Shown piece after piece: positions 1 to 64,000 of a stretch of DNA of 64,000 nt (position 1 is the stretch's first letter; the number at the start of each line of letters is the position of its first letter). The position numbers and the translations under genes were made by a program. The notes beneath the pieces were generated by a model. The model did no database searches and was not told where the DNA came from. It saw nothing but the letters and a program-made list of their open reading frames with translations. The stretch is from Cordylochernes scorpioides. Taxonomy: Eukaryota > Arthropoda > Arachnida > Pseudoscorpiones > Chernetidae. The stretch spans positions 17,585,649-17,649,648 of the forward strand of contig CP092880.1 in NCBI GenBank assembly GCA_030710605.1, written 5' to 3'.

Positions 1-821
1 TCCTTCACGTCAGTGATGAAACTTCTTCACATTATTGTTCGTCCTACGTTACTATATGCGGCACCAATGTGGGCAATTAACCAGCTGAAGACAGTCAATG
101 ATATCCAAGATGCATTTATTCGTCGTCTCTTAGACTTACCAAACTTCACACCAGGATATATCCTCAGAAGAGAATGTGGAAGAATATCAATTGAACTTAA
201 TGCTGTAAAACTCACATTAAAGTTTTGGGTCAGGCTCTTAAAAATGGAGACGAGCAGATTACCACATGCTTGCTTAAACTATCTCTGGAAATTCACCGCG
301 AAAAAGGAAATAGAAAACAGCTTTACTCAAAATCTAATTAAACTTTTAGACTTTAGGGAATATTCCTCTCTAAAGCTGCGAAGCCTACTTAGCCATACAG
401 AAAGAACTGCCAGGCATAATTAGAACCACCACAGACCAACTAATTCAAAACGATTAGATGAAAATCATTGATTCAACCCACTTTGCTCACTACAAATTTT
501 TGAGTAAATCATTCATGACAGAGGAGTACCTACGATTTAATATCCCGCTTCCCAACAAAAGACTAGTTGCACAACACATAGAGTTTTATGGTAATTTTTC
601 AGGGAAGAAAGAAAAGACTTCTGGAAAGAAAATGGCTGGAACTGTTTACTTTGTAAGGATCTCATGGATGATAATTTGGTTCACTATTTCTTCCAATGTC
701 CTCTCTTAACAGAAAAACGCACTGAAATTTTCCCAAGCCCTAACTTTGGTCAACTTAGATACCATCGCATATGTCAACTTTTCTCTCCAGCTCTGGATGA
801 TGAATTACTGATTGGTAGATA

Positions 822-1998
822 CAAGGTATGTCCCATAAGTTCCCGGACTGGGTCCATAAAAAAAAAAGGTAAGATTTAAAAAAAAAAATTATTAAAACTT
901 TTCAAAGTAATCCCCCCTTGCTTCAACGCACCAGCGCCATCGTTTCTCCCAATTGTCGAAACAGTTTTTATAAGCCTCTTTTGGAATGCTCTTCAATGCT
1001 AACGGCGATTTTTCTATTATGTCATCCCTGGTGTCAAAATGTCTTCCTTTTAGAACTGCTTTAAGTTTGGGGAACAGGAAAAAGTCATTTGGTGCGATGT
1101 CTGGGAAATAGGGTGGTTGAAGTAGGATTTGTGTCCCGTTTTTCGCCAAAAAGCTAGTCATCAAGTGCGCTGTGTGAGGGCGAGCATTGTCATGGTGTAG
1201 GATCCAGCCACCATTAGTCCATTTTTCTGGCCTTTTTTTTTCGAATCGCTTCCCTTAGACGGCGAAGAATGCCCAAATACATTTCCTTAATAACTGTTTG
1301 GCCTGCAGGAAGATACTCGTGATGAACAATGCCCTTGTTATCCGAAAAAGCGACCAGCAACACTTTGTTTTTGGATTTTTTGGGTCTAGGCTCACCCTAA
1401 CCTCTCCACTCGGCAGTTTGAGGTTTGGTTTCAGGGTCATAGCCATAGACCCATGTCTCGTCGCCTGTGATTATCTTGTCTTTCCATTCTGGATCCGTTC
1501 TTGTCATTTCCATCATGTCCTCACAGGTTGCAAGCCGACACAGTTTTTGCTCATTGGTGAGGAATCTTGGGATGGATTTTGCAGGAGTCTTTTTGAGCTT
1601 CAAATCTTCGGTTACGATCCTTCCAATCGTTGTTTTAGAGATGCCTGTGTCTTGCTCTAGCTCCAGCAAAGTGGTTCGAGGAGTGGTTCTCTTTGGGGCG
1701 TCATTGGGGAATGCTTTATTAAGCATTTCAAAATTTTCGGTTGCTGATATTTGAAGTTTCACACAAAATTCTATGCAAATCCTCTGCTTCAATTTTTGTT
1801 CCATCGTAAAATCGCCGCAGCGCTAGGTGTGACCTTTAAATAAATTAGAATAACCTTGGCGCGCGCCCAAGTACCGCCTCGATATTGGTACCACCGTGTA
1901 GCCAGATATTTTTTCTATAATAAACAGTCAAATTCATTCACATTTTTCATTTATTTATTTTTATGGACCCATTCCGGGAACTTATTGGACATACCTTG
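822..1998 (-). mobile_element. mariner DNA transposon with TA target duplication
   Basis: Terminal inverted repeats of about 40 bp begin CAAGGTATGTCC at 822 and end as the complement, GGACATACCTTG, at 1998. TA lies on both sides (820-821 and 1999-2000), the usual mariner target duplication. Removing the element with one TA restores the LINE frame, so the boundaries are well supported. Length is 1177 bp, close to the 1.2-1.3 kb usual for the family. The transposase lies on the minus strand. Confidence 0.92.
892..1804 (-). pseudogene. mariner transposase pseudogene (DD34D)
   Basis: The transposase would cut and paste the element through its inverted repeats. Reading the minus strand from 1804, an N-terminal helix-turn-helix region is followed by GDETWVYGYDPETK (first catalytic Asp), HHDNARPH near 1180 (second Asp) and APNDFFLFPKLK near 1085 (third Asp). 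The second and third Asp are separated by 34 residues, the mariner signature. The frame is broken twice: an in-frame TAG near 1399 and a shift at the nine-base T run near 1232-1240. All three Asp codons survive, but the protein cannot be made whole. The copy is inactive unless supplied in trans. Confidence 0.88.
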
Positions 1999-2215
1999 TA
2001 CTTTAAGTTCTGCACAGAAGCTGGGCGCATGAGAAAGAATGCAGGGCAAAGGATACTGGAGGATGACCTATCTGTAAATAGGTAACTGAATGTGGGACAA
2101 ACTTCATTTTGTTGTAAATGTTTCCTCTTCCCTCTCCTCTTGTTGATGTGTAAATACGGCGAATCCTATATGGGGCGGAATGCCCTAAATAAAGGCTTTT
2201 GTTAATGTTATTGGT

Positions 2216-2511
2216 ATTATATTATATTTATATGTAAACCCTTTGGAAATAATATTAATCGATCGTTATCAAATTTATACGCTCTCGGAACCTGGGTTAA
2301 TTAAAACTGTATTGTGAAATCTCGCACCTAGGTAGCTTAGGTTTTGGTTTAGCATTTAGGCTAAAAGGGCAAAAATTCCATTTTGAATATTTTTTTTCCT
2401 TTTAGGAAGGTAGGATTTTATTTAGTTATTTAGTAATGTTTTTCAAATTAAATTAAATGGAAATATTATTTATTTTGTAGCTTATTCATATTTTTTGCTT
2501 CGTTTAATTTT
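2216..2511. other. AT-rich spacer, no gene seen
   Basis: About 300 bases of AT-rich DNA between the LINE tail and the copia element. No open frame or known repeat was recognised. The last five bases (ATTTT, 2507-2511) are the copia target site, repeated at 6944-6948. Confidence 0.6.
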
Positions 2512-2727
2512 TGTTGGAATAGAGATCAAAATTGGCGTGGAGCATTGGGGGATCGACCAATCAACGGCCGCGGCGGCGCTGCGGTCGACGTCAATATATA
2601 TAGTATTTGTCTCTCGCCTTCCTACATATACTTGCCTTTAAAATCTTGCTACTTTAACATCTTGTTTTAAGTTACTTTGTTTAATAAATAATCCTTTTAT
2701 CCCTTGATTCAATCTCAAACTTCAACA
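2512..2727 (+). repeat. copia 5' LTR
   Basis: Begins TGTTGGAA and ends TCAACA. It contains a GC-rich block (about 2566-2590), a TATA-like run ATATATATAG near 2593 that could set the RNA start, and AATAAATAATCC near 2684 as polyadenylation signal. It differs from the 3' LTR at three sites by eye. Confidence 0.95.
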
Positions 2728-2757
2728 GGTTATGGGCCCAGCACGCTTCCACTGCGC
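2728..2757 (+). promoter_or_regulatory. primer binding site matching the interior of initiator tRNA-Met
   Basis: Immediately after the LTR, 30 bases starting GGTTATGGGCCCAGC are complementary to the D-arm to anticodon-loop part of eukaryotic initiator tRNA-Met (its GCTGGGCCCATAACC segment). Drosophila copia is known to be primed by such an internal tRNA-Met fragment rather than by the tRNA 3' end. The match is by recall of the conserved tRNA sequence. Confidence 0.88.
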
Positions 2758-2874
2758 CTAAAAGGATTAACCGCCAGCAGTGAGTAAGCCTTTGTTTTGC
2801 TCGAAGTTTAGGCGTCAACCGCCAACCATAACCCTAGTTTCTTTTTGTCGTTGGCCGATTCCAAGACAAAGAAG

Positions 2875-5800
2875 ATGAGCGAAGATTGTCTTTCAAGGAT
2901 TAAAGTTTTTAATAGTGAAAACTTTTCACTATGGAAATTCCAATTCAGGCTTCTTTTGGAACAACAAAAATTACTAGAATTATTGGAAGGCTTAGAAATA
3001 AAGCCGAATGTTGTTTCCTCCGACAGTAACTCTGAAAGTTCACTACAGAATTGGAAATCAAAGGACGTTAAGGCAAGGATGTTATTATCACAGGCAATCG
3101 AATTAAAGTTTCTTCAGCCCCTGATGAACTGTACTTCCGCTTCACAAATGTGGCAGAAATTACTTGCTATTCATGAACAAAAATTCACTATTGGCCTACT
3201 TTGGCAACAATTCTTCGATGCACGATTGACATCGGAAACAATAAGTGATTACTTAGCAAAAATTGAAAATATTTCTGCACAAATTTCACAAATGGGCGGA
3301 ACCATAACGGAAGATCAAAAGGTAGCAAAAATTTTAAATACTTTGCCTTCGAGTATGCGCTACTTTGTTGCAGCGTGGGAATCGTTAGATCCGAAAGCTC
3401 AAACTCTTAACAATTTAATTGCAAGACTTTTGATTGAAGAAACAAGGAATCAACAAAGCGGTTCTTCTAAACAAGATGAGGCCTTATTACACAGGCAAGC
3501 ACGAACGAAGCCTAAAGATACACAACGTTCTTTTCAAGATGCCAAGAAGAACACTAAATGCCACTATTGTCACAAAATTGGACATTGGAGCCGCGAATGT
3601 AGAAAAAGATTAGCTAATGAGAAAAATAAATCCAAAAATCTTCATGATTCAAAAGGAAGTTCAAGTGATTATGGACTTATTTTGTGCGATAATCAAGTAG
3701 AGCCCAATGATATTTGGTATGCTGACAGCGGTGCAAGCTGCAGCATGACATTTCGACGAGAGTGGTTCAAGACCTACACGCCGTTCACCAGTGATCATCC
3801 AATCTACTTGGGAGACAACTCGACACTACTTGCAGAAGGCATGGGAGACATCGAGATTCAAGCCTACGTCGACGGTGGATGGTACAATACGTACATAAGA
3901 AATGTGCTCTACTCGCCGCAACTAAAGAAAAATTTGTATAGCCTTTCTACGTCCACAAGAAGAGGATTCAACGTCATTATCAAACATGACAAGCTACAGA
4001 TCTTCATGGATAATGACCTAAAAGCCGTAGGAGTGCGTCATGACGGCCTCTACAGGATGCTCTTCAAGGTTACGTCATCATCACAAGGATACATCACCAG
4101 CGAGAACAAGCTTCAGTTGTGGCACGAGATACTTGCGCATCTTCCAGTTGCTACACTTCGAGAGATGGCGACCAAAGGATTGGTGGATGGTCTGCAGCCT
4201 CAAGATTTAGAGGGAGAATTTTTCTTCTGTGAAGGATGCCAACTTGGAAAAGCCCATAGAAAGTCGTGCTATCCCTCAGATGGCAAAAACTACCAGCTAG
4301 GTGAGTTTATTTATGCTGATATTTGTGGCCCAATGCAGACTCAATCATTAAGTAAATATCTGTATTTCTGCTTATTTAAAGATTACTTTAGTGGTTATCG
4401 CCATATTTATTTTATTAAAAACAAATCAGATGTGCTAGATATATTCAAAGAATATGCTACTCTAATCTATACTCAAACTGGAAATAAGATAAAAGTTCTT
4501 AGAACTGATAATGCGCTAGAATTCAAAAGCGATAATTTTGCAGATTTATGTAAAAGATTTGGGATAATTCACGAGTTCACTGCACCTTATGTGCACGAAC
4601 AGATAGGACGTATAGAAAGAGACAATCGTACGATTGTGGAAGCAGCCAGGTCCATGCTAAATTCACGAAATCTTCCAGGATTTTTTTGGGCTGAGGAATG
4701 TAACACAGCAACTTATATTCTAAATAGAAGTGCGACTAAGCAAACCCCTGGAACGACACCTTATGAACTTTTCTTTGGCACAAAGCCTAATGTAGCTAAC
4801 TATAAAATATTTGGCTGTAATGCTTATATGCATATTCCCAAAGAAAACCGTAAAAAGTGGGATAATAAATCGATAAAACTTATGTTTTTAGGTTATGAGA
4901 ATACAAGCAAAAATTTTAGATTATGGGATTGGAAAACTAGAAAAATAAGAATTTCTAAAGATGTCACATTCGATGAGAAAGCTACTCCACATTCAGATAG
5001 AGAATCTACCAAACCGAAAGAAATAATATTTCAGATTAACAGTGCTCCAGATGAATCACCAGTTGCAGCAACAAACATCCCAGTGCAGGAAATGCTGCCA
5101 GTATCCGATATCAGTTCGCATCCAATGATAACACGCTCTAAAGTTTCGAATAGCCAATGTAACTTTGCGCTCGCTGATGAACCCAGTAACTATATAGATG
5201 CAATAACAAGTTCAGATTCAGAAAGATGGAAATTAGCCATGGATGAAGAGATTGATGCATTAAATAAAAATAAAACATGGACTTTAGAACGTTTGGCAGA
5301 TGGTCATAAACCTATCGGTTGTAAATGGGTTTATAAAATTAAAACGGAGTCCGATGGTACAATTCAACGGTTCAAAGCCAGATTAGTTGCAAAAGGCTAT
5401 TCTCAAATCAAAAATGTTGACTATTTCGATACGTTTAGCCCAGTAGTCAGGTATGATTCGTTACGCATTCTTTTATCACAAGCTGCTTCTGAAAGGATGT
5501 TTCTTAAGCAATTCGATGTAAAGACAGCTTTTCTCAATGGCGAATTAGAGGAACTTGTTTATCTTGAACAACCAGAAGGCTACAAGAGAGATGATAATAG
5601 CTGCTTTAGATTACATAAAAGTCTGTATGGTCTGAGACAATCTTCTAGAAATTGGAATAAGAAATTTACCAATTTTTTGTATAGCCATAATTTCAAAACA
5701 TCAAACGCCGACCCGTGCATTTTCATTGGAACACACAATGATTCAAATGTTATCTTAGCTCTCTATGTTGATGATGGAATTATTCTATCTAAAGATAAAG

Positions 5801-6738
5801 AGGCAATAGCTATTATAATGGATGAGTTAGAACACGCATTTGATATTACATCTGGAAGTTTTAACTTTTTTGTTGGGCTACAAATAGAGCAGTCAGAAGA
5901 TAGGGCAAGTATTTTCATTCACCAGTCATCATATATTGACAAAATTTTGAGTAAATTTAATATGGCTGACTGTATTCCTGCTTCGGTGCCTATGGATCCT
6001 TCTGTCATCTTAACAAAGCAGGACTGTCCTACTCCAGAACAAAAGGAAAAGATGCCTAAATTCCCTTTTCGAGAAGCTGTTGGATCCCTTATGTTTGCAT
6101 CATGTGTTTCACGTCCAGATATCACTTATGCAGTTTCACAAGTGAGTAAATTCCTAGAATATCCAGGACCTGCACATTGTACAACAGTGAAGAATATTTT
6201 CCGTTATCTGAAAGGCACTCCACACATGGGAATTCTCTTCACTGGACAAGACCAACTTGTTGGCTACTCTGATAGTGATTTTGCTCGTGATGTTGACTCC
6301 AGAAAAAGTACGACTGGTTATGCCTTCATGATGAACGGAGGAACTGTTTCTTGGGCAAGCCAACGACAACCAATTATCGCACTTTCAACCACCGAAAGTG
6401 AATACATCGCTGCCTGCAGTGCTGCCAAGGAATTGATTTGGATCAGAAGACTTCTACAGGGCATCGGCTGTGATATTACTAAAGAAACTGAACTTTATAT
6501 CGACAACCAAGCAGCAATAAAACTTGTTGAAAATCCAGTATTCCACAAACGAACGAAACATATTGATGTTCGCTACCACTTCATTAGATCCAAACATGAA
6601 GAAGGTGAACTTAAAGTGCATCATGTTTTCAGCTCAGAACAGCTAGCTGATATATTGACTAAACCTCTTCCACGACACAAATTCCACTACTTAAGAGGTC
6701 TACTGAACATTTTGGATCGAGAGGGAGTGTTGGAATAG
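2875..6738 (+). CDS. copia Gag-Pol polyprotein (intact)
   Basis: The protein has 1287 residues from the first ATG; the frame opens slightly earlier at a TTG. Gag is followed by a CCHC knuckle (CHYCHKIGHWSREC, about 228-241). Next come an aspartic protease (ADSGAS, Asp284) and an integrase with an HHCC zinc domain (about 415-465) and Asp482, Asp545 and Glu581, giving DD35E. Reverse transcriptase has YVDD at about 964-967, and RNase H has SDSDF, TTESEY and DNQAA motifs. The order protease-integrase-RT-RNase H defines Ty1/copia. The stop at 6736-6738 lies 11 bases inside the 3' LTR. No frameshift or stop was found. The polyprotein would be cleaved by its own protease and build cytoplasmic particles in which RNA is copied to DNA. 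Confidence 0.96.
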   Translation: MSEDCLSRIKVFNSENFSLWKFQFRLLLEQQKLLELLEGLEIKPNVVSSDSNSESSLQNWKSKDVKARMLLSQAIELKFLQPLMNCTSASQMWQKLLAIHEQKFTIGLLWQQFFDARLTSETISDYLAKIENISAQISQMGGTITEDQKVAKILNTLPSSMRYFVAAWESLDPKAQTLNNLIARLLIEETRNQQSGSSKQDEALLHRQARTKPKDTQRSFQDAKKNTKCHYCHKIGHWSRECRKRLANEKNKSKNLHDSKGSSSDYGLILCDNQVEPNDIWYADSGASCSMTFRREWFKTYTPFTSDHPIYLGDNSTLLAEGMGDIEIQAYVDGGWYNTYIRNVLYSPQLKKNLYSLSTSTRRGFNVIIKHDKLQIFMDNDLKAVGVRHDGLYRMLFKVTSSSQGYITSENKLQLWHEILAHLPVATLREMATKGLVDGLQPQDLEGEFFFCEGCQLGKAHRKSCYPSDGKNYQLGEFIYADICGPMQTQSLSKYLYFCLFKDYFSGYRHIYFIKNKSDVLDIFKEYATLIYTQTGNKIKVLRTDNALEFKSDNFADLCKRFGIIHEFTAPYVHEQIGRIERDNRTIVEAARSMLNSRNLPGFFWAEECNTATYILNRSATKQTPGTTPYELFFGTKPNVANYKIFGCNAYMHIPKENRKKWDNKSIKLMFLGYENTSKNFRLWDWKTRKIRISKDVTFDEKATPHSDRESTKPKEIIFQINSAPDESPVAATNIPVQEMLPVSDISSHPMITRSKVSNSQCNFALADEPSNYIDAITSSDSERWKLAMDEEIDALNKNKTWTLERLADGHKPIGCKWVYKIKTESDGTIQRFKARLVAKGYSQIKNVDYFDTFSPVVRYDSLRILLSQAASERMFLKQFDVKTAFLNGELEELVYLEQPEGYKRDDNSCFRLHKSLYGLRQSSRNWNKKFTNFLYSHNFKTSNADPCIFIGTHNDSNVILALYVDDGIILSKDKEAIAIIMDELEHAFDITSGSFNFFVGLQIEQSEDRASIFIHQSSYIDKILSKFNMADCIPASVPMDPSVILTKQDCPTPEQKEKMPKFPFREAVGSLMFASCVSRPDITYAVSQVSKFLEYPGPAHCTTVKNIFRYLKGTPHMGILFTGQDQLVGYSDSDFARDVDSRKSTTGYAFMMNGGTVSWASQRQPIIALSTTESEYIAACSAAKELIWIRRLLQGIGCDITKETELYIDNQAAIKLVENPVFHKRTKHIDVRYHFIRSKHEEGELKVHHVFSSEQLADILTKPLPRHKFHYLRGLLNILDREGVLE

Positions 6739-6943
6739 CGATCAAAATTGGCGTGGAGCATTGGGGGATCGACCAATCAACGGCCGCGGCGGCGCTGCGG
6801 TCGACGTCAATATATATAGTCTTTGTCTCTCGCCTTCCTACATATACTTGCCTTTAAAATCTTGCTACTTTAACATCTTGTTTTAAGTTACTTTGTTTAA
6901 TAAATAATCCTTTTATTCCTTGATTCAATCTCAAACTTCAACA
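6728..6943 (+). repeat. copia 3' LTR
   Basis: The 216-bp partner of the 5' LTR, preceded by the purine stretch GAGAGGGAG (polypurine tract) at about 6719-6727. It is followed by the ATTTT target repeat. Confidence 0.95.
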
Positions 6944-6948
6944 ATTTT

Positions 6949-7339
6949 AATTAGTGTAAATATAACGATCTACATTTTTTAAGCTAAGGTTTACTATTTG
7001 ATTCTCATAAGGAATATTCATGTTTTCTGACAAATTGAGATTTAGAACAGTATTCTATTTTTTTCTTTCTTATATTTAGAGTAGGTATATTTATTGAAAA
7101 AAGTATGTTTTTTATATAACTTGCTACATATATTTTACTATATGTTTGTTTCATGTAATATGTTTATGCTCTAATATCATTTATATTGTAAGCAGCAGCT
7201 ATGCATTTTCAGTAACTGCTTTTTTTTAAGGGTAGGCTCAATTTTTTATTTTGCTGTCATTTGTTTAGGTAGGATTTATATTTATCTGCTTCATAATATA
7301 TAACTGCTCATATATATCTCTATGGTACAACCATATTTT
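6949..7339. other. AT-rich spacer, nothing recognised
   Basis: T-rich non-coding DNA between the copia element and a Helitron-like 3' end. There is no frame above 60 codons and no recognised repeat. Confidence 0.55.
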
Positions 7340-7460
7340 TGAATATATGTATAGACAAGTGTAGATTCAGTAGGGAATGGATGTTTGCTAGAATCGTTTT
7401 AACAAATGTTCGTTAGGCAAACTTTTACTCGGGTAAAACTGGGCGAGCCGGGAACATATA
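7340..7460 (+). mobile_element. 3' end of Helitron-like family 2 (decayed)
   Basis: The stretch TTAACAAATGTTCGTTAG...GGGTAAAACTGGGCGAGCCGGG matches ends at 31165-31237 and 60390-60493. Better copies there close with a GGGCGAAGCC-type hairpin and CTAG, as Helitrons do. Here the CTAG is lost and a TA run follows, into which the gypsy element inserted. Confidence 0.6.
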
Positions 7461-7468
7461 TATATATA

Positions 7469-8122
7469 TGTCATAATTTGTACATAACTGGATGCAAACC
7501 CGACCCAATATGTATGAAATGTATGTTTTAAAAGATTTAATAAAGAACAAGGCTTAAAACAATCTGGAGAGAGAAGGCCTAGAAGAGGACAATCATTAGC
7601 AGGGTTTTATTATCCCGGAACTCATAAAAACTTGAGTTCAAGAACCTAGCACTTCCTGGTCAGGTTAAAACAAGTCCAAAGGACAAAGAAATTAGCAAAG
7701 ACCAACCAGAAAGCAGCTCATTAGTCAAGGACCTATAGCGAGCTTACACGTCACGAATGTTCAGCCAATGAGCAATCAGAAGAGTTTTCTTCTTAAATCG
7801 AGAACACAGAATAGTTAGTTAGGAGCTCGACACCAACGAGTTAGGACCTGGACCTTGGAGCCTTGAGACCAGCTTGGAGCAATATCCCATATCTCCCCCA
7901 AATCTCAGATAGGTAAAACGCTCAACCATGCAATAGAATAGTCGCTAGTCAACTTCGTTCAATCCCCATCTCCTTCTTCTCACTAGATTGCAAGCCTTTT
8001 TTCAACCCAATCAACCCTTTGACCTCGTTATTTTCCCCTGTATGCAGACTTGTCCACTCAAACGACTGCGCTCAAAACAATCATCAACCAATACCAAAAG
8101 ATTTTGCACACGTGTTCCCACA
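7469..8122 (+). repeat. gypsy 5' LTR
   Basis: Starts TGTCATAATTTG and ends GTTCCCACA. AATAAAG at about 7540 may be a polyadenylation signal. An open frame begins inside the LTR at 7988 and runs into gag; it is probably fortuitous upstream of the gag ATG. Confidence 0.92.
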
Positions 8123-8143
8123 GCTTTTAGTCGACAGGATATA

Positions 8144-9073
8144 ATGGAAACCAAACGAGATCAAGCAGCGGAAGACAACGACGGCCAATCGAGGGGGGAG
8201 AATTCGGCGAGGACGGGCGAGACAACTGCGCCCCTAGCGGACGTCGTCACACAACTGGCGACGCTACTGACGCGAGCGAAGGTTTCTGATGGAGCGGCGG
8301 CGACCCTTTCACCTTTCGATGGAACGTATAGTGCTCACCAGTTTTTCCAAGCATTCGATCGGAAAATGGAAGACGCCCACATAGACGACCCCGAAAAATT
8401 ACTCCGGTTACCGAGTTACCTGGCGCGACAACCCCTGGAACTCTTTAGAAAACTTCGGTTAGCCAGCCAGAACTATTTCCAGGTGAGGCAAATCCTCTTG
8501 GATCTCTATCCGGAGTCCAGCGGAGCGTCCTTCGCGAAATATTTCGCCATGAAGCTTACTGGACAAGCAGACCTGGAGACGTACTACCGGGAGAAAACCG
8601 CCATGGGGTTACAACTAGGGCTACCGCAGGAGGTGATCCTCGAGACGCTGACAGAAGGATTGCCGTTCTCCGACCAGCGACTGGTCCGCGTAGTACCTCC
8701 TGAGAACCTAGGAGAATGGTTCCGTCTAGCACAGCGGATCCATGGGCCCAGCGTACCGACGACACGACACCGAGAGGAACACCCGCCCACAATGTCGGGT
8801 CCGTACCACAGCACACCTCGACGCACAGGTGCATGGGCTGCACCTCCTCCGCCGTCCAACTGTAAGTTCTGCGGCGCTCGGCACTGGCACAGCGAATGCC
8901 GGCATAGGCCAGTCCCAACGACCCACGAAAACGCAAGGGCAGTGCAAATGGCCCAAAATCTATCCTCGAGTCCAAGGGCAGTGCAAGCGGCCCCGACACA
9001 GCAACACGCCAGGCGTCCCACGCAGCCATCCCAAGCCGGAGACCCACCAGCCAGGTCGACTTTTCGAGACTGA
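8144..9073 (+). CDS. gypsy Gag
   Basis: The protein has 309 residues from the first ATG after the LTR. It has an acidic, Ala/Thr-rich N-terminus, a retrotransposon capsid-like middle region (about 55-200, with FDGTYSAHQFFQAFDRKM and LRLPSYLARQPLELF) and one CCHC knuckle (CKFCGARHWHSEC) near the C-terminus. It would form the RNA-packaging particle. Pol overlaps its 3' end in the +1 frame, so Pol is presumably made by ribosomal frameshifting. The start at 8144 is chosen because everything upstream lies inside the LTR. Confidence 0.85.
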   Translation: METKRDQAAEDNDGQSRGENSARTGETTAPLADVVTQLATLLTRAKVSDGAAATLSPFDGTYSAHQFFQAFDRKMEDAHIDDPEKLLRLPSYLARQPLELFRKLRLASQNYFQVRQILLDLYPESSGASFAKYFAMKLTGQADLETYYREKTAMGLQLGLPQEVILETLTEGLPFSDQRLVRVVPPENLGEWFRLAQRIHGPSVPTTRHREEHPPTMSGPYHSTPRRTGAWAAPPPPSNCKFCGARHWHSECRHRPVPTTHENARAVQMAQNLSSSPRAVQAAPTQQHARRPTQPSQAGDPPARSTFRD

Positions 9074-12000
9074 GTCCGAGACTGAGGTAGGATCCCAACC
9101 CTTTACCGCCACGCAGCTGACGATGAAACTGTTTCTAACACCTGATATACCATGTCCCTTTTTGATTGATACGGACGCAAGTTTAAATATATTGCCATCT
9201 AATTTGTGTAAAATGTTAAGAATTCATCTCCCTAACTTCTACTACAATAGGCAGTCCATAGACCTACAGGCTATCAATGGTTATATAAAAACAGTAGGTC
9301 AAATTTCTCTCCCTCTGACAATAGGTAACATATCCAGAAAAGAGAATTTCCACGTGGTGGAAGCACCATTGCCATTCGGAATTCTGAGTTTAAATACCCT
9401 CCGTAATTTTAGATTAACGATAGATTTCAATCAAAGCACTATATTTCAACTTGGCGTCCCATTGTCTACCTCTAACTATAATTTTAACCATGTACCAAAT
9501 GAATGCACGTACTGGGAGTGCCAAGAATTATCCCAAAGGACTTTCCCTGCAACCAATCCTTCCACACATGGCAACCATTGCGTGCATCCATTGAACACCA
9601 CACAATTAACTACCTGCCACCAATCTAATCACGCAACTCATAACTTTTTTACAAAGGCCAATTGTCATTACTATATGCCCTCAACTCACAAGGCCACAAC
9701 GGCTTCAACTTGTAACAACAATACACCAAACGTGTACATCCCACAGGACAACTCGCATACCGGGCACATAGGTGTCCAGACATCGTCACAAAGCAATCAC
9801 GCAAATGTACATCGCCACAAACGTGACACTCACGCTAAAACACAACAAAACCCTTTTCCACATACATGCTACAACTTGACAAACAATCCTCTCTATCCAT
9901 CCCAGTTCACCACAATCTTAAAAATATACAATCACATTTTTACCCAAAATAAATTCAGCATACCATGCTTAAGGATTCCACAAGTAAAAATACCCACGAA
10001 CTCCGACAAAATAATTACCATACGTCCATATCGTGTTCCGATATGTGACCAACAGGAAATCCGCAACCAGGTCCAAAAAATGCTGGAGAATGGCATTATA
10101 GAGCAATCCTTTTCACCTTTCTCGATCCCTGTCACACTCGTCACCAAGCGAGACAAGACCAAAAGGTTTTGTATTGACTATAGAAAGGTGAACGAGCTAA
10201 TTAACTCTGATGTCCATCCCCTCCCGAGGATCGGGGATATACTCGACCGTCTCGCACAGGCCAAGTATTTCTCCACGGCCGACATATCCTCAGCGTATTG
10301 GCAGGTCCCAATACACCCCGATTCTCGACCACTGTTGGCCTTTGCCACGCTCGAAGGGTTATACCAGCCCACTCGATTACCTTTCGGGTTAAAAACCAGC
10401 CCTCAGATCTACGAACGAGCCATGAATCTGATCCTACAGAGACACGGACTTGACTGTGTGGCACATTATTTTGATGACTTCATCATTTTCTCCAACACAC
10501 TGGAGGAACATCAAAATCACCTGCGACAATTTTTCGCCTTCTGCGAGGTAGAGAAGTTACAACTTAACTTCGCAAAATGCGATTTTTTTAAGCAGTCAAT
10601 AGATTTCCTAGGCTACACCGTCACAGCTGGTACCACCACACCGCTCACAAGCAACACCGACATAATCCACGCAATTAAACAACCCCACAACCGAAAAGCA
10701 CTACAATCCTTTCTAGGCGCTGTGAACGTCTATAACAAATTCATCCCGGAATACGCTCGCTTGCGAGCACCACTCAATAACCTTCTCAAAAAGGATGTCG
10801 TGTGGATCTGGGATGAAGCTTGCCAAAAGGCGTTCATTGACCTGAAAGAGAACCTCACACAACATCCCATTTTACACCTTTACAAAGAGGGCCTGCCATG
10901 CCAAGTGTATTGTGATGCATCCACCCTCGGTATAGCAGGCATCCTCAAACAGGTTCACCCTGATGGGAACGTATATCTGGTTCAGTACTTCAGCCGCACT
11001 CTGCGCCCACACGAGCGAAACTATTCCATCTCTGAACTTGAGTGCTTAGCAATCGTTGAGAGTGTGGAGAAGTTTCGCATCTATCTGATGGGCAGAAAAT
11101 TTACAATATTTTCTGACCATCACGCATTGCAGTGGCTGAAGACAATTAAAAACCCGTCAGGCAGGTTGTTTCGATGGAGTTTGCGACTATCGAGTTACGA
11201 GTATGAGGTCCGCTACGTAAAAGGAAAACAACAGTATGAGGCAGATCTTTTGTCCCGTAACCCGTTCTGTGGGTTCTTAGACGCACCCCTTATTAAGACC
11301 CACCAGACTTCTCCATCGAGAGAATCTAGCCTGACCATTGATCACAATGGACTGCATACCGTTTCCCGAAAGAGTGTAATAAAAATTATAGTTCCCAAGA
11401 CACTCGTCCAACAACTTTTACACACAGTACACGCACAATACAATCACCCCGGTATTTCACAAATGTCACGACTCATCTCCGCTCAATATTACTGGCAGGG
11501 TATGTCGAAGGACATTAAACAAAAGGTTAAGACATGCCCCACCTGCGAGTTAACAAAACGTCCATTGGGACCCACTTACGGGGAGTTAAGTCAACCGCCG
11601 GAAGCCAAAGAACCCTTTGACCTACTATCCCTAGACACCATAGCAGGATTTGCCAAATATGGCAACACCAAGATATACCTCCATGTTGTAGTCGACCATT
11701 TTTCGCGCTACGCGTGGACTTTTCCATCTAAATCCACCAGCATCACCACCTACCAACAGGTACTTAAGCGAGTATTACAGGATGGCTCTCCGAAACGCCT
11801 TCTTACGGATAGAGCCCCTGCATTCACTTCGCCAAAATTTAGTAGCTTCCTACTTAACAGAAACATCCACCCATTACTCACAACTAGCAATAATCCGCAG
11901 GCCAACGGTCTATGTGAACGCCTGAACGCCACCCTCCCGGGAAAACTTAGGCTATTACATTTAGAGAATCCTAAGATCGCATGGACCAAGCTGGTCAAAC

Positions 12001-12848
12001 GAGTTACAATCATATATAACAACACACCACACTCTACCACCGGTTTTCCACCCATCTACCTGATGTTTGGAGTCCTGCCCCCAGAAATCTCTAACCACAA
12101 CACACCTTACACAGATATCGACAGAGCTAGGAAGATCGCACACACACGAACACAAAATAAACACATACAAGACAAAAACATTTATGACCAACGACACAAG
12201 CAACCACATTTCGAAATAGGTGATCTAGTGTTAGTTAAATTATATCACCACCCCAACACAGGGAAGCTCGCTCCGTATTTCACAGGGCCCCATACAATAT
12301 TAGAAATTATCTCACCAAATGTGGTCCGTATAGATAGGCCCAATCAACCTCTCCAAAGAGACACTGATACGATCCACGTCAACAAGTTAAAATTATATAC
12401 AGAGAAAGTCTGTTATATAACACCGCCCGCCATTAGAATACATCATGTAAGACACAAGCCCGATTACACGTTCCCGTTTAAACATTTCACACCTGAATTA
12501 TTTCCAGCAGAACCGTTGAGATTCAAACCAACAAACAGCGAGCCTTTCAAGCATTTAGATCCTACCATTTTTTCCAAAGAACGATTTACACCGTTCTCCC
12601 ACGATAACAAGAAGTGCGACATAGAACAGTCACAAATAAATAAAGTCCAAATAGATATCCCGGAATCACAATTTATAGCACAAATATGGGAGAAGATGTG
12701 TCGATACCCCATTTTTCACCTGATTTTTGTTATTTGTCTACTATCTCTACCCTATGGACTCATACCATTCTTATCCATCGTTCACATGCTAATTTATACC
12801 CTATCTTCTCATAGAATTTTCAACTGCGAGAGGCAGTTTTCCATATAG
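8742..12848 (+). CDS. gypsy Pol (protease, RT, RNase H, integrase) with hydrophobic tail
   Basis: An open frame of 1368 codons. The first ATG lies inside gag, so true entry is likely by a frameshift in the 8742-9073 overlap. The aspartic protease site reads LIDTDAS at residues 142-148, where families have DTG; this single change may impair it. RT carries FCIDYRKVN and YFDDF (about residue 575), then RNase H (YCDAS, ELECLAI, SDHHALQWL). Integrase has the H-x-H, C-x2-C domain (about 900-930) and catalytic Asp, Asp and Glu within SLDTIAG, LTDRAPAF and GLCERLN. A GPY/F-like module follows. The last 60 residues hold two strongly hydrophobic segments, odd for Pol. No separate envelope frame is present. 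Confidence 0.88.
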   Translation: MGPAYRRHDTERNTRPQCRVRTTAHLDAQVHGLHLLRRPTVSSAALGTGTANAGIGQSQRPTKTQGQCKWPKIYPRVQGQCKRPRHSNTPGVPRSHPKPETHQPGRLFETESETEVGSQPFTATQLTMKLFLTPDIPCPFLIDTDASLNILPSNLCKMLRIHLPNFYYNRQSIDLQAINGYIKTVGQISLPLTIGNISRKENFHVVEAPLPFGILSLNTLRNFRLTIDFNQSTIFQLGVPLSTSNYNFNHVPNECTYWECQELSQRTFPATNPSTHGNHCVHPLNTTQLTTCHQSNHATHNFFTKANCHYYMPSTHKATTASTCNNNTPNVYIPQDNSHTGHIGVQTSSQSNHANVHRHKRDTHAKTQQNPFPHTCYNLTNNPLYPSQFTTILKIYNHIFTQNKFSIPCLRIPQVKIPTNSDKIITIRPYRVPICDQQEIRNQVQKMLENGIIEQSFSPFSIPVTLVTKRDKTKRFCIDYRKVNELINSDVHPLPRIGDILDRLAQAKYFSTADISSAYWQVPIHPDSRPLLAFATLEGLYQPTRLPFGLKTSPQIYERAMNLILQRHGLDCVAHYFDDFIIFSNTLEEHQNHLRQFFAFCEVEKLQLNFAKCDFFKQSIDFLGYTVTAGTTTPLTSNTDIIHAIKQPHNRKALQSFLGAVNVYNKFIPEYARLRAPLNNLLKKDVVWIWDEACQKAFIDLKENLTQHPILHLYKEGLPCQVYCDASTLGIAGILKQVHPDGNVYLVQYFSRTLRPHERNYSISELECLAIVESVEKFRIYLMGRKFTIFSDHHALQWLKTIKNPSGRLFRWSLRLSSYEYEVRYVKGKQQYEADLLSRNPFCGFLDAPLIKTHQTSPSRESSLTIDHNGLHTVSRKSVIKIIVPKTLVQQLLHTVHAQYNHPGISQMSRLISAQYYWQGMSKDIKQKVKTCPTCELTKRPLGPTYGELSQPPEAKEPFDLLSLDTIAGFAKYGNTKIYLHVVVDHFSRYAWTFPSKSTSITTYQQVLKRVLQDGSPKRLLTDRAPAFTSPKFSSFLLNRNIHPLLTTSNNPQANGLCERLNATLPGKLRLLHLENPKIAWTKLVKRVTIIYNNTPHSTTGFPPIYLMFGVLPPEISNHNTPYTDIDRARKIAHTRTQNKHIQDKNIYDQRHKQPHFEIGDLVLVKLYHHPNTGKLAPYFTGPHTILEIISPNVVRIDRPNQPLQRDTDTIHVNKLKLYTEKVCYITPPAIRIHHVRHKPDYTFPFKHFTPELFPAEPLRFKPTNSEPFKHLDPTIFSKERFTPFSHDNKKCDIEQSQINKVQIDIPESQFIAQIWEKMCRYPIFHLIFVICLLSLPYGLIPFLSIVHMLIYTLSSHRIFNCERQFSI

Positions 12849-15040
12849 GAAACTCCATCTTCCGTGTAAGCCAAGCACTTGTAAAACTCCTAAGTATTTT
12901 AGGGGACATTCTAGCGGAAAATCTAGACAGACTCAGAGGAAATAGAATCAACTAAAAAGAAAACCTAGGTCGAAGAGAGAATCCCCAATTCCGTTAGGAC
13001 CAGTATAGAACCATTAGAAAAGATTCAATTAGAAAAAACAATTTGGCATGCAAAAAGCAATTAGGAGGTAGGAAGTGAGAGACACCTCCCCGGCCGGCAA
13101 TAAAAATCCGCAATTAGCAAATAGAGGGTGGGTAGATTTAGATTGGACCCTGTTTCTCCACACGCCCCCCGCTTCCGGTTTCTAATTACCGTGAGGCCCC
13201 TCGACCAACAACTAAATTGAGGTCACGCTGTGGACGGTCTCTAAGTGTCGTCCAGTTTGGATTCTAGTTCGAGCTACATATCGACTTTTACAAAAAAAAA
13301 ACACAATTGAATTACATTCTCACAACAGATTTAAGACGTTACCGACACCTCCCAATGAGTTCACATTTCTATTCTTATTATTCTTTACAGACTCCCAAAA
13401 TACGTCACATTCAACCCACATTACACAGACGGTAGATTTTAAATAAAAAAACACGCAGATCTCAAGGTCAATTATGAACAAAAACACGCACATTAGCCAC
13501 TTAAAATGTTAGGAAAAATTTAGGTAACTAAGCTTTCGAGCTTACGTTTTCTTCCGGAGGGATTAAAACAACCTTTTAGAAGGGTCGAGGACTCTCCTCG
13601 GATCCTGTATTCAAAGTTTTGATTTAGGTACTGACACCCAATATAATAAAGTGGATATTGGGCGAGCACATCTTAAGTGCCCTAGGGAATTGCATAAAAA
13701 CCCCTAGAACGCATTAAGGCTCGAGACATATTAACATATAACATTCGGCTTTGAGATCTCAAAATACAACACAACACAAGACAAAAGGCACACGAAAAGG
13801 TTATTTAGATTCCCATGTCTCCTGTATACATAATATAAATCAGCAATTGGGACAGATCACGTTTCTACCCAAGTGTCGCACAGGAAAAGACAAAAAATCT
13901 ACGGGGTATAATTAATTGATTGCGAAAACTAGATTGTGGCATGTAGATACAAAGCAAGTTGCGAACCTCGCTATATATCTTTTTTTTTAAATTTTTATAT
14001 CATTCATTTACATTATTTTCTTATTTTAAAATCAAAATACTTAATCCAATTTATCATTTTTCTAATTCAATTTCTTATCACTTATTGTAGCGATTATTTA
14101 CCATTTTATTTACCACCTCTTTTTTATCATAGTTCCATTTTATCAACGAAAACTCATTGGTTTTTGGTTAAAATTAGACATTATGTTATATTGTAATTTA
14201 CAAATACCTTTTTCATATCTTTTACCATGCAACCAAACATTTTTCTTTGATTTCGTTCAACTTTTATTTTATTTTGATTTCTCAAAAGACTTAATAAAAA
14301 TCCCTCGACTTCCCTTCCCAATTTCGAGCAAAATATGATTAGGCATTTCTTTTTTTTTTTTTTTTTACCATGCAACAAAGCATTTTTCTTTTTTTTTCTC
14401 ACCCTGCAACAAAGCATTTTTCTTTTTTTTCTCACCACGCAACAAAGCATTTTTCTTTTTTTTTCTCTCACCATGCAACAAGGCTTTTTCTTTTTTTTTT
14501 ATGCAACCAATCCTTCACTTTGATTTTGTTCAGCTTTTATTTTTATATTTATTTTGATTTATCAAAAGACCTCATGAAATTCCCTCGATTTCCTTCCCAA
14601 TCTCGAGCAGAACATGATTAGGCATTTTTCATTTTTTTTTCACCATGCAACAACGCATTTTTCTTTTCTTTTTCCCACCATGCAACCAAGCATTCACTTT
14701 ATTTTTGTTCAACGTTTGTATTATTTTGATTTCTCAAAGACCTAATAAACTCCCTCGATTTCCTTCCCAATCTCGAGCAGAATATAGTTAGGCATTTATT
14801 TTTTCACTATGTACCTTAGTATTCATTTTTATGTTTTACAATTACAAATTTTTGATTTCCATTAATTATACGCAAGCTATATATCATTATTACCATTCTC
14901 TTTTATCTTTTATATCACTACCAATGCTTGTATATAACCTCTCTATAACCAATTAATTTTCACACAAAATTATTTTTTCCTTTACAGAACTCACTCAGGC
15001 TAAACCCCTTCGTAAATTCTTCACATGTAGGGGGCGCATC
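12849..15040 (+). other. long non-coding 3' region of the gypsy element
   Basis: About 2.2 kb between the pol stop and the 3' LTR with no credible gene; frames near 13936-14620 are by-products of T runs. The last bases before the LTR (GTAGGGGGCGCATC) are the likely polypurine tract. An internal tandem repeat is listed separately. Confidence 0.75.
14200..14815 (+). repeat. tandem T-rich repeat inside the gypsy 3' region
   Basis: About three imperfect copies of a roughly 200-bp unit, each containing CCCTCGA, TTCCCAAT and TCGAGCA followed by TTAGGCATTT. In the first copy a 32-35 bp subunit (CATGCAACAAAGCATTTTTC plus a T run) is itself repeated about four times. Confidence 0.75.
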
Positions 15041-15695
15041 TGTCATAATTTGTACATAACTGGATGCAAACCCGACCCAATATGTATGAAATGTAAGTTT
15101 TAAAATATTTAATAAAGAACAAGGCTTAACAATCTGGAGAGAGAAGGCCTAGAAGAGGACAATCATTAGCAGGGTTTTATTATCCCGGAACTCATAAAAA
15201 CTTGAGTTCAAGAACCTAGCACTTCCTGGTCAGGTTAAAACAAGTCCAAAGGACAAAGAAATTAGCAAAGACCAACCAGAAAGCAGCTCATTAGTCAAGG
15301 ACCTATAGCGAGCTTACACGTCACGAATGTTCAGCCAATGAGCAATCAGAAGAGTTTTCTTCTTAAATCGAGAACACAGAATAGTTAGTTAGGAGCTCGA
15401 CACCAACGAGTTAGGACCTGGACCTTGGAGCCTTGAGACCAGCTTGGAGCAATATCCCATATCTCCCCCAAATCTCAGATAGGTAAAACGCTCAACCATG
15501 CAATAGAATAGTCGCTAGTCAACTTCGTTCAATTCCCATCTCCTTCTTCTCACTAGTTTGCAAGCCTTTTTTTTCCAACCCAATCAACCCTTTGACCTCG
15601 CTATTTTCCCCTGTATGCAGACTCGTCCACTCAAACGACTGCGCTCAAAACAATCATCAACCAATACCAAAAGATTTTGCACACGTGTTCCCACA
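15041..15695 (+). repeat. gypsy 3' LTR
   Basis: Matches the 5' LTR with roughly eight substitutions and a few short indels, mostly in homopolymers. Ends GTTCCCACA, then TATA. Confidence 0.92.
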
Positions 15696-15699
15696 TATA

Positions 15700-16190
15700 T
15701 GTCAGTCGGCTATGCACGCCTTCAATATGTAACTAATCTCGCTGAAATTTGAACAGGACAGAGAGTTAAATCTGGAAGAGTTTTTTGTCGCGATTTAGCC
15801 AAGAAAAATCATAATTAACCAGGTACTGAGAAACAATATTTTTTTTAGTCAGAAATGATTATGACAATATTGCTGTATCATGCTTGATTGACATGAACAA
15901 AATTCTTTAGGAGAATATTTACTAAAGCAGACCACGGGCGAAGCCAGAAAATAATTTTTAGTAGGCAGGAGCAAAATTCTACCAGTGAAACATTCATTCG
16001 AGCAGAAGACACACGAAACCAGGCCATCTCTATATATAAAATATCGTTTCTTGCCTTGTGGCTAAGATCATGTAATATATATCTAGATATTTTTATTTAT
16101 ATATATCTTTTTAAAATATATTCAGTAGAGAGGGTTGATATGTTTGCTCGAAAAATATATTTTATCTATATCCCTATATATAGTCACGAC
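15700..16190 (+). mobile_element. Helitron-like family 2 fragment carrying a U2 snRNA piece
   Basis: This stretch is similar, in reverse complement, to 31370-31860: shared pieces include GAAATTTGAACAGGACAGAG, the ACCACGGGC region, and the fragment resembling the 5' end of U2 snRNA at 16043-16081. The gypsy element inserted just before it. It has no coding capacity. Confidence 0.6.
16043..16081 (+). pseudogene. decayed fragment of the U2 snRNA 5' end
   Basis: ATCGTTTCTTGCCTT followed by GTGGCTAAGATCATGT aligns with the conserved U2 start (ATCGCTTCTCGGCCTTTTGGCTAAGATC) with a few changes. Only about 40 bases remain; the rest of U2 is absent. A cleaner copy is at 31467-31504. Confidence 0.7.
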
Positions 16191-16193
16191 CGT

Positions 16194-16440
16194 CTTTCCT
16201 CATCGGCCTCTGTCACGGATGCGCGCGCACAGGGAGGTCACGTGCTCGCCTGCAGCCAATAAAAATAAAATAAAAAACTCCCTCGAGCCGGATTTGAACC
16301 AGCGACCTAAGGATCACCGTTGTAACATCTACAGTCCTCCGCTCTGCCAACTGAGCTATCGAGTGATACAAACTGTTTGAATAAGTTTACCTAATAAAGT
16401 CAACTAATCTTATTTCTCCACAAAATGTACTCATACATAT
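16194..16440 (+). mobile_element. HINE/Helitron 5' end with a tRNA-Tyr gene copy
   Basis: Begins with the TCACGACCGTC end shared by all units of the arrays, then CTGTCACGGATGCGCGC, then a minus-strand tRNA-Tyr sequence. No hairpin-CTAG 3' end follows before the next unit at 16447. Confidence 0.65.
16279..16365 (-). tRNA. tRNA-Tyr (GTA) with intron, element-borne and possibly a pseudogene
   Basis: The minus strand shows the D arm (TAGCTCAGTTGGCAGAGCGG), anticodon GTA in GACTGTAGA, a short intron before ATCCTTAGG, and the T arm (CTGGTTCAAATCC). One acceptor pair is mismatched. Eukaryotic tRNA-Tyr genes characteristically carry such an intron. It sits in a Helitron-like end, and a half copy sits in another at 30052-30109, so it probably travels with the element. 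Confidence 0.8.
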
Positions 16441-16446
16441 ATTATA

Positions 16447-16758
16447 CTAGACGAATGACCCGGGCAACGCCCGTGTTTTACCCAATTGAATGCTTTTATT
16501 CCAATACTATTTGTTACAATTATAAATTGGAGCCGTGGATGTCACTCTTGTGAAACGTCCCGCTCCAAACTTTACATGTACATTAGGTCAGCTGGTATTA
16601 CCCCTCATTTTCACCGCTAGAGGCGCGAGCAAATTGACTTTTTGTAAATATACATAATTATAAAGATAGAAGCTTCTATAGAAGATAATGATCATAATGA
16701 TGATGCGCGCGCATCCGTGACATGAGGAATTGAGGAATTTGAGGAAAGACGGTCGTGA
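16447..16758 (-). mobile_element. HINE full unit A1
   Basis: A 312-bp unit bounded by CTAG (3' end) and GGTCGTGA (5' end). Near-identical to units at 17628-17938, 23119-23429 and 23748-24050. No coding capacity. Confidence 0.75.
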
Positions 16759-16772
16759 CTATATATATTAAA

Positions 16773-17303
16773 TAGACGAATGGCCCGGGCAAGGCCCGGG
16801 TTTTACCCGAGTGCGTATATATTTTTAAAATGTTTTAATTAAAATACTATTCGTTACAATTATAAATTGGCGCCGTGAAGGTCTCTCTTGTGAAACGTCT
16901 CGCCCCAAACTGTGTGTGTCTTGAAAATATAAAATAAAAATGTGAACGGAAAAATATGTCCAGGGTAGCCTAGTGGTCATGGCATCTGCCCGGTAAGCGG
17001 AAGGTCGTGGGTTCGAATCCCATCCCTTGACACTTTTTTTATTTATCCATTCTGAGCAAAATCTATCCGTGAGCTTCACACAGTGAACTTCACACAGACA
17101 GAATAAGGCAATTATATAAGTAGATAATCCAAATTGTGCCTTATCACACACTATTTTTTTATTTGGCCTTATTACCTTGTGTTTATAATCTATGACGTAA
17201 TGCCGGCGGCGCGCGCCCGTTGGCTGCCGGCGAGCACGTGACCTCCTTGTGCGTGCGCATCCGTGACAGCGGCCGATGAGGAATTGAGGAAAGACGGTCG
17301 TGA
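16773..17303 (-). mobile_element. HINE long unit A2 with tRNA-like segment
   Basis: A 531-bp unit whose 3' end has decayed from CTAG to ATAG. Its core differs from A1: it holds the tRNA-like sequence at 16959-17031 and a GC-rich segment (GCCGGCGGCGCGCGCC). It is nearly the same as 49343-49859 on the other strand. Confidence 0.75.
16959..17031 (+). tRNA. tRNA-like sequence inside a HINE unit
   Basis: A 73-base cloverleaf-like segment: acceptor TCCAGGG/CCCTTGA (one mismatch), D arm with TAGTGGTCAT, an anticodon stem with loop CCGGTAA, and T arm GTGGGTTCGAATCCCAT, followed by a T run. The loop would give anticodon GGT, but position 33 is C instead of U. It is therefore better read as a tRNA-derived module of the mobile element than as a working tRNA. 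Confidence 0.65.
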
Positions 17304-17627
17304 CTATATATAGAGATATTAATAATAATAATTATTAATAATAATAATAATTATTAATAATAATAATAATTATTATTATTATCATTAGATAATGTTAATG
17401 ATCATAATGATGATGCGCGCGCATCCGTGACATGAGGAATTGAGGAATTGTTGACGGTGGAAAGACGGTCGTGACTATATATGTTGATAATAAAATAATA
17501 ATAATAATATAATAATAATAATTATTATTATTATTATCATTAGATAATGATAATGATCATAATGATGATGCGCGCACATCCATGACATGAGGAATTGAGG
17601 AAAGACGGTCGTGACTATATATGTTGA

Positions 17628-17938
17628 CTAGACGAATGACCCGGGCAACGCCCGTGTTTTACCCGATTGAATGTTTTTATTCCAATACTATTTGTTACAA
17701 TTATAAATTGGAGCCGTCGATGTCACTCTTGTGAAACGTCCCGCTACAAACTTTAGATGTACATTAGGTCAGCTGGTATTACCCCTCATTTTCACCGCTA
17801 GAGGCGCGAGCAAATTGACTTTTTGTAAATATACATAATTATAAAGATAGAAGCTTCTATAGAAGATAATGATCATAATGATGATGCGCGCGCATCCGTG
17901 ACATGAGGAATTGATTGACGGTGGAAAGACGGTCGTGA
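17628..17938 (-). mobile_element. HINE full unit A3
   Basis: A 311-bp unit with intact CTAG and 5' end, same layout as A1. Confidence 0.75.
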
Positions 17939-18084
17939 CTATATATGTTGAATAATAAAATAATAATATAATAATAATAATAATTATTATTATCATTAGA
18001 TAATGATAATGATCATAATGATGATGCGCGCGCATCCGTGACAGCGATGAGGAATTGAGGAAAGACGGTCGTGACTATTATATT

Positions 18085-18388
18085 AACGAATGACCCGGGC
18101 AACGCCCGTGTTTTACCCGATTGAATGTTTTTATTCAAATATTATTTGTTACAATTATAAATTAGAGCCGTGGATGTCACTCTTGTGAAAGGTCCCGCTC
18201 CAAACTTTACATGTACATTAGGTCAGCTGGTATTACCCCTCATTTTCACCGCTAGAGGCGCGAGCGATTAACTTTTTCTTAAATATACATAATTATAAAG
18301 ATAGAAGCTTCTATAGAAGATAATGATCATAATGATGATGCGCGCGCATCCGTGTCAGCGATGAGGAATTGAGGAAAGACGGTCGTGA
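18085..18388 (-). mobile_element. HINE unit A4 (CTAG lost)
   Basis: Same layout as A1, but the 3' terminal CTAG is replaced by TTAA before CGAATGACCCGGG. Confidence 0.7.
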
Positions 18389-18398
18389 CTATTATATT

Positions 18399-18702
18399 AA
18401 CGAATGACCCGGGCAACGCCCGTGTTTTACCCGATTGAATGTTTTTATTCAAATACTATTTGTTACAATTATTAATTAGAGCCGTGGATGTCACTCTTGT
18501 GAAAGGTCCCGCTCCAAACTTTACATGTACATTAGGTCAGCTGGTATTACCCCTCATTTTCACCGCTAGAGGCGCGAGCGAATTGACTTTTTGTAAATAT
18601 ACATAATTATAAAGATAGAAGCTTCTATAGAAGATAATGATCATAATGATGATGCGCGCGCATCCGTGATAGCGATGAGGAATTGAGGAAAGACGGTCGT
18701 GA
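18399..18702 (-). mobile_element. HINE unit A5 (CTAG lost)
   Basis: A near-duplicate of A4 including the same TTAA junction, which suggests the two arose by tandem duplication. Confidence 0.7.
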
Positions 18703-18929
18703 CTATATATGTTGATAATAATAATATAATAATAATAATTATTATTATTATCATTAGATAATGATAATGATCATAATGATGATGCGCGCGCATCCGTGAC
18801 ATGATTGGCGGTGGAAAGACGGTCGTGACTATATATGTTGATAATAATAATAATAATAATATACGTATCCCGTAATAATATGCCACCGATTGTAATTAAA
18901 TCGACGATCGGACCAACCGGCGAGAAACT

Positions 18930-20066
18930 TTGCATAATCGAAGCCTCCTTAATAACGAGATCCTAGAAAAATGTGGAATCGAGTATAAACTTGAGGAAAC
19001 GGTTCAATCAAAGAAGAGAACTCGCGGCTCCCAATCGGATGACTCAAGATCGCCAACTAGGAGCGAGCGTAATCTGAAGACGCCTAGAATGGACATCGAC
19101 GAACAAAGTCCCGCCACTGAAATTTCTCAACAAATGAACGTAGCTCACCCACCGCAAGACGATGAAGAAAATAACGACAACGATGGCCCATGGACCACAG
19201 TCACTAACGTGAAAAAACCGAGAATTCCTCCTGTTATTGCAGAAAATGTAGCAGATTGGAAGCTTCTTTGCCAAGAACTAAAAGGCTTGTGCACGGAACC
19301 ATTCCAAGTCACGATTTCTGGCAAAAAGCACATAATTAAATCGAAAAACATAGGCGACTTCAAAAAAATCAGGGAGTATGTACAGAAAAATAATGGAGGA
19401 TATTCCTACAGACTACAGGAGGAAAAACCACTGAAAGTGGTATTGAAGGGGGTAACAACAGCCTTCAAAGAAGAAGATGTCGTAACTGAACTGGTCTCAA
19501 TGGGCTTCACTGAGGTCATTGTCAAAAGACTCCATAGACAATCGACCAAAATACCGATGAATATAGTCCTAGTAGAGCTACCGAAAAATGAACACAATAA
19601 ACGAATCTATGGAATAACCGAAATACTTTACCAAAAAATAGTTGTGGAATCATTCAGGACTACAAAACGAGTGACCCAATGCTTTAACTGCCAGGGTTTT
19701 GGGCATGGCCAGCTAAACTGCTTTTTGAAGCCCAAATGCGTCAAGTGTGCTGAAGAACATCATTCGAAGGATTGTCCAAGAAAGTCGAAACAGCTCCCAC
19801 CAAAGTGCGCTAACTGTGGAGAGGCGCACACAGCCAATTACCGCGGATGCCCAAATTTTCCGAAGCCACAACAACAGCAGCTAAAGCCTCCCAGACAAAA
19901 CTCCTCTAACACCATACCTCAAGCAAGCTCCACTAAAACAGAAGAAGCAACTGTTGAAAAACTAAAGGCAAGTTACGCAGAAACTACAAAAAAGAAAACT
20001 ACTCGTTCTGACACCAGGGAACTGTGCGAAAAGTTATTAGAAATTATCAAAACTTACTTACAATGA
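18930..20066 (+). CDS. LINE ORF1, Gag-like protein with three CCHC knuckles
   Basis: The open frame has 378 codons. No ATG lies near its start; it opens at TTG, and an in-frame ATG (MDIDEQ) occurs at about 19090, so a one-base loss near the 5' end is possible. A PRE_C2HC-like domain (PLKVVLKGV onward, about 167-235) precedes three zinc knuckles (CFNCQGFGHGQLNC, CVKCAEEHHSKDC, CANCGEAH) at about 250-310. This layout is characteristic of Jockey ORF1, which binds element RNA. Its TGA overlaps the ORF2 ATG. Confidence 0.88.
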   Translation: MHNRSLLNNEILEKCGIEYKLEETVQSKKRTRGSQSDDSRSPTRSERNLKTPRMDIDEQSPATEISQQMNVAHPPQDDEENNDNDGPWTTVTNVKKPRIPPVIAENVADWKLLCQELKGLCTEPFQVTISGKKHIIKSKNIGDFKKIREYVQKNNGGYSYRLQEEKPLKVVLKGVTTAFKEEDVVTELVSMGFTEVIVKRLHRQSTKIPMNIVLVELPKNEHNKRIYGITEILYQKIVVESFRTTKRVTQCFNCQGFGHGQLNCFLKPKCVKCAEEHHSKDCPRKSKQLPPKCANCGEAHTANYRGCPNFPKPQQQQLKPPRQNSSNTIPQASSTKTEEATVEKLKASYAETTKKKTTRSDTRELCEKLLEIIKTYLQ

Positions 20067-22690
20067 AAGGAAAATTACCTTTAAAAATCGTTTTCTGGAA
20101 TTGCAACGGAATCAAACTGAAAAAAGAAGAATTCCTAAAGTTTTTAGAAGAAAACTCAATAGACATGGCACTTCTCAGTGAAACACACTTAAAAACATCT
20201 GTCGACCTCAAACTCAGAAACTATCAGACAATAAGAGACGATAGAATCGTTGGAAGGGGCGGTGGAACGGCAATAATTCTAAAAAACTATCTTAAATATA
20301 AAAAAGTGCTGATTCAAACATCTAACATGGAAAACACCACAATTCTAATGAAACCAGATGGAAGGGCAGTAGTGCAGATATCGTCAATATATAAGAAACC
20401 CGATCTACCACTCCAGGAGGAAGATCTGAATCTCTTGTTAGAGAATAATCAATCAGTAATCGCTGCAGGAGACTGGAACTCCAAGCACCCTCTTTGGGGC
20501 TCAAGAACCTCCAATAATAGTGGAACCGTGCTTCATAATTTTTCCGAAAAAGAAAACCTGGACATTGTCGCACCTTCTTCACCCACGCACTACAGTCCTT
20601 TGGGAAATCCAGACTTTTTAGACATCGCAATTCTTAGAAACATCCCCTGGACTTCGAGGATTAAGACCCTGGATGCCTTATCTTCAGATCACCTCCCAGT
20701 AATCCTAGAGCTGACCTGCCCGAAGGATGAATTCACGACTAGGGCTTGCCGACTCACTAACTGGGTACACTTCCAACAAGACTTAATTTCCAGTACGCCT
20801 CCTAGAGTACCCTTGAAAACGGAAGCCAATATTGACTCAGCAGTGACCATAATAAATGATAAAATCTACAACAGCTACTCAAAAAACACAGTTATATCAT
20901 CCTCTTCATCAAAACAGAACCCCTCAACCAAGGCCTTGATAAAAGAAAAGAATAAAGCTCGTAAGAGATGGCAAGCAACCTGGGATCCAGCCCATAGAGC
21001 CATTTATTTAAACCTACAGGGAAAAGTTAACAAAGCCCTCAAATCCGACTCCACCGAGAACTGGAATCAATTCATACACAAGATTGAATCAAGCCCAAAG
21101 GACTTCTGGAGAAAAACAAAACCCATCAGGAAAAAAACGGAAAGGATCTCAAGTTTAGTAACGAACGGCAAAACCTTATTGACCGACAAAGAAATCGGAA
21201 ATGAACTTGCAGAACACTTCTCCAACCAATTCTCCAAGGAAAAAGAAGAAGACCAACCAAATATAACTTATAATCACCAACAAGAAAAAATGCTCACAAT
21301 GACGACACCAAATGAAGTCAAAGAAGTGATTAAATACTTAGCTAACCACAAAGCTCCTGGCCATGACAATATCACTCCGCAAATGGCCAAGAATCTTCCC
21401 ATCAAATGGATTGTATTTCTAGCTGGAGTATTCAACGCCGCACTGCACTTGTGTTACTACCCCAAAGTCTGGAAGCATGCTATCATAATTCCAATTCCAA
21501 AAAAATCCGCTAAATCCCCTGAAGATCTAAGACCTATCAGCCTCCTCTCCACCATCGGCAAAATTTACGAAAGAATTATTCTACGTAGACTTCATATGTA
21601 CTTGGACAACTCTAACTTCATCATCCCGCAGCAATTCGGATTTAGAAGGGGGCATTCAACAACTCACCAACTCATTGCAGTTCTGGACTACATCCAGATA
21701 AGAAGATCCCACAAGGAAGTGGTAGGTGCTGTCTTTCTAGATTTTGCGAAAGCATTTGATAAAGTTTGGCATAATGGCCTTATAAAGAAACTCACAAAAC
21801 ACCAGTTCCCAAGTGACATTATCAATTTTATGCAGAATTATCTACAGGGCAGGACATTTTCAGTCAAGCAAGGAAATTTTATAACTGAACCAAAACCAAT
21901 CCAGACTGGAGTACCTCAAGGCTCTATCCTCGGACCCTACCTTTTCAATATTTACATTAATGACATCCCACTGCACTCTAAATGTAAACTTAAGCTCTTC
22001 GCAGATGACACAGCAATTTTATTCAACTCTAAATCAGTCAACCTATTGGTTACTCAGCTTCAGAGTTACCTAAATGACATAATCAAATGGTGCGATGAGT
22101 GGAAACTAGACATCAACCCAACTAAGACTCAAGCAATAGTTTTTCCCCCAAGAGATAACAAAAAATTCAAGCCACAAACCAACTTGACAGTAAACTCAAG
22201 CACTATTAGTTGGGCCGACCATGCCAAGTATCTTGGTGTCACTTTGGATTCGAAATTAAAATTTAACCTACATGTCCAAAACACCATAAGAAAGGCAAAG
22301 ATAGCCAAAATATCTCTATCAAGCCTGCTCAATTTTAAAAGTAATTTAACAACAAAGCATAAATTCACGTTGTACAAAACCTGTATTCTACCCATCATCA
22401 CGTACGCACTACCAGTCTGGGGCAAATATATCACACCTACGGATAAAAAAAGAATAGATGCCTTCATGAGGATTTGCTTACGAACCACTATAGGAGCCCC
22501 ATTCAATCTTTCAAACAAAATTCTCAAAGAAGATCTCAACCAGCCTAATCTAGAAGAGATTTATCAAGACTCTGCGACAAGACTATTTTCGCAATTTCAA
22601 AAATCATCAAATCCAACTATACAAGAAATTGTTCAAAACCAAGGTGACCTCAGCCACCGAATCCGACGACCTGACCCAATGGCTAGCTGA
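20063..22690 (+). CDS. LINE ORF2, endonuclease-reverse transcriptase (intact)
   Basis: The protein has 875 residues from ATG 20063. The N-terminal AP-type endonuclease (about 5-225) has FWNCNG, LLSETHL, AGDWNSKHP and the SSDHLP active-site motif. The reverse transcriptase (about 470-710) carries LRPISLLSTIGK, FLDFAKAFDKVWH, GVPQGSILGPYLF and FADDTA (about 646). The C-terminal region contains PVWGKYITPTDKK, usual for Jockey. The enzyme would nick the target and copy the RNA in place. No stop or shift was found, so the copy is young and possibly competent. Confidence 0.94.
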   Translation: MKGKLPLKIVFWNCNGIKLKKEEFLKFLEENSIDMALLSETHLKTSVDLKLRNYQTIRDDRIVGRGGGTAIILKNYLKYKKVLIQTSNMENTTILMKPDGRAVVQISSIYKKPDLPLQEEDLNLLLENNQSVIAAGDWNSKHPLWGSRTSNNSGTVLHNFSEKENLDIVAPSSPTHYSPLGNPDFLDIAILRNIPWTSRIKTLDALSSDHLPVILELTCPKDEFTTRACRLTNWVHFQQDLISSTPPRVPLKTEANIDSAVTIINDKIYNSYSKNTVISSSSSKQNPSTKALIKEKNKARKRWQATWDPAHRAIYLNLQGKVNKALKSDSTENWNQFIHKIESSPKDFWRKTKPIRKKTERISSLVTNGKTLLTDKEIGNELAEHFSNQFSKEKEEDQPNITYNHQQEKMLTMTTPNEVKEVIKYLANHKAPGHDNITPQMAKNLPIKWIVFLAGVFNAALHLCYYPKVWKHAIIIPIPKKSAKSPEDLRPISLLSTIGKIYERIILRRLHMYLDNSNFIIPQQFGFRRGHSTTHQLIAVLDYIQIRRSHKEVVGAVFLDFAKAFDKVWHNGLIKKLTKHQFPSDIINFMQNYLQGRTFSVKQGNFITEPKPIQTGVPQGSILGPYLFNIYINDIPLHSKCKLKLFADDTAILFNSKSVNLLVTQLQSYLNDIIKWCDEWKLDINPTKTQAIVFPPRDNKKFKPQTNLTVNSSTISWADHAKYLGVTLDSKLKFNLHVQNTIRKAKIAKISLSSLLNFKSNLTTKHKFTLYKTCILPIITYALPVWGKYITPTDKKRIDAFMRICLRTTIGAPFNLSNKILKEDLNQPNLEEIYQDSATRLFSQFQKSSNPTIQEIVQNQGDLSHRIRRPDPMAS

Positions 22691-22842
22691 CAGCCAAACA
22701 CCCAACAACTGCCCTCCTGTAAGGTTCGGGGGGCCACTCCAGCATCACAACTCGCCATGTGTAAATAATCTGGACAAGGTGACTCGCGAGCTGTGCTCGA
22801 ATGTAACACCTGCAAATTGAGATGAAATAAATAAATAAATAA

Positions 22843-24352
22843 AAATAATAATATAATAATAATTATTATTATTATTATCATTAGATAATGATAATGATCA
22901 TAATGATGATGCGCGCGCATCCGTGACATGATTGACGGTGGAAAGACGGTCGTGACTATATATGTTGATGATAATAATATTAATAATATAATAATAATTA
23001 TTATTATTATTAACATTAGATAATGATAATGATCATAATGATGATGCGCGCGCATCCGTGACATGAGGAATTGAGGAATTGTTGACGGTGGAAAGACGGT
23101 CGTGACTATATATGTTGACTAGACGAATGACCCGGGCAACGCCCGTGTTTTACCCGATTGAATGTTTTTATTCCAATGCTATTTGTTACAATTATAAATT
23201 GGAGCCGTGGATGTCACTCTTGTGAAACGTCCCGCTCCAAACTTTACATGTACATTAGGTCAGCTGGTATTACCCCTCATTTTCACCGCTAGAGGCGAGA
23301 GCGAATTGACTTTTTGTAAATATACATAATTATAAAGATAGAAGCTTCTATAGAAGATAGTGATCATAATAATGATGCGCGCGCATCCGTGACATGAGGA
23401 ATTGAGGAATTGAGGAAAGACGGTCGTGACTATATATATTAATAATAAAATAATAATAATAATATAATAATAATAATTATTATTATTATCATTAGATAAT
23501 GGTAATGATCATAATGATGACGCGCGCGCATCCGTGACATGAGGAATTGAGGAATTGATTGATTGAGGAATGACGGTCGTGACTATATATGTTGATAATA
23601 ATAAAATAATAATAATAATATAATAATAATAATAATTATTATTATCATTAGATAATGATAATGATTATAATGATGATGCGCGCGCATCCGTGACATGAGG
23701 AATTGAGGACAGCGTTAAGGAAAGACGGTCGTGACTATATATAGGGACTAGACGAATGACCCGGGCAACGCCCGTGTTTTACCCGATTGAATGTTTTTAT
23801 TCCAATACTATTTGTTACAATTATAAATTGGAGCCGTGGATGTCACTCTTGTGAAACGTCCCGCTCCAAACTTTACATGTACATTAGGTCAGCTGGTATT
23901 ACCCCTCATTTTCACCGCTAGAGGCGCGAGCGAATTGACTTTTTGTAAATATACATAATTATAAAGATAGAAGCTTCTATAGTAGATAATGATCATAATG
24001 ATGATGCGCGCGCATCCGTGACATGAGGAATTGAGGAAAGACGGTCGTGAGACTATATATATTAATAATAAAATAATAATATAATAATTATAATTATTAT
24101 TATTATCATTAGATAATGATAATGATCATAATGATGATGCGCGCGCATCCGTGACATGAGGAATTGAGGAATTGTTAACGGTGGAAAGACGGTCGTGACT
24201 ATATATGTTGATAATAATAATAATAATAATAATAATATAATAATAATTATTATTATTATCATTAGATAATGATAATGATCATAATGATGATGCGCGCGCA
24301 TCCGTGACATGAGGAATTGAGGAATTGATTGACGGTGGAAAGACGGTCGTGA
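22843..24352 (-). mobile_element. HINE/Helitron-like tandem array B
   Basis: Continuation of array A beyond the inserted LINE. Full units at 23119-23429 and 23748-24050 begin with CTAG. Additional 5' ends without a 3' partner fall near 22955, 23105, 23582, 23734, 24198 and 24352. Each unit carries the TAA/ATT core and GATGCGCGCGCATC. Confidence 0.75.
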
Positions 24353-24365
24353 CTATATATGTTGA

Positions 24366-24886
24366 CTAGACGAATGACCCGGGCAACGCCCGTGTTTTAC
24401 CCGATTGAATGTTTTTATTCCATTACTATTTGTTACAATTATAAATTGGCGCCGTGGATGTCACACTTGTGAAACGTCCCGCTGCAAACTTTGTGTCTGA
24501 GAAGCGATATTTTTATAGAAAGATAATCTGGCTTTTGTTTACTGCTCGAATGAATGTTTTTCTGTTAGAATTTTGTTCCTGGGAAAAAAATAATGAACTA
24601 GTTTCACCCGTGGTCTCTGCTTTTTGGAATTTTTTCCGATATAATTTTGTATCTGATAATCAAACATGATACAGCAATATCGTCATCATCATTTTCTGAC
24701 TAAAAATATATAGTTTTAATAATTGATTTATATATATTTTTAAATAGCCTATCGTCTTCCCCGTATTTTTTACCAATGTATGGAAATTTTGGTTTGAATT
24801 AGTGAACTACTGCGAATTTGTATACCGGACATACAAACAAACATAACAAACAGACAAACATTCATTTATATATATATAGAGATTTA
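24366..24886 (-). mobile_element. Helitron-like element with a different 5' end and a U2 remnant
   Basis: Starts on + with CTAG and the CCCGGGCAACGCCCG hairpin of the HINE family. It then switches near 24490 to family 2 sequence: GAGAAGCGATAT (complement of the U2 start) and the segment shared with 31505-31700. It ends near 24880 with the complement of TATATAAATGAATGTTTGTC, the same 5' end type as the element at 30147. A chimera of two families. Confidence 0.65.
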
Positions 24887-24887
24887 C

Positions 24888-26215
24888 TCTTCATTGTTGG
24901 CTTTTTATATTATATTTACTCTTCATTGTTGGCTTTTTATCTTACATTCACTCTGTTGGCTTTTTAAATTACATTTACTCTTCATTGTTGGCTTTTTATC
25001 TTACATTCACTCTTCATTGTTGGCTTTTTATATTATATTTACTCTTCATTGTTGGCTTTTTATCTTACATTCATTCTTCAAGGTTGGCTTTTTATAATAC
25101 ATTCACTCTTCATTGTTGGCTTTTTATCTTACATTCACTCTGTTGGCTTTTTAAATTACATTTACACTTCATTGTTGGCTTTTTATCTTACATTCACTCT
25201 TCATTGTTGGCTTTTTATATTATATTTACTCTTCATTGTTGGCTTTTTATCTTACATTCATTCTTCATTGTTGGCTTTTTATATTACATTTACTATTCAT
25301 TGTTGGCTTTTTATCTTACATTCATTCTTCATTGTTGGCTTTTTATATTACATTTACTCTTCATTGTTGGCTTTTTATCTTACATTCACTCTTCATTGTT
25401 GGCTTTTTATATTATATTTACTCTTCATTGTTGGCTTTTTATCTTACATTTATTCTTCATTGTTGGCTTTTTATATTACATTTACTCTTCATTGTTGGCT
25501 TTTTATCTTACATTCACTCTTCATTGTTGGCTTTTTATATTATATTTACTCTTCATTGTTGGCTTTTTATCTTACATTCATTCTTCATTGTTGGCTTTTT
25601 ATATTACATTTACTATTCATTGTTGGCTTTTTATCTTACATTCACTCTTTATTGTTGGCTTTATATCTTACATTCATTCTTCATTGTTGGCTTTTTATAT
25701 TACATTCACTCTTCATTGTTGGCTTTTTATCTTACATTCATTCTTCATTGTTGGCTTTTTATATTACATTTACTCTTCATTGTTGGCTTTTTATCTTACA
25801 TTCACTCTTCATTGTTGGCTTTTTATATTATATTTACTCTTCATTGTTGGCTTTTTATCTTACATTTATTCTTCATTGTTGGCTTTTTATATTACATTTA
25901 CTCTTCATTGTTGGCTTTTTATCTTGCATTCATTCTTCATTGTTGACTTTTTATATCATATTTACTCTTCATTGTTGGCTTTTTATCTTACATTTATTCT
26001 TCATTGTTGGCTTTTTATATTATATTTACTCTACATTGTTGGCTTTTTATCTTACATTTATTCTTCATTGTTGGCTTTTTATATTACATTTACTCTTTAT
26101 TGTTGGCTTTTTATCTTACATTCATTCTTCATTGTTGGCTTTTTATATCATATTTACTCTTCATTGTTGGCTTTTTATCTTACATTCATTCTTCATTGTT
26201 GGCTTTTTATATTAT
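24888..26215 (+). repeat. 32-bp minisatellite, about 41 copies
   Basis: The unit is TTCATTGTTGGCTTTTTATC plus about 12 bases. Two variants (TATCTTACATTCA and TATATTACATTTA types) alternate almost strictly, giving a 64-bp dimer and, in places, a 128-bp four-unit pattern. It lies in the core position of a HINE-like element: the right flank resumes at ATGATGATGCGCGCGCATCC. Because the units have no stop codon in any forward frame, very long frames appear; these are not genes. Confidence 0.92.
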
Positions 26216-26441
26216 ACTAATGATGATGCGCGCGCATCCGTGACATGAGGAATTGAGGAATTGATTGACGGTGGAAAGACGGTCGTGACTATATATGTTG
26301 ATAACTATAATAATAATAATAATATAATAATTATTATTATTATTATTATCATTAGATAATGATAATGATCATAATGATGATGCGCGCGCATCCGTGACAT
26401 GAGGAATTGAGGAATTGATTGAGGAGGAAAGACGGTCGTGA
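26216..26441 (-). mobile_element. two HINE 5' partial units
   Basis: Two copies of the 5' end module (ending near 26288 and 26441) with an intervening TAA/ATT tract, continuing the pattern of arrays A and B beyond the minisatellite. Confidence 0.7.
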
Positions 26442-26460
26442 CTATATATATATATATATA

Positions 26461-27278
26461 TTACAATCTATAAAATAAAAGAAGACAAGTATCTTAAACG
26501 GTTTTTTATATACGCAAGCTTTCGGGTGAGAACCCTTCGACAGGCAGAAATAAACGATACAAACACGGCACCTATGGCAGGCAAGATTATATACACATAT
26601 GATATTTACATTGCTATGGTAAAGAGAATTACAAATAATATATTTACATAATTATGAATCGACGTATATAGAGAATCTAATTTTCAATAAAGATGCTAAT
26701 TACATGATTGGAGATAGGAGTTTCTTTGGAATACAATACTTAAATGATAAAAGATACTATAAGGGTAGAATTACATGAAGGCCAGGAGAGCATGGTAGGC
26801 TTCGGGGAGGTCGATTTTTCTATTGATACTGCCTTGTTTATGTGATTCTATTGATTCCAATATGAGTCTTTGGTGTTGGTTATGTATGCGTCTGTAGAGT
26901 ATTTTAGGTTGTGTGATGCTAAAAGTGTGACCAGTGTCCTGTATGTGCTGATATATGAGGGATTTAGAGTCACAGTTGGATATGCTACGGGAGTGTTCAG
27001 ACATCCTGATGGCAACGGTTCTACCCGTCTCACCCACGTAAGTGGCAGAGCATTGCTCACATGAGACGGAATAGACCGCGCCACCAGAACGCAGGGGATC
27101 TATGGGGACGTGAGGCTTAGTATAAGGATGTCGGAGGGATGTGAGGAGGTTGGGGGAGTTTTTATAGTAGGTACGGATGCCATATGACTTAAGATGTCTT
27201 GCTATATCAACTGCAGGGGGGGAATAGGGGAGGAAACATATGGATCTATAAGTTGTGGATGAAATAGGGGCGCCCGGT
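26461..27278 (-). repeat. Penelope direct repeat, left copy
   Basis: 818 bp nearly identical to 29173-29990, holding the pseudo-LTR and the 3' part of the coding frame. It contains the motif CTGTCGAAGGG...CCCGAAAGC on the minus strand at about 26514-26545. Confidence 0.9.
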
Positions 27279-29059
27279 GTGTATGTATGTCTATTGATAA
27301 AAGCAAGGGGGAAGGAAGCCCTGGAGAGATGTGATATGATATTGGTCTTTTCTATAGTTTTAAAAATATCTAGAGAACAATGGGTATGTATTCTTTTGGT
27401 GAGGGTCTTAACTATGTTAACTTTATGTGAGGTGGGGCAATGTGAGTTAAAGTGAGTGTAACAAGGGGGGCATTGCTTCTTATAATGAACTGTGGTATGG
27501 TATGACATAGGGGTACGGATAATAAGAACGTCTAAGAATGGAATAACGTTATTGGACTCTATTTCTAGAGTAAATGAAATACTATTGTTGTAACTATTAA
27601 GATGTGATAATATAGAGCTCTCCTGGCCTTTTTTGCAAATACAAAACACATCATCAATATATCTTCGCCATAATAGAACATCTGAAGGAAGAGTGCTGGT
27701 AATCCATTGGTCTATCTGTAATAAAACAATTTCAGCTACAATGGAGGATAGAGGGCTGCCCATCGGGGAGCCCTTAATCTGTCTATAGTGATTCTGTGAG
27801 AATGTAAAAGTATTCATATTAAGACATATATCCGTGAGCTGTACTAGAGATGAAGAGGTCTGGGAATCTACGCCTTGTGTGTTGAGAAATTGCGATAAAC
27901 TCCTAATGATAAGCTCGTGAGGTAGACTAAGATAGAGGGAGGTGACATCAAATGAGCACATAATGGTGGAAGGGTCGGGGGTTATAGTGGTTATTTCACC
28001 GATAAAACGGGGGGTGCTATTGATGGAATAAGTATTATTGCAGCTGCTTAATATTGGGGACAGGTGATTGGATAAATACTTGGCTAAAGGGAATGCAGGA
28101 GATAGATGATAGGCTATGATGGGGCGAAGAGGTATATCTGTTTTGTGTATCTTAGGGAGGCCGTATATGTAAGCCGAGCTATTTAGGTTAGAGGTAAAGA
28201 GGTTATAATTATCTGGAGTGATATGTTTGTTCTTTTTTAATCGTAGTAGGGAAGTTCTAAATGCTTTAGTGATGGAGAGACTAACATGGTTTGATATAGG
28301 GGTGAAGGTGGAGCTATCACTAAGGAGGTCCTGCATTTTTGAAAGGTAACTATTTTGATTTAAGATGACAGTATTAAATCCCTTATCAGAACGCGTGATT
28401 AAAATGGATCTGTTGCGCTTTAGTCTCTGAAGTGTGGTAAGGTCTGCACGGTTGTTGGGGGGAGGGCAATAGGGCTTAGATAGAGATTTAGTCACCATAT
28501 TCCTGATGGAGAATTTATCACGGAGGTCAAAGGATTTAACTGATGCTTCAATAGCACTGACGGTCTCTGGGAGGTTGGGCTTGGCAGGAATACGGAACTT
28601 AAGACCCCTTTCCAATAGGGTGACTTCCGATGGTGATAGTTTATGGCTTGAAAGGTTGACAACAGATGAAGACCCATGTTCAAGGTTCTGGGTGACGACG
28701 AAATGCAAGGAATATTTCCTTTTCCAGAAGGTAAGTTTTTTGTGATGCCTAGCCAAAATTGTTCTTTCCTGAGACTTAACATCCTGAGTGATCCTAGCAA
28801 TATGGTTGGCCAGTTGAGATGGAGGGATATCTTGGGATAATAGGAACAGCATGCCTTTGATCGATTTCGTGAGCAGTCTGATATTGGAGAAACATCCTTG
28901 AATTCTAGCACTAAGTAACTGATGTTGTTTTTTTTTGATGATATCCTTTGAAAATGGGTTGCCAACAGGGTCTTTCATTCTAAGAGAAGGTGGGATGAAG
29001 TCTACACTTTTGCAAAACCGGTTGAACCTAAGATGGCATCTCCATCGTGCTAGCTGCAA
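26771..29059 (-). CDS. Penelope-like RT with GIY-YIG endonuclease (open)
   Basis: The open frame has 762 codons. It opens at TTG; the first ATG is at about 28978. RT motifs run in order: LPKIHK, SFDVTSLYLSLPHE, KGSPMGSPLSS, RRYIDDVF (about 462-469) and IPFLDVLI. A GIY-YIG nuclease follows at about 655-700 (VYSVSCEQC, YVGETGRT, MSEH), the diagnostic C-terminal domain of Penelope-like elements. It would cut the target and prime reverse transcription there. No internal stop was seen. It is typical in size, so possibly functional. Confidence 0.92.
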   Translation of the reverse strand: MQLARWRCHLRFNRFCKSVDFIPPSLRMKDPVGNPFSKDIIKKKQHQLLSARIQGCFSNIRLLTKSIKGMLFLLSQDIPPSQLANHIARITQDVKSQERTILARHHKKLTFWKRKYSLHFVVTQNLEHGSSSVVNLSSHKLSPSEVTLLERGLKFRIPAKPNLPETVSAIEASVKSFDLRDKFSIRNMVTKSLSKPYCPPPNNRADLTTLQRLKRNRSILITRSDKGFNTVILNQNSYLSKMQDLLSDSSTFTPISNHVSLSITKAFRTSLLRLKKNKHITPDNYNLFTSNLNSSAYIYGLPKIHKTDIPLRPIIAYHLSPAFPLAKYLSNHLSPILSSCNNTYSINSTPRFIGEITTITPDPSTIMCSFDVTSLYLSLPHELIIRSLSQFLNTQGVDSQTSSSLVQLTDICLNMNTFTFSQNHYRQIKGSPMGSPLSSIVAEIVLLQIDQWITSTLPSDVLLWRRYIDDVFCICKKGQESSILSHLNSYNNSISFTLEIESNNVIPFLDVLIIRTPMSYHTTVHYKKQCPPCYTHFNSHCPTSHKVNIVKTLTKRIHTHCSLDIFKTIEKTNIISHLSRASFPLAFINRHTYTPGAPISSTTYRSICFLPYSPPAVDIARHLKSYGIRTYYKNSPNLLTSLRHPYTKPHVPIDPLRSGGAVYSVSCEQCSATYVGETGRTVAIRMSEHSRSISNCDSKSLIYQHIQDTGHTFSITQPKILYRRIHNQHQRLILESIESHKQGSINRKIDLPEAYHALLAFM

Positions 29060-29172
29060 TGATTTTTTTGTAGGTTAGCCATAAGTACATTTCTATATCG
29101 CTCGCAGAATGATTCATAGTGAAAAGCAACTTTTGATAATAAGAATAAGAGATTCTTCTTAGAGCTATTATA

Positions 29173-29990
29173 TTACAATCTATAAAATAAAAGAAGACAA
29201 GTATCTTAAACGGTTTTTTATATACGCAAGCTTTCGGGTGAGAACCCTTCGACAGGCAGAAATAAACGATACAAACACGGCACCTATGGCAGGCAAGATT
29301 ATATACACATATGATATTTACATTGCTATGGTAAAGAGAATTACAAATAATATATTTACATAATTATGAATCGACGTATATAGAGAATCTAATTTTCAAT
29401 AAAGATGCTAATTACATGATTGGAGATAGGAGTTTCTTTGGAATACAATACTTAAATGATAAAAGATACTATAGGGGTAGAATTACATGAAGGCCAGGAG
29501 AGCATGGTAGGCTTCGGGGAGGACGATTTTTCTATTGATTCTGCCTTGGTTATCTGATTCTATTGATTCCAATATGAGTCTTTGGTGTTGGTTATGTATG
29601 CGTCTGTAGAGTATTTTAGGTTGTGTGATGCTAAAAGTGTGACCAGTGTCCTGTATGTGCTGATATATGAGGGATTTAGAGTCACAGTTGGATATGCTAC
29701 GGGAGTGTTCAGACATCCTGATGGCAACGGTTCTACCCGTCTCACCCACGTAAGTGGCAGAGCATTGCTCACATGAGACGGAATAGACCGCGCCACCAGA
29801 ACGCAGGGGATCTATGGGGACGTGAGGCTTAGTATAAGGATGTCGGAGGGATGTGAGGAGGTTGGGGGAGTTTTTATAGTAGGTACGGATGCCATATGAC
29901 TTAAGATGTCTTGCTATATCAACTGCAGGGGGGGAATAGGGGAGGAAACATATGGATCTATAAGTTGTGGATGAAATAGGGGCGCCCGGT
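29173..29990 (-). pseudogene. truncated tandem Penelope copy (GIY-YIG end only)
   Basis: Repeats the pseudo-LTR and the last 160 or so codons, including VYSVSCEQC and YVGETGRT. A handful of substitutions separate it from the full copy. At 29990 it breaks off in the middle of the coding sequence and joins a Helitron-like 5' segment. Confidence 0.88.
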
Positions 29991-30146
29991 TCTTTTCTCA
30001 TCGGCCTCTGTCACGGATGCGCGCGCACAGGGAGGCCACGTGCTCGCCGGCTCCCTCGAGCCGGATTTGAACCAGCGACTTAAGGATCACCGTTGTAACA
30101 TCTACAGTCGGGTAAAACACGGGCGTTGCCCGGGTCATTCGGCTAG
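29991..30146 (+). mobile_element. mini-Helitron made of a 5' end, half a tRNA-Tyr and a 3' hairpin
   Basis: A 156-bp segment: CTGTCACGGATGCGCGC (HINE 5' part), the 3' half of a minus-strand tRNA-Tyr with intron (30052-30109), then GGGTAAAACACGGGCG, the hairpin and CTAG at 30143-30146. The tRNA is cut immediately before the terminal hairpin block. Confidence 0.7.
30052..30109 (-). pseudogene. 3' half of tRNA-Tyr, truncated
   Basis: Same sequence as 16279 onward (T arm, intron, anticodon side), but it stops at GACTGTAGA. The D arm and 5' acceptor strand are missing. Confidence 0.8.
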
Positions 30147-31237
30147 TATATATATATAAATGAATGTATGTGTGTGTCCTTTATGCCTGACCAAACCCTT
30201 CATTGGAACGCCATGAAACTTTGGGAAGTTATTTAGTATAGTACTGGAAATGTTTCTGATAAATAATTTCTTGAATATCTTGAATATCCTTAGAGTTATT
30301 TGCAGATTTGTAGATTTAACTCGAAAGCATCGCCACCATTGCGACAATGATAACAAGTTTTTTTATCTATAAGTTTTATTATCACTAAGTTTATTATCTT
30401 AAAGTTTATTTATCAAAAGTAAGATTATCTCAGGATGACACAGCAATTTATTTGAGACAAGAATAATGATATAATTCCAAGGCAAAGATACTATTCCTTT
30501 AACTTCCAATTACCGAGGGAACCAATTAATATTGATTTTATTCAACTTATCGAGTATTTTTCAAGTGACCGGGAAAAAATGTTCACTAGATAAAACGATG
30601 ATTTTGTAATGTAGAAAATTAGGAAAGACAAAATTCAGGATGACACGGCAATTTTTTTGAGACAAGAATTATGATAAAATTTAAAGGCAAAGATACTATT
30701 CCTTGAACTTCCAATTACCGAGGGAACCAATTAATATTGATTTTATTCAACCTATCGAGTATTTTTCAAGTGACCGGGAAAAAATGTTCACTAAATAAAA
30801 CGATGATTTTGTAATGTAGAAAATTAGGAAAGACAAAATTCAGGATGACACGGCAATTTATTTGAGACAAGAATAATGATACAATTCCAAGGCAAAGATA
30901 CTATTCCTTTAACTTCCAATTACCGAGGGAACCAATTAATATTGATTTTATTCAACTTATCGAGTATTTTTCAAGGGACCGGGAAAATATTTTCACTAGA
31001 TAAAACGATGATTTTGTAATGCAGAAAATTAGGAAAGACAAAATTCGGGAGGACACTGCACACAAGGACCGGGAAAAAATGTTCACTTTATCGAGAGATT
31101 CAAATTTACGAGTTTCAAATTATCAAAATATATCTATTATTTTTTTTTATAAGTTTATAGAGAAATGTTTTACCAAATGTTCGTTAGACAAACCTTTACT
31201 CGGGTAAAACCCGGGCGAATCCGGGTACATCCGCTAG
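30147..31237 (+). mobile_element. Helitron-like family 2 element
   Basis: Starts after CTAG with TATATATATAAATGAATG. It contains three tandem 205-bp units and ends GGGTAAAACCCGGGCG, then CCGGGTACATCCGCTAG. A hairpin followed by CTAG is the Helitron 3' signature. No Rep-helicase frame is present, so it is non-autonomous. Confidence 0.65.
30432..31050 (+). repeat. 205-bp tandem repeat, three copies
   Basis: Each unit starts AGGATGACACRGCAATTT and includes CCAATTACCGAGGGAACC and ATTTTGTAATG. A fourth decayed copy starts near 31040. Related single copies occur at 59985-60160 and 40660-40720. Confidence 0.85.
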
Positions 31238-31239
31238 TA

Positions 31240-31860
31240 TAATGTACCCAGCTTCGCCCGGGTTTTTTCCGAGTGAAAGTTTGCCTAACGAATATCATTG
31301 ATAATAACATTCCGGAACACACAGAATATTATGATTTTAATGATAATAATATTCGTTACATTATATATTTATATAATATATAAAATATATTTTTCGAGCA
31401 AATATATCCTCTCTCTCTACTGAATAGATTTTCAAAAAGATATATATAAATAAAAATATCTAGAGATATACTACATGATCTTAGCCAAAAGGCCGAGAAA
31501 CGATATTTTATATATAGAGATGACCTGGCTTCGTGTGTCTTCTGCTCGAATGAATGTTTCGCTGGTAGAATTCTGTTCCTTCCTACTAAAAATATTATCT
31601 GGATTTGCCCGTGGTCTGCTTTAGTGAATATTCCCCTAAAGAATTTTGGGTATGTCAATCAACCATGATACAGCGATTTTGTCATTATCATTTCTGACTG
31701 AAAAAACATTGTTGCTCAGTACTCGATTAATTATAATATTTTTTGGTTAAAGTGCGACAAAAAAAAAACTATTCCAGATTACACTCTCTGTCCTGTTCAA
31801 ATTTCAGCGAGATTAAGTACAAATTCATGGCTGATTACCCGAAATATATATATATATATA
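31240..31860 (-). mobile_element. Helitron-like family 2 element, inverted, with U2 piece
   Basis: Lies tail-to-tail with the preceding element: ATGTACCCAGCTTCGCCCGGG is the complement of the same 3' hairpin. Contains the U2 fragment at 31467-31504 and a body shared with 15700-16190 and 24500-24700. Confidence 0.65.
31467..31504 (-). pseudogene. U2 snRNA 5' fragment
   Basis: The complement reads ATCGTTTCTCGGCCTTTTGG then CTAAGATCATGTAGTAT, matching the first 38 or so bases of U2 snRNA almost exactly, including the branch-site-pairing neighbourhood. The rest of U2 is missing. Confidence 0.85.
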
Positions 31861-31861
31861 A

Positions 31862-32230
31862 TGAAAGGATTTAAAAGCACGAATGTTTCTTCTATACACA
31901 ATACAGACTTCTACTGCCCTTACTGCGATGAAAGAATATATTGGGAGGGCTTGGCTCATCAGTGGTGAACCCTCCCAGCGGTTTCGATAATTTAATCCAC
32001 CAGACCGCTTCTTAGAGCTCTAATACTGTATTGGACGTTTTTGCTTGTATACGCAGCACTGAAGGGTGGAATCTAAGAAATTGATTTCAAGAAAACAATG
32101 GATATAAACTTATAAGACAGTAGAATTACATTTGAACATTTGTATCGAGCAATGCTCTTCCGCAAAGGACAGTAGAAGTTTGTATTGTGTATAAAAAGAA
32201 ACATTCGTCCTTTCAAATTCTTTTATTTTA
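31862..32230. mobile_element. inverted-repeat element carrying the permuted hammerhead module
   Basis: Ends are inverted repeats of about 40 bp (CGAATGTTTCTT, ATACACAATACA, CTTCTACTG on the left; their complement at 32165-32217). Inside is the module at 31943-32008 and a second conserved block, GCGGAAGAGCATTGCTCGAT (minus), also found at 39893 and 62799. No coding capacity. Related copies are listed under the individual modules. Confidence 0.65.
31943..32008 (-). ncRNA. hammerhead-like ribozyme module with permuted strands, copy 1
   Basis: On the minus strand, in order: GCGGUC, UGGUGGA, a linker, GAAACCGC, GGGAGGG, UUCACCA, CUGAUGA, GCCA, CCCUCCC. GCGGU pairs with ACCGC (helix III, next to the GUC cleavage triplet), UGGUGGA with UUCACCA (helix I), and GGGAGGG with CCCUCCC closes the second hairpin. 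Helix II has only its first pair here, but is complete (UGGC/GCCA) in copy 2. All hammerhead core boxes are present; their order is not a simple rotation of the known types. Activity is inferred. Confidence 0.5.
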
Positions 32231-32284
32231 TATATAGATGGCGCGTTACTGCTTTGTGTTAAAACATACTGTATATATGTTCAG

Positions 32285-32446
32285 GAACAGAATGAGCAAC
32301 CTCCAGGGATGGGGAGGACCGCTGCCACAGAGATGGTTTGTCACCCTGGCCTCTCTACAGCGATGGATCCTGGCCCGCATGAGGAGTCTCGGCATGAAGC
32401 CAGTCGTCCCTGGTTTCTCCGGCCATGTACCCCCGGCTGTTATCAG
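32285..32446 (+). pseudogene. NAGLU: NAGLU-like exon A (alpha-N-acetylglucosaminidase)
   Basis: A 162-bp exon-like segment bounded by a cag acceptor and a gtgaat donor. It encodes RMSNLQGWGGPLP, then LARMRSLGMKPVVPGF and SGHVPPAV, closely resembling NAGLU family residues around its conserved GPLP...RMRSFGM...GHVP region. The enzyme (glycoside hydrolase family 89) removes terminal N-acetylglucosamine from heparan sulfate in lysosomes. The frame is open here. Its phase (ends AG) fits the start of exon B, but exon B contains a stop, so I treat the set as a pseudogene. Upstream exons are not visible. Confidence 0.75.
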
Positions 32447-32519
32447 GTGAATACATACATTGACAATTGAAATCATTTTAACAAGAAAGAATCGTCAGAC
32501 ATCATCTTGAAGAAGGAAT

Positions 32520-32905
32520 AAAAGCTAACGGTTAGTTGTTTCTTATTTAAGCATTATAATCTTGGCAAAGCTTTAGGACTATGACCTCTTTCAACAAGCT
32601 GTATGGTATTCATGTGATAGCCTGTTGAAGGATGTCATAGTCTGAAAGCTTGCCAAGATTATATCGCATAAATAAAGAATCTCCTCGCCGTTAGCTTTGA
32701 TTCCTTATTCAATATAAAATAATTTTATAAAATAAAGCTTCCAGGGCTAAGTTTCTTGTACAACTTTTTATTTCAAGCTTTCGAACTTGTTAGTCCTTCA
32801 ACAGGAGTATCACATTCAAGGACTGACAAGTCCGAAAGTTTTAAAATAAAAATGTGTACATAAAACTTAACCCTGGAAGCTTCATTTATTTTATAATATT
32901 ATATA
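32520..32905. repeat. two adjacent small fold-back elements
   Basis: 32520-32700 is an inverted repeat with arms of about 80 bp (ends GCTAACGGTTAG / CGCCGTTAGC) around CCTGTTGAAGG. 32703-32905 is another (AAGCTTCCAGGG / CCCTGGAAGCTT) around CCTTCAACAGG. Both carry the CTGTTGAAGG...CCGAAAG-type motif found in the Penelope pseudo-LTRs. Confidence 0.7.
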
Positions 32906-33285
32906 TCAGGGAAGAACGTTTATAAAATAATTTTATTGACATCTTGTTAATACATGCAAAAGTGCATTGTCTGCACTATTTTAAAAAGATAATTATATAT
33001 ATATCCGATAGATAGCGCAATCCATGAGTAACTTTCAGTTGCACGATAAGGAGATGCCTTTTTTTTCTTAATATATTGATTTTTATGAAAAAACAATAGA
33101 AAAAATAAAAGATAAGTGGGTCAGGTGTTGATATTAAAAATAAAGAAGGCATCTCCTGAACACAAGCACATGTGCTTTTTAGATGGCAGAGCGCCATCTA
33201 GTGGAGCAAAAATAAACTTAACGTTTATTTAGCTTGCTCCGAGATATTTGGCCAACCTAATTTCTTGATAAATCAAGAAAAGCCA

Positions 33286-33327
33286 TCCACGAACGCGTTT
33301 CGCGCTGTTGGCGCTCGTCAGCGTGGA
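33286..33327 (-). ncRNA. minimal hammerhead ribozyme core, left arm
   Basis: The complement of the right-arm copy: UCCACG-CUGACGA-GCGC-CAACA-GCGC-GAAA-CGCGUU-CGUGGA. Helix I is UCCACG/CGUGGA and helix II GCGC/GCGC. Helix III would be the self-complementary ACGCGU, which can pair between two molecules or between the two arms. Confidence 0.7.
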
Positions 33328-33588
33328 GAAGGCTGTAACCACTGCGACCAAAAATATTTTTTGGTCCCAATGGCTTCCCGAAAAATCAAGAAATGGGTAT
33401 TTAAAGCCAAATTTGCGTAAAGACGCTTAACACATGAAAAAACAATCTTATATTTTATTTTTTTCTATTGTTTTTTTTTCATGTGTTAAGCGTCTTTACG
33501 CAAATTTGGCTTTAAATACCCATTTCTTGATTTTTCGGGAAGCCATTGGGACCAAAAAATATTTTTGGTCGCAGTGGTTACAGCCTTC

Positions 33589-33630
33589 TCCACGCTGACG
33601 AGCGCCAACAGCGCGAAACGCGTTCGTGGA
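33589..33630 (+). ncRNA. minimal hammerhead ribozyme core, right arm
   Basis: Same elements on the plus strand: helix I 33589-33594 with 33625-33630, CUGACGA 33595-33601, helix II around the CAACA loop, GAAA 33615-33618, then CGCGUU with cleavage expected after the GUU triplet at 33622-33624. Minimal hammerheads with palindromic helix III that act as dimers are known from Penelope-like elements. Cleavage here is inferred. Confidence 0.72.
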
Positions 33631-33786
33631 TGGCCTTTCTTGATAAATCAAGAATTTGGGTTGGCCAAATATCTCGGAGCAAGCTAAATAAACGTTAAGT
33701 TTTTTTCTGCTCCACTAGATGGCGCTCTGCCATCTAAAAAGCACATGTGCTCGTGGTCAGGAGATGCCTTCTTTATTTTTAATATA

Positions 33787-34434
33787 TATTTATATTTATA
33801 TTTTATATACATAATATTATGTACAATGAATATGGCGCCTTTGCCACCGCTGCAGAGTTTGGTGGAGAATCACCAGCGGGTCTCGTATTCGTTTATCTCC
33901 TATGTCCACATCGAATGCCTTAAATGTTTTGGCCATCTTTCTCAGTCCACATGGAGAGATGTAAGAACAATTTTATCCATAATTCAACTTTTATTTTTGC
34001 TTGCCAATGATGGTAATTCATTGAATATTGCACATTCATCGTAGCATCTTGGACGTCAGCTCTTTTAACCAGAGAGCAGCGTGTCAAAAATTATCCTTTT
34101 GTTATACTAACCGACTTATTTCTTCTATTCGGTAAAGAGGAGTCATACATGTGAATATATAGAGAATTTATAAAACTTCTCTTCTTCTATAAAGCCTATC
34201 CAATTATAAGATTTGAATCTTTAATGTTTAGCATCATTCGGTCAGATAAGTAAAATTTAATTCAATTCAACAAGTGCTTTTGAAAGAATTATTTAAGAGT
34301 TATAGAAACTTTTCACAGTGTGCTAATCCTAGAATCTCTATTCCTATCGATAAAATGCTGTTCTGCAAGGTAGTTTTGAAAACACGTGCATTATGAGTTT
34401 CTTCATTTTAGTTTATAGTCTTCTTCTTTCTTAT
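33787..34434. other. AT-rich spacer
   Basis: Non-coding DNA. GCGCCTTTGCCACCGCTGCAGAGTTTGGTG at about 33835 resembles the complement of 61333-61360, a short dispersed repeat. Nothing else was recognised. Confidence 0.5.
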
Positions 34435-34740
34435 CTCCACACTGTGTGAAGAAGAATGCGTCTGCCTTTGTCATTAAGACTGGAGGCACTACTCAGTGGC
34501 AGGCCACTGACTTAGCTCCAAAAGATATGGCCGCCTCTGACACGAGGAACAGACGCCATCTGCAGCCGCTCCTAACATGGAGTACAAACGCTGCTCATCC
34601 TGTATCCCTGGATTAGGGGCCCTTACAGGGTACTATCAGCCGGGCCAGCTGAGCCCAGGTATTTTAGCAAGCTTTTTACTGCTCCCCCTCCTCCTTTTTC
34701 ATCCGGGCTTGGGACCGGCACGGGCGGAGTTTTAGTTTAT
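34435..34740 (+). repeat. dispersed repeat, copy 1
   Basis: Shares about 190 bp with 62405-62595 (GAATGCGTCT, CACTACTCAGTGGCAGGCC, CTCCTAACATGGAGTACAAA). The remainder (CATCCGGGCTTGGGACCGGC) looks like the 3' end of a retroelement. No frame. Confidence 0.6.
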
Positions 34741-34839
34741 AGTGATAAACGACAATACCTTTCGAGCATCATGGCTCAGACATACTGTACAACTAGATTT
34801 ATAATAAAGATTCTTCCCTGCTTTCAAACTTTGACAAAA

Positions 34840-35095
34840 TAAATAAGGATTCTAGGGTTTGGTTTCTCTTCACAATTCTTTTATTTCTCGAGTTTTCGGG
34901 CTAGCATGCTCTTTAACACGGAGACACCAGAAGTACTACTTCCAGCCAATTACAACACGCCGAATTGGCTAGAAGTAGTACTTTTTGGTCTCCGTGTTGA
35001 AGGGTATGTTAGCCCGAAATCTTGAAAATAAAAGAATTGTAAAAGTAAACTAAACTCTATAGATTTATTTTTGATTTTGTCAAAACAACTAGATT
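34840..35095. repeat. fold-back element with CGGGCTA/TAGCCCG centre
   Basis: Inverted arms of about 100 bp (TTTGACAAAATAAATAAGG on the left, its complement ending near 35090). Each arm carries TTTTCGGGCTAGCATGCTC or its partner with GTGTTGAAGGG, the Penelope-type motif. Confidence 0.65.
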
Positions 35096-35218
35096 TGAAT
35101 AAGATTTCTGAACCGTCTAGCTCGGAGGTTTATGTTATTTCACGGTATATACTTGAATAAGTATAAATAGACACCTATCGATTTCGGAAGATGACCGACT
35201 TCTGTACAACGAAATTGT

Positions 35219-35464
35219 TTGAGATTCTTCGGTCACATCGCGCGACACAGGAGAATGGAGTACACCATACTAAACGGAAAGACGTCTGGGCGACGCATAC
35301 CTGGACGCTCGACGACACGCTTCGTGGACCAATTAAAGAAACTCACTGGCTTTAACGGTCGCCGAGATGATACATCGAGCTCAAGACAGAGATGGCTGGC
35401 GTCACATCGTGTTTGGGATGTAATACATACAATAAGACGCAATGTTCGAACGCGAATAAAATGA
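35219..35464 (+). pseudogene. C-terminal scrap of a LINE ORF2
   Basis: An 81-codon frame starting FFGHIARHRRMEYTILNGK followed by SGRRIPGRSTTRFVDQLK. The pattern F-GHI-R...L-GK-GRR--GR---R--D is common at the C-terminus of several LINE polyproteins. No RT domain is present upstream. Confidence 0.65.
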
Positions 35465-35780
35465 TATTGTCACGGTAGAGATAACGAGCATTACAAAAGT
35501 TTAAGTAAAAATAGTTTATTTAGAAAATGAAAAACTATATCTAAAAATTTATTTACAAGTAAAATATGTAAGAATCGTAAGGAGTGATGACTATGCAAAT
35601 ATTAATGATGATATACCACAGAATATTTAAAATAATTATTTAGTGACAATATTACTACTTGGATAAGAAATGTTGCTGTACATATTATGCATTTCAACAA
35701 ATCCACTATTTTGCACCCAGAGAAGGTAAGTGGTGAATTTCTAACTGTGAGACTTGCCACTTGGACAAAGACTTACCTTC
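35465..35780. other. AT-rich intron-like spacer
   Basis: No gene or recognised repeat. It precedes NAGLU-like exon B and may be intron. Confidence 0.5.
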
Positions 35781-35790
35781 AATGTTGCAG

Positions 35791-35859
35791 ACTCTAGCCC
35801 GACGCCAACGTCACCATCCCCACAAAGCGATGGGGACACTTTGAGCCTCCGTTCAGCTG
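35791..35859 (+). pseudogene. NAGLU: NAGLU-like exon B with in-frame stop
   Basis: A 69-bp segment between a gcag acceptor and a gtgagt donor encodes PDANVTIPTKRWGHFEPPFS, which matches the family segment after GHVP..V (FP.VNVT....WGHF). Joined to exon A the phase is correct (AG plus A), but the second full codon is TAG where the family has an aromatic residue. This is a single nonsense mutation or a sequencing difference. Confidence 0.7.
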
Positions 35860-36002
35860 GTGAGTATCCAAAGATATTATGTGGAGAGAAGTGATGATTA
35901 TATCATTGTAAGCTCATTGACACATCAAATTCTCTTTGCGATAAAATATAATCCAAATACAAATTGTTTTTTTTTTTGCCTAACCTTATTACACGTAGTA
36001 CA

Positions 36003-36285
36003 GGCCATGATAATCATGGTGGGTAGCAATAGGCGACTACGTTTACTGTAAGTGTACCACATGTCTACACATGTGAAAAGCAGTTCGACCTTTGCACTTA
36101 CAAATGCGCTAGTGCCCCGTTTGGTTACATGCACTCACTGGTGAGGTTGGACTTTTGCAAGAATCGGGGGGCATTGGATCATTTTTTTAGATCAGAAAAA
36201 AAGTGTCCAATGCGGGATTCGATCCCGGGTCGTAGCGGTCGAAAACCAACGGTTTAGACCACCCTTCTACCGACCCCCGAAAATT
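36003..36285 (-). mobile_element. tRNA-derived SINE, copy 1
   Basis: On the minus strand a tRNA-like head (GGGGGTCGGTAGAAGGGTGG ... CCCGGGATCGAATCCCG) is followed by a body that contains GTTGGACTTTTGCAAGAATC (plus) and ends near the ACACGTAGTACAGGCCATGA region. The body matches 45361-45625 in the opposite orientation. Confidence 0.75.
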
Positions 36286-36490
36286 TATTTTATACTTACA
36301 AGATATATATTTCAATGAAATTTATAATCTAGTTGATGTTGAACTTTGATTTCAATGCATTTTTAAATGCAGCAAAATTTGTGAATTTCTTCAATCACGT
36401 ATGCTCTTAAGTTGATCAATTTCCTTCCTACGTTTTCTCGAAAAGTTTCTAATTATAAGGAGTTTATAAGAAATGTGGAAGTATTAAAGC

Positions 36491-36713
36491 ACGATATGAT
36501 AGATTAAACTGGCGAAACCGCTGGAAGGGTTCACCACTGATGAGCCAGTCCCTCCTATTAAATATTTCATTGCAAATAAAGGGCAGTAGATACAGCAATT
36601 GTTTAATTATACCAAAACCTATATCATTAGCTCGTCATGGTATATTAGAATAAACTGACTAAATCGCTGGGAGGGTTCACCACTGATGAGCAGGGCCCTC
36701 CCATTAATTATTT
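36491..36713 (+). ncRNA. two decayed copies of the permuted hammerhead module
   Basis: 36491-36556 keeps UGGC-GAAACCGC, UUCACCA, CUGAUGA-GCCA and CCCUCC, but its GCGGUC strand is lost. 36631-36713 keeps GGGAGGG, UUCACCA, CUGAUGA and CCCUCCC, but GAAA has become UAAA. Both are probably inactive. Confidence 0.5.
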
Positions 36714-36968
36714 CATTGCAGATAAAGGACAGTAGATATTTTTTAATTTTTAAAATAATGTTACGCGTCTATAATGGTTTTAATTTCTCATATTAATGTC
36801 TTAGCTTATCATCTTAAGCGTGTCTATATAAAAGATTAGGTCTTGTGTCTGTATTTGTGAAAAAGTGAAATTCACCGAGATTTTAAAAGGTTAAGATATT
36901 AAAGAAATCGCGTTGACTTGGAGAGAGAGAATCGTTTTGTAAAAAATAAGTTATATATGTGTGAAATA

Positions 36969-37143
36969 CAAAAGAACCTCCATGAGAGGACACTCCGGCA
37001 AGAGGATACCTCTCTTTGAAGGACATTTTTCATTTGTAAAATTGCCATTTTTACTATTTAGCAACTCTCCGGTAAAAGGACACCTCTTCATAAAGGACAC
37101 TTTAGCTCGGCAATTAGGTGTTCTTTACAGGGAGGTTTTACTG
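36969..37143. mobile_element. pogo/Tigger-like MITE, copy 1
   Basis: Ends CAAAAGAACCTCC and GGAGGTTTTACTG with TA at the left; the interior has GGACACCTCT-type repeats. Same family as 47094, 58489 and 63938. It abuts NAGLU-like exon C. Confidence 0.7.
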
Positions 37144-37166
37144 TGGGGTGGCTGATACAACATGTG

Positions 37167-37239
37167 TGATGGCAGTGTGCCTTTCATTGAGCCCACGGAT
37201 CCTCTCTTTGCCGAGATACAGATGCGGTACCTGCAAGAG
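37167..37239 (+). pseudogene. NAGLU: NAGLU-like exon C, acceptor missing
   Basis: Encodes DGSVPFIEPTDPLFAEIQ then MRYLQE, matching the family segment with the (A)P.DP.F motif, followed by a good gtgagt donor. The phase expected from exon B (TG plus T) gives Cys-Asp, but the bases before are catg, not an AG acceptor. A MITE ends 24 bases upstream, so the splice site may have been destroyed by that insertion. Confidence 0.7.
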
Positions 37240-38349
37240 GTGAGTGAGACTTTCTACTTGTGGACCCTTCTTTAATTTGTTAAGAAACAATACACTCTAA
37301 TCTGCCTTGTATGTATACTTCATTTCCAACCAATTAACTTGGCATTAACAAAATATTGGTAGTTGAATACAAGAATTCAACCTTGAATATGATTTAAAGG
37401 CAGATTTTGCCTATTGGGGTTCACACCTACAGCCGAAATTTATGTTTATTTAACTTGTATAGGTAGACCTTCTAGTGGTATTGTTACTGGATAAGGATTG
37501 AGAGAGGGCAAGAACCAGGAGTGTCCTGCGGTTCTAAGGAAGATGTAGGAAGACCCTCCAGTGATACTGATGCTACTCGACGATGGACAAGAGAACCGTC
37601 CAGTGACATTGAAGAGGACAGATTGGGTCATCCATCTTCTTATAACAACCTCCAGATGTCGTGGCTGTGATTACGCTCTAAATATCCAGTTACACATTCT
37701 GCCTACTTTCCCGAATATTTTGTTTTATCACGGATTATAAATTTAAAATTTATAAATAAACAATAGCAAATCACAATTAGCATATTGTACTCGATAGGAG
37801 AGCTATCTTACTCTCTCTGTCTCTTGATGGATAATAGCTAAAGAACCAACCTCATTTTCAAATTTCTAAAATGAAGTCCCATACTATATAGGTTCAAGAT
37901 ATATAAACATAATACATTTATCGATATTGCAAAATTTTTGATAAACTAATAAAATGGCATCTCCTTATCGTGCAACTGAAAGTTATTCCTTGATTATAAT
38001 CAACTAATTATTCCAGAATTAGCCGAAAACTTTTTAAAAACGCCAGTTATTTTCTTTTCTTACACCAAAAAGAGATATTGCGATTGAAACTGATTTATTA
38101 CAATGTCCATATATGATTATATAAGGTTAAATACAGAAATGAGAGAGAGAGATATAGAAATTTGTTCTTCATAAAAATTATATCAATTTCTATATATATA
38201 AAGTGTAAATGCTATTTTATTTGCATATAAACTGCGATGCTTATTATAATATAAATGTATTTTCGCAAGCTTCCAAATTTGAAAACATTCTATCAGATGA
38301 TTCAAATTGTCTGAATCTTAAAATCGTCGAATAGTTTTGAAACATTTGA
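37240..38349. other. AT-rich spacer with scattered short repeats
   Basis: No gene seen. AAATGGCATCTCCTTATCGTG at 37962 is a stray copy of the end found at 33025-33056. Confidence 0.5.
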
Positions 38350-38560
38350 AGTCAAATAAGGGATTAGCACACATGTTTATGAAAATTCGAAACTATTATA
38401 GATGCGTATGATTCTTTTAAAAATTAAACAATTCTACTGCCCTTACTGTAATGGAAAACTTAATGGGATTGTAGTAAGGATATTATAAATTGTTTAATTT
38501 TTAAAAGAATCATACACGTCTATAATAGTTTAGAATTTTCATAAAAGATGGCGCGCAAAT
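38350..38560. repeat. fold-back MITE
   Basis: Inverted arms of about 75 bp (CGAAACTATTATAGATGCGTA ... its complement ACACGTCTATAATAGTTT). The arms end near GATGGCGCG, a terminal motif also seen at 32237, 39762, 46412 and 62743. Confidence 0.65.
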
Positions 38561-38619
38561 GCATCATAACATTATGCTTATGTAAAAATAAAATTATTAA
38601 CGCTGATGAAAATATTGCC

Positions 38620-39480
38620 ATTCCATAAAGGACATCTGAGGCTTTTCATTGGACACAACAACAGAAAATTGACATGGACCCAGAACAGCAGCTTTACACA
38701 CCCAAGATAGAGGATATTGCTGTGATAGAGTTGCATGGGGATATCTGAGGCTCTTCATTGGACACAACAACAGAAAATTGACATGGACTCAGTACAGCAA
38801 CTTCACACACCCAAGATAGAACATACTGCGACTGCTGTGATAGAGATGTATGGAGAAATCTGAGGATTTTCATGGAACACGACAATAACAACATAAAATT
38901 GATATGTACCCAGAACAGCAGCTTTACACACATAAAATAAAGAACATTTCTACTCCTGTGATAGAGATGTATGGAGATATCTAAGGCTCTTCATTGGACA
39001 CGACAACAACAACAGAAAATTGACATGGACTCAGTACAGCAACTTCACACACCCAAGATGGAACATACTGCGACTGCTGTGATAGAGATGTATGGAGACA
39101 TCTGAGGATTTTCATAGGACACGACAATAACAACATAAAATTGACGTGTACCAGAACAGCAACTTTACACACATAAAATAAAGAACATTTCTACTCCTGT
39201 GATAGAGATGTATGGAGACATCTGAGGCTCTTTATTGAATACGACAACAACAACAGAAAATTGACATGGACCCAGAACAGCAGTTTTACACACCCAAGAT
39301 AGAGGACATTGTGACTGCTGTGATAGAGATGCATGGGGACATCTGAGGCTCTTTATTGAATACGACAACAACAACAGAAAATTGACATGGACCCAGAACA
39401 GCAGTTTTACACACCCAAGATAGATACCATTACGATTGCTGTGATAGAGATTGTACATAGTACATGTCAACAACGAAAAT
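38620..39480. repeat. tandem repeat of about 125-140 bp, six to seven copies
   Basis: Units share GGACACGACAACAACAACAG, AAAATTGACATGGACC and TGTGATAGAGATG. Long minus-strand frames (VKLLFWVHINF...) are by-products. Confidence 0.85.
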
Positions 39481-39744
39481 AGAAATTTTAGAACTCAAAG
39501 AATTCCCCAAGTTGTGGGCAACAGCTCCTATAAGGAAGGATTGGAGTAACCGAATATTTTTTTTTTATGAGCAATATTGATTCACTCAACTTCTCGCCCT
39601 CTATCATTATTGCCATCTTGGCCTCTCTTCTCTTTTAGCTAAATAGAGAGGGATTATTTTGGTCAGAATATATACTGCCATTTGTCATCCTGACGTTTGT
39701 CTTCTCTTATTTTTCTACGTGATAAAATATTTTGGTGGTTATTA

Positions 39745-39862
39745 ACAATGATTATGATGCATAGCGCGCCATCTGTTGATATTCGTAACTATTATAGACT
39801 ATTATATTATGTCTATAATAGTTACGAATATTCATAACAGATGGCGAGCTATGCATCTTAAT
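39745..39862. repeat. perfect-arm fold-back MITE
   Basis: Arms of about 50 bp (GATGCATAGCGCGCCATCTG and complement) around TATTATATTATG. The arms would form a long hairpin. Confidence 0.8.
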
Positions 39863-40046
39863 ATAATTTTTCAAATAAAAGACTCAATTTAAAGTTTGCG
39901 GAAGAGCGATTGCTCGATGCATATTATATTCATAATTATATGTAATTCTGCTGTCCTCAAATCTTATGTCCATAGTTCATCTAAAATACCCATTCCAAGA
40001 GTCTAGCATCAGTATCACTATAAAAGTAAGTTCCAAAAATATAACA

Positions 40047-40112
40047 GCGGTATGGTAGATTAAACTGGCGAAACCGCTGGGAGGGTTCCCCACTGATGAG
40101 CCAGGCCCTCCC
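40047..40112 (+). ncRNA. permuted hammerhead module, copy 3
   Basis: GCGGU-A-UGGUAGA-UUAAAC-UGGC-GAAACCGC-UGGGAGGG-UUCCCCA-CUGAUGA-GCCA-GG-CCCUCCC. Helices II, III and the outer stem are intact, and helix I has two mismatches. The cleavage triplet is GUA, which hammerheads tolerate. Confidence 0.5.
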
Positions 40113-40286
40113 TTAATTTTTCCATTTCAGTAAGGGCAGTAGAAATTGTTTAATTTTAAAAATAATCATACGCGTCTATAATAGTTTAGAATATTAATAA
40201 CAATGATCTTAATCATTAGTAACTATCATATCACACAGTAATAGTATGATCTATTGATAAATTTATTCGACAACTACATGTTTTTT

Positions 40287-40350
40287 AGAGATGGAGATTA
40301 AAATAGAGAAAACGCTGGGAAGGTTCATCACTAATGAGACATCCCTCCTC
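40287..40350 (+). ncRNA. decayed permuted hammerhead module, copy 4
   Basis: Recognisable by GAAAACGCTGGGAAGGTTC and CACTAATGAG; CUGAUGA has become CUAAUGA, so it should be inactive. Confidence 0.4.
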
Positions 40351-40399
40351 TTTTCAATTTTTAATCATCGCAAGATAAAGGCGGTAGAAATAAATTAGG

Positions 40400-41150
40400 G
40401 TAGCGTTATAATACAATATTTTCATAATTATCATATTTTTATGAAAAAAGGCACCTCCTTATCGTGCAACTGATCGGAATAAATATCAACTATTCTCGTT
40501 GATTTTTAATTATTCCAGAATTGGCCAAATACCCATTCTTGATTAAACATTTATTCTTGTTTAATAATTTATTCACCTTATCCCAGTACCATATCACATT
40601 TGTACTATTTTTCATATTTTTGTTAGGATAATTTTTAAAAGCTTTTCAAAATATTGTAAAGTAGAAAATCAGGAAAGACAAACTTCAAGATGACACAACA
40701 ATTTATTTAAGACAGAAAGAAAATATGGTTTTACGGACTGCTAATCAAAGTGTATGAATTTTGAGCCCAAAAATAATGAAGCAATCAAACAAGCCGCAAT
40801 AGACTATATCAACTGGCGACAACAATCACCCGACCATCTGAACTCGAAACCGTCAATAAATACTTTGACTTCTATTGAATTATGTTTGAACTTTATTGAA
40901 GTCTTATATTGAAAAAAAAATACACCATATCAAATTTATTCAAGGCACAGACAAAATCAACGTTTATAAGATACACGCAATGAGGGAAGTTTCCAGAGTA
41001 TCAAAATATAAATCATATAAATATTTTAAAATTCAATAATTTGTATATAATAAATACTTTGCTACAATTATTCTCGTCTTATATAGGAAATATAATTTTG
41101 CTTCTACACACCTATGTTCTCCCTCTATATGTTCTTAAAACTCGACTCTC
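40400..41150. other. AT-rich DNA with Helitron family 2 scraps
   Basis: 40655-40720 resembles the 205-bp repeat (GTAGAAAATCAGGAAAGACA). 40975-41040 matches 60935-61000 (AGTATCAAAATATAAAT). No gene. Confidence 0.5.
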
Positions 41151-41154
41151 ATCT

Positions 41155-42150
41155 CCATCCTTGTAAATATTGTGATGGCGACGGATCTGCCTGTCTCGCC
41201 AACGTATGTGGCAGAGCATTGCTCACACGAGACAGAGTAGACCGCGCCAACAGAATGGAGGGGATCAGGGGGGCATGCGATTTAGTATATGGGTGACGGA
41301 GGGATGTGAGCAGGTTGGGGGAGTTTTTATATAAGGTGCGGATACCGTATGCTTTAAGGCTTCTGGCTATGTCGGCTGAGGAGGGGGAGTAGGGAAGGAA
41401 ACATAATGATCTGTAAATTTTAGGGTGGTTGGGGGGGCCAGGTGTATATGAATGTCTGTTGATGAATTCAAGCGGAAACGATGCTATGGAGAGGTGCGAT
41501 ATGATGAGATTTTTCTCTATTTCTTTAAATATATCGAGCGAACAGTGGGTATAGATTCTTTTGGTGAGGGTTTTTACTATGTTGATTTTGTGGGAAATGG
41601 GGGCAGTGTGAATTGAAATGGGTATAACTGGGGGGACACTGTTTTTTGTAGTAGACTGTGGTGTGGAATGAGGATGCGGTACGTATGATTCTATGCGTAT
41701 TACAAAATTATTAGGATGTCTAGGAATGGGATGACCTGGTTTGATTCTATTTCCAAAGTGAAGGAGATGTTGGGGTTAAAACTATTGAGAGCTGCAAGTA
41801 TGGTGCTCTCCTGGCCGTGTCTGCATAAGCAAAAGACGTCATCAATATAACGGCGCCATATTTGTATATCTATGGGGAGGGTACGGGTGATCCAGTTGTC
41901 TATTTCGGACATAGCGACTTCTGCGACAATAGAGGAAAGAGGGCTACCCATTGGAGAGCCCTTAATTTGTCTGTAATGATTTTCTTGGAATGTGAAACAG
42001 TTCATGCTCAAGCGAATAACGACAGTGATAATCTTCTCGGTATTGTTTATGCGATAAAACAGAATAAGAGAAGAAAAGTTTCTTTATTAGACAAATTATA
42101 ACGGTGCGAGCTTTCGGGTAAAAACCCCTTCTACAGGCGTGGTAGACGTG
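41155..42150 (-). pseudogene. second Penelope-like element, truncated
   Basis: Minus-strand frames encode the RT core (KGSPMGSPLSS, RRYIDDVF, IPFLDILI; 41700-42011) and, downstream, the GIY-YIG segment (GAVYSVSCEQC, YVGETG; about 41170-41250). A frameshift separates them. Upstream RT is missing: at about 42012 the frame joins a pseudo-LTR carrying CTGTAGAAGGG...CCCGAAAGC (42107-42140). It is a diverged relative of the 26.8-kb element. Confidence 0.85.
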
Positions 42151-42429
42151 ACACTATAACATAGGTAATGTGGCTAGAAAGAGAATATATACACATGATT
42201 ATTTACATATTAGCGGAATATGCTATGCAAATGGGGATTCTTCATTTGTTATGACTATTGTAATTAAAGAGATAGTAGGCAAATAGGGCATTTGTATATT
42301 TGGAGTTTTGAGTCTATAGAGGAATATGTTAATGTAAATTACTGGATATGTGATATTTCAAAGAATTTTAGGAAATGATGCTATTACATCTCTGAAAATA
42401 TTTTGTAAATACTCATGGCACCTTAAGTA

Positions 42430-44340
42430 ACAAAAAGCTGTAACTAGTATACCAACTTTCCCAAATATTTACTTTCACTATTGTGTGTGTTTACTTTAAA
42501 TTTATCCTTCCTATGTACTCCTCTTATATATTTTTTGTAGTTTTATAATATTATATCAGTGTGTCACCACTTCCCCTTTATCTTTATTTTTATTCTAGTA
42601 ACTAATTTGTGCCCCAAATTATTTCCCATTTAATAGGTTTGCTAGCTTTTCTCTCATTAATTTGTAAATAGACTTACAGTTTTACTAGTTTTGTGGTGTT
42701 TGACTTTGTTTTTTAACTTTCAGATGTAGATAAAACATTTCACTATTAATCGATAATATCATTTTGTTTATTAATCAACATTAATGCCTTAAACTACCAA
42801 TCAACCCTTTATAAATTATTACCTTTAATATTTTTATTTTCTCTTTTTCTCATCATGTTCAGACTTAGCATTTTACAACTTCAACTATCTTAGGCACCAT
42901 TTAAAAAACCTACACCTAACAATATTTATAATATTTCTTTAACAGATAAAACATTTATCATTTTATTTTTCTTTGTAGATTTCAAAATGTTATTTTTGAC
43001 GCTTCCCTTACAACCTCTAACTCTATCCCATGAACCTTTCCTCCCAACTTTTTACATCCATCAAGAGTTTATTGTTCGTCAGCCATTTTCTTTTTTTTTT
43101 TATTGATTAAACTAACTAGAAGACCCTTCCTCGCTGTACATTTCCCAACAGTGAGCTCAGGAGACCCAGTTAGATTTCATTTTTTTTCTCTCATCGTCCG
43201 GCTCATCATTTTTTCATTTTTCAACTTTTTCTTTTCACCACACAAGCCGGACACAATCAAATTTGACAACAATAATTCTCTCACATCCACCTCCCCTTTT
43301 CCGCATCCTTCAAACCTCCAACTACCTTCCAAGGGATTCCAGTTCGCCGAACATTTTTGTTTTTTTTTTTCATTGATTAATCAGTCTGGAACAATCCTTC
43401 CTCGTTATACCCTTTCCCAATAATGAGTTCAGGATATCCAGCGCGATCTTTTTATTTTTTTTTTCTCATCGCCCGACTCATCATATCAATTCACCATTTT
43501 TTCAACTTTTCACTTTTTTTTTGTCATCATTCAACCGGGCATAATCATTATGGACAACAGGGATCCCTCTTACCTCTACCTCTCCCTTTTACCTCCATCA
43601 ATCTTCCCACCTCTTTTCACTGTCTGAGCTAACGATGCAGACGGATTATCTTGGGCCTTCTGTTAATGAAAACAATGCCTCACTTAAACAAGTTCGCATT
43701 GCATTGCAGAATGTTTGGGATACTACTTTGCAGAAACACAAATACACAAATACTTTCAACCTTAGCGTCACATTATAAGTTCAGTCAATAAACTAACTCC
43801 ATTTTTTTTCTCTCATCTTTAATGCAATAAGATATTATTTTCCTTGTACGATTCATTTTACCATATTTATCATTTTGTATTATATACTTTCTCTTAATCT
43901 TTTATCATTCATTTTGTGCGTTTTTATTTTTATAACCTTAATTTTATTGATACACCACCATTACAACATCTTTCTCTTTTTAACTTGTAACTTTATAATA
44001 ATTTTAACTAATTTGTATACAAATTATTTCTTTTATTTTCTTATAATAGGTTTGTTAGGTTATCATTCATTACATGTCATTCCCCCAACCAAACCTTCAT
44101 CACCGGGGACACATTCTGTAGTATATTTTGAGCTAGTTAGATCACAACCTTCTTATAATATTTATAATAACCCCATACCTATATAAAAATGTGTATCGAA
44201 CTTGTAACAAAATGACAAATAAAATAAAGAGGTAAAGGTAGACCAGACGACGACCAAGACTAGACGAACAGGTGTTTATGATAATGACTTCAATTACCCC
44301 GTCAACAGGTGGCCAGACGTAATAAACAACCCGGCGCCTG
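42430..44340. other. T/C-rich region with a duplicated block, no gene
   Basis: Long pyrimidine runs and a roughly 290-bp block present twice (about 43080-43350 and 43350-43640, sharing CTCATCG, CGGCTCATCAT, CAACTTTT). The base composition resembles the gypsy 3' region, so it may be the remains of another LTR element. Confidence 0.45.
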
Positions 44341-44364
44341 ACAGGTGGCGTGATTTTATGGGAG

Positions 44365-44425
44365 CCAATCAGAAATCGAGCGTCTCATATAAAAGCCCCC
44401 CAAGATTGGGACAAGCAGTTGTAGA
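44365..44425 (+). promoter_or_regulatory. candidate RNA polymerase II promoter
   Basis: CCAATCAG at about 44365 lies about 25 bases upstream of CATATAAAAGCC (TATA box, about 44387), with a possible initiator near 44418. Probably the U3 of an LTR remnant. No gene follows. Confidence 0.4.
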
Positions 44426-44689
44426 GTTGTTTTCAGAGCGACGCCGTTATACGGTAGGTGGGAACTCTCACCCCCCCCCCCCCCCCCTTCTATCCGCGAT
44501 GTAGGCTTTGGGCATCCGTGGCGCCCGTGGTCCGCTGCCTTCGTCCGTGGTCTACCTCTTCCTCTTGGAGTTACCATCTAGACCTGCCTCTGTCTCTTGC
44601 TGTCCCAGTGCGGGAATCCCATCACGCACCCACTACCACGACTGCCCAGCACATTCTACATCGGGATTACTACATACACACACGGCATT

Positions 44690-45005
44690 GTAGAACGACA
44701 TTGAAAATTATCCCGCATTTGTGTCTTTTGAACGAAAAATCGAGATTTATTTTAAGGAGAAATAACGATTATTTCTAACCTTAGGGATGAAGTATGAAAG
44801 GATTAATTGTGAAGAGTAATGAGATAAACGTAAAAATAAAAGTATCCAGGGATGGGATTCCCATCACAATTCATCCTTTCATACTTCATCCCTAAGGTTA
44901 GAAATAATCGCTATTTCTTCTTAAAATAAATCTCGGTTTTTCGTTCAAAAGAAACACATGCGGGATAATTTTGAAATGTCGTTCTACAATCATAAGCCGC
45001 ATTAT
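44690..45005. repeat. fold-back element, 130-bp arms
   Basis: Arms run from AACGACATTGAAAATTATCC on the left to its complement GGGATAATTTTGAAATGTCG on the right, around GTATCCAGGGATGGGATTCC. Confidence 0.8.
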
Positions 45006-45360
45006 ATTGTATTATAAAACACACGACATTGTTTTATTTAAATGTAAATTTAAAATGTATATCGATAGGCCTCGTGAGATACTGCATTGATAATATTGTG
45101 AAGAGCAAAAACTAACTAGAAACCCAGAGAAAAATGAGTGTGAAGATAAAAACGTTTGATTTACCTTGAGAGGAAAAATGGTTTGAGATTGGAGAGCTAC
45201 CGCTCTTTTTTTTCCACAATCGCTGACCGCTCATTCCAAAAAGGAAACTAGTTCTTCAAGTTAGCTTGTGATCGCATCTACCATTTCTTATATATGTTTG
45301 GTGAGTAAATGATTATGTAAGTAACTCTTTCTACGCAATATATATATTATATTCGTCATA

Positions 45361-45625
45361 TAGGTTTTCGATCACTACGACCCGGGATTGAATCCCGCAT
45401 TGGGCACTTTTTTATCATTTAAAAAAATGCTCAATAACCCCCGATTCTTGCAAAAGTCCAACCCATCAGCGAGTGGAATTAACTAAACGGGGCTTTGGAA
45501 CGTTTGTAAGTGAAAAGTCGAACTGCTTTTCACATGTGTATACATGCGGTGCACTTACTGTAAAAAGCAGTCGCCTACTTCTACCCACCATGGTTATCAT
45601 GGCCTGTACAACGTGTACTAGGGAT
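45361..45625 (+). mobile_element. tRNA-derived SINE, copy 2
   Basis: Starts inside the tRNA-like head (GACCCGGGATTGAATCCCGC), then a body matching 36003-36240 in reverse. The 5' part of the head is missing. Confidence 0.75.
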
Positions 45626-45714
45626 AATAAAAAACAAGAATAGTATTAGGAGGATGTCAATGATTAAATTGGACAATATTACATGAAATTTGAAGACATT
45701 TCTTTCAAGATAAA

Positions 45715-46080
45715 GTAGAGAAGTGTGATGGCATTGGTATTCTCTGTGATCACTATAGATGTGAGTGCTGGACTCTCAGAAAAGAAGAAAGAAAAATAAC
45801 TGAAGCCCTCGAAATGAGGACATTCAGAAAGTTACTCACAGTACCGTGGACAGATAAAAGGAAAAATGAATCAGAAAAGATGTTGATTCTGTGAAAATGT
45901 GAAGGAAGAGAGGAAGACCTGCAATGAACTGGCTAGAAGAGGTCAAGATAATAAGTACGGGAAGTCAGTAGATGAGCTGCGATTGACCGTTACTAATTAA
46001 TCAAAATGGAAACTATTGATCCATATAGGCACCAAAACTTGATGGACTTCAACAACAACAATAAAATGGAACTTAAATTA
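45715..46080 (+). pseudogene. C-terminal fragment of a LINE polyprotein
   Basis: Forward frames encode CDHYRCECWTLRKEERK, EMRTFRKLLTVPWTDKRKN and GRPAMNWLEEVK with frameshifts. These match the common LINE pattern YG-E-WTL...E-----F-R-L-I-W-D---N. It ends with a CAACAACAACAATAA tail. Confidence 0.75.
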
Positions 46081-46125
46081 TAATTTTGCTTATACGGGAA
46101 TATTTCATAAAATTTAAAAAAAGAG

Positions 46126-46196
46126 GGCTCGTCCGGGATTTGAACCCGGGACCTCTCGCACCCAAAGCGAGAATCATACCCCGAGACCAACGAGAC
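46126..46196 (-). tRNA. tRNA-Pro (TGG)-like, probably pseudogene
   Basis: The minus strand gives D-loop sequence CTCGTTGGTCTCGGGG, anticodon loop with TGG, and T arm CCCGGGTTCAAATCCCGG. One acceptor pair and the A-box A (TCTAGG to TCTCGG) are changed. Its 5' flank (ATTTTTTAAATATTTGAAAT) also flanks the copy at 50866. Confidence 0.7.
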
Positions 46197-46739
46197 ACGA
46201 AATAGATGTATTTTTTAAATATTTGAAATCAATGGCTATGACAATAACAAAGGCAATTACAATATCAAAGACAATGAAATCAATTTGACATGAAGGTGGA
46301 CATGCAATTCAATTTAAAATATATCAAACACACAAGTGTGTATTGGCCAATATTCTGTTGTGTGTGGAAAATAATTAAAATTTATTATTAGTTGATATTT
46401 ATTTCAATAGATGGCGCAGCCACTAGAGGTTATACAATCAGCAGATTTCACGTTCACAATCTAACCACCTATTTATAGTACAATTTCACCTTTGTACTCA
46501 TATAGGTCTTGATTAAGGTTTTAGCTTAGAAACCGTAATACCATTAAATGTAGATGAATAGTTTTCACTCTACTAAAGAAACCCCTACTACAGTAGAACC
46601 TCCCTGCAGAAGTGGAAGGTTTAATTTGTTTAAAAGAGTCATTTGCGTCATAAATCATTCAAATTTCTTATAACAGATGACGTGCTAATGCTTCATGTTT
46701 ATATAATGATGTGTAACCGTCAAGGTTATAAGGATATTT

Positions 46740-47060
46740 TGGCATCGAACTATCTCCCATTGGCCAGGAATCAGTTAAACATGTGATGTTTGGAGGCCAT
46801 ACCAGTGAAAGTATCAACCAAGAATACAGAGTCACTTTGGGTCATACATCGAGGAATTTTAAAATTGTCGCGAAGCCAGCCTCTTGATCAACAAAATATA
46901 TGTGGTAACTTACCAAGACTGAGCCGCTGGCCATGGATGAAAGAACTCAAAGCCTGCAGAATCTGGGTTCCTGATATTGGAATGGATGACATGGAAATTG
47001 GAATACTTCTAGGATGTATGGATTTAATCTTATTACCTTCTAATCTATAATCCAAATTGT
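46740..47060 (+). pseudogene. BEL/Pao retrotransposon protease-region fragment
   Basis: Frames encode VKHVMFGGHTSESINQEYR, then LDQQNICGNLP and WPWMKELKACR...IGILLG with a shift between. This is the pattern of the Pao peptidase region (DUF1758), with its LFGG, LDQ..IC..(V/L)P and D(I/V)LLG landmarks. There is no neighbouring RT. Confidence 0.65.
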
Positions 47061-47093
47061 ATCTAATCATTTTATAAAAATGGTTTTAATATA

Positions 47094-47230
47094 CTGTAGA
47101 ACCTCCCTGTAAAGGACACCTAATTTCAGAGCCAAAGTGTCCTTTAGGGAGAGGTGTCCTCTTACCTGAGAGTTTCAAAATTTTAAAAATGGTAATTTTG
47201 GCGCGGTGTCCTCTCAAGGAGGTTCTACTG
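47094..47230. mobile_element. pogo/Tigger-like MITE, copy 2
   Basis: 137 bp with ends CTGTAGAACCTCC / GGAGGTTCTACTG, TA on both sides. The interior has CTGTAAAGGACACC and GTGTCCTCT. Shortest intact member here. A truncated end of the same family is at 46591. Confidence 0.85.
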
Positions 47231-47810
47231 TACTAAAGATCTTCTAAACAACAATTAAGCACAAATGTTTATTTTACAAATAAAACAAATTTTCCAGACT
47301 TTTAAAAGTTTATGAAAAGGGCTTATCTGGATCTGTGAAGAAAAAAATCAAATTTGTCTCAAAACATATCAATTTATTTTTTACATTAAACATAAAGATA
47401 ATTTACAAATTCTTGTAGATCACATGAAAATAACTTTGCCATTGGTCAAAAATAATAAATAATATTATGAAAAAAATAAAAAGATAAATTAAGAGTATTA
47501 AAATAAAGATATAAAGTTTAAAAAGGTTTTGTGAAAATAGTGTAAATCAATATGTTATATAATGTACAAGAGAAATAAAGTTAGAGGGAGAGAAAACAAG
47601 ATACAAAAATAATAATAATTAATAAAAATAATGATAGTAAATCTCTCTCAGAAAAGGAAAACAAATAAAAAAAAGAAATTTCCTAATGTAAATTATCAGT
47701 AGAAACAAAGCATAAGAAAATAAAAAATATAAACAAATGAAGTTGACTGGGATTATTAAAAAATGAAACAATTAGGTTAATAGAGAAATATAAGGTTCAA
47801 GGATTTCTTC
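47231..47810. other. AT-rich spacer
   Basis: A-rich non-coding DNA; nothing recognised. Confidence 0.55.
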
Positions 47811-47814
47811 ATAT

Positions 47815-48100
47815 CTAGCTGGGACCTTCATTGATGCTGTGGCCTCCATAATATTCCTTTGGTGCGAGTTGCCCATGTAGATAGTGGATGTGTAGTCCCA
47901 ATCTGGCTGATGTCCCGATTGAAGACCATGCTCCACCATGGTATATCTTTCTTTTTCATATTTCCAAGAATATTTGCGTTCTTGGAGTCTGGTCCCCAGG
48001 AAGAGACCTGTCTCTCCAATGAATGAGACATTGCAACCTTTACTTGGGATTCTGTATACAACATCCTTTGTGTTCCTTATATACGCCTTCTGTTTTGTGA
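47815..48100 (-). pseudogene. Penelope-like GIY-YIG fragment of a second lineage
   Basis: The minus strand reads KDVVYRIPSKGCNVSFIGET, then LERKYSWKYEK in mixed frames: Y-I--K-C---FIGET matches GIY-YIG, but differs from the VYSVSCEQC type at 26.8 kb. No RT is next to it; RT pieces of a similar type are at 50034-50690. Confidence 0.65.
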
Positions 48101-48609
48101 TCTGATATATTATATATTTAGAACTATTATTTTCAAAAATGGTGCATTTTTTAAAATAGTGGATATTTCGAAATACTTTAAAACATGAGCTATTTTCTCA
48201 GCTCCATATGGTGTATTATGCACTTATTTTTGATATCTGTTTTACTAGCAATATTGTTTATTTTAAATGAATGTTTATTGATGAATTCTCTTTTGTTTTT
48301 CCCTTTTCTATCAAATTATCTTGGATGGTGTTTAATTCTCTATACTTTAGCTTGACAGTGGAGCAATGTGTGAAGGCACGCTTGGTAAGATTTTTGAAAG
48401 AGAAAATTTATGGACACAAAGAATTTGGCATCAACATATATAGTCACGACCGTCATGGGCCGGCCGGTTCTGTCACGGATGCGCGCGCATCATCATTATG
48501 ATCATTATCATTATCTAATGATAATAATAATATCCCTATATATAGTCACGACCGTCATGGGCGGGCGGGCGGGCCGTTCTGTCACGGATGCGCGCGCATC
48601 ATCATTATG

Positions 48610-48640
<31 letters not shown>

Positions 48641-48994
48641 CTATTATATTATTATTATTATCAACATATATATAGTCACGACCGTCATGGGCGGGCGGGC
48701 GTGCGGTTCTGTCACGGATGCGCGCGCATCATCACTATGTTCATTATCATTATCTAATGATAATAATAATAATAATTATTATTATTATTATTATTATATT
48801 ATTATTATTATCCCTATATATAGTCACGACCGTCATGGGCGGGCGAGCGGGCGGGGCGGGCGGGCGGTTCTGTCACGGATGCGCGCGCATCATCATTATG
48901 ATCATTATCATTATCTAATGATAATAATAATAATAATAATTATTATTATTAATATTATTATATTATTATTATTATCCATCCATTATATATATAG

Positions 48995-49329
48995 TCACGA
49001 CCGTCATGGGCCGGCCGGTTCTGTCACGGATGCGCGCGCGCAGGGAGGTCACGTGCTCGCCGGCAGCCAACGGGCGCGCGCCGCCGGCATTACGTCATAG
49101 ATTATAAACACAAGGTAATAAGGCCAAATAAAAAAATAGTGTGTGATAAGGCACAATTTGGATTATCTACTTATATAATTGCCTTATTCTCTCTGTGTGA
49201 AGTTCACTGTGTGAAGTTCACGGATAGATTTTGGTCAGAATGGATAAAATAAAAAAAGTGTCAAGGGATGGGAATCGAACCCCCGACCTTCCGCTTACCG
49301 GGCAGGCGTTGCCCGGGCCATTCGTCTAG
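48995..49329 (+). mobile_element. HINE unit C5 with truncated tRNA-like segment
   Basis: 5' end, a GC-rich block (ACGGGCGCGCGCCGCCGGC), then the complement of a tRNA-like sequence that stops at its anticodon stem (CTTACCGGGCAG) and continues directly as GCGTTGCCCGGG, the terminal hairpin, and CTAG. Confidence 0.75.
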
Positions 49330-49342
49330 TCAACATATATAG

Positions 49343-49859
49343 TCACGACCGTCATGGGCCGGCCGGCCGGTTCTGTCACGGATGCGCGCACAGGGAGGTC
49401 ACGTGCTCGCCGGCAGCCAACGGGCGCGCGCCGCCGGCATTACGTCATAGATTATAAACACAAGGTAATAAGGCCAAATAAAAAAATAGTGTGTGATAAG
49501 GCACAATTTGGATTATCTACTTATATAATTGCCTTATTCTCTCTGTGTGAAGTTCACTGTGTGAAGTCAGAATGGTCAGAATGGATAAAATAAAAAAAGT
49601 GTCAAGGGATGGGAATCGAACCCACGACCTTCCGCTTACCGGGCAGATGCCATGACCACTAGGCTACCCTGGACATATTTTTCCGTTCACATTTTTATTT
49701 TATATTTTCAAGACACACACAGTTTGGGGCGGGACGTTTCACAAGAGAGACATCCACGGCGCCAATTTATAATTGTAACGAATAGTATTTTAATTAAAAC
49801 ATTTTTAAAATATATACGCACTCGGGTGAAACCCGGGCGTTGCCGGGCCATTCGTCTAG
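49343..49859 (+). mobile_element. HINE long unit C6
   Basis: 517-bp unit with intact ends, near-identical to 16773-17303. Contains the full-length tRNA-like segment at 49602-49673. Confidence 0.78.
49602..49673 (-). tRNA. tRNA-like sequence inside HINE unit C6
   Basis: The same tRNA-like segment as 16959-17031, on the minus strand, with one or two changes in the T loop (GATTCCC). Read as part of the element. Confidence 0.65.
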
Positions 49860-50033
49860 TGGAGATATACTGGTGAGTGGCTGAGTTTTCTATAAGCAGT
49901 TAATTGTAGTTTGCTCAATTTATTTTAGAAAAGTATATCTAAAAGGTATAGGAAGCCATTAGATTATTGTTCAACTGGGAATTTTAAAAGCGGGTGAAAG
50001 TCATTTAAAAATGCTAAAGTATTCTAAATTAGG

Positions 50034-50690
50034 TCTGTAGCCACTATAGCCATCACGTCATCAACATATCTTGCCCAGTACTTAATGGTGGTGTTGATTT
50101 TTTTGTTTACCAGAATGTCAAGACAGTTTAAGACGAGATCAGCTAAATATTGAGAGAGAGGACTCCCCATTGGAATACCATTGACTTTTATTTATTTCAT
50201 AAATCAGACGCGATATCCCCACAAGGGATGCTTGCGTCAAGAAACAACACTAAACTTAGATACTATATTACATAAACAATTGAATAATTACAAGGTTTGA
50301 GTAGAGTTTAAAGAAGAAAATAAAGGAAAGGACATTAAAATATGCTCGAATTTACAACCAATGAAACAAACACAAACAAATATACCTAGTTTGGCAATTA
50401 CGTTTTTTTTACCAAAAGAGAAAATAATAGATATTGACTTGCTGGTATATGTTGTCATTAAAACAGAAGTAGGAAAATTCTAAACAAATTAAGTATAGGA
50501 TTGTATTTGATGGTTATTCTAGATTAAAGTCTGTTAAGGTTTTTTCTAGGTCAGCGCTAATTTGTAATCAAGGCAGGTGAATAAATTGCTAATATCAAAC
50601 GATATAAATGGATGATTGTTTAAATCAATTATATTTTTTGTATGTGTATTTGTATAATTATATAAAATATCATTTAATAAGTCGGTGGAC
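50034..50690 (-). pseudogene. Penelope-like RT fragments split by an insertion
   Basis: 50034-50195 (minus) encodes GIPMGSPLSQYLADLVLN and YWARYVDDVMAIV; 50520-50690 encodes PFISFDISNLFTCLDYKLAL, the upstream RT motif A. Between them about 320 bp starting with TATTTCATAAATCAGACGCG is foreign. The lineage resembles the 47.8-kb fragment. Confidence 0.75.
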
Positions 50691-50755
50691 GAGTGGGTAA
50701 CACCCTCGATTCACGACAGCCATGAACCGGGATTGAATCCTGTGTTAACCTTTTG
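50686..50755 (+). mobile_element. tRNA-like SINE head
   Basis: GTGGACGAGTGGGTAACACC resembles an A box and CCGGGATTGAATCC a B box, spaced as in tRNA-derived SINEs. No body could be delimited. Confidence 0.45.
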
Positions 50756-50865
50756 TTTAATATGTGAATAACTTCAATTATAATAAACTAGGTTGCTCTT
50801 TTTGAGCGGTACCTAATAGAGTGATTATGGAACCGAATAAAATATTATTAAAAAAAAAAAAGAGA

Positions 50866-50937
50866 GGCCTCCTTCGGGATTTGAACCCGGGACCTCTCGC
50901 ACCCAAAGCGAGAATCATACCTCTAAACCAACGAGCC
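50866..50937 (-). tRNA. tRNA-Pro (TGG)-like pseudogene
   Basis: 5' half intact (GGCTCGTTGGTTTAGAGG, TGG anticodon), but the 3' acceptor strand is rearranged (CGAAGGAGGCC instead of CGGACGAGCC). Shares its 5' flank with 46126-46196. Confidence 0.75.
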
Positions 50938-51507
50938 ACGATATAAATGTATTTTTAAATATTTGAAATCAATGCATTACTTCAAGGCGCGCCTATTCAA
51001 TTCAATTTTATAGTATACTTTTTCAAGTATAAATTAGGAGCGTCAAATCTCAAAGCTCGAGATCACCAACTTTCTGCAAGCAACCTGTTTTGGATGAGTT
51101 TAAGTTACAAATGATCGCTTATGATATAGAAAATTTCATTTTTCAAAATATTATTCTTATGTTTGGCGTCGACATATTGAAAATAATGGATATATAGACA
51201 AATATTATGTAATTTTAACTATGAAAACTTTTTTAATTTTCAATCTTTCGATTACTAGCAACATATTTTAATGTTTCTCATATTTCCATGTCTTATTCAC
51301 CTTACTTGTATCCTATAAACAAACCACTGAGAGCTAACAATAGGGGAGCGAGCTGAGCGTGCATACATTCAATTTGATTTGCATAATTAGTTTGAATTCT
51401 CGATTAAAGATATTTTAGATTGAATCTCTAGTTCTGCGCTTTGTGAAAATCTCTGAGAAATCTGTTTATTGAAGATGATCTATTTTATTATTTAAAACTA
51501 TCGAATG
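50938..51507. other. AT-rich spacer
   Basis: No gene or repeat recognised. Confidence 0.5.
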
Positions 51508-51590
51508 TAACCGGCTTCGTACGGTTTTTACCTAAGTGAAAGTTTACTTAAAGAACATTTAGTAAATAATATTTTCGAAAAACATCCACT
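51508..51590 (-). mobile_element. decayed 3' end of Helitron family 2
   Basis: GTAACCGGCTTCGTACGG, then TGAAAGTTTACTTAAAGAAC is the complement of the family 2 terminus with CTAG lost. Confidence 0.5.
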
Positions 51591-51599
51591 TCCTACTTT

Positions 51600-51795
51600 C
51601 TTCGCACTATTTCTTTGCATATGTGCGTGTGTATGTGATTGTTAGTGTGCTGTGTATTAGTGTGTTAGGGTGTGGTGAATGTATATGTTATGGTGTCATG
51701 TATGTGAATTTGTGTGCGAGTGTGCATTTGTGTGTTCGATCGTATGTTTGTGGCGTATGTTGTGTATGTGGGTGTTTGTTAGTGTGCTGTGACAA
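51600..51795 (+). repeat. TG-rich minisatellite, block 1
   Basis: Irregular repeats of GTGTGTTAGTGTGTTGTG type with GTATGTG variants. Gag-only element 1 begins (its 3' end) in this tract. Confidence 0.8.
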
Positions 51796-53935
51796 TTGAC
51801 AATTAAACAACTTTATTGACATCTCGTCAATCTTTACACTCAAAGGGAGTTATAAGGTAATAATAATGGTAGGAATGAAGAGAGATATATACAATCGACG
51901 TAGCCCTCTCCGAGGGCACGTCCGGATCAGGAGCTTGAAGCCGCCTTGAATCTAGACAGATCCCTGCCATTTGGGGAGTTCATGTTCGGAACATGTTTGA
52001 TGTTAATGTCAAAGAATTTGTCGAGAAGAATCTTGTCTTCAGGCGTGAGTAGCCCGAGGAGGTGCTCCGTTTCTTCTTCGTAATAGACCGCGAGTATGAT
52101 ATCCATCCTGACCACATTATTCTTTTTATATATGGAGTGCAGGAATTCTGGATCCTTCAATCATATGGGTAACTTTTCTATGTCCACATCGCCCTCAGAA
52201 GTGAGAGCTATAGGGGGTGCAGGAGCGGTCAGGAGCTCATGGGTCATCGGTGTAGGTATTAGTAGCGGTGGGGCTACTGCGGCTGGTGCTGACTTCATCA
52301 CATGGGGAGTAGGCGGCGCCGGCCCAGCAGACTGAGGCTCAGTGAACCGACGGGGCGAAGTGTGGGCCGCGGGACCAACACTTGGCACCTCTGGAGATGG
52401 AGCAGGGGCCGCTGGAGCAGGAGGTAGTGCCTCCACAGCTGAGGCTGGGGGTGCCAGGGCAGGAGGCCGAGGATCAACTGGTCGATGGAGCACAGCCTGG
52501 TCCGCAGGACCAACATCGGATACCTCCATAGAATGGGCAGGGGGCGCTGGTGCAGGAATCGGCACCTCCACAGTTGGAGCAGGGGGTGCTGGTTGCCCTG
52601 GCTGCTGAGGTGCGACGAGTGACTCGGTACCTGTAGAAGAGGAGAGCAACGCCCTCCTAACGAGCATTGGGCAGCATGCCCTGCGGTGACCCTGCCTATG
52701 ACACTTTGAGCATTTTATGCCAAAGGTCAGGAAGGTCTGCAGGGTGTCCCCCTTGGTTCTGAAGTCCAGGCGGGTAGGCAGATGTCCAAGCATTACGCCG
52801 TTGTTGAGGAGGACGAAGGCCTCACGGCGGCCGTCGGCGTAGGTGTACTCGCCGAGCTTAAACTGCATGGGGGCGATGGATGTTACCCTGCCATATGGCT
52901 GCAACGCCTGGACGATGCTGTTGTCCTCGACAAAGAAGGGGAGGTTGCCAATGACAATCCTCTCAGCTCTTTTGCGGAAGGGGAATGTCCTGAGGAGCGT
53001 GCCCTCGATTTCAATGTTGTTTTCCAAGAGGACGTGGCCATTCATTCTGGTGATTTGCAGGATGTTCCTCGGCCTGCCGACCACCGCATCAACCGCCCGG
53101 AGGTACTGGTAGTGCGAGAAGTCCGAGCATTGTTCAATATATACGCAGTATTTCTGCGTGGAGGAGGCCTGTCGGCCTTGGCGTCCGCAATGTGAGCTCG
53201 CGTGGTCTTAATCTCCTGGACCTGCGGTGACCGCATCCTAGGTGTGCTTCATCGCGGAGCAGTGGTTGTCACTCTGCGCGGTACAGCACCGCTTGCCTGC
53301 GCTCCTGTAGTGCTGGAGGATCCCGATTCACGGCGCGGCTACTTGTGGCTCACCACGGTGAAACCGTCGCCGTTATTCTCCTCTTCCTCCACGCTCTCCG
53401 AACAATTCTTAGCAATATTTAGGGCGCTGTTAGAAGGCCTAGCCGCAATTCGATTCGCCACGGCAGTATTTGCATGAGTCATGCCAGCATGCAAATTTGC
53501 ATCTCTAGGAATTTTCCGATTTTCTTGATATGCATTCTTTCGAAAACCTATATTTGCTGATTTCTCAGCTCTGGTTTTCCCTTTCGAGCTGAGCCTTTCC
53601 GGCCTCTTTCTCCCTGGCTTCACCTTGGTGAAGCCGTCTGTTTCTTTCTCCATGGGGAGTTTATTCGCCCGATCGACGAGATTCGCCCAGCCCGTCGACG
53701 GCTTGCCTGCTCCAGGCTGATGGTTGGTGGTGGTCTTCTCCGTCGCCGGAGTAGTGCTGATTGCATCAGCAGTTGAAGATGGCAATTGGCTATCAGCCAA
53801 GGCCATTGATGATTCGGCGGGTGAGGAATCCCCCATAAAAATTTAAAATTACCCTTCTCATCGGAGGCGGTTATAAATTCCAAGCCAGCAAAGTTTGGGG
53901 CAGGAGCGCGCGCCGGTGCCTCCTCGCGATTTGTT
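51796..53935 (-). mobile_element. gag-only LINE-like element, copy 1
   Basis: A minus-strand element whose 3' end (complement of TGACAATTGACAATTAAACAAC TTTATTGAC, with an AATAAA signal) matches copies 2 and 3. It lies between TG-minisatellite tracts. Only an ORF1-type gene is present; there is no endonuclease or RT. Confidence 0.7.
51927..53883 (-). pseudogene. ORF1/Gag-like gene of element 1, broken
   Basis: The N-terminal frame (53836-53339, starting MGDSSPAESSMALADSQLP) is followed after a frameshift by an RRM-like segment (IVIGNLPFFVEDNS, about 52950), a CCHC knuckle (CSKCHRQGHRRACC) and a Pro/Ala-rich stretch. An in-frame TGA at 52161-52163 precedes a C-terminal segment (LKDPEFLHSIYKKN) ending at 51927. 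This is the build of LINE ORF1 proteins that bind element RNA. Family identity below that level is not established. Confidence 0.7.
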
Positions 53936-54003
53936 AGCGTGCTGTGTATTAGTGTGTTAGGGTGTATTGAATATATGTTATTGTGTCATGTATGTTTCTT
54001 TGT

Positions 54004-54240
54004 GTGCGAGTGACAATTTTGACAATTAAATAATTTTTATTGACCGCTGGTCAACAATTACTCACGAGGAGTCAAAAGGGCAAACTATGTACATTGATCA
54101 GGAGGGCAAGGCTATCCTTAGCTTGTGAATACCCCTGCGAATGGTGGGATGGCTGTTCCGAGTTCGCTCGAGAGTAGCGTCAAGGAAGCCCGCGAGGGTA
54201 CTCCCCTGCTCAGGTGAGAGATCCTTGAGTAGATCCAATC
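54004..54240 (-). mobile_element. gag-only element, copy 2 (3' fragment)
   Basis: The same 3' end (TGACAATTAAATAATTTTTATTG on +) and about 200 bases of the C-terminal coding part, again inserted between TGTG tracts. Confidence 0.65.
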
Positions 54241-54313
54241 TATCCTCGCGGTGTGCATTTGTGTGTTCGGCCATGTGTTTGTGACATATGTTGTGAATTT
54301 ATGTGTATGTACG

Positions 54314-54486
54314 TTTTTAAATATAAACATTAGACCTCCAGGGAAAAGATTATTTTTTACAAATCATTTATTTATAAATATCTCTAGCTTTCGGGCAAGA
54401 AAGCCCTTCTACAGGAAAGCTAGAGATATTTATAAATAAATCATTTGTAAAAAAAATATTTTCCCTGGAGGTCAAATGTTTGTATT
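54314..54486. repeat. fold-back element with Penelope-type motif at its centre
   Basis: Arms of about 70 bp (GACCTCCAGGGAAAA / TTTTCCCTGGAGGTC at the ends) around GCTTTCGGGCAAGAAAGCCC and TTCTACAGG. Confidence 0.8.
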
Positions 54487-54519
54487 TAAATATTGATTCA
54501 AGGAATTATTTAATCGAAT

Positions 54520-55020
54520 TGTGTGTGCGTGTTTCAGCGCGTGTGTTTGTGGCATTGTGTTGTTTGTATGTATCTATGTGTGTATGTGTTAATGTGTTGT
54601 GCCTGTATGTGTGTTAGTGTGTTGTGTATGTATGTTTATGCGTATATGTGTCAGTGTGTTGTGTACATGTGTGTCTGTGTGTGGACAAGTATATTTGTAT
54701 TCGCGCTTGTATGTTTGTGGTAGTGTGTTATTTGTATGTATCTATGTGCCTGTAGTAATGTGTTGTGCTTGTATGTGCGTACGTATGTTTATGCGTATAT
54801 GTGTTATTATGCCGTGTACATGTGTGTCTGTGTTTGAAAAAGTGTACTTGTGTTCGTGCTTGTATGTTTGTGCATTGTGTTGTTTATATGTATCTATGTG
54901 TTAGTGGTAGTGTGTTGTGTATGTATGTGTATGCGTTAGTGTATTATGTATATATGGGCCTGTGTGTAGACAAATGTACTTGTGTTCGTGCTTGTATGCT
55001 TGTGGTAGTGTGTTGTGTAT
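54520..55020 (+). repeat. TG-rich minisatellite, block 3
   Basis: Irregular higher-order repeats of TGTGTTAGTGTGTTGTGTATG type. 54801-54989 recurs inverted at 56759-56947, and about 54908-55020 recurs directly at 56949-57061. Confidence 0.85.
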
Positions 55021-56758
55021 GACAATTTTTTTTGACAATTAAATAATTTTATTGACTTTTAGTCAATGATTACACCCAAAGTCAATGGGAGAAACTACAA
55101 AAATTTACAATAAACTTGATTCTGTTAGGAGCGCAGAGCCAGCCTGAGCTCGTATATTCCCCTTTGAATTAAGGGGTGGTCATCGTGAGCATGTTCGGCG
55201 ACAGTGCCGAGAAACTCGGCGAGAGTGGCTTTGTGTCTGGGTCTAGATCTGAGAGACTTGAGGAGGTACTCCCTACTCTTGAGCCACATGATCGAATGTG
55301 AGAGGTTGTCAATATCTAGCCCCTTCTTGAGTAGGGGCCCCAAGGCCTGTTGATAGTTCTGCTCTTTGAACAGGTCAAATATCCGGTCAACGCACTTAGT
55401 CTCCAGCTCCACCTGGGTCAGGAATGGCAGTGGAGGCGGAGGTGTCGCCAAGGCCGGTGTTAGCTCTTCCCCATGGGGAGTGGGGGGTGTCGACTCAGCG
55501 AACCGAGGCGCAGGCGGTGGGGGTGCACAACGCTCTTTTTCCGTCATCGGATTGTCCTCCTCCATCTCCGTCGGGGCGGGCGGCGGAGGTGTCATCACAG
55601 CAGGCATCAGTTCTTCGCTGTGGGAAGTAGGCGGCGTAGGCCCAGAAGGCCGAGGCGCAGGCAGTGGGGGTGTTGAAGGCACTGCGGTAGGGGCGGTCCT
55701 CAGCTCTGACAAGACCTGTCGCAGGACTTTATAGATGTTACTATCCCCTCCGGGCCTCTGGCCCAAGAGTTGATGGATTAGGCCGGCGAGAGCGCCGCCC
55801 TGCGAGGGTGACAGGAGGGGTCCCCGCTTCCGAGCCTTGGTCTTCGAGGAGAGGATGTCCAAGACCTCCTCCCGCCCGAGGCCAAGGGCGTCCGTCTGGG
55901 CAAAGGAGATGCCCGGGTTCCTCTCGATGAAAGTCACGAGGCCTTCTCTCGTTGATGTTTTTGTCGAAGACGTGGAGGATGTAGAAATCTCCTCGATGAT
56001 GGACAACTCAAAGTCCGGTGTTGGGGCTGCAAGCACGTGACTCACAGGTGCCCGCAGGGACGGAGCACAGGTGGGTCACAGGGGTCACAGGTGGAGGGGC
56101 AGGAGACGCCTCCTCCATAGGTAAGGTCGGGGCCGCTGGTGGAGATGGCCGAGGTGCTGAAGATGGAGTCACAGCTCGGGCCGCAGGAGAAGCGCCAGAA
56201 TCCTCGACAGCTGAACTGGGAGGTGCTGGCGCAGGCGCGGCCGAGAACCGTTTAGGCAGTCCAGGCGCGGTCAGTGGTTGGAGTTTGGTGGGAGAGAGCG
56301 GTGGAGCCCGTCTGGAGGTGGTGGACTGCCCGTGGAGAAGGGGGCAGTTGGCTCTTCTGTGTCCCTGTCCGTGGCATCTAGAGCATTTGATGCCATATGT
56401 AAGGTAGGCCGGCCAAGCCTCACCTTTAATTTTAATTTCAAAGCGGGTGGGAAGCTTGTCAACGGTAACGCCGTCGTGGAGGAGAATAAAAGCCTCCCGA
56501 CGGCCGTCAGTGAAGTCAAATTCGCCAGCCCTTAGCAGTTTGGGGGCGATCGAGGTGATTCGTCCAAATCGGGAGAGGGCATTGATCACGGCGGCGTCCT
56601 CCACAAAGAAGGGTAGGTTCCCTATTGTGATTTTGATGGAGCGCTTCCTAAAGGGGAAGGTTCTAATGAGGGTTCCCTCGACCTCGAGGCCCTCCCGGAT
56701 CAGCCGTTCCGCCAGGGATCTGCTGGTGAGTCCAAGCAAGTAGTGCCCATGTAGCACT
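55021..56758 (-). mobile_element. gag-only LINE-like element, copy 3 (5' truncated)
   Basis: 3' end as in copies 1 and 2 (complement of TTTGACAATTAAATAATTTT). At its 5' end (56758) it stops within the coding region and joins an inverted copy of the target minisatellite. Confidence 0.7.
55125..56758 (-). pseudogene. ORF1/Gag-like gene of element 3, 5' truncated with one shift
   Basis: RRM-like segment (ITIGNLPFFVEDAA), CCHC knuckle (CSRCHGQGHRRANC) and a Pro-rich stretch in one frame down to about 56030. A shift then leads to a second frame (SSKTKARKRGPLL, GALAGLIHQLL, VDRIFDLFKEQNYQ) ending at 55125. Higher GC than the surroundings (many CCG/GCC codons) sets it apart. Confidence 0.72.
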
Positions 56759-56947
56759 ACGAACACAAGTACATTTGTCTACACACAGGCCCATATATAC
56801 ATAATACACTAACGCATACACATACATACACAACACACTACCACTAACACATAGATACATATAAACAACACAATGCACAAACATACAAGCACGAACACAA
56901 GTACACTTTTTCAAACACAGACACACATGTACACGGCATAATAACAC
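56759..56947 (-). repeat. inverted duplicate of the target minisatellite
   Basis: By eye a perfect reverse complement of 54801-54989 (189 bp). Confidence 0.9.
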
Positions 56948-56948
56948 A

Positions 56949-57061
56949 AGTGTGTTGTGTATGTATGTGTATGCGTTAGTGTATTGTGTATATATGGGCC
57001 TGTGTGTAGAAAATATACTTGTGTTCGTGCTTGTATGCTCGTGGTAGTGTGTTGTGTATGT
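56949..57061 (+). repeat. direct duplicate of the target minisatellite
   Basis: About 112 bp nearly identical to 54908-55020, the tract just before element 3. Confidence 0.85.
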
Positions 57062-58190
57062 TAAAACAGCTAAACTCCATTACTTTGAGGTTCCTATAAT
57101 ATCTCTCGCTACAGTAATTCAAAAGTAAGGTATTTAATTCAAATAGATAACAAGTAAAACAACATTATGCTTCGCTCTCAAATTTTTCTGAATTAAAATT
57201 ACCGAAATTTAATATTCCATACCAGGTGTATAATGTATTTGATATTTATTTATATTACGGTGGTGGCCCTATTATTTTAACAATCTTTATTTCCTCAAGT
57301 ATTTTATACATAGAAAGTTTATTCTATTGCCATTTTATTCTTTTATGTATGTTACAAGGTTCTACCAAAAGTTCGTAAACACTTGCAAAAAATTGATATA
57401 CCAATATTATTCGCCGTTATGTATAATGTATTTGTATTATGTATAAAGAAATTGCATCAGGTATTATTATGTATTCGCCAAGTAATAAAGAAACATAAAC
57501 TTTTGGGACAACCTTATAGAAAAGCGGAATAGTTTGGGTTAAAATAGTTTGCATTTCACCATAGCGTTTGTCTTTCCTAATTTTCTAAATGGCAATACAC
57601 GCTACAGCCTTTGATATATTTTTTTTATTAAAATTAGAGGATTTTTATGAGAATTATTTTCATTTGGAATACGGAATATATTTGTTATATATAATTTTTT
57701 TATAAACCTTATGGTAGAATATTGCAGGAATTCTACATGAAATATATTGCACTACTCTGCAACAAAGTTATTTTACTAATCAAGATGAAAAACTTTCAAG
57801 TACTTAGACCTCTTCTACAGATTTATTAAATAAATAAAACTGGTGAAGACATCAAATACACGCTACATACACGCTTGTTCGGTGGTACATATACTAAAAT
57901 TGGAACGATATGTGACCATACATGATAGACATTTACTCTAGAATGATGTAACGTAGGAAAAAAAGGAGAATTGAGACACCATTCGCCCAAATAATACCAT
58001 TTATTCGCTGAAAGAGTAACGAACGAAGGAAGGGATGCTGATGGAACACATAGTTGAATTAATTATTTAACTGCTAATTCAGTACATAGCTTCGTCCCTT
58101 TGGAACCTGCAGCTTGTAGGTCTGCTGGCTTGAATGGAATGTCAGGATTTCATCTACTTCCTCATATTGGGCGGCAATTTATTCAATTAC
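57062..58190. other. AT-rich DNA, no gene recognised
   Basis: Contains only short frames. A minus-strand stretch at about 58085-58180 (KLQVPKGRSY) is open but too short to assign. Confidence 0.5.
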
Positions 58191-58199
58191 AGTTAAACC

Positions 58200-58442
58200 T
58201 GTCTACAGCGCCCCCTTTTGGGACTCACCAAAATAGGGTACTATAGAGAGGGGATGCTATAGGCAGGTCACTTCTAATGTAAATCGCATCGTACTACGTA
58301 TTTAAAATCGGGCGCTATAGAAAGATGGTGCTATAGACAGGTCACTTTTAATGTAAATCGCATCGTACTACGTATTTAAAATTAGGCGTTATATAGAGAG
58401 GGAGGCGCTTTTTAGAGGGGGCGCTATAGACAGGTTTAACTG
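58200..58442. mobile_element. pogo-like MITE with internal duplication
   Basis: Ends CAGTTAAACCTGTCTA and TAGACAGGTTTAACTG with TA on both sides. A block of about 60 bp (CAGGTCACTT, AATGTAAATCGCATCGTACT) occurs twice inside. Confidence 0.88.
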
Positions 58443-58488
58443 TATATTCATCTAATAATTCATAAAAAAATAATGTAAAATATTATTA

Positions 58489-58665
58489 CAGTAAAACCTC
58501 CCTGTAAAGGACAACACCTAATTACAGAGCCAAAGTGTCCTTTAGAGAGAGATTTACTCTTACCGGAGAGCTACTAAATAGTAAAAATGGTAATTTTGAA
58601 AATGAAAACTATCCTTTATTGAGAGGTGTCCTCTAGCGCGAGTGTCCTCTCATGGAGGCTCTATG
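58489..58665. mobile_element. pogo/Tigger-like MITE, copy 3
   Basis: Ends CAGTAAAACCTCCCTGTAAA and GGAGGCTCTATGG, TA on both sides, same interior as 47094. Confidence 0.82.
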
Positions 58666-58935
58666 GTATTAGAGAGAAAAAACAGTTTATGTATTCATAG
58701 TTTATTTACAAATGCATCATTATGTTCTATTGCTTTTAGCCTCCCAATGTTCACGGTTGAAATTAATCTACTATAATATTCGCCTTAAATAGGTTTATAT
58801 GTATTTATGGTAGATGTCCTGAGATTTTTTTTTTGTTCGCTCGCTGATTGGTCCTTGACTATCACGTTACCCCAATCAGCCAATCAGCGCGCGTTGAGTT
58901 CATTTATAAATCGGGGTGCAATGGTTTGTTATCGC

Positions 58936-59007
58936 ACCTTGGTAGTATAGTGGTTAGTATTCACGCCTGTCACGCGGGCGACCGGGGTTCGATTCCCCGC
59001 CGGGGAG
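58936..59007 (+). tRNA. tRNA-Asp (GTC), possibly a pseudogene
   Basis: 72 bases: D arm GTAGTATAGTGGTTAGTAT, anticodon loop CTGTCAC and T arm GGGGTTCGATTCCCC are nearly those of animal tRNA-Asp, and a T run follows. The acceptor has a terminal A-A mismatch and two G-U pairs, and the anticodon stem has one mismatch (CACGC/GCGGG). Confidence 0.8.
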
Positions 59008-59019
59008 TTTTTTTCCCCA

Positions 59020-59580
59020 GGCCCCTCCAACAGTGCAATATATATAGTGTTTTGTATATATTCCGCTTTATGCGTCCATCGGGGCTCAAAAATCAACCAT
59101 TCTGGTCATCAGCCCCGTAAATAAAGATATCTCCTTTTGTTATCGCACTGGATGCATCGACACAAATCCAAGTGGGAGACGCAGCTACTACAAAACTCCC
59201 CTGTATTCGGCAAGCTGCTGCGATCATACCTGTTAATCGATTGAATTGAAACGTTGATTAATAGAATCTCGAAAGACCTGACAAATCCTTCACCCCAATG
59301 TTATAGAAAAAATTGACCGGAATCAGGTTGGTCGTGGAGATACGGTCACTCGTGTCTGCCGTCACCGAGTCTGGCGGTGGATACATCGAGAGAGCTATCC
59401 ACTCCGAATATCTTTATTTTTTAGACCTTGGGATGTTTTTTCCGAGCCAGATGTCGCTCTCCTTTAAATTACACTAACGACGATTGCAACTTCATTTCCG
59501 TTATGACGTTCCCGCTCGATCAGTTGCTTCGCCCAGGCCCCTAGCTCAGCTGAGCCATCGCCAACTTCCTTGCATATACA
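59020..59580. other. spacer, no gene recognised
   Basis: Mixed-composition DNA; GGGGCTCAAAAATCAACC at about 59082 suggests a retroelement tail. No frame of note. Confidence 0.45.
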
Positions 59581-59583
59581 TCA

Positions 59584-59770
59584 TATATAAAATAAAAAGG
59601 ATTTAAAAGCGCGAATGTTTCTTTTATACATAAAACGAACTTCTACTGCCCTTACTGCGATGAAAAAATATGTTGGGAGGGCTTGGCTCATCAGTGGTGA
59701 ACCCTCCCAGCGGTTTCGCCAATTTAATCCACCAGACCGCTTCTCAGAAGTTCGTTTTATGTATAAATAT
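59584..59770. mobile_element. short inverted-repeat element with permuted hammerhead module
   Basis: Inverted ends ACATAAAACGAACTTCT and AGAAGTTCGTTTTATGT flank the module, so the RNA would fold with the module inside a closing stem. Confidence 0.65.
59675..59740 (-). ncRNA. permuted hammerhead module, copy 2 (best copy)
   Basis: Minus strand in order: GCGGU (59736-59740), C (59735, cleavage base), UGGUGGA (59728-59734), UUAAAU linker, UGGC (59718-59721), GAAA (59714-59717) with CCGC, GGGAGGG (59702-59708), UUCACCA (59695-59701), CUGAUGA (59688-59694), GCCA (59684-59687), CCCUCCC (59675-59681). All four helices are fully complementary. Confidence 0.55.
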
Positions 59771-59984
59771 ATAAATAATATTTATTCATTACTTATGCTA
59801 ATTATTTGTATATATATAGACGGATCTTGATTTTGTATATTTTTATTCCTGTAGAAGGGCGACTTTGTGCCCGAAAGCTTGATTGTTTGTTCATAAAAGA
59901 AACTTATCCTCCTTATATTTGATTTTTCTCTCTTTATCAAGTTACTCCAGAGGATTTTAATTTATTAAATATTGGGAGAATAGA

Positions 59985-60493
59985 TAAAATGATGATTTTG
60001 TAATGTAGAAAATTAGGAAAGATAAAATTCAGGATGCCACGGCAATTTATTTGAGACAAGAATAATGATAATTAATATTGATTTTATCCAACTTATCAAG
60101 AATTTTTCAAGGCACCGGGGCAAAATGTTCACTTTATCGAGAAATTCAAATTTACGAGTTTCAAATTATCAAAATATATCTATTATTTTTTACATATGTT
60201 ATATTCAAATGACATTTATGTAGGGATAAGTTTATTGTTAATTTTCATTTTGATGTATTGTATATATTTGATCATTAATAAATTATTATTTAGGTATTAA
60301 AACTGCCTTTTTGTTCAAATACAGCAGCGTTTGAACGGGTAAAGCTAGGTGGAGCAGATAATCAAACATAAAGTTATCTTGCCAAGTATAGATTCAGTAG
60401 GGATTGGATGTATTCTAGAATTGTTTTAACAAATGTTCGTTAGAAAAACTTTCACTAGGGTAAAACCCGGGCGAAGCCGGGTACATCTGCTAG
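59985..60493 (+). mobile_element. Helitron-like family 2 element
   Basis: One copy of the 205-bp repeat, then the family 2 terminus GGGTAAAACCCGGGCGAAGC, CGGGTACATCTG and CTAG at 60490-60493. Confidence 0.65.
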
Positions 60494-60685
60494 TAGTATA
60501 TATATGTCGTAATACCTTGAAGAAGGTTGACATTCAGCCACACAAACACACACATGACTGAAATTTTGGTGAATGAATTATATATTGATACAATATATGC
60601 CTTTTTAATTAAATATCTATTTATGGATTGCTCTATTTTCAAAATATATATGTTTTTATATTTCTCTTTATGCAAACCGAATCAA

Positions 60686-60788
60686 AGAGAAAGGTTTGGC
60701 ACCAAACCAGATGAGACCTTGAATGAGATTACAACATATTTAGATCCTACACCAGCTGTGGAGAATTATCTGCCAACACAGCTGTAGT
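60686..60788 (+). pseudogene. NAGLU: possible NAGLU-like exon D, decayed
   Basis: Encodes ERFGTKPDETLNEITTYLDP, resembling the family segment with FGTDH......DTFNE (the conserved Asn-Glu pair of the active site). About five residues are missing between FGT and DETLNE. No clean splice sites. The assignment rests on FGT and D-T-NE spacing only. Confidence 0.4.
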
Positions 60789-60849
60789 ACATATGTACCT
60801 AAATAACTTTCTTTCCCGCTATCAACTCTATATGTGTGAAAATATATTA

Positions 60850-61600
60850 AAAACATTCTCACCTACTTTGTAATAAAGATAGGGAAACAAATATATAATT
60901 CACAGATTTTACCTGTTGTACCGTATCTTTGTTTATAAGATACAACATAAGCAATAAGGGAAGATTACAGAGTATCAAAATATAAATAATATAAACTGGC
61001 CTCGTGTCTATTTTGCAACGTGACAATATTATACAGTCCAGTATCTCTCATATGGCTAAACAGAGTCTCTCCTGGAGGCGCTATCTTATCAGGGACTGTT
61101 TCTGTTGAAAGACTTCCATGACTCTTAACCTGAAAAGGTAGATACTCTAATAAGAGATCACCTCCAGGAGAAACTCGGTTCAGCCATGGCTTTAGGCTTA
61201 TGTTTCTTATCAGATACTCTATGACAATAGGCTCTATAATAATATCAATGTATTTATTGATAGCACAAAGTTATTTACTAGTTATTATACATTAAGTTTA
61301 TCAGTTAGTGTTCTCTATGAGATTCACCAAACTCTGCGGCGCTGGCAGAGGCGCCATATTCATTGCACATAGTATGATGCATATATATAATTATCTTTTA
61401 TAAATAGTGCAGACTGTGCACTTTAGCATGTATTGAAAAGATGTCAATAAAATTATTTTAATTATCTAAAAATTGTCTATGAGATTCAGACTGTGCTTTT
61501 TATATGATATTAACACAAGTTACTATTCTTATCTCTTCATGACTTGGTCTCCATAGACCTAATCAAATCCATGGTCCGGCCAACCTCTCTGCTATCTAAT
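60850..61600. other. AT-rich DNA with short dispersed repeats
   Basis: 61055-61215 contains an imperfect inverted repeat (TCTCTCCTGGAGGCGC / CACCTCCAGGAGAAAC). 61380-61470 matches the complement of 32925-33000. No gene. Confidence 0.5.
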
Positions 61601-61612
61601 CAGAGAACTCAC

Positions 61613-61899
61613 GTCTACAATATGATCCATGCTTCCATAAAGACCCAAGACTCCTCCCTAGTTATGTAGCATGCACCAGAGAAACTGGCGGCCGAAGAAA
61701 GACTGAAGTCTGGAATACTGCGGGAAGAGTTCAGCTTGCAGGTCCAACACCAGTAGGCGATCCTGGAACATGGAAGAACACGTTGGGAATTCAGACAGCG
61801 ATGATTGGACTTTCCCGTGGGACGGCCATAAGGAATGCCTTGGCCTGTGGCAGATCTCAGAACTCCTGTTGGTAGTGAAACATCCAACCCTGTAGCATC
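61613..61899 (-). pseudogene. NAGLU: NAGLU-like exon E on the opposite strand, with stops
   Basis: Minus strand, between a ttag acceptor and a gtgagt donor. Encodes [13 protein letters not shown], then [16 protein letters not shown] and [13 protein letters not shown], then GLYGSMDHIVD. These match the family's LLQGW.F, RLLVLDL.AE and F.WCMLHNFGG landmarks closely. TGA replaces the Trp after EF, TAG replaces the aromatic residue after HN, and about 52 bases are extra before DRLLVL. It is a pseudogene. The orientation is opposite to exons A-D, so it is an inverted piece or a second copy. Confidence 0.82.
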
Positions 61900-61984
61900 C
61901 TAACACACATATCCCTTTACAACCAAGAAATCAAAATCAAGAATATGTTCAATTTATTCATGATAAAATTATGAAAAACATTTA

Positions 61985-62335
61985 AAAATACAAAACTATT
62001 TTCTCACAATGAGTTTATTTTTATTTTAAAATGCAAGCTCTCAAGTGATAATCAATCTTCAACGGACTTTATAATAAAAACATCGACTATATCTTAGTCA
62101 GTCTTTATTTACGGGATAATTGGCCAGGAGTTATGGTCTTCTATCCCCCTACACCATGGCTGAACCAAGCAAACCGAACGCAAAACCACCGACCTAAATT
62201 TGTAATTATTTCTTGTAAGATATAGTCGACGTTTTTTTCTTTTTATTAAGCCCGTTGAAGAGCGGTTACCACTTGAGAGCTAGCATTAAAATGAAGCTCA
62301 TTATGAGAAAATATTTTATATTTTAAAAATTTTAT
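61985..62335. repeat. fold-back element
   Basis: Arms of about 110 bp (GCAAGCTCTCAAGTGATAA / TTACCACTTGAGAGCTAGC) around a 100-bp loop; the arms carry CGTTGAAG, a changed form of the Penelope motif. Confidence 0.65.
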
Positions 62336-62404
62336 ATCCAATTTAATAACAAGAAGTAACTATCCACAGCAATCCACATGTTGTATCAGATAGCGGGTAT
62401 TCAA

Positions 62405-62600
62405 TTATCTGTGTTGTTGTTCTTCTTTCTTATCTCTACACTGGGTGAAGCAGAATGCGTCTACCCTTGTCATCAATACTGGGAGCACTACTCAGTGGCA
62501 GGCCGACTTAGCTCCAAAAAAATGGCCTCTGGCATGAAGAACAGACGCCATGTGCAGCCGCTCCTAACATGGAGTACAAACGCTGCTTCCGTGTTGTTTA
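62405..62600 (+). repeat. dispersed repeat, copy 2
   Basis: Partner of 34435-34740; shares TTCTTATCT, CACTACTCAGTGGCAGGC and CTCCTAACATGGAGTACAAA. Confidence 0.65.
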
Positions 62601-62954
62601 CTTATTTAAACACGTTCTTGATAATTCCTCCTTCTAAACTACAAATTATAGAATTCATATAAAAATTAAAGGTATTTCTAAACTTCACACTCATAGAATT
62701 ATAGTTCTCTATTGGTTTGGTGTTTTCATTTGTATTATAAAGATGACGCGTTATTGTTACATATTAATTTTGCCTAACTATCCTTGTCCTTATTGTTTGC
62801 GGAAGAGCATTGCTCGATGCAAATATTTAAATGTAATTCTACTGTCCTAAAAGCTTATGTTCATAGCTTACTTAAATACCATTTCTAATATTTCACCCCT
62901 CAGTGTAGCATATAAAAGCAGAATGATACAATACAGTATTAGAGCTCTAAAGAA

Positions 62955-63022
62955 GCGGTCTGATAGATTAAAAATTGGCGAAACTGCTGGCTGGGTTCCC
63001 TATCAATGGGCCAAGCCCTCCC
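62955..63022 (+). ncRNA. decayed permuted hammerhead module, copy 7
   Basis: Keeps GCGGUC, UGGC-GAAACUGC (still pairs with GCGGU through a G-U) and GCCA-AG-CCCUCCC, but CUGAUGA has become AUCAAUGG, so no cleavage is expected. Confidence 0.45.
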
Positions 63023-63504
63023 AATATTTTTTCATTGCAGTAAGGACAGTAAAAGTTTGATTTATTTGTGAAAAGAAACATCCGTGTTTTGGGGTTTTCA
63101 TTTGTATTATAGTTCTCTATTAACAAAAATCACTGAGAAGACACTACTCCCATATGCAATACGCTTACAACTGATACAAATCTGAACAACTTTAAACCCC
63201 CCATAAACATCCTCTAATTTTATGTTTCAAAGATGAAAGGGGTGAGAAGTCCGACCACACCTCTTTGCGGTCCCTCCTGTACTCTTGGAATATTTAACCA
63301 AATTTTGGTTCGTTTTCAAGGTGACTAATGTGGCAACGGCACCTATTTTCCAATGAAGAACAACAACAAAGATGAAAGCTATTTTCATTTATTAGAAAAT
63401 ATATCAAATAAACTTAGATGGTGTTAACGTAAAGATAGAGGCTGCTTGGCCGGCATTCATATTTCTTGAAAATAAAGATACTTCGGCCAGTAAATCTTTT
63501 TATT

Positions 63505-63548
63505 ACCTCGACGTTTCGACAAAAATCTTTTGTACTCGTCAGTAGCAA
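63505..63548 (-). ncRNA. hammerhead ribozyme core, conventional order
   Basis: The complement reads CUGACGA (63536-63542), a helix II of ACAAAA/UUUUGU type, GAAA (63514-63517), then CGUC with cleavage expected after GUC. Helix III is the palindrome ACGU, so a dimer would be needed. Helix I is weak. Confidence 0.6.
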
Positions 63549-63599
63549 ACAAAAATTAAAACAAATTAGATGGTTTTTAATTCAGGAACACTACTAGAC

Positions 63600-63905
63600 A
63601 AATGATAGTGTTGATATTATAAAAACAAAAAGGCATATCCTGACCGCTCATATGAGCCTTTTAGATGAAAGAGCGCCATCTAGTAGAACAAAAATAAACT
63701 AAACGTTGATTTAACTTGTTACATGATATTTGGCCAAACTAATATCTTGATAAATCAATAAAAACCAACTACAAACGCGTTTATGGCTGTTGGCCATTCT
63801 CAGAATTGTGCGGGCTGTACCTCAACGACCAGAAATTTGGTCCAAAAGGCTTCCTGAGAAATAAATAAATGGCTATTTAAAGTCAAATTTGTGTAAATAC
63901 GCTGT
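63600..63905 (+). mobile_element. decayed single arm of the 33.1-kb fold-back family
   Basis: Aligns with the left arm at 33160-33430 (AGAGCGCCATCTAGT, GATATTTGGCCAA, AAACGCGTTT). The hammerhead core is degraded (CTGAGAA, ATAAA). Confidence 0.65.
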
Positions 63906-63937
63906 TCTCATGAGAAGAAATATACATATATAAACAC

Positions 63938-64000
63938 AGTAGAACCTCTCTGTAAAGAACAACATCTAATTGCAGAGCCAAGGTGTCCTTTAGAGAGAGG
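63938..64000. mobile_element. pogo/Tigger-like MITE, copy 4, cut by the window end
   Basis: Starts CAGTAGAACCTCTCTGTAAA, with the family interior following; the right end lies beyond the window. Confidence 0.7.

Follow-up and report, generated by a model that had tools for sequence, protein, structure and literature searches.

A predicted type-SGC hammerhead ribozyme in the repeat unit of a retrozyme-like element of the pseudoscorpion Cordylochernes scorpioides

Type-SGC hammerheads, comprising the HRIMA-1 motif and its variants, were described from environmental sequence by Eckert et al. 2023 (PMC10085705), and according to the text of that paper none of them came from the genome of a known organism. 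Five type-SGC candidates cleaved in vitro, after NUH, and single modules cleave; in SGC-3 the disruption of any of the four helices abolished cleavage and compensation brought it back, and the geometry of modules in which stem III and the linking helix have near-zero spacing was called not obvious (PMC10085705). Metazoan non-LTR retrozymes, as described by Cervera and de la Pena 2020 (PMC7229834), carry type I hammerheads, and Penelope-like elements and Terminons contain minimal type I hammerheads without helix III or a loop-loop interaction, as described in PMC7761336.

We analysed a stretch of 64,000 nucleotides from Cordylochernes scorpioides (contig CP092880.1, positions 17,585,649 to 17,649,648), referred to below as the window, and found a module which, at a probability of about 0.75, we take to be a predicted type-SGC hammerhead carried by the repeat unit of an arthropod retroelement that is non-autonomous and retrozyme-like (Table 1). 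From 59740 to 59675 the minus strand reads GCGGU-C-UGGUGGA-UUAAA-UUGGC-GAAA-CCGC-U-GGGAGGG-UUCACCA-CUGAUGA-GCCAA-G-CCCUCCC. All catalytic positions are present in this copy, including CUGANGA, GAAA, the A15.1-U16.1 pair and an NUH site, and its blocks follow each other 5' to 3' in the order S (III'-NUH-I'), G (II'-GAAA-III) and C (I-CUGANGA-II). In addition to stems I-III there is a 7-bp linking helix between I and II, GGGAGGG/CCCUCCC (helix IV), which bridges their far sides. The sequence-only reading had given the pairs GCGGU/ACCGC (III), UGGUGGA/UUCACCA (I), UGGC/GCCA (II) and GGGAGGG/CCCUCCC for its best copy, and all of these can be read in 59675-59740 on the minus strand, where stem I includes one G.U and stem II extends to UUGGC/GCCAA. 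The strand order it gave for this copy (III-GUC-I, II-GAAA-III, I-CUGAUGA-II, with I and II crossing between two hairpin loops) was also read correctly, and from that order we agree that S-G-C cannot be obtained by circular permutation of types I-III. Its statement that no named class is arranged in this way is outdated, as the topology is that of the type-SGC, or non-circularly permuted, hammerhead; a new and nameless topology was rejected because type SGC is already published (Eckert et al. 2023, PMC10085705).

Our module resembles type SGC, as that class is described in PMC10085705, in its S-G-C order, CUGANGA, GAAA and NUH, in stems I-III and in the helix joining the other sides of I and II. 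The I'-II' linker is short in both, being 5 nt here and typically 3 nt in the published examples, and the single nucleotide that separates stem III from the linking helix falls within the published range of 0-44 nt (PMC10085705). Likeness to HRIMA-1 was judged by order, core and helices as described there. The two differ in their source, which here is arthropod nuclear DNA at very high copy number and in PMC10085705 is environmental sequence. The genomic context of the module is new, and searches of the open-licence literature turned up no paper whose title or abstract describes type SGC from the genome of an animal.

A search of the window against Rfam 15 found no hammerhead reaching the gathering score. 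Sub-threshold matches to Hammerhead_HH9 and twister-P1 were seen at 33272-33337 (-), 33579-33644 (+) and 34682-34736 (-); as the same region also has several sub-threshold miRNA hairpin matches, these are probably AT-rich hairpins.

Table 1 Coordinates, within the window, of the predicted type-SGC module, its parts and the related pieces.
Feature	Position	Strand	Details
Best predicted copy of the type-SGC hammerhead in the window, subfamily A	59675-59740	-	Predicted cleavage between 59735 (C17) and 59734
Block S	59728-59740	-	III' GCGGU 59740-59736, C17 59735, I' UGGUGGA 59734-59728
Block G	59710-59722	-	II' UUGGC 59722-59718, GAAA 59717-59714, III ACCGC 59714-59710; A15.1 common to both
Block C	59683-59701	-	I UUCACCA 59701-59695, CUGAUGA 59694-59688, II GCCAA 59687-59683
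Helix IV, 5' strand GGGAGGG	59702-59708	-	Counterpart of the type-SGC stem I-II interaction helix as described in PMC10085705
Helix IV, 3' strand CCCUCCC	59675-59681	-
Inverted joint between the two arms of the insertion (59675 copy)	59746-59748	n/a	3-nt overlap
Subfamily A copy	31943-32008	-	Core boxes intact; stem II broken (TTATC for TTGGC); inverted joint of unit pieces near 32166
Decayed subfamily B copy	36491-36556	+	AUA site; stems I and III damaged
Decayed copy	36631-36702	+	UAAA in place of GAAA
Subfamily B copy	40047-40112	+	GUA site (permitted NUH); GAAA and CUGAUGA present; stem II CUGGC/GCCAG; stem I damaged (UUCCCCA)
Decayed copy	40287-40349	+	No recognisable S block; CUAAUGA
Decayed subfamily A' copy	62955-63022	+	Without CUGAUGA (CTATCAATGG)
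3'-tail fragment of the unit	38432-38468	-	Inverted joint at 38468

Seven copies in the window had been said to contain GUC, GAAA and CUGAUGA, which proved too generous: all three are exact in only 2 of the 7, those beginning at 31943 and 59675. The listed copies other than 59675 are relatives of it, damaged to varying degrees. A looser core pattern, allowing up to 3 mismatches, gave 6 matches in the window compared with 0.22 expected from shuffles. The same reading's description of a dispersed module is an understatement, as the module forms part of a retrozyme-like mobile repeat of about 372 bp.

The tandem unit is 372/373 bp long in six subfamily A units and 370 bp in one subfamily B unit. 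It has a GC content of 37.3% (majority sequence of the six A units) and is non-coding, with 85 aa as the longest stop-to-stop frame in a dimer. By eye, a TATA-like box can be read approximately 45 nt upstream of the module in subfamily A. The stretches AGGACAGTAGAA and TTCTACTGTCCT are perfect 12-nt complements separated by approximately 170 nt in the A unit, and in the B unit their pairing includes two wobbles (units of loci L004 and L052), and the same two units show a small conserved palindrome, GAGCATTGCTC (GAGCGATTGCTC in B).

The units are organised in inverted arrays, (-)n|(+)m: among neighbouring unit pieces in the window and 146 loci, with tandem neighbours under a two-unit probe not scored as joints, distinct joints ran minus-then-plus in 69 cases, plus-then-minus in 6, minus-minus in 7 and plus-plus in 5. 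Snapback of a simple hairpin was rejected as the general cause of this arrangement because many of the joints unite different positions of the unit. A subset of joints does lie in the helix IV palindrome, GGGAGGG / rc(CCCTCCC), and forms long hairpins (loci L089, L097, L106, L110 and L119). The 138 joint ends scatter around the cleavage bond and are more frequent in the bins -20 to -1, +20 to +29, +50 to +59 and +70 to +79; 10 of them fall between -6 and -1, whereas the interval 0 to +3 has none, and this set does not support reading the joints as exact marks of 5' ends left by cleavage. At 12 of 22 A loci the two flanks share an identical repeat of 10 bp or more, compared with 2.8% of mismatched flank pairs; 5 of 30 loci had been set aside for overlap, as had elements that did not span the match. 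These repeats span 10-16 bp, plus one of 23 bp inside a TA run. Taken together, the arrays and flank repeats resemble target-primed retrotransposition of tandem or circular RNA, in which priming may have taken place from both target ends.

The genome holding the window comprises 2,619,359,433 bases in 24 contigs. A pattern covering the G and C blocks, GAAANNNNTGGGAGGGTTNNNNNCTGATGAG, has 54,105 exact matches genome-wide and one covering the S and G blocks, GCGGTNTGGTRGATTAAAYTGGCGAAACCGC, has 34,560; both patterns gave 0 when reversed. As 13 of the first 35 listed places of GAAANNNNTGGGAGGGTTNNNNNCTGATGAG are also among the exact copies of GCGGTNTGGTRGATTAAAYTGGCGAAACCGC, there may, as a rough estimate, be approximately 20,000 copies which carry both patterns. 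We also observed a longer non-coding repeat with G and C blocks and no recognisable S block (C type), which recurs (L147 around 1240, L148 and L149). It was present in 8 of 20 places taken from the first 35 listed GAAANNNNTGGGAGGGTTNNNNNCTGATGAG matches, which is not a genome-wide fraction because the 20 places are non-random, 13 of the 15 omitted being exact S-G copies. Exact-pattern scans gave 0 matches each in collections of viral contigs and of genome contigs, from which sequences near this genome are possibly excluded. Other observations on the genome were at least 150 matches over cut-off to Chitin_bind_4, a cuticle-protein family (150 of 150 scored, from 333 candidates), with matches in 0 of 14 control genomes, which makes an arthropod host most likely in view of the distribution of this family. 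Five contig ends examined for a telomere repeat yielded nothing.

The module is more strongly conserved between subfamilies than is the rest of the unit. When one real A unit was compared with one real B unit, the module stretch was 91% identical and the remainder 73%. Over 120 A-B pairs, identity was 0.906 in the module, 0.636 upstream and 0.767 downstream, it being noted that these sets were chosen by module match, which biases module identities within each set, and that their flanks possibly contain joints. For finer comparison we used 107 distinct copies, most of them fetched by similarity and remaining after 69 of 176 distinct matches with more than 2 gaps were left out. The core is intact in 77 of these and damaged in 30, and 41 of the 107 have the core together with 5/5 pairs in III, 4/4 in I, 4/4 in II and at least 6/7 in IV. 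The NUH rule is obeyed at position 17, where 106 of the 107 copies have C, A or U, and the subfamilies differ at this position, having C or A, both of which are cleavable letters.

Compensatory change, which had been named as a check on the helices, was found in part: at one pair of stem II between subfamilies, and neither in stem I nor in excess in stem III among copies. Pair 5 of stem II is T-A (A) in 55, C-G (B) in 46, AxC in 2, G.T in 2 and something else in 1 of 106 copies; it is the sole compensatory change between subfamilies and may represent one event. In stem I no compensatory change was seen among the aligned copies, and pair 5, which is G-C in A and AxC in A' and B, is an AxC mismatch in 74 of 107. 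For stem III, the whole-genome state counts were G-C 34,560, G.U 1,224, AxC 1,108 and A-U 117, giving an odds ratio of 2.98. An unpaired control, which combined the same 5' change with a C-to-T change in II', gave 1,972 singles and 208 doubles, an odds ratio of 3.29; since this is equally high, the excess of doubles in stem III is no sign of compensation. The excess fits older copies having more changes of all kinds, that is, neutral decay after insertion, which is the expectation for a transposable element. By eye, 40 copies of a differently spaced 5-N pattern (296 matches) look decayed, with no evident compensation in stem III.

These results bear on several other explanations of the module. 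We consider it unlikely that it is a fossil ribozyme which does not cleave in this species, in a repeat that spreads in some other way, as a SINE-like or foldback element. The core defects in 30 of 107 copies, the recurrence of the C-type repeat with only G and C blocks and the lack of compensation in stem III among copies would all suit such a history; however, the module stretch is the best conserved portion between subfamilies, and in the most frequent A sequence, which accounts for 36 of 179 matches (overlapping loci included, fetched by similarity to it), no core position and no helix is lost. Because the units stand in tandem, a canonical hammerhead could conceivably be built across neighbouring units, for example from the S and C blocks of one and the G block of the next, with the local S-G-C order incidental, as in the dimeric hammerheads known to be active in amphibians and Penelope-like elements (PMC7229834, PMC7761336). 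We regard this as very unlikely, since strands from different units would have to meet over more than 300 nt whereas local S-G-C pairing fits within 66 nt, and since helix IV is arranged as in published type SGC, in which, as reported in PMC10085705, single modules cleave.

That the resemblance arose by chance, in a repeat under selection for another feature such as the binding of a protein to two hairpins, is hardly credible to us. When the module was folded by itself, RNAfold gave hairpins III and IV (-27.8 kcal/mol), so that stems I and II remain available for the pseudoknot, and the two strong hairpins might alone be what is conserved; the energy of the loop-loop duplex is by itself unexceptional, 7.2% of shuffles being equally strong. 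Against this, 13 catalytic positions and stems I and II stand in register, and the letters at position 17 follow NUH. A strict descriptor, in which the core boxes, 5/5 pairs in III, at least 4/5 in I and 4/4 in II were required and helix IV was not demanded, matched exactly once in the window, at the 59675 copy, compared with an average of 0.005 (maximum 1) in 200 first-order Markov re-samplings.

The window contains a 762-aa reverse-transcriptase ORF (26771-29059, minus; Pfam RVT_1, E=3.1e-07), which we take to be Penelope-like, and a shorter relative of it at 29483-30028 (-) with a stop under the standard code. This ORF and its relative are a candidate supplier of reverse transcriptase; none of the window's module matches or of those fetched by similarity falls inside the ORF at 26771-29059. 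Three further long ORFs (2845-6738, 8742-12848 and 18930-22768, frames under table 4) presumably belong to Copia, Gypsy and LINE-type retrotransposons. Also seen were a repetitive stretch at 24985-26359, open in several frames (LAFYLTF...-like) and apparently a minisatellite, and, elsewhere in the window, six tRNA or tRNA-like matches.

If the module is a type-SGC hammerhead in a retrozyme-like element, we infer a life cycle in which cleavage, circularisation, a reverse transcriptase from another source and priming at both target ends would follow each other. The transcript of the tandem unit of approximately 372 nt would fold hairpins III and IV, the loops of which would pair via stems I and II while helix IV clamps the distal ends of I and II, and the RNA would then cleave itself after GUC in subfamily A or GUA in subfamily B. 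Multimeric transcripts would in this way be cut to monomers of approximately 372 nt and ligated into circles, by analogy with metazoan retrozymes as described in PMC7229834 and PMC7761336. The circles might be reverse-transcribed over several rounds by an enzyme acting in trans, perhaps from a Penelope-like element, and insertion, in most cases from both ends of the target, would duplicate about 10-16 bp of the target site and produce the (-)n|(+)m inverted tandem arrays.

We put at about even odds the wider proposal that the element is the first retrozyme family to use a non-circularly permuted (type-SGC) hammerhead, housed in the nuclear DNA of an animal in tens of thousands of copies, and that its inverted arrays record reverse transcription of circular or multimeric ribozyme RNA with priming at both ends of the target. 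The environmental type-SGC RNAs may in that case be related to such animal elements or have escaped from them. Type SGC, known earlier from unknown environmental hosts, would here be linked to an arthropod host, to a copy in DNA, to an architecture in the genome and to a plausible life cycle, which would make its natural role directly testable. There would also be very many natural variants with which to ask how the pseudoknotted fold is accommodated, including a stem III and linking helix which are 1 nt apart. Were the proposal true, a type I hammerhead would not be obligatory for animal retrozymes.

Compared with the hammerhead retroelements already known from animals, the element has in common with metazoan retrozymes, as these are described in PMC7229834, its short non-coding tandem repeats (about 150-450 bp there and 370-373 bp here), its low GC content (below 50% there and 37.3% here) and its target-site duplications (more than 4 bp there and, at 12 of the 22 loci here, 10 bp or more). 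It differs in the order of its hammerhead blocks, which is SGC and not the CGS of type I, and in its mostly inverted (-)n|(+)m arrays, an arrangement for which words such as 'inverted' or 'opposite' are absent from the text of PMC7229834. With Penelope-like elements and Terminons it shares the presence of a hammerhead inside a retroelement repeat, although theirs have a minimal type I topology, as described in PMC7761336, and the module here is predicted to be type SGC. The element can thus be described as retrozyme-like in size, GC content, tandem arrangement and target-site duplications, yet it is no classical member of that group and, as it lacks a type I hammerhead, is classed apart from the classical retrozymes.
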